Shown: positions 1-32,669, counted from the stretch's first letter. The stretch is 32,669 nt of DNA from a virus (IMGVR_UViG_3300031841_001141:1-32669), one strand, 5' to 3'. Program-made: numbers and translations. Notes: generated by a model not told the origin, from the letters alone.

Positions 1-87
1 AACATCTTCTGATATTGTATGTCCTAACTGTATAGTATTACCAGTAGTTTTTTCTGATATGGTATCTACTTTTAATTCACTAGCCAT
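1..87 (-). CDS. Tail-fibre-like protein, N-terminal fragment (runs off window)
   Basis: Only the first 29 codons are in the window, with no stop before the edge. They begin MASELKVDTISEKTTGNTI. This matches the opening of the three fibre genes to the right (a short Lys/Asn strand, then ST/SE, then a GN or NN turn), so I read it as a fourth member of that paralogous family. The ATG lies inside the end of the 134-aa gene (8-nt overlap), the tight spacing seen across this block. The family role, a trimeric receptor-binding or fibre-tip protein, is inferred from the complete paralogs. Confidence 0.6.
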   Translation of the reverse strand, partial: MASELKVDTISEKTTGNTIQLGHTISEDV

Positions 88-484
88 TTACGAGTTCCCA
101 ACCTTGGGTGTTATCTCCTTGATACGCATTTTCGTTCCAAATGTACGCATTACCATCATCTGGGTAAGCAATAGGTGCTTCCCATACCCAGTTAGATGTA
201 AGTGTCCAGCTACCATAAGGTTGTGGTCCATAAAATACATCATTGTCTGTGTCATAAGTAAAACCTATACCTGCATAGTTACCTCTAAAAGGTGTACCAT
301 CTGCTGTATGAGTATTAGCTATTGTATTGTATGAAGTTCTTTTACAAGTCTGACCTCTAAAGTCTGCATACCAGGCTTCCCAGTCTGCAAAACCTTCTGG
401 TAAATCTGTAGTATCATCTTCATCTTTACCTACAATAACTTCTCTTACTATGTTGTTATCATCTATAAATGCGTAATGTGCCAT
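80..484 (-). CDS. Small virion/tail-associated protein, 134 aa
   Basis: The product starts MAHYAFIDDNNIVREVIVGK and is rich in Trp, Tyr and Asp, with no signal peptide or membrane segment. From memory, proteins with this MAxYAFIDxNNIVxEVIxG opening recur in tail-fibre regions of marine phages, but no biochemical role is known to me. It lies between fibre paralogs in the late block, so a fibre accessory or fibre-tip role is the best inference. The start is supported by a GGAGATAGAT ribosome binding site just upstream. The stop TAG overlaps the start of the next fibre gene. Confidence 0.7.
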   Translation of the reverse strand: MAHYAFIDDNNIVREVIVGKDEDDTTDLPEGFADWEAWYADFRGQTCKRTSYNTIANTHTADGTPFRGNYAGIGFTYDTDNDVFYGPQPYGSWTLTSNWVWEAPIAYPDDGNAYIWNENAYQGDNTQGWELVNG

Positions 485-503
485 ATCTATCTCCTATTAT
501 ACA

Positions 504-1589
504 CTAACTCCAACTAACATTTCCTGTTCCAGCAGTAATTGTTGCTACTGTGTCATTACCATCAGCAGCAGTTGTACCTGTTAAACCAGCTCCTATTGTT
601 ATAGTTTTAGTATTTGGGTATCTTAAAATAACTATACCAGAACCACCTGCACCAGGAAGTTTGTTTACACCTTCACAACCACCACCACCACCTCCAGTAT
701 TAGCTGTACCAGCAACCCCATTTTGAGCGCCATTTCCTCCACCACCTGTTCCACCAGAGCCGTGAAAAGAGCTTCCACCTTGTGCAGCTCCACCACCACC
801 ACCACCTCTAGTTACAGCAGCACCTGTTATAGAAGAAGATAAACCATTACCACCATCTCCTGCATATTTAAAACCATCTGTATCTGCATTTTCTCCAGCA
901 GCACCTGCACCACCACCTCCACCACCAGCAGAGTAGCTACCATCTGCACCTTTATAGTTTCCACCTGTATATCCTTGTGTTGGTGTTGCTGGTGTTGTTC
1001 CACCACCTGCATTATTACCAGCACTACCTATACCACCACCACCTCCAGATGAACCACCTGTAGCACCTGGATAACCTGCGTGAGAAGAACCACCTCTACC
1101 ACCACCAGTAGATGTAATTGTAGAAAAAACACTATCACTACCATTATTAGAAGTACCACTACTTCTTGAACCACCTGCTCCTACAGTAACTGCATAAGTT
1201 GTTCCATCTGGTGTTAAAGTTAATGCAGTTTCTGCTGAACCTCCACCACCTGTAGTTTCAGAAGCACGAGAGTTACGATAACCACCAGCTCCACCACCAC
1301 CTGTTGCACCAACATTACCATCTGGTTTACCTGCACCTCCAGAAGCACCACCTGCAATTACAAGATACTCTACATCAATAGTAAATGTGCTTCCAGATGT
1401 ACTAAACCAAGCTGTGCCATTATAAAAATCTATTGTTCCTTCTGTGCTGTTGTATATCACATCTCCAGCAACCATACCTGTAAGTGCATCTCTTTGAGCA
1501 GTTGTATATGACTTTAATCCAAGTGCATTATCTATAGCTACATTGTTTTGGTCATTTGTTGAAATCTTATTTGTTTTTAATTCACTCAT
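504..1589 (-). CDS. Glycine-rich tail fibre/adhesin, paralog 1 (361 aa)
   Basis: Two parts are visible. Residues 1 to about 65 are an attachment module (SELKTNKIST, LKSYTT, AGDVIYNSTEGTIDFYNGTAW) shared with the next two genes. Residues from about 75 hold the motif EYLVIAGG and then long glycine runs broken by Ser, Asn and Thr, with repeated GGGGG tracts. This resembles phage Gly-rich domains in which parallel polyglycine-II helices carry receptor-binding loops, as in the S16 gp38 adhesin; the fold here is inferred. The C-terminus returns to a beta-rich IVILRYPNTK segment. The start context TTAGGATAATATGA is identical to that of the 629-aa fibre gene. A recognition protein at the fibre tip is the likely role. 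Confidence 0.8.
   Translation of the reverse strand: MSELKTNKISTNDQNNVAIDNALGLKSYTTAQRDALTGMVAGDVIYNSTEGTIDFYNGTAWFSTSGSTFTIDVEYLVIAGGASGGAGKPDGNVGATGGGGAGGYRNSRASETTGGGGSAETALTLTPDGTTYAVTVGAGGSRSSGTSNNGSDSVFSTITSTGGGRGGSSHAGYPGATGGSSGGGGGIGSAGNNAGGGTTPATPTQGYTGGNYKGADGSYSAGGGGGGAGAAGENADTDGFKYAGDGGNGLSSSITGAAVTRGGGGGGAAQGGSSFHGSGGTGGGGNGAQNGVAGTANTGGGGGGCEGVNKLPGAGGSGIVILRYPNTKTITIGAGLTGTTAADGNDTVATITAGTGNVSWS
1417..1481. repeat. DNA repeat shared by fibre paralogs (copy 1)
   Basis: This segment matches 2503-2567 at 64 of 65 positions, including 41 identical bases in a row. It encodes the conserved end of the attachment module (GDVIYNSTEG region). The surrounding DNA is much more diverged, so the block is either a recent duplication remnant or a site of recombination between fibre genes. 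Confidence 0.85.
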
Positions 1590-1595
1590 ATTATC

Positions 1596-2675
1596 CTAAC
1601 TAAAACTTATATTACCTGCACCTGCTGTAAAAACTATGTAACTACTTGTTCCATCTGTTTGCACACCACCATCTGTAAGTCCAGTTCTTGTTCCACTAAT
1701 AGTAGCATCTGCTGTAGTCCATCTAAGTATTACTACTCCAGAACCTCCATTACCACCATTACCATTATTTTTACCAGCAGAACCTGCACCAGAACCTGTA
1801 TTTGCAGTTGCGTTACTAACATTAGTTGCAGAAACAGTACCAGCAGAACCTCCACCAGAACCACCTGCACCAGCAGAACCAGAGTGTGAGCCACCACCTC
1901 CACCACCTGCTCTTGTAACACCAGTTCCTGTTATAAAACTTAATAATCCATTTCCACCTGCACCACCAGCACTTGATGTACCATTAGAACCATTCCCACT
2001 AGCACCTCCACCACCACCAGAACCAAAAGCAGTAGATGATGCAGAACCATCTCCACCATCTCCACCTTGATTTGCAACTCCAGAAAATCCTAAACCACTT
2101 CCTCTACCTCCTGCACCAGAACCTCCAGTTCCAGCACCAGTAGAGTTTGTTGCACCAGCAATACCAGATGCGTAAGCACCACCTCCATTTGAAGTTACAG
2201 AACCAAATTGACTATTATTTCCATTTGTAGGGTGTACACCACCATCTACACCTGTACCTAAAGAACCACCAGCACCAACTGATATTGCATAGCTTGTGCC
2301 TTTTAATATTCCTAAAGGTGTTTCTGTAGAACTACTATCTCCAGATAATTCTGCACCATAAGAATTTCTATAACCACCAGCACCACCAGCTGAACCAGGA
2401 AAGTTACCACCTCTTGAACCACCACCACCTCCACCACCAGCTATTACTAAATAACTAATAGGTGTTTCAAATGTATTGGGAGAACTAGAGTTCCAAGATG
2501 TTCCATTATAAAAATCTATTGTTCCTTCTGTGCTGTTGTATATAACATCTCCAGCAACCATACCTGTTAAAGCATCTCGTTGTGTTGTGGTGTATGACTT
2601 TAAATTTAAAGCATCATCAATAGAAACATTATTGCCAGAATATTTACCTATAGAGTTTGTTTCTAGTGTACTCAT
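1596..2675 (-). CDS. Glycine-rich tail fibre/adhesin, paralog 2 (359 aa)
   Basis: This has the same architecture as its downstream neighbour: an N-terminal module with LKSYTTTQRDALTGMVAGDV, then YLVIAGGGGGGG, then a Gly/Ser/Asn-rich body, then VVILRWTTAD and a beta-rich end. The N-terminal modules of the two genes are near identical even in DNA, while the glycine-rich bodies differ. That is the pattern expected for receptor-binding diversification. The ATG overlaps the TAA of the 63-aa gene (TAATG), so translation is probably coupled. It could form hetero- or homotrimers with the paralogs; this is not testable from sequence alone. Confidence 0.8.
   Translation of the reverse strand: MSTLETNSIGKYSGNNVSIDDALNLKSYTTTQRDALTGMVAGDVIYNSTEGTIDFYNGTSWNSSSPNTFETPISYLVIAGGGGGGGSRGGNFPGSAGGAGGYRNSYGAELSGDSSSTETPLGILKGTSYAISVGAGGSLGTGVDGGVHPTNGNNSQFGSVTSNGGGAYASGIAGATNSTGAGTGGSGAGGRGSGLGFSGVANQGGDGGDGSASSTAFGSGGGGGASGNGSNGTSSAGGAGGNGLLSFITGTGVTRAGGGGGGSHSGSAGAGGSGGGSAGTVSATNVSNATANTGSGAGSAGKNNGNGGNGGSGVVILRWTTADATISGTRTGLTDGGVQTDGTSSYIVFTAGAGNISFS
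2503..2567. repeat. DNA repeat shared by fibre paralogs (copy 2)
   Basis: This is the partner of the 1417-1481 repeat, with a single mismatch. The equivalent stretch in the 63-aa gene (around 2700-2765) is related at protein level but clearly diverged in DNA. Confidence 0.85.
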
Positions 2676-2866
2676 TATAAATCATTCCAACTTGTTCCAT
2701 TATAAAACTGTACTTTACTGTCTGTGGTGTTGTATATCACATCTCCAGCAGAACTTGTTAAAGCATTTCGTTCTGTAGTTGTATAAGACTTTAAATTTAA
2801 AGGCACTTGCATAGCAACATTGTTGCCATCATTTGTACTTATAGTATTGACTTTGACATTAACCAT
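2675..2866 (-). CDS. Stand-alone fibre attachment module (63 aa)
   Basis: The protein is only the N-terminal module of the two glycine-rich fibres (VNTISTNDGNNVAM, LKSYTTTERNALT, AGDVIYNTTD, FYNGTSWNDL) and stops where they continue into glycine-rich sequence. It has its own ATG and TAA and overlaps both neighbours by one base (TAATG). That argues for an expressed gene rather than debris. It could be an adaptor or capping copy, or the remnant of a fibre whose receptor-binding body was lost. Confidence 0.75.
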   Translation of the reverse strand: MVNVKVNTISTNDGNNVAMQVPLNLKSYTTTERNALTSSAGDVIYNTTDSKVQFYNGTSWNDL

Positions 2867-4755
2867 TAAATAACCACCATTGTACCTGCATTAGTTACAG
2901 TTCCAGTAATGGTTATTGGTCCAGCGAATAAAGTTCCTTTACCAGAAGCAACAGTATAAGTACCTGCTTGTGTTTGACTATGGATAAATGCACCACCATT
3001 ATCTGTTAGGTCTAATGCACCTTGTAGTGTAGCTCTCTCTACACCTGCTGTATCAAATCTAATAATATCTTCATCAGCACTCTCTTCTACCTGTATCTTG
3101 GTATCGCCATCTGCATCTAATATCTCATCTGATGCTGGTAAAGAAACAGTTGCATCTATTGCACCATCTCCTGCATCATCATAAGCAAAGCTAATTCCTG
3201 TGTGTGTACCATTTGTTACTAACTGTCCTGCAACAATATCTTGTACTTCTTCTGTACTTGTAGATGCTGTGTTAGTAATTGTTAATGTTCCAGCAGCATC
3301 ATCATAACTTAAAGATATACCAGAACCTGCTGTTAATAATCCATCTACATAATCTTCTACTTGTTCTTGTGATAATTGTGTATTTGTATCTGTAGATGAT
3401 ATTGTTAATGTACCAGCAGCATCATCATACGCAACAGATACATTTGTACCTGCAACTATTAATGACCCTACTATATCTTCTACTTGTTCTTGTGTTAAAA
3501 CTGTATCTGTATCAGTACCTGTAATAGTTAGTGTTCCAGCAGCATCATCATAACTTAAACTTATGTTTGTTCCTGCTTGTAATAATGTATTAACTTGGTC
3601 ATCAACTCTTTCTGTTGTGAAATATAAATTAGTTGTACCTTCTGATAAATCATCTGTGTCTTTACCACTAAATGCTGTGTCAAACCTTGCAGTTGTATAG
3701 TACAGGTTTGTTCCTTCTGATAAATCTGTTGTTGATTTACCTGTAAAAGCTGTATCAAATCTTGCAGTTGTGTAATATAGGTTACTTCCCTCTGATAAAT
3801 CTGATGTAGATTTACTGCTTAAATCAAGATTAGAACCTGTTTGTAAATTAACTCTGGCATCTGCTCTAGCATCTGTGTAATAAAGATTAGTTCCTTCTGC
3901 TAAATCAGAAGTTGTATTGTTAGATAAATCATCTTCTACACCAGTAATTGTAAGCGTACCTGCTGCATCATCATAAGTAAGTGTTATGTTAGAACCTGCT
4001 GTAAGCAACGAAGCTACCTGGTCATCTACTCTTTCTGTTGTAAAGTACAAGTTTGTACCTTCAGCTAAGTCAGATGTAGTGTTGTTACTTAAATTATCTT
4101 CTGTTGCAGCAATAGTTAAAGTACCTGCTGCATCATCATAAGTTAAAGTTACATTAGCACCAGCAGTAAGAAGTGTATTAACCTGGTCATCTACTCTTTC
4201 AGCAGTAAAATATAAGTTAGTGCTGCCCTCTGCAACATCATCTGTAGTACCAGATAGTTCTGACAAAGCATCTTTACTAGCTACTTGACTATCTACATAC
4301 GCTTTAATAGATTGTTGTGTAGCGAGATGACTAGCACTGTTGCTTGTCATTGTATCTTCATCTTTAACTACACCAGTAGAAGTGTTTAAACTGCTACCAT
4401 CTTCGTTAATAATCTTATCTACTCTGTCGTGTATATCATCAAAGTGTTGTGCTTGTGTAGTTTGTCTAATCTTTGCACCAGCAGCATGAGTTCTAAGTCC
4501 TCCACCACCAGTATCAATGTTTCTTTGTACTGTAAGTGTTGTTCCAGATATGTTTGTTACTTTTACATATTCTCTTTGACTATCACTATCTGGGTCTAAA
4601 ACTAAATACATTACTACTGCACCAGTGATAGCTGTGTTTGTACTATCTGTTGGTGCTGTATCTACTGATATTGTGATGCTACTTGCATCTGCTGTTAAAG
4701 CACTTGTTATTGTACTTTCGTATGCGTTGCTTAACTTGCTCTCTTGTGCTGTCAT
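2866..4755 (-). CDS. Repeat-built tail fibre protein (629 aa)
   Basis: Residues 1 to about 165 look like a fibre-attachment region, with VKVTNISGTTLTVQRNIDT and HAAGAKI followed by a short helical stretch (HFDDIHDRVDKII). Residues about 171-500 are built from two alternating modules. The first, centred on LSEGTNLYYTTARFDTA, occurs six times. The second, centred on YDDAAGTLTI, occurs five times. The last 60 residues (ATLQGALDLTDNGGAFIHSQ onward to ITGTVTNAGTMVVI) look like a beta-structured foot that could hold the next fibre subunit. This layout is typical of trimeric fibre shafts in marine phages. The gene is upstream of the three paralogs that probably form the distal part. Confidence 0.8.
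   Translation of the reverse strand: MTAQESKLSNAYESTITSALTADASSITISVDTAPTDSTNTAITGAVVMYLVLDPDSDSQREYVKVTNISGTTLTVQRNIDTGGGGLRTHAAGAKIRQTTQAQHFDDIHDRVDKIINEDGSSLNTSTGVVKDEDTMTSNSASHLATQQSIKAYVDSQVASKDALSELSGTTDDVAEGSTNLYFTAERVDDQVNTLLTAGANVTLTYDDAAGTLTIAATEDNLSNNTTSDLAEGTNLYFTTERVDDQVASLLTAGSNITLTYDDAAGTLTITGVEDDLSNNTTSDLAEGTNLYYTDARADARVNLQTGSNLDLSSKSTSDLSEGSNLYYTTARFDTAFTGKSTTDLSEGTNLYYTTARFDTAFSGKDTDDLSEGTTNLYFTTERVDDQVNTLLQAGTNISLSYDDAAGTLTITGTDTDTVLTQEQVEDIVGSLIVAGTNVSVAYDDAAGTLTISSTDTNTQLSQEQVEDYVDGLLTAGSGISLSYDDAAGTLTITNTASTSTEEVQDIVAGQLVTNGTHTGISFAYDDAGDGAIDATVSLPASDEILDADGDTKIQVEESADEDIIRFDTAGVERATLQGALDLTDNGGAFIHSQTQAGTYTVASGKGTLFAGPITITGTVTNAGTMVVI
3265..4245. repeat. Internal tandem modules of the fibre gene
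   Basis: The DNA repeats with the protein: five copies of the YDDAAGTLTI module and six of the EGxNLYxT module, in mixed order. Copies differ at synonymous sites but keep the protein motif. Such arrays expand or contract by recombination and probably set fibre length. Confidence 0.8.
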
Positions 4756-4756
4756 A

Positions 4757-6730
4757 TTATCCTAATCTTACTACTCCTAATGTACCAATTCCTGCTGTAT
4801 TAGTAAATAATGATGCAATATCTTCTGCTCTTACACCTCTTATTCTAACAGTACAATATTGTGTTACAGAACCTATATTAGCATCATTTATCACAGGATA
4901 TGCAACACTCTCTACAACTCCTCTGATAGTTTCTTGTGGGCTATACAGCTCTAATGTAACGCTGTCTCCCTCTTTTTGTTTAAGCTCTTCATATATTGCT
5001 TCGCCAAGATTGCGTACTTTAATTCGTTTTCTGTTTGGTCTTTCTACTTGGTCTGAAATATTTACAGGTATATCAACTACCACTAACTGTGGTCTAGGTA
5101 ATGCCCTAGCTGATACACTTCTAAATACTGGCGAACCTGTATTGTCATCTGTTGGTTGTAAAACAATTTTTAAGTTTAAGTATCTAGCGTTTCTGTTAAT
5201 CTGTACTTCTTCTCCACCAAATCCCTGGGTACTGTCATTAGCTAACTCCCAGTTACTAGCGTTTGGAGAGTTTATTGTATCTTCTCTAGTAGATATAAAA
5301 CTTTGTATTCTCCTGGTATCTGTAATCTCATCATGTTCTACAGTTGTACCAACCCATTGTTTAACTTCTGATGTAAAAAAATCTACATTAGGTAGTATCA
5401 GATAACCTTCATCTTCATACAGAGATGTTTCTCTATATATATCTGCACCAGCTACAGCTACTACAAATTTATTATCTGCATTTGTTATACCAGTAACAAT
5501 ACCAGAAGCACCCATCTTTATATCTCTAGCAAAAGCAGCAGTAGGTAAGTAGTATCTCCATAAGAAACTTTCACTACCACTTTCTTTTATGCCACAAAAT
5601 ACACTATCTCTTGATACAAACATAAAGTGTGGTGTTGTATCTACACTATCTATAACCCACTCTTTTACTAACTGTCTATTAGCAAGTACATACAAGTTAT
5701 CTGCTGTAACTAAATCTGCTCTGTAAAATCTACCTACATTTCTTGACTTCTCTTTAGTTCCAAAAAATACAATACCTTCTGTTGCAGCAATACTATGTAC
5801 TTCTTCAAATGATATGTTTGTTTGACCAAACAATGTCATAGTTCCAGATACATCTTTGATAGAATATATATCTCCATTAGTAGAAGCTGCTAAAACAACT
5901 GCACCTGCATCTACTATTTGTGATATGTGGTGGCTATCTTCAAATGTAACTATTGCATCTGCATCTGCTAAATCTGAATTACCCCAAGTTTTATTAAATG
6001 GATTTACTGCCCACAGTAACTCTACTGTGCCATTGTCTCCAGATATAAATAATTGATTTTTAGCAAACCATGCACCTGTTAATCCACCATTACTAGATTG
6101 ACCAGTAGTTAATTCTGACCAAGTATCAGTACCAGCATCATATCTAATTAGTTCTGAATTAGATGTACCATCAGCAGTTGTAAAATAAACATCAGCACCT
6201 ATTGTTGTTGCACCTGTAAAATTATAATTAATAGTTAAACCAGTTGTTACTGCACTCCAAGTATCTCCATTATCAGTAGATTTATATATTGTTGTTTGGT
6301 CTGTAACATACATTTCTCCATTAGTAGTTTGTACTAAATAATTATTACTACCACTAAAATTTATTTCTTCTGCTGCTGTCTTATATAATAAGTGTATATT
6401 GTAAGATGTATCTTCATCTCCATGAAATACATCTACACCTTTGCTATCAAAAAATCTAGTTACATCTTTATCTGAATTGTTTCTTTTATGTGCGTAATCT
6501 AAACCTTGACCACCAGAAAAATCATTACGAGAAAATATCTGACCTATGTTAGTTGTTATATCCTCTGGGTTTTGTCTTAGGTCTATTTGTTGATTAGGAA
6601 ACTCTGCACTTCTAATAACTAATTGTCTATCTGTAGATACAGCAGTTCTAAATAATAAATTATCTAACCTAAAATCATATCCCTTTCTCTGTGGATTAGA
6701 TACATCAGCAGTGGTAGGTACTCTAGGCAC
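4757..6730 (-). CDS. Tail structural protein with Asp-box motif (657 aa)
   Basis: The N-terminal 120 residues contain a segment around FSGGQGLDYAHKRN and FDSKGVDVF that I associate with tail proteins of marine phages. Around residues 151-158 there is a clear Asp-box (STDNGDTW), the motif of beta-propeller blades in sialidases and related proteins. The stretch up to about residue 420 keeps a repeated beta rhythm (MYVTDQTTIYKS, VYFTTADGTSNSEL, QLFISGDNGTVEL, IVFFGTKEKSR), so a propeller is plausible. The C-terminal third is a different mixed domain. The start is GTG, overlapping the preceding gene by 8 nt. The role is probably tail nozzle/tube or fibre hub. An enzymatic activity is not supported. 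Confidence 0.7.
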   Translation of the reverse strand: MPRVPTTADVSNPQRKGYDFRLDNLLFRTAVSTDRQLVIRSAEFPNQQIDLRQNPEDITTNIGQIFSRNDFSGGQGLDYAHKRNNSDKDVTRFFDSKGVDVFHGDEDTSYNIHLLYKTAAEEINFSGSNNYLVQTTNGEMYVTDQTTIYKSTDNGDTWSAVTTGLTINYNFTGATTIGADVYFTTADGTSNSELIRYDAGTDTWSELTTGQSSNGGLTGAWFAKNQLFISGDNGTVELLWAVNPFNKTWGNSDLADADAIVTFEDSHHISQIVDAGAVVLAASTNGDIYSIKDVSGTMTLFGQTNISFEEVHSIAATEGIVFFGTKEKSRNVGRFYRADLVTADNLYVLANRQLVKEWVIDSVDTTPHFMFVSRDSVFCGIKESGSESFLWRYYLPTAAFARDIKMGASGIVTGITNADNKFVVAVAGADIYRETSLYEDEGYLILPNVDFFTSEVKQWVGTTVEHDEITDTRRIQSFISTREDTINSPNASNWELANDSTQGFGGEEVQINRNARYLNLKIVLQPTDDNTGSPVFRSVSARALPRPQLVVVDIPVNISDQVERPNRKRIKVRNLGEAIYEELKQKEGDSVTLELYSPQETIRGVVESVAYPVINDANIGSVTQYCTVRIRGVRAEDIASLFTNTAGIGTLGVVRLG

Positions 6731-7667
6731 TTGGATATACCACGCTGTTTAAACTGACAGGTTCTGGGTATCTTGCTCTTAGGTCTTTCCTAGCTTGTGC
6801 TATTAATACTTGTTGATATTGCAACAAAGCATTTCGTATATTTGTAGATGAACCTACTTGATACACATTTGCTTGTATTGCATCAGTAATATACTCTGTT
6901 GTTGCTGATGGTATGTCTCTACCTGCAATCATTTGTGCTGCAACACCTGCCATAATTATTGGTTCGTATTCTGTTTCTAAACCTATGTCTGCAAGAGTAG
7001 ATGCTTCGTTTGTTACATCTCCAAACTTCTTCTTAAAAGTACAATGTACATTTATACCACTACTAATACCAGAAAACTGTACGACTTTACCACTAGCTGT
7101 AACAGATGTAGGTACATCTATGAGCTCTACTGCTACTCCTCTAAACTGTACTGATGTTTCACTACCACTAGAAAGTGTTGTGTACTGTGATACTGCTTTA
7201 AGTGGTGCAACTATTCTGCTGTCATCACTACCAGTAAGAGCAACATATCCACTACCACTTTCTATTGTCTGTACTTCTACTGCGTATAGTGTGGGATATA
7301 AATTTTCTATCTGGTCTTTGACTGCATTAAAAACATTAAGTCTTATAAAAGGTGGATTAATTTTTACTAGGTCTCCCTGTGCATGTGTTGCAGCAGTAGT
7401 ACCTCTTGCTCCTCTTACAACAGTTAATGTTTCATCTGCTGTATTAAGTGATACAACTAACATAAGCTCTTGGTTTATTTCTATAAATGCACCTGCACCC
7501 ATAGCATCTTCTTCTTCAGTTGTTAAGTAATCTGCTTCGTAAGATATTGTTGTAGATGTTGTATCTGATACTGCAAGTCTTAAATTAGTAAATGATTGTA
7601 TGTCATCATTTGGTTCTAAATATTCTCTAAAAACTCTATCTACTAGGTTGCCTATGGTTGTGCTCAT
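6723..7667 (-). CDS. Probable neck/tail connector protein (314 aa)
   Basis: The product begins MSTTIGNLVDRVFREYLEPN and contains an INQELMLVVS plus LTVVRGARGTTAATH stretch, a small beta domain often found in virion proteins where a value and its order of contact are spelled out. No catalytic motif or membrane segment is visible. The C-terminal 80 residues are helical and Gln/Ala-rich. Its place directly after the major capsid gene and before the tail genes suggests a head-tail adaptor or tail-tube component. I do not recognise a named family. Only a weak ribosome binding site is visible before the ATG. Confidence 0.65.
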   Translation of the reverse strand: MSTTIGNLVDRVFREYLEPNDDIQSFTNLRLAVSDTTSTTISYEADYLTTEEEDAMGAGAFIEINQELMLVVSLNTADETLTVVRGARGTTAATHAQGDLVKINPPFIRLNVFNAVKDQIENLYPTLYAVEVQTIESGSGYVALTGSDDSRIVAPLKAVSQYTTLSSGSETSVQFRGVAVELIDVPTSVTASGKVVQFSGISSGINVHCTFKKKFGDVTNEASTLADIGLETEYEPIIMAGVAAQMIAGRDIPSATTEYITDAIQANVYQVGSSTNIRNALLQYQQVLIAQARKDLRARYPEPVSLNSVVYPSA

Positions 7668-7684
7668 GATAATTGATTGTAGCA

Positions 7685-7721
7685 GAACTTAGGGCAGAGT
7701 GGTGGTTCTGCCCATAAGTCC
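7685..7721 (-). terminator. Strong hairpin after the capsid gene
   Basis: Read leftward, GGACTTA then one unpaired base, GGGCAGA, an 8-nt loop, TCTGCCC and TAAGTTC form a 14-bp stem with one G-U pair and one bulge. It starts about 10 nt past the capsid stop codons. There is no U-run after it, so it is not a textbook intrinsic terminator. It may act as a partial terminator or as a 3' mRNA stabiliser that raises capsid expression above that of downstream tail genes. Confidence 0.65.
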
Positions 7722-7731
7722 TACTTTATTA

Positions 7732-8730
7732 TTAAATAACGCCTGTTATAACGCCATGGTATTCTGCTGGACCTTTGTCCAAACCGATTTCCATGTAAAC
7801 ACGCTTTGATATTGCTGCTGCATCATCATTGTCAGTATCTTCTACGAATACTGCACCCTTGCCTGGGATGTTCAAGAAACAAACATCTAAGTATGCAAGG
7901 TCAAGGACAAATGCTTTAGAAGCTGGAACGAACTCGTTCACAACTAATCCAATGTTACCAAATGGTGTAACGATTGTATCAATGTTTACACCAGCGACAT
8001 TTCTGTCTCTTGGTAATACTGCCATTTGCAAGTTACCTGCTGCTGCTAATCCTTGGTTTAAGTCAAGGATAGAAGCTGGTCTTGCGAATAGAACAGGGTT
8101 TTGCATTGGAGCACCATTATCATACATAGCTTTAAGAATTTCAGCGATTGCATCAAAATCTAATGCTGTATCTGCTGCTGAAACTTGGTTATCAAATGTA
8201 GATGAACCATTACCAGAAGCTACCCACTCATCAATGCCACGCATTTCTCTTGGGTTACCATCTGTTCCATCATTGAAAGTTGCATTGAAAAACTCGTATT
8301 CAACTTCTCTTGCAATTTTGGATAATAGCTCTTCTATTTGGAAAGCCATTTCATCATTAACTGGGTTAGTACCTTCAAATGCTGCTGTACCACTCTCCAT
8401 AGCTTGTGAGTTCAAATATCCTGTTGAACCTAGAGCAGAGTATGTTAATTTCACACCTTGGTTCCAGATTTGTACACAGTCTATTGCAGAACTTCTGCTT
8501 CTTCCAAAGTAAGTTGGTGTTCCACCTTCAGCTAGAGCTGTGTAGCCACTAACTGTTGGGGTATCAACTTTTTGTGTTTGAAAGACTGGGGAGTTAAGAA
8601 GTTTACCACCTGTTAAACCACCCACCATGGATAGTAGAGGTGTTCTTCTAGCACCAACTTTAAATAGTTCGCCAGTAAAATTGTTAATCTCACTAACTGA
8701 GATTGGGTCTGGGCTGCCTATTGCTGCCAT
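7732..8730 (-). CDS. Major capsid protein (332 aa)
   Basis: This forms the icosahedral shell. Sequence signs are an N-terminal arm (INNFTGELFKVGARRTPLLS), a central E-loop-like region, a helix with EELLSKIAREVEYEFFNATF, and a C-terminal beta-rich P-domain-like segment. The features resemble the HK97-fold group with SU10-type capsids, though this subgroup call is tentative. It follows a scaffold gene, which fits. The ribosome binding site AGGAGAT is near ideal. The gene ends with three tandem in-frame TAA codons. Compared with neighbours it uses more C-ended codons (AAC, TTC), as expected for the most abundant protein. I see no N-terminal protease-delta domain. Confidence 0.85.
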   Translation of the reverse strand: MAAIGSPDPISVSEINNFTGELFKVGARRTPLLSMVGGLTGGKLLNSPVFQTQKVDTPTVSGYTALAEGGTPTYFGRSRSSAIDCVQIWNQGVKLTYSALGSTGYLNSQAMESGTAAFEGTNPVNDEMAFQIEELLSKIAREVEYEFFNATFNDGTDGNPREMRGIDEWVASGNGSSTFDNQVSAADTALDFDAIAEILKAMYDNGAPMQNPVLFARPASILDLNQGLAAAGNLQMAVLPRDRNVAGVNIDTIVTPFGNIGLVVNEFVPASKAFVLDLAYLDVCFLNIPGKGAVFVEDTDNDDAAAISKRVYMEIGLDKGPAEYHGVITGVI

Positions 8731-8775
8731 TTTTTATCTCCTATAAATCTTTGTCTAGGAGCTTATCTCCTAAAC

Positions 8776-9225
8776 TTACTTATCTTTTAGCTCATCAAGA
8801 GCCATCATTTTAGAAGCTATACTGTCTCGTACTCTGCCACTTTGTTGTGCTTGGGCAATTTGTTCCTGTACATTTGGTGCAGCGTTAATGGTTTGTGCTT
8901 GTTGCTGTAAAGCATCAAGTCTATTTTGACCTTCGTTTACTGTGTTACGAATACTGTCTTGTTGCCCACTTACAACGCTTTCTCCAAACTCTTCAGAGAG
9001 AAATGCTTTTAGAGCATCCACTTCTAAATCGCCTTCGTACATCATATCAGCAGCTTTGCCGACACCTTTAGTTCTGTCTAATCCGACTTGTTGGAACAAT
9101 GTATCTCTTTCTTGGGTTTGGTATTTAACCAACTCCTCTTTAAGAGCTTTGTTCTCTTCACGAACTGCTTTCCAGTTCTTATCTTCTTCTACTGAACTAT
9201 CAGTATTAGTTACTTCTTCTGACAT
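8776..9225 (-). CDS. Capsid scaffolding protein (149 aa)
   Basis: The protein is short, acidic at the N-terminus (MSEEVTNTDSSVEEDK) and highly charged. It has a predicted coiled coil at about residues 17-45 (NWKAVREENKALKEELVKYQ) and a second Gln/Ala-rich helical stretch at about 100-125. Its C-terminus is basic and helical (DSIASKMMALDELKDK), the usual capsid-binding end of scaffolds. It lies immediately before the capsid gene. No serine protease motif is visible, so removal during maturation is probably by exit or by another protease. The gap to the capsid gene contains TAGGAGATAA twice, a duplicated ribosome-binding segment. Confidence 0.75.
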   Translation of the reverse strand: MSEEVTNTDSSVEEDKNWKAVREENKALKEELVKYQTQERDTLFQQVGLDRTKGVGKAADMMYEGDLEVDALKAFLSEEFGESVVSGQQDSIRNTVNEGQNRLDALQQQAQTINAAPNVQEQIAQAQQSGRVRDSIASKMMALDELKDK

Positions 9226-9396
9226 TTCTGTCTATCTCCTTCTATAAATAATATTTTTTCAAGAGCCATTTATGTCATGCTCTGCATCTGCTACTTATTA
9301 TTTATTTTCCATGTCTTGTTAGTAGGTATCAAGACAGTAATCGTATCTTTTGCCTGGTCAAGTTTAACCCCCAGACCTAGGAATAGGGTCGTAATA

Positions 9397-9423
9397 ATTA
9401 TATCATAGATTTTTGTAATGCAA
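9397..9423 (-). promoter_or_regulatory. Extended -10 promoter for scaffold and capsid genes
   Basis: On the minus strand, TGATATAAT (9405-9397) is a consensus TATAAT with the TGN extension. A TTGCAT element (9423-9418) lies 15 bp upstream as a possible -35 box. Transcription would start near 9390, leaving a leader of about 165 nt before the scaffold ATG. It is in the largest gap of the late block (9226-9436), exactly where a separate strong promoter for capsid proteins is expected. The rest of this gap holds no ORF with a ribosome binding site. Confidence 0.65.
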
Positions 9424-9438
9424 GTTGTTTAAACAACT
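9423..9438. promoter_or_regulatory. 16-bp perfect palindrome abutting the capsid promoter
   Basis: AGTTGTTTAAACAACT is fully self-complementary and touches the -35 element of the capsid promoter. Its core GTTTAAAC is the same 8-mer that recurs through the right-hand gene block. A perfect palindrome at this place is typical of a dimeric regulator's operator. It also overlaps the stop codon of the 287-aa gene. Confidence 0.6.
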
Positions 9439-10300
9439 ATTGTTCAACAATACCTGTAACAGCACCTTCTCTTGTTCTAGCTGCACCTAACTGTGCTGCA
9501 CTCTGTGATGTGCTTTGAGCCACTATTCTTCCAAGTCTTTCTTGCTGCTGTGCTATACCTAACTCTGTAGCTTCTACTATATCTTGTGCTGTAACGCCTG
9601 GTCTCTGTTGTGTAGCAGCTAAGTCCATAAATGTACCTGCTTGTTGGAAACCTCTTCTAGCTTGTTCTCTTGATAAACCTTGTTGCCTTAATTGTTCAGC
9701 AGTTTGTAATTCTATATCTATACCAGCTAACAATGCTTCTGCACCTATCTGTGCTCTAGCAATGTTTTGTGATATAACTTCTCCAGCAGTAATAGCACCT
9801 GTAGATAAACCTTGACTAATGTTAGGGTCTATTGCACTAGCTATTATCTCTGCATCTGTTAATGTCTTACCAAAGTTTTGTTGATAAAACTCTTTAACTT
9901 GTGGTATAGATGTCAATACTTGTTGATATACAGCTTGTACTCTTTGTCCAAACTCTTGATTACTAACAACATTTGTAACTAATGTTTCTATTCTGTCATT
10001 AGTAAGGATGAGGTCTGCATTTAATCCAATACTTTCTATCTTTCTTTTGTAAGCATCTACTAAGTTAAGATACTCTTGCTCTGTATATTTAACAGATACA
10101 CCATCTGGGTTTACATTACCTGGGAAAAAAGATTTGTATTGTTCTGATTGTCTCATTACTAACACAGCTTCATTAGCATCTTGGTTAGTGTCTATATATG
10201 CTTGTATGTAAATATCTATAAGTTCTTCTGGAAACTCTGTACCAAACTTTAGTTTTACTTCACTAACTAACTTTGCTCTTGCTGTTGCTGTTAATGCCAT
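9437..10300 (-). CDS. Putative internal virion protein (287 aa)
   Basis: The product is almost wholly helical and rich in Gln and Ala, with no membrane segment. The N-terminal part has LKFGTEFPEELIDIYIQAY and YTEQEYLNLVDAYKRKI. The C-terminal third has QQGLSREQARRGFQQAG and AAQLGAARTREGAV, a register suggesting coiled coil or a helical bundle. I do not recognise a named family. Its position after two larger helical proteins and before the scaffold promoter suggests an internal or portal-vertex protein. It overlaps the upstream gene by one base (TAATG). It ends next to the capsid-promoter palindrome. Confidence 0.6.
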   Translation of the reverse strand: MALTATARAKLVSEVKLKFGTEFPEELIDIYIQAYIDTNQDANEAVLVMRQSEQYKSFFPGNVNPDGVSVKYTEQEYLNLVDAYKRKIESIGLNADLILTNDRIETLVTNVVSNQEFGQRVQAVYQQVLTSIPQVKEFYQQNFGKTLTDAEIIASAIDPNISQGLSTGAITAGEVISQNIARAQIGAEALLAGIDIELQTAEQLRQQGLSREQARRGFQQAGTFMDLAATQQRPGVTAQDIVEATELGIAQQQERLGRIVAQSTSQSAAQLGAARTREGAVTGIVEQ

Positions 10301-12246
10301 TATGTAGGTATTCCTCTCACTACTGCTTGTGGTGTTATACCACTGACTATACCATCTGTTACTTTATCAAATACAGTTTCTACATCATTGTTTAAACCAT
10401 ACTCTAATAATATAGAATTAATTTTTTCTTGGTCATTAGCTTTTAGTACATCTATCCAATCTGATGATGTTTCATCCATCCTTTGTCCTAAGAACTGAAA
10501 CGAGTAGTTACGCCAAGGACTAGCTATATCTTCGTATGTTAAGTTTTCTTCATACATATCAGTAGAGAACAATGCTTTCCTAATATTCTTTAGCTTCTCT
10601 TCTACTGCTGCTATACCAACTTCTGTGCTTTCTGCATTTCTAATAATACCTGCATACTCTGCTAGGTTTGCATCTTCAAAGTTTGCAAAGCTAGGTCCTA
10701 ACCATTTCTGTGCTAGTGCTTTAGCTTGTGCATAACCTGCTTGTGTCTCTGTTACAGTCATACCTTCATCTATATTCTCTAGCCAATTAACTAAATCTAC
10801 ATCTCTCTCAATACCAGCAAGACTATCTCCTAGACCTTGTGCTTGTGATACCCAACTAATTTCTGTCCATGCACCTGTTGATAGTTGCGTTGCAAAGAAA
10901 TCAATTAGCGTATCGCCATCTGCGTTTACAATTTGTTCTCCATTTGTTACACCAGATTGTTTTAGTAGTTGAGCACTTCGCACTCTATTGTTATCTAACA
11001 ATGCTTGTGCATCTGCTGGTAAAGCACCTATGCCTTTACCTTGTGATACAAGTAACCAGTCTCTTTGTTCTTTAGTATGTGTCTGCCACCACTCTGTGCC
11101 TTGCCACTCATAGTCTGCAATATCTCTATCTTCTACTATGCCCTCTAAATACAAAGAATATAGTTCATCATCTTCCATCCATGGTTGTACTTTCTTTACT
11201 TTGGCAAAGTTATCTATTAAACCATTAAGAGGATTACTAATTCCTAGTTTTATATCATCATCTATTTCTACATAGTTACCTAACCATAATGAGTTGTTCC
11301 AATCTTCTGCATCCTCACTAATGTTTCTTACATCTGGCATACCTGTAGTAAAGAAACCTTGTAAGTCATCATCACTAGCTATGTATCTTATAAACATATT
11401 TGTTCCTGGAATACCAAATGCTAGATACTTTTGACCTGTACTATCTTGCCATATCTGTGAACCCATACGACCATCAAAGTTAGAACCTGTAATAACAGTA
11501 GGTGTCTTAGTTTGACCAACGCTATCATCTGTAACTTGTCCTAATATTGCATCTAATGATTTATCAGATAAGAAAGCATCTTGACCTAAACCTGCAAACT
11601 CTGGTAGTTCCCATCCCCAAGTAAATCCTTCTGGTTTACCAGCTTCAGTAGATGTAGCCCACGAACCACTATCATATCTACCCCAATACAATTTATCTGG
11701 TGTAGTTGTAGTAGTTGCAGTACCACCATCATCAGTTGCACCTTGTCCTCTTTGTGCATACATCTCTGATAATGCTTTATTTGCATCTTGTTTAGTTGCG
11801 TAATACTTAGGATTACCTGTCATAAACTTAGCAAACTCTGAACTTGTACCTTGAAAAGCATCTTCATTGCCATATATGTCAAAGATTGTATAAACATTTA
11901 CTTGTTGTCCAGGGTCTTGTTGTTGTGGTTCCTGTGTTTCTTCTGGTGGAAATCCTGTTTGTGGGTCCACTTCTATTGCAGGACCACCAACTAAATTATC
12001 TAATATGTTATCTAATTTACTATCTTCAAATGCTTGTTGGTCCTCTTGTGGAAGCATAGAGATAAGTTTTTCTTTAGCTTCTTGCTTAGCTTCTTCTTTT
12101 TTTGCAAGGTCAAATAATTTTTGGTCTGATGCAGCAGTAGCTTCTTTAGCTTTTTTTATTCTATCTCTTTCAGCTACCTTAGCTTCGTATTCATTTCTAC
12201 TAATCTGACCATTTATTAATTGTTTAAGTAAATCGTAGTTTTCCAT
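10300..12246 (-). CDS. Putative internal virion protein (648 aa)
   Basis: Residues 1 to about 75 are a highly charged helical region (RNEYEAKVAERDRIKKAKEA, then EEAKQEAKEKLI). A Pro/Gln-rich linker follows (EETQEPQQQDPGQQ). The remaining 500 residues are Trp- and Asp-rich, with repeated WLxN/WLGPS elements, and have no recognisable catalytic motif. No signal peptide or membrane segment is visible. Start and stop both lie in TAATG junctions. Size, composition and position are consistent with an ejected or tail-interior protein. Function is unknown. Confidence 0.6.
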   Translation of the reverse strand: MENYDLLKQLINGQISRNEYEAKVAERDRIKKAKEATAASDQKLFDLAKKEEAKQEAKEKLISMLPQEDQQAFEDSKLDNILDNLVGGPAIEVDPQTGFPPEETQEPQQQDPGQQVNVYTIFDIYGNEDAFQGTSSEFAKFMTGNPKYYATKQDANKALSEMYAQRGQGATDDGGTATTTTTPDKLYWGRYDSGSWATSTEAGKPEGFTWGWELPEFAGLGQDAFLSDKSLDAILGQVTDDSVGQTKTPTVITGSNFDGRMGSQIWQDSTGQKYLAFGIPGTNMFIRYIASDDDLQGFFTTGMPDVRNISEDAEDWNNSLWLGNYVEIDDDIKLGISNPLNGLIDNFAKVKKVQPWMEDDELYSLYLEGIVEDRDIADYEWQGTEWWQTHTKEQRDWLLVSQGKGIGALPADAQALLDNNRVRSAQLLKQSGVTNGEQIVNADGDTLIDFFATQLSTGAWTEISWVSQAQGLGDSLAGIERDVDLVNWLENIDEGMTVTETQAGYAQAKALAQKWLGPSFANFEDANLAEYAGIIRNAESTEVGIAAVEEKLKNIRKALFSTDMYEENLTYEDIASPWRNYSFQFLGQRMDETSSDWIDVLKANDQEKINSILLEYGLNNDVETVFDKVTDGIVSGITPQAVVRGIPT

Positions 12247-14471
12247 TAGCTATCTGCTCCTGCATAAACATTTTGGTTCATTTTACCATAAACCTCATCA
12301 AATAAAGTGTTATGTATTTCTTTAGTTAGTTTGTAACCGATAGAGTATTTGTCTGATATTTCTCCAAAGTTATCCCAAAACTTCTCGCCTTGTTGTTTCT
12401 TTGCAAAAGCTGCACCTGCATCTGCTGCTAACAAACCTAATTCATAAGCTGTATATGCTGCTAATGCTGGTCCAGATATTGCAACTAAACCTAATCGTGG
12501 TAATAGTTTTCTTATTGCTGTTTCTATTGCTATATCTCCTGGAGCAAACCCTGCCATAACACCACCAAATCCAAACTTACCTGCTTTCTTAGCAAAGTCC
12601 ATAGCTGTTGATGATATAGCTGGTCCAATCTTAGGGTTCTTTAATACTTTTTCTACCTCTGGTAACTTAGATTTATCTACATACTCCACAATATCTTGTG
12701 GTGTTTCTGCAATCATCTTATTTATTGTTGGTGCTGTACCTGCTGTTTCTGGTAAATTACTCACAAACTTAACAACATCTTGTACTTTATCTGCTTCTTT
12801 AGGTGTAACTTGTACTACTAATGTATCTGGTGGAGAATTGTTTACACCAGATTTTACAATACCTAATATACCCATGTCCTCAAACTTAGAAGTATTGAAG
12901 TTATAAAACTTAACATCTACATTTTGATTTGCATTTGCATAAGATAAAAATTCTTTTAATGGTCTTATGTGAAATATATCATTTGGTGGTGGCTTAATTT
13001 CAAATACAGAGTAAGCATTGTCTATTGTAGGTTTTAACATATTTGTCATCTCTTGTACTGTTTGTTGTATTTCTGGTACTAAACCTGGTGTCATCTTTCT
13101 AACTTCTAACATCCTATCTATAAACTCTGGATTTAATGCACCAGTTGCTTTGACTGCATCATCAGATAATACAAAGTTACTAGCATCAATAGCCTGTAAA
13201 GGTGCACCTGGACTTGTAAAAAATTTATGTAAATCTCCTAATCCAAGTAATCCACCACCTTCTTGAAAACCATTTAATAATCTATATCCAGTTTCGTTAC
13301 CTAGTGCTTGTATTAAGTTTGTTAAATCTTTAGTGTCTCCATATTTGTTTCCTTGTGATATACCTTGTAAAGTTTCTGCAATATCTCTTAATGCTACTTC
13401 TACACCTCTACTAATTTTATTTAGCATTAATACTTCATCATCTGGTACATATAAACCTGTTACATTACCATCTACAAATTGTGCTAGTTTTTCTCTAAAT
13501 AAAGACACATATCTGTTAGTTGTATTTTTAATTCCATACCATGCGTTATCTGATACTAAATCTACTTTGTCTGAAAACGAACCATAGTATGCTTTACTTG
13601 GTTTATTATCAAATACATCTTGTATGTCATCCATGTGTTCATACTGCACTTCATCTAATAGGTTTTGTATGTAACCACCATGTACAGGGTCTTGTAGAGC
13701 AGAGTGTAACTGTAATATTAATCTGTTGTTTAAACTCTCTACCATAAAACCTCTTGTTTGTTCTATAGGTATTCTTAATGTGTCATTAACAGATAATTGA
13801 AATATATCTGCTGCATCTGCACCTATACGATTGTATTTATTAAAAAATCCTGGTGCAGTATTAACACCATCTGTTCTGTTATAAACATCTTCTATGTCTG
13901 TTAAAAAATCTGGATGAAGTTCTGTGTCTTGTACTCCATATTCTGCAATCAAATCTGGTATTACATCTAATTCATTTGTAGTAGGTAAGGTACCCATTTC
14001 TGTTGCTTCGCCAATAAACTCTGCTGTGTGTAATACAAATTGTTTTAAATACACAGGTAACTCATTAAACTCTTGTAATCTAGGAACCTTATGTTCTACT
14101 AAAATATCATCTGCAAAATTTATTACATCATCCATCATATCTACAAATCTTGTAGTGTTAAAGTTTCCTATACCAGCAACTTCATCTATGTCGTGAAAAT
14201 CAGTTAGATTTAATTTTTGTTGCAGCTCTCCTGGATTTAATGCTTTGACATGATTATCAATAATATCAATAATAAAATCAAATCTATTATCTACTTGTCC
14301 TATTCTTTGCAACTGTGCTCTAGGTACAATAGTATATAAAGTAGGATGTATTGCATCTCCACCAATTAACTGTAATGCAATGTCTTGTCTAACTTGTTTT
14401 GGATTAATCTCTATTGAAGCTAATGCTTCATCTATACCATCAATGTATTTCTGATATGCAGCATCACTCAT
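12246..14471 (-). CDS. Putative internal virion protein with hydrophobic C-terminal region (741 aa)
   Basis: The first 600 residues are mixed alpha/beta with many Asp, Asn and Ile and no known motif. Around residues 635-690 is a small-residue hydrophobic stretch (GFGGVMAGFAPGDIAIETA, then LGLVAISGPALAAYTAYELG) that could insert into or cross a membrane. Podovirus ejection proteins often carry such a segment for the trans-envelope channel, so that role is plausible here. The ATG lies inside the end of the 56-aa gene (8-nt overlap). The stop is in a TAATG junction. I do not recognise a family. Confidence 0.6.
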   Translation of the reverse strand: MSDAAYQKYIDGIDEALASIEINPKQVRQDIALQLIGGDAIHPTLYTIVPRAQLQRIGQVDNRFDFIIDIIDNHVKALNPGELQQKLNLTDFHDIDEVAGIGNFNTTRFVDMMDDVINFADDILVEHKVPRLQEFNELPVYLKQFVLHTAEFIGEATEMGTLPTTNELDVIPDLIAEYGVQDTELHPDFLTDIEDVYNRTDGVNTAPGFFNKYNRIGADAADIFQLSVNDTLRIPIEQTRGFMVESLNNRLILQLHSALQDPVHGGYIQNLLDEVQYEHMDDIQDVFDNKPSKAYYGSFSDKVDLVSDNAWYGIKNTTNRYVSLFREKLAQFVDGNVTGLYVPDDEVLMLNKISRGVEVALRDIAETLQGISQGNKYGDTKDLTNLIQALGNETGYRLLNGFQEGGGLLGLGDLHKFFTSPGAPLQAIDASNFVLSDDAVKATGALNPEFIDRMLEVRKMTPGLVPEIQQTVQEMTNMLKPTIDNAYSVFEIKPPPNDIFHIRPLKEFLSYANANQNVDVKFYNFNTSKFEDMGILGIVKSGVNNSPPDTLVVQVTPKEADKVQDVVKFVSNLPETAGTAPTINKMIAETPQDIVEYVDKSKLPEVEKVLKNPKIGPAISSTAMDFAKKAGKFGFGGVMAGFAPGDIAIETAIRKLLPRLGLVAISGPALAAYTAYELGLLAADAGAAFAKKQQGEKFWDNFGEISDKYSIGYKLTKEIHNTLFDEVYGKMNQNVYAGADS

Positions 14472-14634
14472 TGTTTTTTAATTGTACAAGTAACGCATCA
14501 GTTGCAGCATCTGCTGCTTTTTTCATAGCTTCTTTATTACTTATTTTTAATTCCATCATATTGTTTTGTACCCACTCGCCATAGTACAAACCATCTTTAT
14601 CTAGCTGTTCTTTATCAAATTTAGTCAGAGCCAT
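14464..14634 (-). CDS. Small ORF, 56 aa, between lysozyme-like and 741-aa genes
   Basis: An ATG at 14634 opens a frame reading MALTKFDKEQLDKDGLYYGE, ending LLVQLKNNE with TGA. It fills exactly the gap between its neighbours, overlapping the upstream gene by 14 nt and the downstream one by 8 nt. The product is charged and helical, with an Ala-rich end. Function is unknown. The perfect fit in the operon is the best evidence that it is real. Confidence 0.65.
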   Translation of the reverse strand: MALTKFDKEQLDKDGLYYGEWVQNNMMELKISNKEAMKKAADAATDALLVQLKNNE

Positions 14635-15457
14635 AAAAACCTCTAAGAGTATCTAAGATTGTTTTCTGGTCATCTGTTAGTTGTGCAAATTCTGTATCTA
14701 CATTTAAATTATTGCTAATATCTGGTAAGTTTTTCTTTCTTCTTTCAGAGTTTATAGCAGATTGCAACAGTCCTAATACTTGACTAGATGTCTTACTTCT
14801 GTAATCACTTGTAGGTGGTTCTCCAAATATGTTCATAATACCTGCACTTCTTGATGTTAAATCTATTGTATCATCTTGTGGCATAGTTGTTGTAGTTGTA
14901 GCAGGAACTGTAGTAGTAGGTGTAGTAGTAGTTGTAGTAGTACCAAATGGTATATTGTTATAAGTTTTCACATACTCCATAGCTTGTGCAATCTCTGCAT
15001 CTAAACCATCACTTACTACATACTCATCTGTTGGTGCAAGTTTTGACATATTAGGTTTTATATATTTTTTATATGTAGTCCAAGCATCAAAGGGGTCTGG
15101 TCCATACGACTTAGGGTTTCTGTTTCTGTAATCTACAATGTGTAATGCAAACTGTGTAGCGTACTGTATATCGTACTTAACCTTGTTAGTAAACTCATCA
15201 AGTGATACTACTTCTCCTTGCTTCTTAAAAAAATCTTTAACCATATTGTCTGGTTCTTGTCCTCTAAAAAACTGTGGTGGATTAATCTGCCATATACCCT
15301 TGTCATTTGGGTCAGCATCTCCATCTATGCCATGTTTAAACTTACTTTCTAAATAAGCTATAGCTAGTAATATCTGTGCATCTTCTGGCTTGGCTTCGTT
15401 CTCGTAAAGTAACTGTTTGACTTCTTCAACTGTGTATTGCGTAACTGCTTCATCCAC
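14621..15457 (-). CDS. Lysozyme-like/lytic transglycosylase virion protein (278 aa)
   Basis: Residues about 25-140 carry lysozyme-superfamily SLT features. These are LLAIAYLESKF with the likely catalytic Glu37, DKGIWQIN (GIWQ, residues 54-57) and a later helix with YATQFALHIVDYRN. The domain should cleave peptidoglycan glycan strands. Residues about 172-192 are an almost pure Thr linker (TTTTTTT, PTTTVPATTTTT), and a C-terminal helical domain follows (SSQVLGLLQSAINSERRKK). There is no signal peptide. Its position among large virion proteins suggests a cell-wall-penetration enzyme of the particle rather than the endolysin, although the latter is not excluded. The start is GTG in a TAGTG overlap with the upstream gene. 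Confidence 0.75.
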   Translation of the reverse strand: MDEAVTQYTVEEVKQLLYENEAKPEDAQILLAIAYLESKFKHGIDGDADPNDKGIWQINPPQFFRGQEPDNMVKDFFKKQGEVVSLDEFTNKVKYDIQYATQFALHIVDYRNRNPKSYGPDPFDAWTTYKKYIKPNMSKLAPTDEYVVSDGLDAEIAQAMEYVKTYNNIPFGTTTTTTTPTTTVPATTTTTMPQDDTIDLTSRSAGIMNIFGEPPTSDYRSKTSSQVLGLLQSAINSERRKKNLPDISNNLNVDTEFAQLTDDQKTILDTLRGFYGSD

Positions 15458-16413
15458 TATCTCTTAACACCTGCTCTCATAAGATTAGCTAAGTCTGCTA
15501 CTGTAGCTGCACCTCTACTTCTATCAGCTTCAAACTCTTGTTGTTGTCTAGCTGCTTCTTCTCTAGGTGCAAATACTTCTTCTTCTATACCTGCTAAATC
15601 TTCTTCAAGCTGTTCTGCATCTGGTTGCTCTGCTGGTGTACCAGGTATTACTGTTCCACCCATAGGTGTTGATGGGTCAAATGCTATTCTTCCTGGTGTA
15701 CCACCTGCAAGTCCTGCAACTTCTTCATTAAATAAACCTATTCTTGCACCTATCTTTTGTGTAATATATTCTTTCTCTTCTTGTGATAATGGAGCTCCCT
15801 TTCTTGATTTAGACTTAGCTAATAAGTCATCTACTAAATCATCTAGTTGCTCGTTCTCAATCTTAGGTGCTTTTGTTGTAGCAGCTTTCCTTACAGAAAA
15901 ATCTGTTCTAAGTATTCCTAAACTCTGTACCCAGTCAAACTTACCACCATTGTTCATACTAAACTCCATAAGTCTTGTAATACCTTTAACAAATTCTTCA
16001 TCTACCATAGAACCTTGTGTCTTAGTTAAGTCAATTAAACCTATGCTTGACATTTGATTTTTTAATATAATACGAAGTGATGGTGCTATATCTCTAGCTA
16101 CCTCTCCTGGCATATAAGGAAAATAAATAAACTTATAACCTTTATCTGTTAGGTATTCTTCTGCATCTACATCTACTGTTCTAGTTACAGGAAACCCTTT
16201 AGCTTTATCCATACCAGTAACTTCCATCTGGTATTTACTTTGGAAACCTTCTCCTAGTGGTCTTTTGTTATCTAAATCGCCACTAAGTAAATCTACTACC
16301 CATTGTGTTGCAGTATCTGCACTATCTGGTGTAACATCTGTACCAGGAATAATAGGTCCTGTAACTCCTCCTACACCTCTAGGTAATGTGTAACCTTTTG
16401 TATCTTCACTCAT
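15457..16413 (-). CDS. Virion-associated hypothetical protein (318 aa)
   Basis: The N-terminal 30 residues are Gly/Pro-rich and flexible (YTLPRGVGGVTGPIIPGTDV). The centre is compact and mixed (YKFIYFPYMPGEVARDIAPS). The C-terminal 70 residues run from a Pro-rich patch (GTVIPGTPAEQPD) into a strongly charged helix (QLEEDLAGIEEEVFAPREEA), likely coiled coil. No catalytic motif is seen. It lies between the giant 2068-aa gene (8-nt overlap) and the lysozyme-like gene, so a role in the same internal assembly is inferred. Confidence 0.6.
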   Translation of the reverse strand: MSEDTKGYTLPRGVGGVTGPIIPGTDVTPDSADTATQWVVDLLSGDLDNKRPLGEGFQSKYQMEVTGMDKAKGFPVTRTVDVDAEEYLTDKGYKFIYFPYMPGEVARDIAPSLRIILKNQMSSIGLIDLTKTQGSMVDEEFVKGITRLMEFSMNNGGKFDWVQSLGILRTDFSVRKAATTKAPKIENEQLDDLVDDLLAKSKSRKGAPLSQEEKEYITQKIGARIGLFNEEVAGLAGGTPGRIAFDPSTPMGGTVIPGTPAEQPDAEQLEEDLAGIEEEVFAPREEAARQQQEFEADRSRGAATVADLANLMRAGVKR

Positions 16414-19400
16414 CTGCTAAATCTCCTATACCAAACTTAGTAATCTCATTATAAAACACATCATTAAACACAGGTAGAAATTCTGGAGTTTCTTCAATTA
16501 GTGTTGCACCATATCTATATAACTCATCACGAACTGCTTGTGCTTCCTGTGAAGTCTGTGTTCTTAACCATATAATAGCATCTTCTCTAAGTGGTATCTC
16601 TTTACCTACTTGTATTCCTTCTAATACACTGTTTCTATAATCTAAGTATTTAGACATAGGTTCGTATAAACCTAGCTGTTTAAACCGAGTATCTTCTATA
16701 GCTTGTTCTAGTATTGGTATAACTAAATCCCAATCAAAGCTATCTGGTATCTCTTTACCTGGTAACTTAGTAGCTACTTCTGCTGGGTCCACTTGATATG
16801 CTAATGGGAACATCTTTCTTAATGTAAGTTCTAGTTCTGCTTTCTCTATCTTTTGCTCATTAGGACTATATCTTTGTGCATCCCACTTAGCTGCTGCTCT
16901 TTCCATCATTGCTCTTTCTACTAATGATGCTGCGTATGTAGCAGAACGCCAGTAAAACTCTTCTTTATTTAATGGTGTTATGTTACCTAATCCTTTTTGT
17001 ATTCCATAAGATGTGTAATCTACTTCGCCACTACCTAGCTTGTCATAGAAATACAGTATGCTAGAACCATAATCTTCATACAACTCTTTGTTATCTAACA
17101 AGAACTTATACTCTGGCTTTGTTCTAGCCATAGGTCCACTCTCTGATATAGACTTACCTTTTAGCTGTAATGATGCAGATGTAAATGCTGTTTCCATATC
17201 GTATATATCTAGTCCTAGTAACCTAACTACTTCTAATGTAGCTTCATAATCTGCTTGTTTACTACCCATAGTTAGTGCATAGTGTTCTCTTAGGTCTTGG
17301 TAAAAACCATGTATTATTCCTAGCTCAACAAAGCTATTCCATACAACACCAGATGTTTCATTGTCTTTACCATACCAATCGTTAAATGTATCGTTATCTG
17401 TATCTATACGATATAACACATTTAGTTTAGGAACTAATGGATTAACATTTCTATCCCATGCTTTTAGTTGGAATATGTTATCTCGTATAACTGCTGCTGT
17501 ATTAAACATAAACTCTGGGTCATCTGCTTGTTCTGGGTATAGCATTGCAGCTATCTGTACAGCTTGTGTAGTAGCTGTCTGGTATAAATCCTCATCAAAA
17601 CCTTTAACACCTAACTTACTTGCGATAGCGTTAAACATATTCTTACCAGTAGCTGGTATTGTTTCTTCTAATACTGCTTCTCCAATTAAATCTTTAATAT
17701 CTCCAGTACCACTTTCAAATGGCAAACCAAATTGGAATATAGTTCTTTCTAACAACCTTCTAGTTTCTGGATTATCTCTAGTCATTGCACCAAGTGGTAA
17801 AGCTACAACTGGTCCTAATGGTGGGAATAAACCACCACCAGCTACACCTAATGCTGATATAGGTAAACTTCTTTTAAGTATTATATTGCTATCTTCTATA
17901 CTTATGTCATCTCTCCAGGTACCTTCTCCTTCTGATTTAACATAACTTTCTAAAGCTGTACCACCTACAGGTATAATTAAATATCTTTCTCCAAACTTAT
18001 CAGAATATATATAGTTGTTTTCTATACCTTTCCTATATGCAAAACTTACCTGTGCTAATGCTCTAGGGTTTGCTGCACCTAGTTGTGTCCATCTACCTAA
18101 CACTTCTCTATATGCTTCAAAAAAAGGTAATCCTACTTTGTATGCTTCTGCTAGGTAACCTCTTTCTAGTAAGTTATACAACAATCTATTATGCAACTCT
18201 AGTGCGTATTGTGATGCTGTTTTGTTTATGTCATTAAATGTCATATTGCGTACAGTGTCTGTTCTAATATCATCTAGGTCTAACATTGTGTGATAATCAA
18301 TCTCTGTAAACTCTGATATTAAACCACTCTTCTGTGCATTATTAACTACTAACTTTCCAGACTTACTATCTACCATTGCAAGTATTCCAGACCTTTGCAT
18401 AAACTCTGCGACATCATCATACTTAGCATTACCCATGCCTAACACTTTCCTAAGTTCTTTTATAGTTGGTGTAGGGTTTTCTTTTATTAATGCTTTAAAG
18501 TTATTTGTTATATCAAATGTATTTTTACCTGTATCTGCATGTAATTCTTTTAATGCTTTAATAAATTGTTGGTCTTGTGATTTATCTAATTTACCATCTA
18601 CTAATACATTTCTTCTAGGAACTGATGAATAGTATGCACCTATCTTTGTATTCTCATCTCCTAATCTAATACCTCCTGCTGTTTCTATAGAGTATGCTTT
18701 ACCTTCTGCATTGTTTAGTAACAAGTCCATTTCTAACTGTTGTTTAGATGTAGCTTGTAATACTCTTGGTGCATATTTATTATCTGCATTGTAAGCAACA
18801 AATGTAACAGCATCATCAGTAACTTGTAATCTCTGTCGTACTGCTTTCTTCATTACTTCTTCTATTTGCTCAAATGGTATTTCTGCATCTGTAAGATTTC
18901 TTTTAACTGATGCAAGTAAATCTGCTGGTAAATTAACTACACTCTCTGGGTCATAATGTGCATCTAATATATCTTGTAAACCTTTGCGTGTAGCAAACAC
19001 TAAGTTGCTTTCTATAAAGTGATAGTATGCTTGTTTAAATGTTGGTATTCGTGATAGTGATGCTTCTGCTTGACCAGCTACAAAGAACAACGCATCCATT
19101 AAATCTGCCCATCCTTGTGCAAATCCTTTACCTGTAACTTTCTTTACACCTGGTACTTCAAATGGTAAATCTTCTAGTACTTCTAGCATGTATGGTGTAA
19201 TGGTTTCTTTTATCTTCTTTTTGTTTATTTGCTTTGCAACATCTAAACTTCTTACATTTGTTTTACCAACCATACCTTGTGCAATAACATCTAGTAGGTC
19301 TTGTTGATTAGCAGTAAAATTAGATATAAACATCTTGTGATGTCTAACAAAATCTATAAAATCTTCTTGTGTTTTAACAACTGGTATAACTTGTGATGCT

Positions 19401-22400
19401 TTATCTACGCTTCTAATAGATAATGTCTTTCTGTTTAAATCTACAATCTCATCCATAAGATATGGTGTTCTCTGTATTAAATCTACAACTTCTGCATCAC
19501 TAAGGTTTTTCTTCATAGCTTGTGCTACAACTGGCATAAATGGGTCATGTGCCATCTGTGTAATTAGATAGTCTATATACGCTTCTACATAGTTGTCATC
19601 AACATCTAGCTTTGTAGCTCCTGGTGCTACTTCTTCTCCAGTTGCATACTTAGGTATCTGTTCCCAGTCTCCTCTGTTTTTTCTAAATACAGATGTAAAG
19701 CGTGGGTCTCTTTCATACAAGTCTTGTACTTCTGGTAATCCAAACTTAGAATTGTTTTGTTTTAACGCACCTAAACTTTTTCTTATAAAGTCTGGGTACT
19801 TCTCATCTAATACTTTTGCACTTGTTCTAAATGGTCCTGTTAGTGCAGTTAATGGTTTATAGTCTGGGTTTTGTGCTTGTATTAATTTAACCATTGCACC
19901 ATTTGGGTCGTTCCATATTAGCTTTAAATACTCCCATGGGTCTCTAAATATAGATGCTAAACCTCTAGCTGACATCCTTAAATTACCATCTGTTGTAATT
20001 TTAAGTGGGAAAGCTAATCGTGTAATAAGCTGTAGTGGCATCCACGCTCTACTAATAAAAGTAAATGCCATATCTGTAGCTTTAAATGGTATTCTTTCTG
20101 CACCATACTTAAATAATACTGATGGGTCTTTTAGTCCATCTGCTATCGCACCTTTGAGTTCACGACCTAATGGTGTAGATGGGTCAAAGAAAGTACCTGC
20201 TTTACCTTCATTAGCTGCTTGTCTAACTGCATCTATGCTTTCTTCATAACCATTTTTTCTAAATGTTTTGTTTCTTAATCTTCTACGCATAGATGTGTAA
20301 CGCAATGTAGCTTTTATATCTGGTACATTGATTGTCAAATCCATAGCTTGACCTGCCATAGCTAATGTATTTTGTATAGCAGCAGCTTTATCTGTTTCTG
20401 ATAACATAGCATTGTTTAGTTGTGCTCTGCTTATAGGGTCTAATCCATCTTGTAACAACTGTCTATCATAAAACTGTTCACTTAATGTAGGTTTATATGC
20501 TCTACCTTTTTCACTAAATCCTCTCACATCATCTAGATGTGTAGATAAGAAATCTGTTATCTCATTGTCTGACAAACCAAATACATATCGTAGTTGTAAT
20601 GCACCTTCTGTTTTAATTAACTTGTCATAAAATACTTCTTGTGCTCCTCTATAGTTTTTATTAAATATCTCTGTATAAAATTCTTTTACTAAATCATCAA
20701 TCTTGTTTTCTGGTATAGAAAACATATACCCTGTTTTAATAAAAGTATCTACTGCTCTATCTACTTCTGTAAGATAAGCCCATGGTCTTGATGGTAGTCT
20801 TGGGTCTGTACCACCGAATACATCTTTAAAACTAGAAGCTAATGTTCTTACTGGGTTCTTAGACTTTCTACCACCACCACGCATATAAGTAGCTGTATAT
20901 TGACTATCTGTCATAGCAGCATACATGTTATCTAAAAAGTTATCGTTTAATACTTTTGCTTGTATATGAAAATCATTAGCACTTGTTAAGTTATTACCTG
21001 CAAATCTAACATCAGATACTAAACCACCAGTCAAACTTTCTTTTATTATGTCAAATGTTTGGTCTGGGTTATTAACAACTTTCATAGCCATGTTAGGACT
21101 AAACCCATTTCGTGATAGATATAGCATAACTGGAGCACCTTCATCTACAGCTTTAGTTATTTCATCTGCCATAAGTTGTATTGTTGTATCTTTATCTATC
21201 CAAAAATCTGCTGCTTTACCACCTGCTTGTATGTATTCATCTAGTTCTCTACCTACGCTTGTAAGTGTTTTACTTGTTTGTGCAGACCTACCACCTATAC
21301 CTACGCCTGGTAAAACAAATGTTGGGTCTGTAACTACCATTAGTCCTAAGTTACCCATAAATCCTATCCATGCGTTCCAACCATGTTTAGGGTCAAAGTT
21401 TAAATCTGATATTTTATCTTGTTCTGCTGATAGCAAAGCATTAAATTTAGTTTCAAACTCTTGGTCTGTCATACCAGTTGTTTGATATGTATTAACTAAA
21501 TTAGCTATTTCGCCTTCTGTTTCTATTTTTATATCTGCAATTACATTGTTAAGTGGACTGTATTCTCCACCTAATGAACCTGTAAGTGTATATCTAATCA
21601 TATCTCCAGGTGTTGCAGGTATGCTATATTTCTTGAAACCTTCTCTAGTTTGCATTGCTTCTTGAAAATATTCATTGCTACCAAAGTATGTCTCTATACC
21701 ATTAGGATTAGCAGAACCATACAACTGATTAACTGTATCTATATACGCATCTAATCTTTCTTGTGTAGTTGGTTCTCTAGTTTCTCCATCTTGTTGTATC
21801 TTTAAGTTCTCTGCATATACGCTAGGAAAATATTTATTTATAGTATCTATATCTGTTTGTGCTAATTTAAAATCTTTTTTTGTATTTAAGTAAGTTAAGT
21901 TATCTGTAACAGCAAGTGGTGCTAGGTTTAATACTGTCTCTGGCAAATCCCAACCATATCTTTTACCTTGTGATAATGCACCCCTAACAGCTCCTGCTTT
22001 TAACCCAGCAACAAAAGATTTAAGTTTCCAAGATAAAGGTATCTCATTATCTTCTGTCTCTGGGTCTCCAACAAACCTAGAAAAATCTCTATCTAACTCT
22101 TTACCTTGTTCTCTAGCTAATTTTTCTAACTCTGCTTTACTAGCAACACCATAAGAGTTTATAGCTCCTACTTGAAATCTTTGATACCAAGCGTTAAGAC
22201 CAACTAATAAACCATTAATAGCTGTACTTTTTCTTAACTGACTTTCTCCAAATAATTCTTTTTGTGTTTCAGTATTAACTTGTTTAGTTTTTGTATATGC
22301 TTCTTTAGCTCTATCCCAATAACTTTGTGTTCTTTTTCTGTTGTAATCTTCTTTTTCATCTGCAATATTATTGTTAGTTTCTTTCCATAAGTTGTAATAC

Positions 22401-22612
22401 TCTCCTGCACTTAATCCCATAGATGCAGCAGCAATAGGTAAATCACTATCTTCATTTGGGTTCATTGATTGAAAATCTAATGTTTTCTTACCTAGTATTT
22501 CTAACTCTGCATCAGACATAGTGTTCTTAGCTGTGTTAAGTGCTTGTTGGTCTATGCCTTTTTCCTCTTGGGATTTAAGCCACTCTTGACCCCATCTCAA
22601 ATAAAAGTTCAT
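16406..22612 (-). CDS. Giant virion protein (2068 aa), function unknown
   Basis: This is the longest gene, about 19% of the window. It is uniformly coding with no frameshift. The protein is largely helical, with a basic-hydrophobic patch at about residues 850-910 (SRAWMPLQLITRLAFPLKI, then RMSARGLASIFRDPWEYL). A hydrophobic Gly/Pro-rich stretch lies at about 1575-1605 (LPISALGVAGGGLFPPLGP, VVALPLGAM). I see no transglycosylase, protease or polymerase motif I would trust. In podovirus-type phages proteins of 1000-3500 aa in this position are ejected with the DNA (T7 gp16, N4 vRNAP), so an ejection protein is the best inference. The ATG overlaps the upstream stop as TAATG. Confidence 0.7.
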   Translation of the reverse strand: MNFYLRWGQEWLKSQEEKGIDQQALNTAKNTMSDAELEILGKKTLDFQSMNPNEDSDLPIAAASMGLSAGEYYNLWKETNNNIADEKEDYNRKRTQSYWDRAKEAYTKTKQVNTETQKELFGESQLRKSTAINGLLVGLNAWYQRFQVGAINSYGVASKAELEKLAREQGKELDRDFSRFVGDPETEDNEIPLSWKLKSFVAGLKAGAVRGALSQGKRYGWDLPETVLNLAPLAVTDNLTYLNTKKDFKLAQTDIDTINKYFPSVYAENLKIQQDGETREPTTQERLDAYIDTVNQLYGSANPNGIETYFGSNEYFQEAMQTREGFKKYSIPATPGDMIRYTLTGSLGGEYSPLNNVIADIKIETEGEIANLVNTYQTTGMTDQEFETKFNALLSAEQDKISDLNFDPKHGWNAWIGFMGNLGLMVVTDPTFVLPGVGIGGRSAQTSKTLTSVGRELDEYIQAGGKAADFWIDKDTTIQLMADEITKAVDEGAPVMLYLSRNGFSPNMAMKVVNNPDQTFDIIKESLTGGLVSDVRFAGNNLTSANDFHIQAKVLNDNFLDNMYAAMTDSQYTATYMRGGGRKSKNPVRTLASSFKDVFGGTDPRLPSRPWAYLTEVDRAVDTFIKTGYMFSIPENKIDDLVKEFYTEIFNKNYRGAQEVFYDKLIKTEGALQLRYVFGLSDNEITDFLSTHLDDVRGFSEKGRAYKPTLSEQFYDRQLLQDGLDPISRAQLNNAMLSETDKAAAIQNTLAMAGQAMDLTINVPDIKATLRYTSMRRRLRNKTFRKNGYEESIDAVRQAANEGKAGTFFDPSTPLGRELKGAIADGLKDPSVLFKYGAERIPFKATDMAFTFISRAWMPLQLITRLAFPLKITTDGNLRMSARGLASIFRDPWEYLKLIWNDPNGAMVKLIQAQNPDYKPLTALTGPFRTSAKVLDEKYPDFIRKSLGALKQNNSKFGLPEVQDLYERDPRFTSVFRKNRGDWEQIPKYATGEEVAPGATKLDVDDNYVEAYIDYLITQMAHDPFMPVVAQAMKKNLSDAEVVDLIQRTPYLMDEIVDLNRKTLSIRSVDKASQVIPVVKTQEDFIDFVRHHKMFISNFTANQQDLLDVIAQGMVGKTNVRSLDVAKQINKKKIKETITPYMLEVLEDLPFEVPGVKKVTGKGFAQGWADLMDALFFVAGQAEASLSRIPTFKQAYYHFIESNLVFATRKGLQDILDAHYDPESVVNLPADLLASVKRNLTDAEIPFEQIEEVMKKAVRQRLQVTDDAVTFVAYNADNKYAPRVLQATSKQQLEMDLLLNNAEGKAYSIETAGGIRLGDENTKIGAYYSSVPRRNVLVDGKLDKSQDQQFIKALKELHADTGKNTFDITNNFKALIKENPTPTIKELRKVLGMGNAKYDDVAEFMQRSGILAMVDSKSGKLVVNNAQKSGLISEFTEIDYHTMLDLDDIRTDTVRNMTFNDINKTASQYALELHNRLLYNLLERGYLAEAYKVGLPFFEAYREVLGRWTQLGAANPRALAQVSFAYRKGIENNYIYSDKFGERYLIIPVGGTALESYVKSEGEGTWRDDISIEDSNIILKRSLPISALGVAGGGLFPPLGPVVALPLGAMTRDNPETRRLLERTIFQFGLPFESGTGDIKDLIGEAVLEETIPATGKNMFNAIASKLGVKGFDEDLYQTATTQAVQIAAMLYPEQADDPEFMFNTAAVIRDNIFQLKAWDRNVNPLVPKLNVLYRIDTDNDTFNDWYGKDNETSGVVWNSFVELGIIHGFYQDLREHYALTMGSKQADYEATLEVVRLLGLDIYDMETAFTSASLQLKGKSISESGPMARTKPEYKFLLDNKELYEDYGSSILYFYDKLGSGEVDYTSYGIQKGLGNITPLNKEEFYWRSATYAASLVERAMMERAAAKWDAQRYSPNEQKIEKAELELTLRKMFPLAYQVDPAEVATKLPGKEIPDSFDWDLVIPILEQAIEDTRFKQLGLYEPMSKYLDYRNSVLEGIQVGKEIPLREDAIIWLRTQTSQEAQAVRDELYRYGATLIEETPEFLPVFNDVFYNEITKFGIGDLADE

Positions 22613-22965
22613 TAGTTAAACCTATATCTTAGTTCTGGGAACCTTTCAGTAATTAACTGTTTTGTAATCTGTGTCTCTTGCACAGGTGCAGCTACTTGCA
22701 TATCTTGCTCTGGAACAAAACCAGGTTGGTCTGGTAATTGTGTTGGAGCGTTAAATATGTCGCCAACCATTGGCATTGTACTTGCTCCTGCAAGTATAGG
22801 GGATTGAGTTTGTGGCTCTACAGCATCTATTTGATTACCTAACGCTGTGGATTGCCCTGTTGGGTCTCCTTTCGCCCTATTTGGTACTACTAAATCTTGG
22901 TATGCACCATCAACTGCCATATCAGTTGCTTGTTTAAACGACTTACTTTTTCTACCACCTGGCAT
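22612..22965 (-). CDS. Small structural protein (117 aa)
   Basis: I place the start at the ATG of MPGGRKSKSFKQATDMAVDG because AAGGAG lies 7 nt upstream; an upstream in-frame codon would give 125 aa. The N-terminus is basic and the middle is Pro/Gln-rich and probably disordered (QSPILAGASTMPMVGDIF, then PTQLPDQPGFVPEQDMQ). The C-terminus is helical (ITKQLITERFPELRYRFN). No known domain is visible. It lies between portal and giant virion protein, so a portal- or core-associated role is likely. Confidence 0.6.
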   Translation of the reverse strand: MPGGRKSKSFKQATDMAVDGAYQDLVVPNRAKGDPTGQSTALGNQIDAVEPQTQSPILAGASTMPMVGDIFNAPTQLPDQPGFVPEQDMQVAAPVQETQITKQLITERFPELRYRFN

Positions 22966-23200
22966 CTTCATCTCCTTGTTGTAAATCAAATCCTAATGAT
23001 ACATTTAAAAATACATTAGGTATTGGTGTTGGAATAATGTATGTACCTAATGGTATATCTCCAGTCTCTACATCTGGTCTTACAATAGGGATAATCTCTA
23101 TGACTGTTTCTTCTTCTACTGGAAACGAATTAAAATCCCAATCTTCTTGATTAATTATATCTATAAATTTTTCGTTAATATCTTCAAATGGTCTAGCCAA
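22952..23200 (-). CDS. Small acidic protein (82 aa)
   Basis: The protein starts MARPFEDINEKFIDIINQED and is acidic, with a Pro/Ile-rich second half (GTYIIPTPIPNVFLNVSLG). It overlaps the end of the portal gene by 8 nt and the start of the next gene by 14 nt. There is no membrane segment, as the hydrophobic stretch is too short and Pro-rich. Function is unknown. A small head-completion protein is possible. Confidence 0.55.
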   Translation of the reverse strand: MARPFEDINEKFIDIINQEDWDFNSFPVEEETVIEIIPIVRPDVETGDIPLGTYIIPTPIPNVFLNVSLGFDLQQGDEDARW

Positions 23201-24950
23201 CTGGTACTCCTGGTGGTATTCCTGGACCTGCTGCTAATTGTTCTGGTCCACCTAACTGTGCAAGTACAGAAGCAATGTCTGGTTCTGCTGGAGCTTGTGC
23301 TTGTGCAGCTACCTCTTGTGCCTGTACTTCTTCTTCTGTATAAAACTCATCTAGTATTTGTGTCATGTTCTGTGGATTTTTTCTAATTTCTTTAGCTGCA
23401 AGACTTGCTTTGATGTTACCTTGTGCTGCTTGTGCCATTAATGCTTCAAATAACACAGTCTCTGCTTTCTCTGCATTTACTCTGTTCTGTATTTGAGATA
23501 TGTTATCTAAACCATCAAGGTTCTCTTGTAATGTTTGCATATCTATTACGCCTTGTTGTTTTAATTGCAACCCTGTAATAATTTTCTGTGGCTCATCAAA
23601 CCCTGCCATAACTCCATATACTCTTCTTGTTTTATATACTTCTGCTATATCAGAGCTAGGTACATAAGTTTCTTTAAACGCTGTACCATTTCTAAATCCT
23701 GCGATAGGTTTACGCATACCACCATACATAACCTCATCCCACTCTAGTCTCTTGCTATCTATTTCTTCTAACGCATCCTTCATTACTGTTTGATATTCTC
23801 TTACATGTAATGATGATGATTGACCTAGTTCCTCTAATCCTCTACCAGTAACAAACGCATTTGGCGATTGTCCATCATCTGCTACAGGATATGCAGAACC
23901 TAAACGCAAGTGTCGTTCTAATCTATCTATCTGTTGGAACAACTGATAAGGTAAGTTGTTTACTGGTTTAGATACTTGACTACCTGGTGTCAAATAGTTT
24001 ACAGCGAACCTACCCTTTCTATATTGTCCACTTTCTATCTCGCCAATGATGTTGGTTTCTGTAAACACAGCATCTTCCATTGCAATGACAGATAGAATAT
24101 TTATTTTCGCCATGTTAGCCATTAAGCCAATAACATGATGAAATTGTCCTTGCATTTGGTCAAAACTATAGCGTTTAGCTATTACAAATCTTGGTCCAGA
24201 TTTAAGTGGATTAGGAATAAAATCTAATATTATTTTGTTTTCTGGTAGAAATACATAAGTACCTTCTTCATCATAGTATTCTGCAACTACTTTACCTGTA
24301 CCATCTGCATTAGCCCAGGTCTTATCATAACTAGATAGATAAGCCATTGTATTGTATTCACTGCTTACTTCATCAAGTATTACACTTGCATGTTTTGGAT
24401 ATTGTCTAGCTAGTGTTGCGTGTGGTACTCGTTGTAATATTGCTAATTCTTTTGGTTCCTGGTCAATACCAAAATGTCCAGGATAACAAAGGTATGGGTC
24501 TCTTAGTTCTGCTACAGGATATGGTATTCCATTAGCATCTTTTTTTTCTTTTAGTACCCATACAGCAAATCCATAACCAGGTAACCATCTACCAGCTTGT
24601 GGTAATTGCTTATCTAGTTTCTGTATGTCATCATACGCAGTTACTATTCTTTCTAGTTTTTCTGCTCTCTTAGTAGCTCTCTCGCTATCCTTGTCGTTAA
24701 ATATATCTACTTTTAAATCTGGTGCTCTACCTATCTTTTGTGCAAATCTTTCTAATGCAGACATAAGTAGGTTAGGTGCTGGTAGTTGTCTGTAATCCAT
24801 ATCTCGCATGTCTTTACCAAGTAATGCTTTTATACCATCTGCACCACCATTAAGTATTGCTCTGATGTTATGTTTATCTTGTGCAAGTTCAGAATTTAAT
24901 TGTCTAAGTTCGTAAACTCTGCTGTAAAGCTCATCTGCTGTTTTTACCAT
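23193..24950 (-). CDS. Portal protein (585 aa)
   Basis: This forms the dodecameric ring at one capsid vertex through which DNA is pumped. Evidence is the position directly after the large terminase, the length, and sequence features of portals: an N-terminal helical region (LYSRVYELRQLNSELAQDKH), a basic wing segment, a beta-rich mid-part (DPYLCYPGHFGI, VVAEYYDEEGTYVFLPE), a long helical segment at residues about 340-420, and a disordered Gln/Ala/Pro-rich tail (AQEVAAQAQAPAEPD). I prefer the ATG at 24950 (MVKTADEL), which has GGAG 6 nt upstream and overlaps the terminase stop as TAATG. A TTG 9 nt further upstream is less likely. Confidence 0.8.
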   Translation of the reverse strand: MVKTADELYSRVYELRQLNSELAQDKHNIRAILNGGADGIKALLGKDMRDMDYRQLPAPNLLMSALERFAQKIGRAPDLKVDIFNDKDSERATKRAEKLERIVTAYDDIQKLDKQLPQAGRWLPGYGFAVWVLKEKKDANGIPYPVAELRDPYLCYPGHFGIDQEPKELAILQRVPHATLARQYPKHASVILDEVSSEYNTMAYLSSYDKTWANADGTGKVVAEYYDEEGTYVFLPENKIILDFIPNPLKSGPRFVIAKRYSFDQMQGQFHHVIGLMANMAKINILSVIAMEDAVFTETNIIGEIESGQYRKGRFAVNYLTPGSQVSKPVNNLPYQLFQQIDRLERHLRLGSAYPVADDGQSPNAFVTGRGLEELGQSSSLHVREYQTVMKDALEEIDSKRLEWDEVMYGGMRKPIAGFRNGTAFKETYVPSSDIAEVYKTRRVYGVMAGFDEPQKIITGLQLKQQGVIDMQTLQENLDGLDNISQIQNRVNAEKAETVLFEALMAQAAQGNIKASLAAKEIRKNPQNMTQILDEFYTEEEVQAQEVAAQAQAPAEPDIASVLAQLGGPEQLAAGPGIPPGVPVG

Positions 24951-26878
24951 TATCTCCAACTATCCAAATCTATGCCTAGTCCTTCGTAGTTACTAAAACT
25001 AGGTTGGTATTCCATACCCATTGTAGCAAGTCTTTCCTTTTGTAAACGCCTTATTGTTTTCATTGGAAACCAACTTGCCATAACAATGTCAGATTTAGTA
25101 CCTACACTTCTACTCTTGTTTTGAGCAGAACTAAAATATACTAACTGACTTCTGTATAAGTTTACCTTCTCTTGTGCTTCAAAGCTACGATAAGGTAAAT
25201 TTATTAGTTTATTAGCAAACAATGGTCTCATAGCTGTAACACCATAGATAGGGTCATGCTTGTTACCATAAGTCTGTGTACCTTCTAAAAATATACCATG
25301 CTTTGCTGCAAACTCTCTAATTGATTTATCTTGTCTTATTGCTCGTTGAAAACCATTTTCTTCTATAACCCAATGTGCAAGATTGTATTTAGTAAACCAT
25401 TTTTGCATAATCTCTAATGCTTTAGGAATACCACCACCTAATGAGTTTTCCATATCTATCATATACAAAGTATCTTGTTCCTGGTTATAACCCCATAAGA
25501 ACGCAGCTTGGTACCCTGTTGATGATGGGTCAAGACCTGCAATTAATCGTACATTGTGTGGTATGTGTCCTATATCTCTACCCTGGTCTCTGCATTGTTC
25601 TATCTCTTCTGCATCAAACAAACTCATACCATCTGGCATTGCTACATTAAGATAAACCATTTCGTATATAGCTCTACCACCTGTAGTTTCAGCAGCTTTC
25701 TTTCTATCCATTAACCACTTGTATGTACGCTTACTAGCCCATAACATACAGTCTTGGTGTGCTTCGTTTTCCCAATCAGACTTAGTACAAGCTATATCGT
25801 GTGCTTGTTCTACTGTTGTACTCCAGCTTTCGTTATCTACTAAGTGCGAATACAAATCATCATAATGCTGCCTAGAACCAATAACTACCATAGCTGTATG
25901 TTCCTCTTTACGACTAGATAATGTTGTAGTCCACCAGTTTCTTGTGTTCTCTCTTGATGCTGGTTGCATAGTAGAACTGTGGTCCTCAATGTCATCAGCA
26001 ATAATAATATCGCAGTCTCTTGATAAAATCTTACCACCTCTACCAATACCAATCATTGTTGGAGATTTAATACCTGTAACTGTTCGTGTACCTACAGTAA
26101 AACCATTTTGAGACCAAGACTTAGATGATTTTGTTTTAGGTTTAAACTTTGCTCCAGGACCACATATCTCTTCTATAAGTAACTCGTTATTTTCTAACTG
26201 GTCCATTACAGAAGATACAGAGTTCTTAGCAATATCTTCGTTACCACCTACCCACATAATTCTTATGTTTGGGTTATTGCATATAAGCCATACTACAAAA
26301 TGTATAAGCAGCTCTGTTTTACCATGTCTAGGTGGGCTAAGTATCATGTGCTGTCCACCATTATCAATAGCATCCATAATGCTTTCTATCCACTTAGTGT
26401 GAAACTCTGGTGTCTCAAATGCAACGCCTTGTTCTGTTCTAAAGTATCGTTGTCTAAACTCGTTAAAATCTTTTAGTGTTTCTTCTGCTACCTGTGGTAA
26501 TGACCAGTCCTCTTGTTCTTGTTCTGACTTTATATCTTCTAAGTATGCCTGGTACGCCATAGATACAGCAGCAGTTGTAGTGCCAAGTATCTTAGCTACT
26601 TCTGTTAGTGTTATTGATTTTTCGTATATCTCTTGTGCAAGTCCAGATTGTTTAATATCTTCATAAACCTGTCCTCTTCTAGATGCGACATTAGGTTTTT
26701 GTGATGGTATGTCTAAGACATCATCTTCTTGGGTCCACTCTTTACCAGCTTTCCTAGCTCGTTTCTTTTGCTGGTTTATTCTTTCGTAACAACGCTTACT
26801 ACAAAACTTTTTCTTTTTAGGTGGTAATGGTCTATGACATCCTGCTGCGTAACAAAGTTTATTTGCCACGCTTATCAC
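24950..26878 (-). CDS. terL: Terminase large subunit with N-terminal zinc-finger and HTH extension (642 aa)
   Basis: This is the ATP-driven DNA-packaging motor and nuclease. The motor has Walker A SPPRHGKT (residues 181-188) and Walker B DIIIADDIED (290-299). The RNase-H-like nuclease has likely acidic residues D450 (AGLDPSSTG), E506/E507 (VIEENGFQ) and D597 (KSDIVMAS). In front is an unusual extension: a Cys4 finger (C9, C14, C26, C30, with FCSKRCYERI) and a helix-turn-helix-like segment at about 78-113 (ITLTEVAKILGTTTAAVS). No separate small-terminase gene is visible nearby, so this extension may supply DNA recognition. The start is GTG; another GTG is at 26869 and no ATG is near. The preceding 30-aa ORF overlaps it. 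Confidence 0.9.
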   Translation of the reverse strand: MISVANKLCYAAGCHRPLPPKKKKFCSKRCYERINQQKKRARKAGKEWTQEDDVLDIPSQKPNVASRRGQVYEDIKQSGLAQEIYEKSITLTEVAKILGTTTAAVSMAYQAYLEDIKSEQEQEDWSLPQVAEETLKDFNEFRQRYFRTEQGVAFETPEFHTKWIESIMDAIDNGGQHMILSPPRHGKTELLIHFVVWLICNNPNIRIMWVGGNEDIAKNSVSSVMDQLENNELLIEEICGPGAKFKPKTKSSKSWSQNGFTVGTRTVTGIKSPTMIGIGRGGKILSRDCDIIIADDIEDHSSTMQPASRENTRNWWTTTLSSRKEEHTAMVVIGSRQHYDDLYSHLVDNESWSTTVEQAHDIACTKSDWENEAHQDCMLWASKRTYKWLMDRKKAAETTGGRAIYEMVYLNVAMPDGMSLFDAEEIEQCRDQGRDIGHIPHNVRLIAGLDPSSTGYQAAFLWGYNQEQDTLYMIDMENSLGGGIPKALEIMQKWFTKYNLAHWVIEENGFQRAIRQDKSIREFAAKHGIFLEGTQTYGNKHDPIYGVTAMRPLFANKLINLPYRSFEAQEKVNLYRSQLVYFSSAQNKSRSVGTKSDIVMASWFPMKTIRRLQKERLATMGMEYQPSFSNYEGLGIDLDSWR

Positions 26879-26951
26879 ATTTCTTGTTGTTACATTTCAT
26901 ATTGTTTTTAGGTTCCAAATCTACACCACATACTGGACATGGTACTTTCAA
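26859..26951 (-). CDS. Mini zinc-ribbon ORF (30 aa) overlapping the terminase start
   Basis: With a TTG start at 26951 the peptide reads MKVPCPVCGVDLEPKNN and then MKCNNKKCDKRGK. The CPxC and CNNKKC pairs form a compact treble-clef or ribbon pattern. No good ribosome binding site is visible, but the frame begins 5 nt after the previous stop, so re-initiation is possible. It ends 20 nt inside the terminase frame. The four-Cys pattern is unlikely to be accidental, but expression is uncertain. Confidence 0.5.
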   Translation of the reverse strand: MKVPCPVCGVDLEPKNNMKCNNKKCDKRGK

Positions 26952-26956
26952 AATTA

Positions 26957-27112
26957 TTATTTGCGTTTAGCTTTATTCTTTTTACTATTAGGAAATCCTT
27001 TTTGCATCTCCCTATAGTTCTTAGCACTAATAGTAGAATTTTTTTTAGACCTGCTAGTACCAGCTTTTTTTCTTTTGTTCATGTTATAGTACAAACCTTT
27101 TTTAGCTGCCAT
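26957..27112 (-). CDS. Small basic protein (51 aa)
   Basis: An ATG at 27112 with GGAG 5 nt upstream opens MAAKKGLYYNMNKRKKAGTS, ending SKKNKAKRK. The product is about one third Lys/Arg. Similar MAKKGLYxNxxxKRKR mini-proteins sit beside the terminase in many marine phages (from memory), with no known role. DNA binding or packing inside the head is an inference from charge alone. Confidence 0.7.
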   Translation of the reverse strand: MAAKKGLYYNMNKRKKAGTSRSKKNSTISAKNYREMQKGFPNSKKNKAKRK

Positions 27113-27120
27113 GTTGCTCC

Positions 27121-27378
27121 TTACCACATTTTGCAAGACCAGTACCTAGGTGTGGTCTTGTCTTTTGCTGTATCGCATTTGTGTCTTGCACGAAACGATT
27201 TTCTTGCTTCTGGGTTATCTTTGCGTATCTCCATGTTAGGGTCGCCAAACATAACCTTTTTTACTTTGTCTCCATCTTTAACAAAGACTTTAAATTTTTT
27301 ACGCCCATATCCAGGTTCGCCTTTACTAATCCTAGATGGACTATTTAATTTAACTGACTTACCTTGATACTCTGGCAT
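27121..27378 (-). CDS. Small conserved marine-phage protein (85 aa)
   Basis: The product starts MPEYQGKSVKLNSPSRISK. It contains KKFKVFVKDGDKVKKVMFGD, then RKSFRARHKCDTAKDK and ends RYWSCKMW. This FGDPNMEIRKDN...FRARHxCD...YWSCKMW pattern is one I recall from many marine myo- and podoviruses as a small protein of unknown function. Two Cys and one His could bind a metal. It starts in a TAATG overlap with the Lys-rich peptide before it and ends 8 nt before the next gene. Confidence 0.75.
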   Translation of the reverse strand: MPEYQGKSVKLNSPSRISKGEPGYGRKKFKVFVKDGDKVKKVMFGDPNMEIRKDNPEARKSFRARHKCDTAKDKTTPRYWSCKMW

Positions 27379-27449
27379 TACTTCTTCTTTTTTTTCTTAG
27401 AAGATTTTTTCTTCTTCATACCTTTTGGGTAACCTATACCTTTTGGCAT
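27378..27449 (-). CDS. Lys-rich mini-peptide (23 aa), first ORF of the late block
   Basis: An ATG at 27449 with GGAG 5 nt upstream opens MPKGIGYPKGM, followed by a Lys/Ser tail with 10 Lys in 13 residues. The TAA overlaps the next ATG (TAATG). Marine phages often have a similar MPKGxGY-plus-poly-Lys peptide in this position. It could be a real DNA-binding peptide or mainly a translated leader for the coupled gene. Confidence 0.6.
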   Translation of the reverse strand: MPKGIGYPKGMKKKKSSKKKKKK

Positions 27450-27486
27450 TTATGCTCCTAACTATATTTACCTATAGTAACACAAA

Positions 27487-27504
27487 ACTGCACCGAAGTG
27501 CAGT
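27487..27504 (-). promoter_or_regulatory. UUCG-capped hairpin in the late-operon leader
   Basis: On the minus strand ACTGCAC-TTCG-GTGCAGT is a perfect 7-bp stem closed by the very stable C(UUCG)G tetraloop. It lies 38 nt upstream of the first late ORF and is followed by TTTTG. It may be a 5' stabiliser of the late mRNA or a weak terminator/attenuator. Confidence 0.6.
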
Positions 27505-27722
27505 CTTGTCGTACAGTATGTCCATTTACTGTTATGAAAGAAAATGAAAAATACTTAAATCAACACACATAATGTCTATATGATTTTCAGCTTTTTCTTT
27601 TTCAGTTTTGTATGTAGATATTTATTTTACATACTGGTCGTATCCCCATACAACCAACCTAGGACTTTCCTAGGTGTGTATAGTGTAGTGCTGCCCTCGC
27701 ACTATGGTGTAAAAATTTTTTT
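27505..27722. other. Non-coding gap with several short hairpins
   Basis: No ORF with a ribosome binding site is visible on either strand. The stretch holds short inverted repeats: ACAGTA/TACTGT (27513-27532), GTATGTA/TACATAC (27610-27634), a doubled CCTAGG (about 27658-27675), and TAGTGC/GCACTA followed after about 10 nt by a T-run near 27716. The last could be a weak rightward terminator. The late promoter for the packaging genes probably lies here, but no convincing -35/-10 pair stands out. Confidence 0.45.
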
Positions 27723-27818
27723 TTATTCTATCTGACATCTTTCGCATATACCATCAGTAAGCTCGTTTTCCCAGAAAGGGTGCAAACACTCATCACAATC
27801 TACTACGAATATATCCAT
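27723..27818 (-). CDS. Mini zinc-ribbon protein (31 aa), possibly leaderless
   Basis: An ATG at 27818 opens MDIFVVDCDECLHPFWENEL, ending GICERCQIE. The CDEC and CERC pairs, 13 residues apart, form a classic zinc-ribbon knuckle set. There is no ribosome binding site, but TATAGT (27832-27827) lies 8 nt before the ATG, a spacing that would start transcription at or near the ATG and give a leaderless mRNA. It is transcribed away from the early genes from the same control region. A small regulator or anti-sigma-like adaptor is a guess. Confidence 0.55.
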   Translation of the reverse strand: MDIFVVDCDECLHPFWENELTDGICERCQIE

Positions 27819-27824
27819 TAGTTA

Positions 27825-27865
27825 ATACTATAGCAAACCCTCTGTCGCCAGAGGGTCATACTATA
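27825..27865. promoter_or_regulatory. Divergent control site: direct repeats flanking a hairpin
   Basis: ATACTATA occurs at 27825-27832 and again at 27858-27865, each followed within two bases by AAAC. Between them CCCTCTG-TCGC-CAGAGGG (27838-27855) is a perfect 7-bp stem. The reverse strand of each repeat reads TATAGTAT, a plausible -10 for the leftward mini-gene. The site is centred between the two divergent 31-aa ORFs. Confidence 0.5.
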
Positions 27866-27888
27866 CAAACAAAGAAAGGAAATGTTAT

Positions 27889-27984
27889 ATGAATAAAATA
27901 TCCTTACGATACTTTAATAATACACTATTCCAGGTATATGCAAAGTATTTATTAAGAAAACTGGGGGTCGCAGACAGGGCGTAG
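27889..27984 (+). CDS. Small basic peptide (31 aa), possible leader peptide
   Basis: An ATG at 27889 opens MNKISLRYFNNTLFQVYAKY and ends LLRKLGVADRA. Upstream AAAGAAAGGA and the preceding CTATACAAACAAAG closely match the leader of the SprT-like gene (CAATACAAACAAG then AAAGGA), supporting expression as part of the early set. Its last eight codons lie in the left arm of a stable RNA hairpin (27962-28020), so ribosome position could control folding of that hairpin. The product is basic and helical with no known motif. Confidence 0.5.
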   Translation: MNKISLRYFNNTLFQVYAKYLLRKLGVADRA

Positions 27985-28148
27985 GCGAAAGGAGGAAACT
28001 CCTACAAAACGCAACCCCCAATTAAATACTACCACTAAAATCAAAAGTGTGATATAGTTACCACACAAACAGTTTGAGCTTCCTGCTCTAGGACAAGTTC
28101 TTACGATAATTCTTTACACATAAGTGGACTAGCAGGACCATGGTAACT
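27962..28148 (+). ncRNA. Candidate structured non-coding RNA
   Basis: Two domains are visible. In the first, TGGGGGTCGC (27962-27971) pairs with GCAACCCCCA (28011-28020) with one mismatch. Inside it are GTAGG/CCTAC and, as an alternative, AGGAG-GAAA-CTCCT with a GNRA tetraloop. In the second, AGTTACCA (28056-28063) pairs with TGGTAACT (28141-28148), and nested within it TCCTGCT (28081-28087) pairs with AGCAGGA (28131-28137). No ORF covers 27985-28645. I tested the second domain as a tRNA and it lacks T- and D-arm motifs. The strand is assumed rightward. Confidence 0.5.
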
Positions 28149-28254
28149 GGGGTAAAAGCCCATTATTCCACATTGTTAAAATGCTACTTAATTTAGTCAT
28201 TTCTGGTTTTTGGGAGGGAGTGGCACAGGGTTAGCTGTACTCTTATTGTTATGT

Positions 28255-28283
28255 TTCTTTATTGAACACACTTCAATAAAGAA
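28255..28283. other. Perfect 12-bp stem-loop
   Basis: TTCTTTATTGAA, a CACAC loop, and TTCAATAAAGAA form a flawless 12-bp stem in the control region. The sequence just after it (CACAGTCTAGTAAGG) resembles the AGTCWAAG box found after the stems of the early-gene cassettes, although no gene follows directly. It could be a cruciform protein-binding site or an RNA hairpin. Confidence 0.65.
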
Positions 28284-28319
28284 GGTACACAGTCTAGTAA
28301 GGTACCACAACATCTTGTA

Positions 28320-28498
28320 CCACTAGATATAGTGGGTCAAACTTAACAGATATTTGTTAGAGGGTACACACAACACAACACAGACCCCAACATTAAACCC
28401 CCCTATATATTGTGTATTACTAGATATATACCATATCTTGTGTTGCATTATTCTGTACACAATATGTAGTGTAACTAAGACATATACTAGATATAGTA
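28320..28498. repeat. Three ACTAGATATA repeats (iteron or operator array)
   Basis: ACTAGATATA occurs at 28322-28331, 28419-28428 and 28486-28495. The outer copies are centres of inverted repeats, CCACTA-GATA-TAGTGG (28320-28335) and TACTA-GATA-TAGTA (28485-28498). The middle copy is flanked by ATATTGTGTA (28407-28416) and its complement TACACAATAT (28456-28465). Each outer copy contains a -10-like TATAGT. Function could be replication-origin iterons, operators, or tandem promoters. Confidence 0.55.
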
Positions 28499-28590
28499 AA
28501 ACCATCTGTACCTTGTTTAAACATTTATGAGAAGAAGAGAGGGTGTTAATTAATATCGTAGTTTCCACACAGAAAAAAAAATAAAAAACC

Positions 28591-28645
28591 TGTAACCCTT
28601 TTGTAACCAATGCAGTCAAAGCAGTACAAACACAGAGAGGATATT
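28591..28645 (+). promoter_or_regulatory. Early-gene leader cassette A
   Basis: An A-rich tract is followed by TGTAACCCTTTT (28591-28602), the box AGTCAAAG (28614-28621), ACAAACACAG, a GAGAGGA ribosome binding site and the ATG. This is the most degenerate of the five copies. Its stem is weak (CTG/CAG) and GTAACC is repeated. Confidence 0.6.
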
Positions 28646-29035
28646 ATGAAAGCATATAAAATCAAGAAAACATTAGTACAAGAATATGTTTCCTTTGGAA
28701 GAAATAGAGAGGATGCAATAGCAAACTTTGATTACTCACAAGGGTATGACTTTGAAAGTGTAGAAATCAATGGCGAGAGATTTACAAATGGCGAGGTTTT
28801 AGAAAGTAAGACTACAGCTGTTTCTTTTGGTACAGAAAATATAATTACTTTCCATGAGAAAGATAAATTATTTGCTAACGCTATCTGGTTAAGAAATCAC
28901 GAAGATGACATAAGAGTAAGAGGTTACGACAATGTCATTAAATTTGTTTCTGCAGACCCTATTAAAGATGAAACACAGAAAGAAAAAGTATTAGAGATAG
29001 CAAACACTTATACAAAAATAAGTGAGAGGTATTAA
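28646..29035 (+). CDS. Early protein of unknown function (129 aa)
   Basis: I choose the ATG at 28646, right after GAGAGGATATT, rather than an in-frame ATG 36 nt upstream that lies inside the conserved leader cassette. The product starts MKAYKIKKTLVQEYVSFGRN and has KTTAVSFGTENIITFHEKDK and IRVRGYDNVIKFVSADP. The first 45 residues (RNREDAIANFDYSQGYDFES) suggest a small alpha-beta fold. No motif or membrane segment is visible. It is the first full-size gene of the rightward block, so host takeover or regulation is a fair guess only. Confidence 0.7.
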   Translation: MKAYKIKKTLVQEYVSFGRNREDAIANFDYSQGYDFESVEINGERFTNGEVLESKTTAVSFGTENIITFHEKDKLFANAIWLRNHEDDIRVRGYDNVIKFVSADPIKDETQKEKVLEIANTYTKISERY

Positions 29036-29049
29036 GAAATAATTAAATT

Positions 29050-29107
29050 ACCCTGTAACCTTTTATTAGGTTGCAGGGTCTAAACAATACAAACAAGAAA
29101 GGATATT
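29050..29107 (+). promoter_or_regulatory. Early-gene leader cassette B
   Basis: ACCCTGTAACC (29050-29060) pairs with GGTTGCAGGGT (29069-29079) around an 8-nt loop, one G-U pair in 11. TGTAACCTTTTA is in its left arm and loop. GGTCTAAA overlaps the stem end, and ATACAAACAAG and AAAGGA precede the ATG. Confidence 0.7.
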
Positions 29108-29854
29108 ATGAAACAATTAGAAGCAAAGGTAGAGTTTAAACAAGCTCAATTTCCTAAGAAAGATATTAAACCAGAACAATGGCTTAGTCTCTTAGTGGAT
29201 GAGTGTTTAAACATACTGCAAAGCAAAGGTATCAATACAACCAACAATGTAGGTACAGGTATTGAAATACACATTAGTGATACCAGAGGAAGAAAGCGTG
29301 TAACCAACAGAAATGGTGGGTCTCATGCAGTAGGGCTTTGTTATGGTATTAGCAGCAGTACAGGAAACAAGAGAGTTATAGAGGTTGATAGAGAAACAGA
29401 TAATCTCTGGGATACTATAGACACAGTTGCTCATGAGGTAACACACGCAGTCTTAGAAGAAGGCGTTGGTCATAAGGGTATGTTTCCAGAGATTGTTAAG
29501 AGCGTGTTTAAACTGGGTGGAAAACCAACAGCAACAGAACCAACAGAAGAGATGAAGGAATTGTTTTACGATTTCTTAATTGCAAATGGTGGTTACCCTC
29601 ATGTTGCGTTTAGACCTAGACACAACAAGCAAACAACACGCATGGTCAAATGCTGGTGTACTGAATTTGATTGCCCAGCAGGTACAGAGAAATCAATGCT
29701 GGAAGGCAAAGGTATGATATTTAGAATATCATCAGCAGTGTTAGCACCCAGAATAGATGGTACTGTAATGTTTTACAGAGACATCACTTGCCCAGCGTGT
29801 CAAGCACCAGCAGCGTACGATAAGGAAACAATACCAGAGAGCTTATACTCATAA
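29108..29854 (+). CDS. SprT-like zinc metalloprotease with C-terminal Cys cluster (248 aa)
   Basis: The zincin motif HEVTH (residues 109-113) sits in the helix DTIDTVAHEVTHAVLEEG, and GH at 121-122 gives a likely third zinc ligand (GVGHKGMFPEIVKSVFKLG). The following GGKPTATEP matches the conserved segment of SprT-like proteins common in actinobacteriophages. Residues 182-231 hold CWC, C189 and CPAC (228-231), a probable second zinc site. Cellular Spartan/SprT proteins act on DNA-bound proteins; a similar role in phage DNA metabolism or host-protein removal is inferred. There is no signal peptide, so it is cytoplasmic. The start follows AAGAAAGGA. GTTTAAAC occurs three times inside the gene. 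Confidence 0.8.
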   Translation: MKQLEAKVEFKQAQFPKKDIKPEQWLSLLVDECLNILQSKGINTTNNVGTGIEIHISDTRGRKRVTNRNGGSHAVGLCYGISSSTGNKRVIEVDRETDNLWDTIDTVAHEVTHAVLEEGVGHKGMFPEIVKSVFKLGGKPTATEPTEEMKELFYDFLIANGGYPHVAFRPRHNKQTTRMVKCWCTEFDCPAGTEKSMLEGKGMIFRISSAVLAPRIDGTVMFYRDITCPACQAPAAYDKETIPESLYS

Positions 29855-29861
29855 TATCCAG

Positions 29862-29899
29862 AGAGCTAAGGGGTTGTTTAAACAAGCAACCCCAGCTCT
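29862..29899 (+). terminator. Long hairpin after the metalloprotease gene
   Basis: AGAGCT, two unpaired A, and GGGGTTG pair with CAACCCC and AGCTCT (13 bp) around a loop containing GTTTAAAC. An A-run rather than a U-run follows, so intrinsic termination is doubtful. Its right arm shares CTCT with the stem of cassette C, so the two structures exclude each other. Confidence 0.55.
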
Positions 29900-29962
29900 T
29901 AAAAAAAAGGTGTAACCTTTTTGGATAAGAGTAAGTCAAAGTAATAACAAAGAAAGAAGGAT
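29896..29962 (+). promoter_or_regulatory. Early-gene leader cassette C
   Basis: CTCTTA (29896-29901) pairs with TAAGAG (29926-29931). Inside, AAAAAGGT can pair with ACCTTTTT. TGTAACCTTTTT is at 29911-29922, AGTCAAAG at 29934-29941, and AGAAGGA precedes the ATG at 29963. Confidence 0.7.
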
Positions 29963-30889
29963 ATGAAAGAAGAAATAAAACAAACAGTAACTAAAGGCGA
30001 AGCAGTAGATATTGCTGATGCAGAGTTATTCAACGAGACAGTCAAAGGTGTAGATTATTCTGGTAATCAACCAAGACATCAAGGTAGCGAGATATATAAC
30101 AAAGCATACAAGCCAAAGAAAGAAGCAGTAGATAGAAGCAGTTTAAACAACAAGATAACCTGCGACAACATACGAGGATGGGGCGACAACTTGTACAGTA
30201 GATTGTATGTAGATGGCGACAGATATGGCGAAGGTGTAAGAGTTGTTGGTTACTCTTCCTATGTACCAGAAAGAAATAGCAAAGGCGACAGGCGACCTAG
30301 CGAACAGTCTGGGTTTTCTATTTACTTTGATGATGAGCAGCAGGTTATTGAATTTGCACAGAAGTGTTTAGATACAATGGCTATCAAGAAAGAACGAGAG
30401 TATTTGTTTGAACAGTATGATGGTAAGCACCCAGATGTTTATAATCACTTTCCAAATATGTTGGACAGAACAATGTGTGAGACAGGTAGGTATTACTGGG
30501 ATGCTAGTTTAAACAAGGTAGTAGAGATTACCAAAGATACTGATGCAGAAATCTTAGAGCTGCACCCAGAGTACAGGACTGATGATGAAGGAAACTTTGA
30601 GCAGAGCTGGACTAATGAGAAGGCAGAAGATAAGCTCAAAGGATTGCTTAGAGGTCAAGAGTGTAACTGGACAGGGGATGACTACATGGACATCAACCTT
30701 GCTAACTTACAGACAGGTGGGTACTACACAGATGGACTTGTTGCTAGGAAAGTACGCAACCCAGAGGACAAGAGAAGAAAGATGTGGATAACAACCTTCT
30801 TCTATGTTGATGGTACAGAAACAACCTTAGAAGGTAAGTGGGATTTACTAGGGGATGGAACTCTTAGAAGATTGACATGGAAAGAATAG
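29963..30889 (+). CDS. Early protein of unknown function (308 aa)
   Basis: The largest gene of the rightward block in this window. The product is hydrophilic, rich in Asp, Glu, Lys and Tyr, and has no membrane segment. Visible segments are ITCDNIRGWGDNLYSRLYVD (about 66-85), SGFSIYFDDEQQVIEFAQKC (about 116-135), and a C-terminal beta-rich WITTFFYVDGTETTLEGKWD. I recognise no catalytic motif. The first 60 residues look disordered. It has its own leader cassette and is followed at 8 nt by GTTTAAAC. Codon use matches its neighbours. Function unknown. Confidence 0.7.
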   Translation: MKEEIKQTVTKGEAVDIADAELFNETVKGVDYSGNQPRHQGSEIYNKAYKPKKEAVDRSSLNNKITCDNIRGWGDNLYSRLYVDGDRYGEGVRVVGYSSYVPERNSKGDRRPSEQSGFSIYFDDEQQVIEFAQKCLDTMAIKKEREYLFEQYDGKHPDVYNHFPNMLDRTMCETGRYYWDASLNKVVEITKDTDAEILELHPEYRTDDEGNFEQSWTNEKAEDKLKGLLRGQECNWTGDDYMDINLANLQTGGYYTDGLVARKVRNPEDKRRKMWITTFFYVDGTETTLEGKWDLLGDGTLRRLTWKE

Positions 30890-30915
30890 AGGGATTGTTT
30901 AAACAAGGTAAAAAA

Positions 30916-30973
30916 CTGTGTAACCTTTTTGGTTACACAGTAGTCTAAGCAACAGATAAGAAAGGAAAGTAAT
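30916..30973 (+). promoter_or_regulatory. Early-gene leader cassette D
   Basis: This is the clearest copy. CTGTGTAACC (30916-30925), loop TTTTT and GGTTACACAG (30931-30940) make a perfect 10-bp stem. AGTCTAAG is at 30942-30949 and AAGAAAGGAAAG precedes the ATG at 30974. Confidence 0.75.
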
Positions 30974-31291
30974 ATGGCATTTATGGGTACTAACAATTTA
31001 CCAAAACCAGAAGAAGTTAAGAGGTGTCAATTTGGTGGCACTAACAACAGAAAGAAAGATGGTGGTTGTGGTAAGCATGTAGAAAAAACAGGGCAGATGG
31101 TACATAGTAGAACTGATGGCAGCACTTGGCATGTTTGGTTTCATCTAAATTATTGTGAGGAACACAGACATCATGTTGAAGGCGAGTACGAAAGACTAAT
31201 GGAACACACAAGAAAAGGTTTGTTTGTTGGGGATGGAAATTTCTGGGCAGATAAAGAGAAGGAAAACTACCCAGAAAGACAGGTTGTTTAA
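30974..31291 (+). CDS. Small Cys/His-rich early protein (105 aa)
   Basis: The product starts MAFMGTNNLPKPEEVKRCQF and has C18, CGKH at about 33-36, and HLNYCEEHRHHVEGEYERLM with one Cys and several His. This spacing suggests a zinc-binding fold, perhaps a small HNH-like or treble-clef domain, but the HNH signature itself is not present. GTTTAAAC overlaps its stop codon, and the next gene starts 2 nt later, so the pair is probably translated together. Confidence 0.65.
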   Translation: MAFMGTNNLPKPEEVKRCQFGGTNNRKKDGGCGKHVEKTGQMVHSRTDGSTWHVWFHLNYCEEHRHHVEGEYERLMEHTRKGLFVGDGNFWADKEKENYPERQVV

Positions 31292-31293
31292 AC

Positions 31294-31545
31294 ATGGTAA
31301 CTAAAACTAACTACAACCAGATACTTATTGATGAGGTTAAGGAAGCAGCACAGGCAACTGATGTTATGGAAATCAATAACCCTCGTGTCATAGGCATGGT
31401 CATCAATCTATTAGAGATGCTAGAGAGAGAGCCAAGCATACCAAGAAAGACATACAACTACATCAAGGTAATTGTATTAGCCAGTGTCAAAGTATTTGGT
31501 AGGAAAGATGTGGACAGTAGCTTGTTAGATGAGCTAACTGTTTAA
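31294..31545 (+). CDS. Small helical early protein (83 aa)
   Basis: The product is almost all helix: ILIDEVKEAAQATDVMEINN, VIGMVINLLEMLEREPS and YNYIKVIVLASVKVFG. No Cys or catalytic motif is present. There is no clear ribosome binding site, as expected for coupling to the gene ending 2 nt upstream. The stop TAA lies in a GTTTAAAC palindrome. A small protein-binding or DNA-mimic role is possible but unsupported. Confidence 0.65.
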   Translation: MVTKTNYNQILIDEVKEAAQATDVMEINNPRVIGMVINLLEMLEREPSIPRKTYNYIKVIVLASVKVFGRKDVDSSLLDELTV

Positions 31546-31558
31546 ACAAAGAAAAAAA

Positions 31559-31609
31559 AGTATGTAACCTTTTTCATACTAAAGAAGTCTAAGTAATAGA
31601 AAGGAAGAT
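31559..31609 (+). promoter_or_regulatory. Early-gene leader cassette E
   Basis: AGTATG (31559-31564) and CATACT (31575-31580) pair around a loop that is exactly TAACCTTTTT. AGTCTAAG is at 31586-31593 and GAAAGGA precedes the ATG at 31610. An A-run lies just upstream. Confidence 0.7.
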
Positions 31610-31828
31610 ATGGATATAAAAACAAGACAAGTCAAACTTAACTTTGAAGTAGAAGTTGATGTTGATTTGTATGTACTAGAAACACTATGTAGAGAAATCA
31701 ATTCTGTTAAAGAAGATATTGTACAACCAATAGTAAAAGACATAGAACATAAATCTATTGATGACCATTGGGTAGTAAAAGTTGTAAGGGCAACTCAACT
31801 ATTAGAGAAGCCAATAGAAAGGACATAA
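31610..31828 (+). CDS. Small early protein (72 aa)
   Basis: The product starts MDIKTRQVKLNFEVEVDVDL and is acidic, with an N-terminal beta strand and a central helix (YVLETLCREINSVKEDIVQ). The C-terminal segment HWVVKVVRATQLLEKP is amphipathic. Function is unknown. It opens a run of three genes joined by TAATG overlaps. Confidence 0.65.
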   Translation: MDIKTRQVKLNFEVEVDVDLYVLETLCREINSVKEDIVQPIVKDIEHKSIDDHWVVKVVRATQLLEKPIERT

Positions 31829-31938
31829 TGACAAACAGAAAACAAAGAAGGGCAGCTTCATCTAAGAAGAAAGGCAGAAGCCAGATACACCATAGAACTA
31901 TGGGTCAAATGTTAGAAGGAAAGGAAAATGATAAGTAA
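31828..31938 (+). CDS. Mini basic protein (36 aa)
   Basis: ATG overlaps the upstream TAA (TAATG), with AGAAAGGA 4 nt before it inside the end of the previous gene. The product MTNRKQRRAASSKKKGRSQI is over 30% Lys/Arg, ending MGQMLEGKENDK. The TAA overlaps the next ATG. Nucleic-acid binding is possible on charge alone. Confidence 0.55.
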   Translation: MTNRKQRRAASSKKKGRSQIHHRTMGQMLEGKENDK

Positions 31939-32066
31939 TGTCAGACATTATGACAGAGGAAGAGTACGAGAAGTTTGTGAAGGAAGGCGACTGGTTTTTA
32001 GATACAGAAGCCCCAGACTTTAGAGAGAAGTTACAAGCAGACATGAGACAGAGAGGAACTTTGTAA
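31938..32066 (+). CDS. Mini acidic protein (42 aa)
   Basis: ATG is in a TAATG overlap, with GAAAGGA upstream. The product MSDIMTEEEYEKFVKEGDWF continues LDTEAPDFREKLQADMRQRG and ends TL. It is strongly acidic and helical. Coupling to the preceding basic mini-protein might reflect an interacting pair. Function unknown. Confidence 0.55.
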   Translation: MSDIMTEEEYEKFVKEGDWFLDTEAPDFREKLQADMRQRGTL

Positions 32067-32070
32067 CTGT

Positions 32071-32091
32071 TGTTGTCATACATTGACAACA
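32071..32091 (+). terminator. Short hairpin between mini-genes
   Basis: TGTTGTCA, loop TACAT and TGACAACA make a perfect 8-bp stem 5 nt after the stop of the 42-aa gene. There is no U-run. TGTAAC, the core of the leader cassettes, lies directly before it, so this may be a diverged cassette. Confidence 0.45.
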
Positions 32092-32107
32092 GTAGTAGAA
32101 TAAAATT

Positions 32108-32260
32108 ATGTATATTGTGAAAGCGATTGCTATTGTAGGTGGAGATGAGACTTACACATTTGATAATAAACAAGATGCACTAGAGAAGGTACGCTGGTTT
32201 AAAGATGCAGGTGGTTTCATTGTTACAATGACAGAGCTAACCCAAGAAACAGTATCGTAG
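32108..32260 (+). CDS. Small protein (50 aa), possibly leaderless
   Basis: The product MYIVKAIAIVGGDETYTFDN continues KQDALEKVRWFKDAGGFIVT to the C-terminus MTELTQETVS, a beta-alpha-beta pattern. No ribosome binding site is visible. TAGAAT lies 6 nt before the ATG and could be a -10 giving a leaderless mRNA. The stop TAG is fused to GTTTAAAC (32260-32267). Function unknown. Confidence 0.55.
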   Translation: MYIVKAIAIVGGDETYTFDNKQDALEKVRWFKDAGGFIVTMTELTQETVS

Positions 32261-32291
32261 TTTAAACAACTATAAAAATAGAAAGGAAACA

Positions 32292-32504
32292 ATGGCTAAT
32301 ATATTTAGCACCCCAAAAGAATTAAAGACATGGGCAATCAAGTTGGCTAATGCGTGTGGTGGGCAGAAGGTTGAGAAGTCAAACATCCTTACCAAGATAA
32401 ACATGCAGAGGGTCAATGAACTATTAGGACAGTTTGAACAAGACCATACTGTAATGATAGCGAAGCAGCAGCAAGAAGAAACAAAGAAGGAGGAAGAAGA
32501 ATAG
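32292..32504 (+). CDS. Small charged helical protein (70 aa)
   Basis: The product MANIFSTPKELKTWAIKLAN is followed by NILTKINMQRVNELLGQFEQ and a Gln/Glu/Lys tail ending EEEE. It is probably one or two helices with a coiled-coil tendency. GAAAGGAAAC precedes the ATG. The stop overlaps the GTG of the next gene. Function unknown. Confidence 0.65.
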   Translation: MANIFSTPKELKTWAIKLANACGGQKVEKSNILTKINMQRVNELLGQFEQDHTVMIAKQQQEETKKEEEE

Positions 32505-32665
32505 TGTTTAGCATACAAGGACTAATCATTATGTATCTGTTTGGTTTCTTATCTGCATTTGTATTTCTATTCTTAGAAAGCATACTGCGAGACAGTTTAA
32601 ACAACTGGGGTATGTGGATTACTAAGTACAGATACAGAAAGATGATGAACAGAAGGCAGAGATAA
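32504..32665 (+). CDS. Small membrane protein (53 aa)
   Basis: A GTG at 32504 (AGGAGG 10 nt upstream, TAGTG overlap) opens MFSIQGLIIMYLFGFLSAFV, with one hydrophobic helix at about residues 4-25 and a basic tail (WITKYRYRKMMNRRQR) expected on the cytoplasmic side. An ATG at 32531 is a possible alternative start. A holin or membrane-takeover role is possible, but early location makes a lysis role less likely. A further gene begins at 32665 (TAATG) and is cut after five bases. Confidence 0.55.
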   Translation: MFSIQGLIIMYLFGFLSAFVFLFLESILRDSLNNWGMWITKYRYRKMMNRRQR

Positions 32666-32669
32666 TGGA

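Follow-up and report, generated by a model that had tools for sequence, protein, structure and literature searches.

An octamer repeat in the early genes of a phage fragment and a SprT-like zinc-ribbon protein as its candidate regulator

The window analyzed here, a 32.7-kb IMG/VR fragment of 32,669 bases, belongs to a phage in which the palindromic octamer GTTTAAAC is a real and conserved repeat. We consider it likely that this octamer is the recognition word of a phage regulator, that its binder is a SprT-like protein bearing a C-terminal zinc ribbon, and that this protein represses its own promoter and other early promoters. The same word, or the one-letter variant GTTTACAC, accompanies this protein family in phages that are otherwise unrelated to the one under study.

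Table 1. Copies of the repeat in the window and the gene proposed to encode its binder
Feature	Position	Strand	Remark
GTTTAAAC	28515..28522		long non-coding stretch heading the early block; first early gene follows about 90-130 bp downstream
GTTTAAAC	29134..29141		within SprT-like gene (+26); retained in close relatives only
GTTTAAAC	29205..29212		within SprT-like gene (+97)
GTTTAAAC	29506..29513		within SprT-like gene (+398; Val-Phe-Lys-Leu)
GTTTAAAC	29876..29883		22 bp past stop of SprT-like gene
GTTTAAAC	30141..30148		within gene 29963-30889
GTTTAAAC	30507..30514		within gene 29963-30889
GTTTAAAC	30897..30904		8 bp past stop of gene 29963-30889
GTTTAAAC	31286..31293		overlaps TAA stop, immediately precedes next ATG
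GTTTAAAC	31540..31547		overlaps TAA stop of gene 31294-31545
GTTTAAAC	32260..32267		begins on last stop base of ORF 32108-32260
GTTTAAAC	32595..32602		within ORF 32504-32665
Nine late-block GTTTAAAC	4384..26147		starts 4384, 6747, 9427, 10390, 13728, 15334, 16678, 22932, 26140
SprT-like gene	29108..29854	+	248 aa, HExxH zincin-like part and C-terminal zinc ribbon; proposed site binder
Zinc-ribbon coding part	29627..29800	+	KQTTRMVK..C ... R.SS ... CPAC; proposed DNA-recognition domain

The repeat in the window, in relatives and beyond

The window contains 21 copies of GTTTAAAC, against a mean of 1.03 and a maximum of 5 in dinucleotide shuffles, and no other palindromic octamer exceeds four copies. 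Twelve copies lie in the early block (28515-32602) and nine in the remaining window, among the late genes, that is about 2.9 and 0.32 copies per kb, respectively. The first-pass annotation, made from the sequence alone, had described an excess above chance with twelve early and eight late copies; the excess and the early count are borne out, and the late count is corrected to nine. In 14 related records (422 kb in total), 222 copies were observed for 15.6 expected. Strong enrichment is limited to the exact octamer, as the best placed of the 24 one-mismatch words, ATTTAAAC/GTTTAAAT, is just 1.5-fold over-represented in these records; in the flanks, T is preferred before the octamer and A after it. 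Rfam and tRNA scans returned no matches.

One alternative holds that the count merely follows from codon usage (Leu-Asn, Phe-Lys) together with an AT-rich composition. Although 64% of the copies do sit in coding frames, this explanation is refuted and retains next to no credit because synonymous shuffles give far fewer copies. Permutation of synonymous codons left on average 0.56 intragenic copies in the early genes, where six are found, and 1.15 in the late genes, where seven are found; these counts were never matched in such codon-preserving shuffles, the control proposed at the outset (0 of 500 in either case). The one-mismatch words and the occurrence of the repeat at 57-62% GC argue in the same direction.

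The TerL and portal proteins of the window show a distant likeness to Streptomyces phage proteins, and its SprT-like protein resembles those of actinophages and other phages. Related portals are encoded by hundreds of viral contigs; a search for portal homologues in genome contigs, aimed at identifying the host, found none. The nearest complete-looking relative (G044, 41.2 kb) has the same plan, with one rightward early operon and structural genes running leftward. No integrase, repressor or methyltransferase was recognizable among its genes, the early and accessory ones having been checked for the latter. Since G044 lacks an integrase and a recognizable repressor, no immunity of the L5 type is implied for the window phage. 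Elsewhere in the window, two minus-strand genes (504-1589 and 1596-2675; 361 and 359 aa), both matching phrog_2295, appear to be a tandem duplication.

Relatives keep the sites together with the genes, a point on which the first-pass annotation had made its reading depend. Among aligned sites, 35 of 43 in the early genes and 41 of 61 in the late genes are intact, for 12.4 and 16.6 expected, respectively, from identical background octamers. In all relatives inspected, down to 30% protein identity, the SprT-like gene ends no more than about 40 bp from a copy of GTTTAAAC, while individual intragenic copies turn over with protein divergence and density remains high. ct2KA10, a distant relative without SprT, has no copy at all.

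Five copies of the window fall on or just past stop codons (29876, 30897, 31286, 31540 and 32260), as had been noted. Likewise, the late copy at 9427 is situated 3 bp beyond the end of gene 9437-10300, a place retained in three relatives (G008, G017 and G030), and its counterpart in G044 lies 7 bp past the gene end. Over 33 enriched records, which represent about eight gene-sharing groups, 1043 sites were sorted: 277 are intergenic, 102 overlap a stop codon as GTT-TAA-AC, and 664 (64%) are intragenic, in the Leu-Asn frame (393) or the Phe-Lys frame (271). Intergenic and stop-overlapping copies are over-represented, yet most copies are intragenic; placement at gene ends, to which the early reading had given weight, is thus present without being special. 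From this split we conclude that the gene-end bias reflects mostly codon permissiveness, the sites settling where codons allow.

No clear sigma-70 promoter was found beside the sites of the window, and a -35/-10 pair made of TTGTTTAAACAA and TGTAAC was rejected for inconsistent spacing. A separate observation concerns a leader repeated before several early genes (28570-28650, 29035-29107, 29910-29962, 30915-30973 and 31555-31609), in which an A-run precedes TGTAACCTTTTT, a sequence that often supplies the left arm of a stem-loop together with its loop; next come a stretch resembling TCTAA and a ribosome site, GGA. This arrangement is reminiscent of the start-associated sequences of cluster K.

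The repeat also extends to unrelated phages. Records of aquatic phages with 34-57% GC contain 20-44 copies each, a 14-mer scan recovered unrelated phages dense in GTTTAAAC at 42-57% GC, and one record of 57% GC (G052) has 37 copies over 30 kb. When all viral contigs were scanned for three spaced copies, 76 matches were obtained for GTTTAAAC and 4 for the reversed word. In cellular genomes, many of the spaced triple sites look like CRISPR or tandem repeats, judging by their fixed flanks; a beta-proteobacterial contig (L274) carries both the sites and SprT. Two further cellular occurrences were recorded. A Paludibacter MAG contig (JAQTUE010000004.1) has 40 copies in 8 kb with varied flanks, and SprT was not found in that stretch. 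Filamentous cyanobacteria (L276, L284, L290 and L291) have 43-60 copies per 8 kb in apparently repeat-rich DNA, and these arrays are probably unrelated to the phage system. A literature search found no report of GTTTAAAC or GTTTACAC in phages, nor any tying SprT-like phage proteins to DNA sites.

A SprT-like zinc-ribbon protein associated with the sites

Only TerL and the SprT-like protein are widely shared among motif-bearing records. The first-pass annotation had called for a search for a phage- or host-encoded regulator, and this search yielded a phage-encoded candidate, for which we infer binding: of 17 distant representatives, the SprT-like family joins 15, and the family ranked second joins 7. 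In one unselected scan, SprT or its ribbon was found in 13 of 23 enriched stretches and in none of 97 non-enriched ones. Based on these sequence comparisons, the SprT-like zinc-ribbon protein is probably the regulator that binds the sites.

The association was also approached from the side of the protein, named phages being chosen by their SprT-like protein and scored for the motif afterwards. GTTTAAAC proved enriched in Venkman (34 copies for 1.67 expected), Pan1 (10 for 0.01), R5C (10 for 0.02), Mica (4 for 0.07) and Bas97 (6 for 0.66), and Persinger and others were positive too; in Pan1, R5C and Persinger, every TTTAAA falls inside GTTTAAAC. Only in ep3 is enrichment barely perceptible (4 for 0.9). 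The actinophages are devoid of GTTTAAAC, and their most over-represented octamer is GTTTACAC, with 22 copies for 0.08 expected in Zeta1847 and 27 for 0.1 in Tweety19; it likewise ranks first in UNTPL, Maureen, 4A, Microdon and Powerpuff. Among 80 viral contigs fetched by the SprT-like protein, with the ribbon pattern among the queries and near-duplicates included, enrichment is seen in 77: the enriched word is GTTTAAAC in 34 contigs and GTTTACAC in 43. The motif is the first-ranked octamer in 40 of them, and at least three copies of both words coexist in only 2. Scored in the same way, 756 control word pairs gave a mean of 1.8 of the 80 contigs and a maximum of 18. The three contigs that are not enriched are L452, L493 and L504.

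The replacement of one word by the other bears on a further alternative, namely that GTTTAAAC, which is the recognition word of PmeI, is a target related to methylation or restriction. Strict specificity for eight bases would suit such a target, but the one-base variant GTTTACAC takes over with the type of ribbon, methyltransferase genes are confined to some of the motif phages, and none was recognized among the early and accessory genes of G044, so that we regard this alternative as very improbable.

The protein of the window matches the profile phrog_6361 (E=6.6e-12), as do other full-length homologues (1e-9 to 1e-74) and a 55-aa ribbon-only protein (9e-6); ribbon-only proteins also match phrog_34373. 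All tested homologues and the window protein therefore belong to this family of phage 'SprT-like proteases', the annotation that the homologues bear, which is catalogued with function unknown and no known DNA target. The HExxH zincin motif reads HEVTH in the window protein. With the curated cut-off of the Pfam SprT-like family (PF10263), the window protein gives no match and one homologue barely passes. A fold search with its AF2 model (pLDDT 84) returned weak zincin matches only, and structure comparison recovered neither a solved relative of the ribbon nor a match to a recognized DNA-binding fold.

The association of the motif is near-perfect, and it tracks the ribbon, not the protease. Where the protease is kept and the ribbon lost or decayed (PSA20, FP1, Vitas and Katzastrophic), neither GTTTAAAC nor GTTTACAC is found. 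Reciprocally, the motif is present where the protease is lost and the ribbon kept, as in G071, G077, G079, G081 and G083, which have lost HExxH, and in phages where the ribbon KQ(S/T)TR..K..C...R.S...CP stands alone, such as G056 with its 55-aa protein. Columns invariant in an alignment of protease-dead and intact homologues fall nearly all in the ribbon. Some motif-rich records show no SprT (G052, G055, G085 and G088), all of them fragments; G053 lacks it because of a contig break, the missing piece being where its relative G054 carries SprT. In addition, the SprT-like proteins of L296, L310, L334 and L340 have no HExxH while keeping the fold outline and the ribbon, and are candidates for natural protease-dead regulators.

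ImmA-type proteases remove repressors. By analogy, another phage or host protein could bind the sites, the SprT-like protein being a mere partner, for example a protease that removes the binder. The zincin fold lends itself to such a role, as does a weak structural resemblance to CapP, a protease that cleaves a regulator. However, the association follows the ribbon, no other family is common to motif phages, Pseudomonas phages differ according to whether they have the ribbon, and a host factor would have to span actinobacteria, alpha-, beta- and gammaproteobacteria and a cyanobacterium; we therefore give this alternative little weight. A phage-encoded candidate of another kind, a small protein with a coiled coil and an HTH, whose gene precedes that of the annealing protein (G030 28654, G044 2627), was the first to be considered and was rejected because it is absent from unrelated motif-rich phages. 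This coiled-coil and HTH protein (..SRQRVYKII..; L130 10001-10312, G044 2627-2842, outside the window) is conserved in the window clade, directly before the gene for the single-strand annealing protein, and is possibly a second early regulator.

Operator-like sites and a proposed mode of action

Of 78 loci, 43 have a site in the 150 bp preceding the SprT-like gene, where chance would give 6.2. The typical position, at the -10 box or immediately downstream of it, is that of an autoregulatory operator. Enterobacterial phages have TATAAT, 8 bp and then GTTTAAAC, 18-26 bp before the SprT-like ATG; GTTTAAAC is similarly placed in Pseudomonas and Burkholderia phages, and actinophages have CTTGCG...TTAGACT-GTTTACAC upstream of the gene. 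In several early promoter-like sequences of Microbacterium phage Zeta1847, GTTTACAC also occurs between TTGCGC and TATGAT (spacer of 17), in addition to its place after the -10 box. Copies are not all near promoters, most being intragenic.

We propose that the ribbon of the SprT-like protein binds GTTTAMAC, at sites dispersed at roughly 10-40 copies per genome, the homologues of actinobacterial phages recognizing GTTTACAC instead. Binding would be direct, with dimerization on the palindrome. From an operator located at the -10 box or immediately downstream, the protein would repress its own promoter, while further sites at other early promoters and in transcribed stretches would damp early transcription, by repression or as roadblocks. 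The zinc-protease part may exert control over the regulator, or may serve another task for which it was recruited; it is dispensable in some lineages.

The ribbon protein could also bind its sites for a purpose other than repression, be it genome organization, segregation, control of replication or repair, or targeting of the protease to DNA-bound proteins. Sites do occur throughout the genome, late genes included, several motif phages encode ParB-like proteins, and SprT/SPRTN relatives act on DNA-protein crosslinks (PMC5127644). Nevertheless, ParB-like genes are not common to motif phages, ribbon-only and protease-dead forms retain the sites, and in several groups of phages the promoter of the protein itself bears an operator-like site, which makes such a role unlikely, if less so than that of a mere partner.

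Early repression by the ribbon protein, our preferred reading, has a wider version that we hold tentatively, doubting it slightly more than we believe it. The protein would represent an unrecognized class of phage regulator, in which a protein of metalloprotease fold reads GTTTAAAC or GTTTACAC through its zinc ribbon, acts on dispersed, self-regulated operators in phages that are unrelated to one another and infect actinobacteria, a cyanobacterium, and alpha-, beta- and gammaproteobacteria, and would be the missing immunity repressor of the temperate phages of clusters AZ and EH. On the preferred reading, a widespread phage family catalogued without function would gain a probable target and function, and an explanation would be at hand for a motif that recurs among phages of four or more bacterial groups. 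We anticipate that homologues of two specificities will provide a ready set for working out a recognition code of zinc ribbons, and a testable candidate can be named for the immunity repressor of clusters AZ and EH.

Comparison with known systems

In ImmA/IrrE and CapP-CapH, a zinc protease is tied to DNA-binding regulation, and protease and repressor are separate proteins. In the system proposed here, both domains would share one chain, from which the protease can be lost.

Powerpuff (cluster AZ) forms stable immune lysogens, and its repressor has not been identified (PMC8758107). This phage carries a SprT-like gene (gp49) and 13 copies of GTTTACAC in 19.6 kb, several of them directly after -10 boxes. 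We predict that gp49 is its immunity repressor; since Powerpuff combines immunity, a repressor yet to be identified and the motif/SprT system, the hypothesis is directly testable.

The first-pass annotation had likened the repeat to the stoperators of mycobacteriophage L5. Those of L5 and cluster A are 13-bp asymmetric sites oriented with transcription and bound by a monomeric repressor that combines HTH and stoperator domains (PMC9283540). Both systems share the use of one phage protein, a candidate here, and of 20-plus short near-identical sites, some apparently at promoters and some between genes, that are densest outside structural genes (PMC9283540); 21 sites were counted in the window, and 20-44 in related and unrelated phages. 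The likeness thus holds for dispersed, conserved, regulator-type sites densest in early genes, and fails in the detail. Here the site is an 8-bp palindrome, hence without orientation, or GTTTACAC, whose orientation is mixed (19/8 in Tweety19, 16/6 in Zeta1847 and 9/12 in Microdon); most copies are intragenic; the shared protein is SprT-like with a zincin part and a zinc ribbon, unlike the helix-turn-helix repressor of L5; and the window clade shows no sign of lysogeny. On this comparison, the GTTTAAAC system appears to resemble L5 stoperators in function while standing outside their class.

Follow-up and report, generated by a model that had tools for sequence, protein, structure and literature searches.

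The window analyzed here, meaning the whole stretch of DNA under study, is a virus record from IMG/VR of 32,669 bases, and all positions are counted on it. Its minus strand carries structural and packaging genes, among them those for the terminase large subunit and the major head protein, and its plus strand carries small genes from 28.6 kb to the end. We call these small genes presumed early genes on the basis of their position and strand. Five cassettes of common design, all on the plus strand, precede five of them and are listed here as putative promoters 1 to 5.

7732-8730, minus strand: major head protein gene
24950-26878, minus strand: terminase large subunit gene
28572-28588, plus strand: A-rich, UP-element-like block of putative promoter 1 (A-rich columns directly before TGTAACC are also seen across 65 dereplicated sites)
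28591-28597, plus strand: putative −35 element TGTAACC, promoter 1
28614-28620, plus strand: putative −10 element AGTCAAA, promoter 1 (predicted +1 at 28626; gene start at 28646)
28646-29035, plus strand: presumed early gene 1, which promoter 1 would serve
29050-29079, plus strand: hairpin ACCCTGTAACCT/AGGTTGCAGGGT over putative promoter 2
29054-29060, plus strand: putative −35 element TGTAACC, promoter 2
29077-29083, plus strand: putative −10 element GGTCTAA, promoter 2 (predicted +1 at 29089; gene start at 29108)
29108-29854, plus strand: presumed early gene 2 (phrog_6361), which promoter 2 would serve
29911-29917, plus strand: putative −35 element TGTAACC, promoter 3
29934-29940, plus strand: putative −10 element AGTCAAA, promoter 3 (predicted +1 at 29946; gene start at 29963)
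29963-30889, plus strand: presumed early gene 3, which promoter 3 would serve
30915-30941, plus strand: hairpin ACTGTGTAACC/GGTTACACAGT over putative promoter 4
30919-30925, plus strand: putative −35 element TGTAACC, promoter 4
30942-30948, plus strand: putative −10 element AGTCTAA, promoter 4 (predicted +1 at 30954; gene start at 30974)
30974-31291, plus strand: presumed early gene 4, which promoter 4 would serve
31294-31545, plus strand: 83-aa ORF of the WE(V/I)NNPRV family, in the putative unit of promoter 4
31563-31569, plus strand: putative −35 element TGTAACC, promoter 5
31586-31592, plus strand: putative −10 element AGTCTAA, promoter 5 (predicted +1 at 31598; gene start at 31610)
31610-31828, plus strand: presumed early gene 5, which promoter 5 would serve

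Three further features of the window deserve mention. A gene for a 2068-aa protein without a Pfam or PHROG match lies among the structural genes (16406-22612, minus strand). Read on the minus strand, the hairpin of cassette 4 (30915-30941) is a good match to an intrinsic terminator, with 11 pairs and a T5 tail. Finally, the palindrome GTTTAAAC occurs at 21 sites in the window against 1.1 expected (for example, at 28515, 29134, 29205, 29876, 30897, 31286, 31540, and 32260). There are about 30 copies of it in each of the records G008, G013, and G027 and 0 or 1 in G026, G030, G022, G025, and G019, and it is the most frequent gene-upstream motif in some relatives that lack the cassette; it is possibly an operator or a replication or partition site.

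A first-pass annotation of this DNA had proposed that five early genes share one upstream layout, and we recovered the five sites independently. A weight matrix whose only training data were 38 sites from an unrelated phage family (G026, G030, and G033) scored the five window sites at 43.9, 38.4, 37.4, 34.8, and 28.6 bits, against a best score of 13.6 elsewhere in the window and a top score of 16.4 in 200 shuffles. The five cassettes are genuine and stand far above chance. The annotation was also right that the start codon lies 24 to 32 nt after the box (the −10 element in the list), which holds for all five when counted from the start of the box; its consensus AGTC(T/A)AA fits cassettes 1, 3, 4, and 5 but not cassette 2, where the box is GGTCTAA.

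The cassettes share one grammar: an A-rich block, TGTAACC with a T-tract, a gap of 15 or 16 nt, AGTCTAAGTA, and a T followed by a purine whose distance from the A of AGTC is 12 nt. With this purine taken as +1, the first base of TGTAACC is at −35 and that of AGTC at −12. TGTAACC is exact in 178 of 195 cassettes, accompanied by a −10 of the AGTCTAA type, and the gap between TGTAACC and AGTC is 15 or 16 nt in 191 of the 195, equivalent to 16 to 17 bp after TGTAAC. Two marks of an ECF promoter are thereby present, namely, an AAC-core −35 paired with a GTC-type −10 and a −35/−10 spacer of 16 to 17 bp. When sites are chosen by TGTAACC-N15/16-AGTC alone, they still display the A-rich block, the T-tract, and TAAGTA-T-A. 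In the 65 dereplicated sites, picked by TGTAACC-N16-AGTC alone, the two A's after AGTC(T/A) are invariant, GTA comes next in most, a T-tract lies behind TGTAACC, and an A-rich block lies in front. Position by position in 110 dereplicated cassettes, there is a purine at offset 12 from the A of AGTC in 99 and a T at offset 11 in 78. Even among TGTAACC sites that lack the full T5 tract, AGTC stands at a distance of 15 in 9 cases and of 16 in 44, against 0 to 2 at nearly all other distances (distance 5, with 14, being the exception).

As far as these searches reach, two groups of uncultured phages, unrelated to each other, carry the cassette, with up to about 20 copies per genome. Viral contigs scanned for TGTAACCTTTTT...AGTCWAA yielded 113 stretches, of which many are true cassettes and some are chance matches within genes. 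TGTAACC-N15/16-AGTC was found in 36 records with up to 15 copies per record, confined to one strand in 35 of them (G039 has one on each strand), and the reversed pattern, used as a control, gave 3 matches in total. The matrix located 20 sites in G026, around a dozen in G030, and 0 in shuffles; in ten relatives (terminase identity of ~74 to 80%), its sole find was a weak site in G008. When the regions upstream of genes were searched de novo for dyads, moreover, the cassette motif came first in G026, G030, and G033. The motif-bearing set was first gathered by pattern, so that fully diverged variants would escape it, and many of its records are fragments; that these phages seem mostly marine is an impression from the collection.

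What follows the box differs among cassettes. In 86 of the 110, a Shine-Dalgarno sequence and a start codon lie 20 to 54 nt past it. In six related P-loop (AAA_33/Zeta-like) kinase genes (L228, L238, L242, L250, L255, and L259), the ATG falls exactly at position 12 and the Shine-Dalgarno sequence is absent, so that a leaderless mRNA starting there is to be expected. Together with the purine at fixed offset, these leaderless ATGs suggest that +1 lies at offset 12. Other cassettes precede no gene: at L057, L089, and L119 a G+C-rich stem and T-run follow directly without an ORF, and at L034, L109, and L113 the cassette leads into noncoding sequence. The terminator-like stems at the former three loci would delimit candidate noncoding RNAs of ~50 nt. 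At four loci (L034 10973, L076 183, L263 2567, and L230 9584), a sigma-70-like promoter stands directly after the cassette and before the gene; its elements (TTTGCAT/TTTCACA ... TGATATAGT/TGATAAAGT) would make these loci tandem promoters of two classes.

The stems, which the first-pass annotation had placed at the center of its reading, are real in part. Its claim that the arms compensate each other is borne out over the whole set of 110 dereplicated cassettes, where true arms compared with swapped arms give a z of −7.6 and none of 300 swaps is as stable, but strong hairpins (≤ −8 kcal/mol) are limited to 18 of the 110. Within this strong-stem subset, the −35 box itself supplies an arm, TGTAACC pairing with GGTTGCA or GGTTACA, and the flanking bases change in concert; some of the cassette hairpins have UUCG loops. 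In the window, the strong-stem class includes cassettes 2 and 4, whereas the folding energy of cassette 1 is 0.0 kcal/mol. In neither 2 nor 4 is there the fixed loop that had been described, as TGTAACC lies in the stem arm of both (ACCCTGTAACCT/AGGTTGCAGGGT and ACTGTGTAACC/GGTTACACAGT). The stems proposed for cassette 3 (CTCTTA/TAAGAG) and cassette 5 (AGTATG/CATACT) are broken in the closest relatives, L122, L054, L046, and L063, so that two of the four window stems are not kept by covariation across homologous leaders. Between window cassette 2 and L124, the stem is displaced by 3 nt with the −35/−10 spacing unchanged, and the predicted start lies downstream of the stem. An Rfam search gave no match. 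Mismatches on the plus strand are G-U in 14 cases and A-C in 3, which hints at RNA; one recurrent T-G pair dominates this excess, and avoidance of a second −35 box on the opposite strand would yield the same bias. We also considered the hairpin as a minus-strand terminator and rejected this, given a T-rich tail in only 7 of 18 cases and a G-U bias that favors the plus strand.

Bacterial genomes carry the same core motif as well. A blind scan of ~85,000 prokaryote genomes for TGTAACCTTTTN11/12AGTCTAA returned 63 stretches, from Bacteroidota, Bacillaceae, Lachnospiraceae, Geobacter, and others. Among 50 next-downstream genes examined, sigma-70 region 4 was found in nine and region 2 in eight. 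An ECF gene on the same strand, starting between −1.1 and +0.7 kb from the motif, was present at 19 of the 63 loci, the arrangement that autoregulation of an ECF sigma gene would produce, and an ECF gene lay elsewhere in the same 483 kb at only four loci. The 63 loci include near-duplicates (two from Tenacibaculum, two from Aminicenantes, and several of the Alistipes type), so the independent cases are fewer, and they come from several phyla. The extended form with AGTCTAAGTA had 0 matches in a long-pattern scan of the ~85,000 genomes, and for this reason the cognate sigma factor may have a specificity unsampled among them.

We consider it probable, at roughly 0.86, that every cassette is a promoter for an ECF-type sigma factor, a reading based on the motif grammar, the fixed spacing, the strand bias, the leaderless starts, and the bacterial copies adjacent to ECF genes. 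The A-rich block would serve as an UP element and TGTAACC, with the T-tract behind it, as the −35; after the gap of 15 to 16 nt, AGTCTAA(GTA) would be the −10, and transcription would begin at the purine 12 nt past the A of AGTC, so that the mRNA would have either a short leader containing a Shine-Dalgarno site or no leader at all. An RNA polymerase with an ECF-family sigma factor would in this manner transcribe a regulon of 5 to 20 early units, all on one strand. In the minority of cassettes with a hairpin over the −35 and spacer, the hairpin would be transcribed solely through read-through from upstream. We infer the activity of the cassettes, the exact +1, and the timing from the DNA itself. 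Against this reading, the extended form had no match in the ~85,000 genomes, a promoter does not require covarying hairpins, and ECF regulons are usually small and stress regulated, which would make reliance on one unusual for a phage. Broadly, the outcome agrees with the earlier suggestion of a phage translation- or transcription-control module, in which a promoter was named as a possibility. It does not agree with a structured RNA leader as the common principle, which is poorly supported given a spacing that is fixed regardless of the stem and the leaderless starts.

Such a leader, in which a transcribed hairpin and box would govern translation or stability of the downstream gene, would account for the covarying arms of the set, the strong hairpins and occasional UUCG loops, and the plus-strand excess of G-U over A-C mismatches. 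We nevertheless regard it as very improbable, since most copies are stemless and keep the 15/16-nt spacing all the same, leaderless genes start right past the box, copies without an ORF exist, and the window stems of cassettes 3 and 5 do not persist in relatives. Hairpins in some copies could also be taken as a sign of a phage single-subunit RNA polymerase, perhaps one like the N4 virion enzyme, which recognizes promoters with hairpins; the unannotated 2068-aa protein among the structural genes would be a candidate. This deserves hardly any credence: the cassette has two blocks whose distance varies between 15 and 16 nt, the middle between them is not conserved, most copies lack a strong hairpin, a search with PF00940 (run without a positive control) gave no match, and homologs of the 2068-aa protein are also found in cassette-less phages. 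That the cassettes form an array of repressor operators, stoperator-like, rather than promoters would fit their many copies per genome in one orientation and the inverted repeats in some of them, but the conserved parts are nonpalindromic, the distance to gene starts is promoter-like, and the bacterial copies adjoin ECF sigma genes, all of which makes an array highly implausible.

Returning to the ECF promoter reading, there is the matter of which factor would recognize the cassettes. A phage-encoded ECF-like sigma of the 7-11 or phiEco32 type did not come to light in our searches. Pfam sigma regions 2 and 4, searched in 33 records, gave nothing over the cutoff in any cassette-bearing phage, nor did a home-made ECF profile find a sigma factor in these phages. 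When 378 protein clusters were compared with ECF sigma factors, profile against profile, the best result was a 30% probability over 34 columns, whereas the control, the sigma factor of phage 7-11, was found at 96.7%. G025, which is apparently complete (terminal repeat of ~430 bp), has four cassettes and no sigma factor. Two sets of apparent matches were discarded: a weak Sigma70_r4_2 match in G026 is an HTH resembling those of resolvases or terminase small subunits, and the sigma-domain matches in G015 and G018 are in phages without cassettes. No protein was common to most records of both cassette families and absent from cassette-less ones, and a search for host clues turned up no tRNA, no WhiB, and no close cultured relative.

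Because no cassette-bearing phage carries a recognizable sigma factor, the factor seems somewhat more apt to be the host's than the phage's. A host ECF sigma is the simplest reading, and a phage factor of another type is the main alternative. We found no phage that uses host ECF sigma factors in the literature searched. The fuller proposition, that two unrelated phage groups base their early regulons on a host ECF sigma with the covarying hairpin as a second layer of control, we advance only tentatively. The alternative of a non-sigma phage protein that redirects host RNA polymerase, which is a variant of the promoter reading rather than an alternative to it, appears unlikely. One candidate is the 83-aa WE(V/I)NNPRV protein, whose family is present in 12 cassette-bearing records and in 0 of 10 cassette-less ones of the same phage group. 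However, the family is absent from the unrelated cassette-bearing family of G026, G030, and G033, the protein's predicted three-helix fold has no significant structural match, shared host or ancestry could account for the co-occurrence, and the cassette motif already resembles a plain ECF promoter. NNPRV is invariant in this family, which has no Pfam, PHROG, or fold match.

The phages known to have ECF-type promoters, phiEco32 and 7-11, bring their own sigma factor. If the present reading is true, up to 20 promoters without a recognizable phage sigma would mean an early program hung on a host stress sigma factor, and infection would be tied to host physiology and to envelope or stress signaling. 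It would also offer a handle for naming hosts, namely, a bacterium whose ECF sigma reads TGTAACC/AGTCTAAGTA. Many environmental phage contigs gain annotations from this reading, for putative early units, leaderless genes, and candidate small RNAs, and what looked like an RNA motif becomes a promoter open to test.

Known bacterial promoters provide a close likeness. Bacillus subtilis SigX recognizes TGTAAC/CGWC (PMC12153292), the ECF16 promoter is tGTAACc-N16-CGAA with a start 6 bp past the −10 (PMC3420878), and Acinetobacter SigAb tolerates a spacer of 16 or 17 bp, with both the spacer T-run and the upstream A/T element mattering (PMC12153292). The cassettes resemble these three in their TGTAAC(C)-type −35, 16/17-bp spacer, GTC-type −10, spacer T-run, and A/T-rich upstream element, and differ from them in the extended phage −10 (AGTCTAAGTA), in having 5 to 20 copies per small genome, and in the covarying hairpin that a minority of phage cassettes carry.

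Among phages, Salmonella phage 7-11 has late promoters of the form GTAAtg-(16)-aCTA, which its own sigma factor, SaPh711_gp47, recognizes (PMC8948821). As in the cassettes, a two-block promoter (GTAA...(16)...CTA) is reused before several phage units. Its transcription start lies 6 to 9 bp from the −10, as would the start predicted for the cassettes, and the sigma factor is ECF-like, as we propose here. The window sites differ in serving putative early-type genes with no sigma factor found, in a −35 of TGTAACC plus T-tract, and in a gap that is 1 to 2 bp longer. The middle and late promoters read by phiEco32 gp36 are likewise phage promoters of the ECF-like-sigma type, but they consist of a single element, tAATGTAtA, without a −35, and the sigma factor is phage encoded (PMC8948821). 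The first-pass annotation had instead drawn its parallel to the start-associated sequences (SAS/ESAS) of cluster K mycobacteriophages, which are also one-orientation repeats upstream of phage genes with inverted repeats at a subset (PMC3203893). That parallel does not hold: the SAS is a 13-bp element of unrelated sequence that overlaps the ribosome-binding site itself, and GGGATAGGAGCCC at the ribosome-binding site with 17-bp upstream inverted repeats (PMC3203893) was not what we found here. The cassette box, unlike the SAS, lies 24 to 32 nt upstream of the start codon in the window and can serve leaderless or noncoding units.
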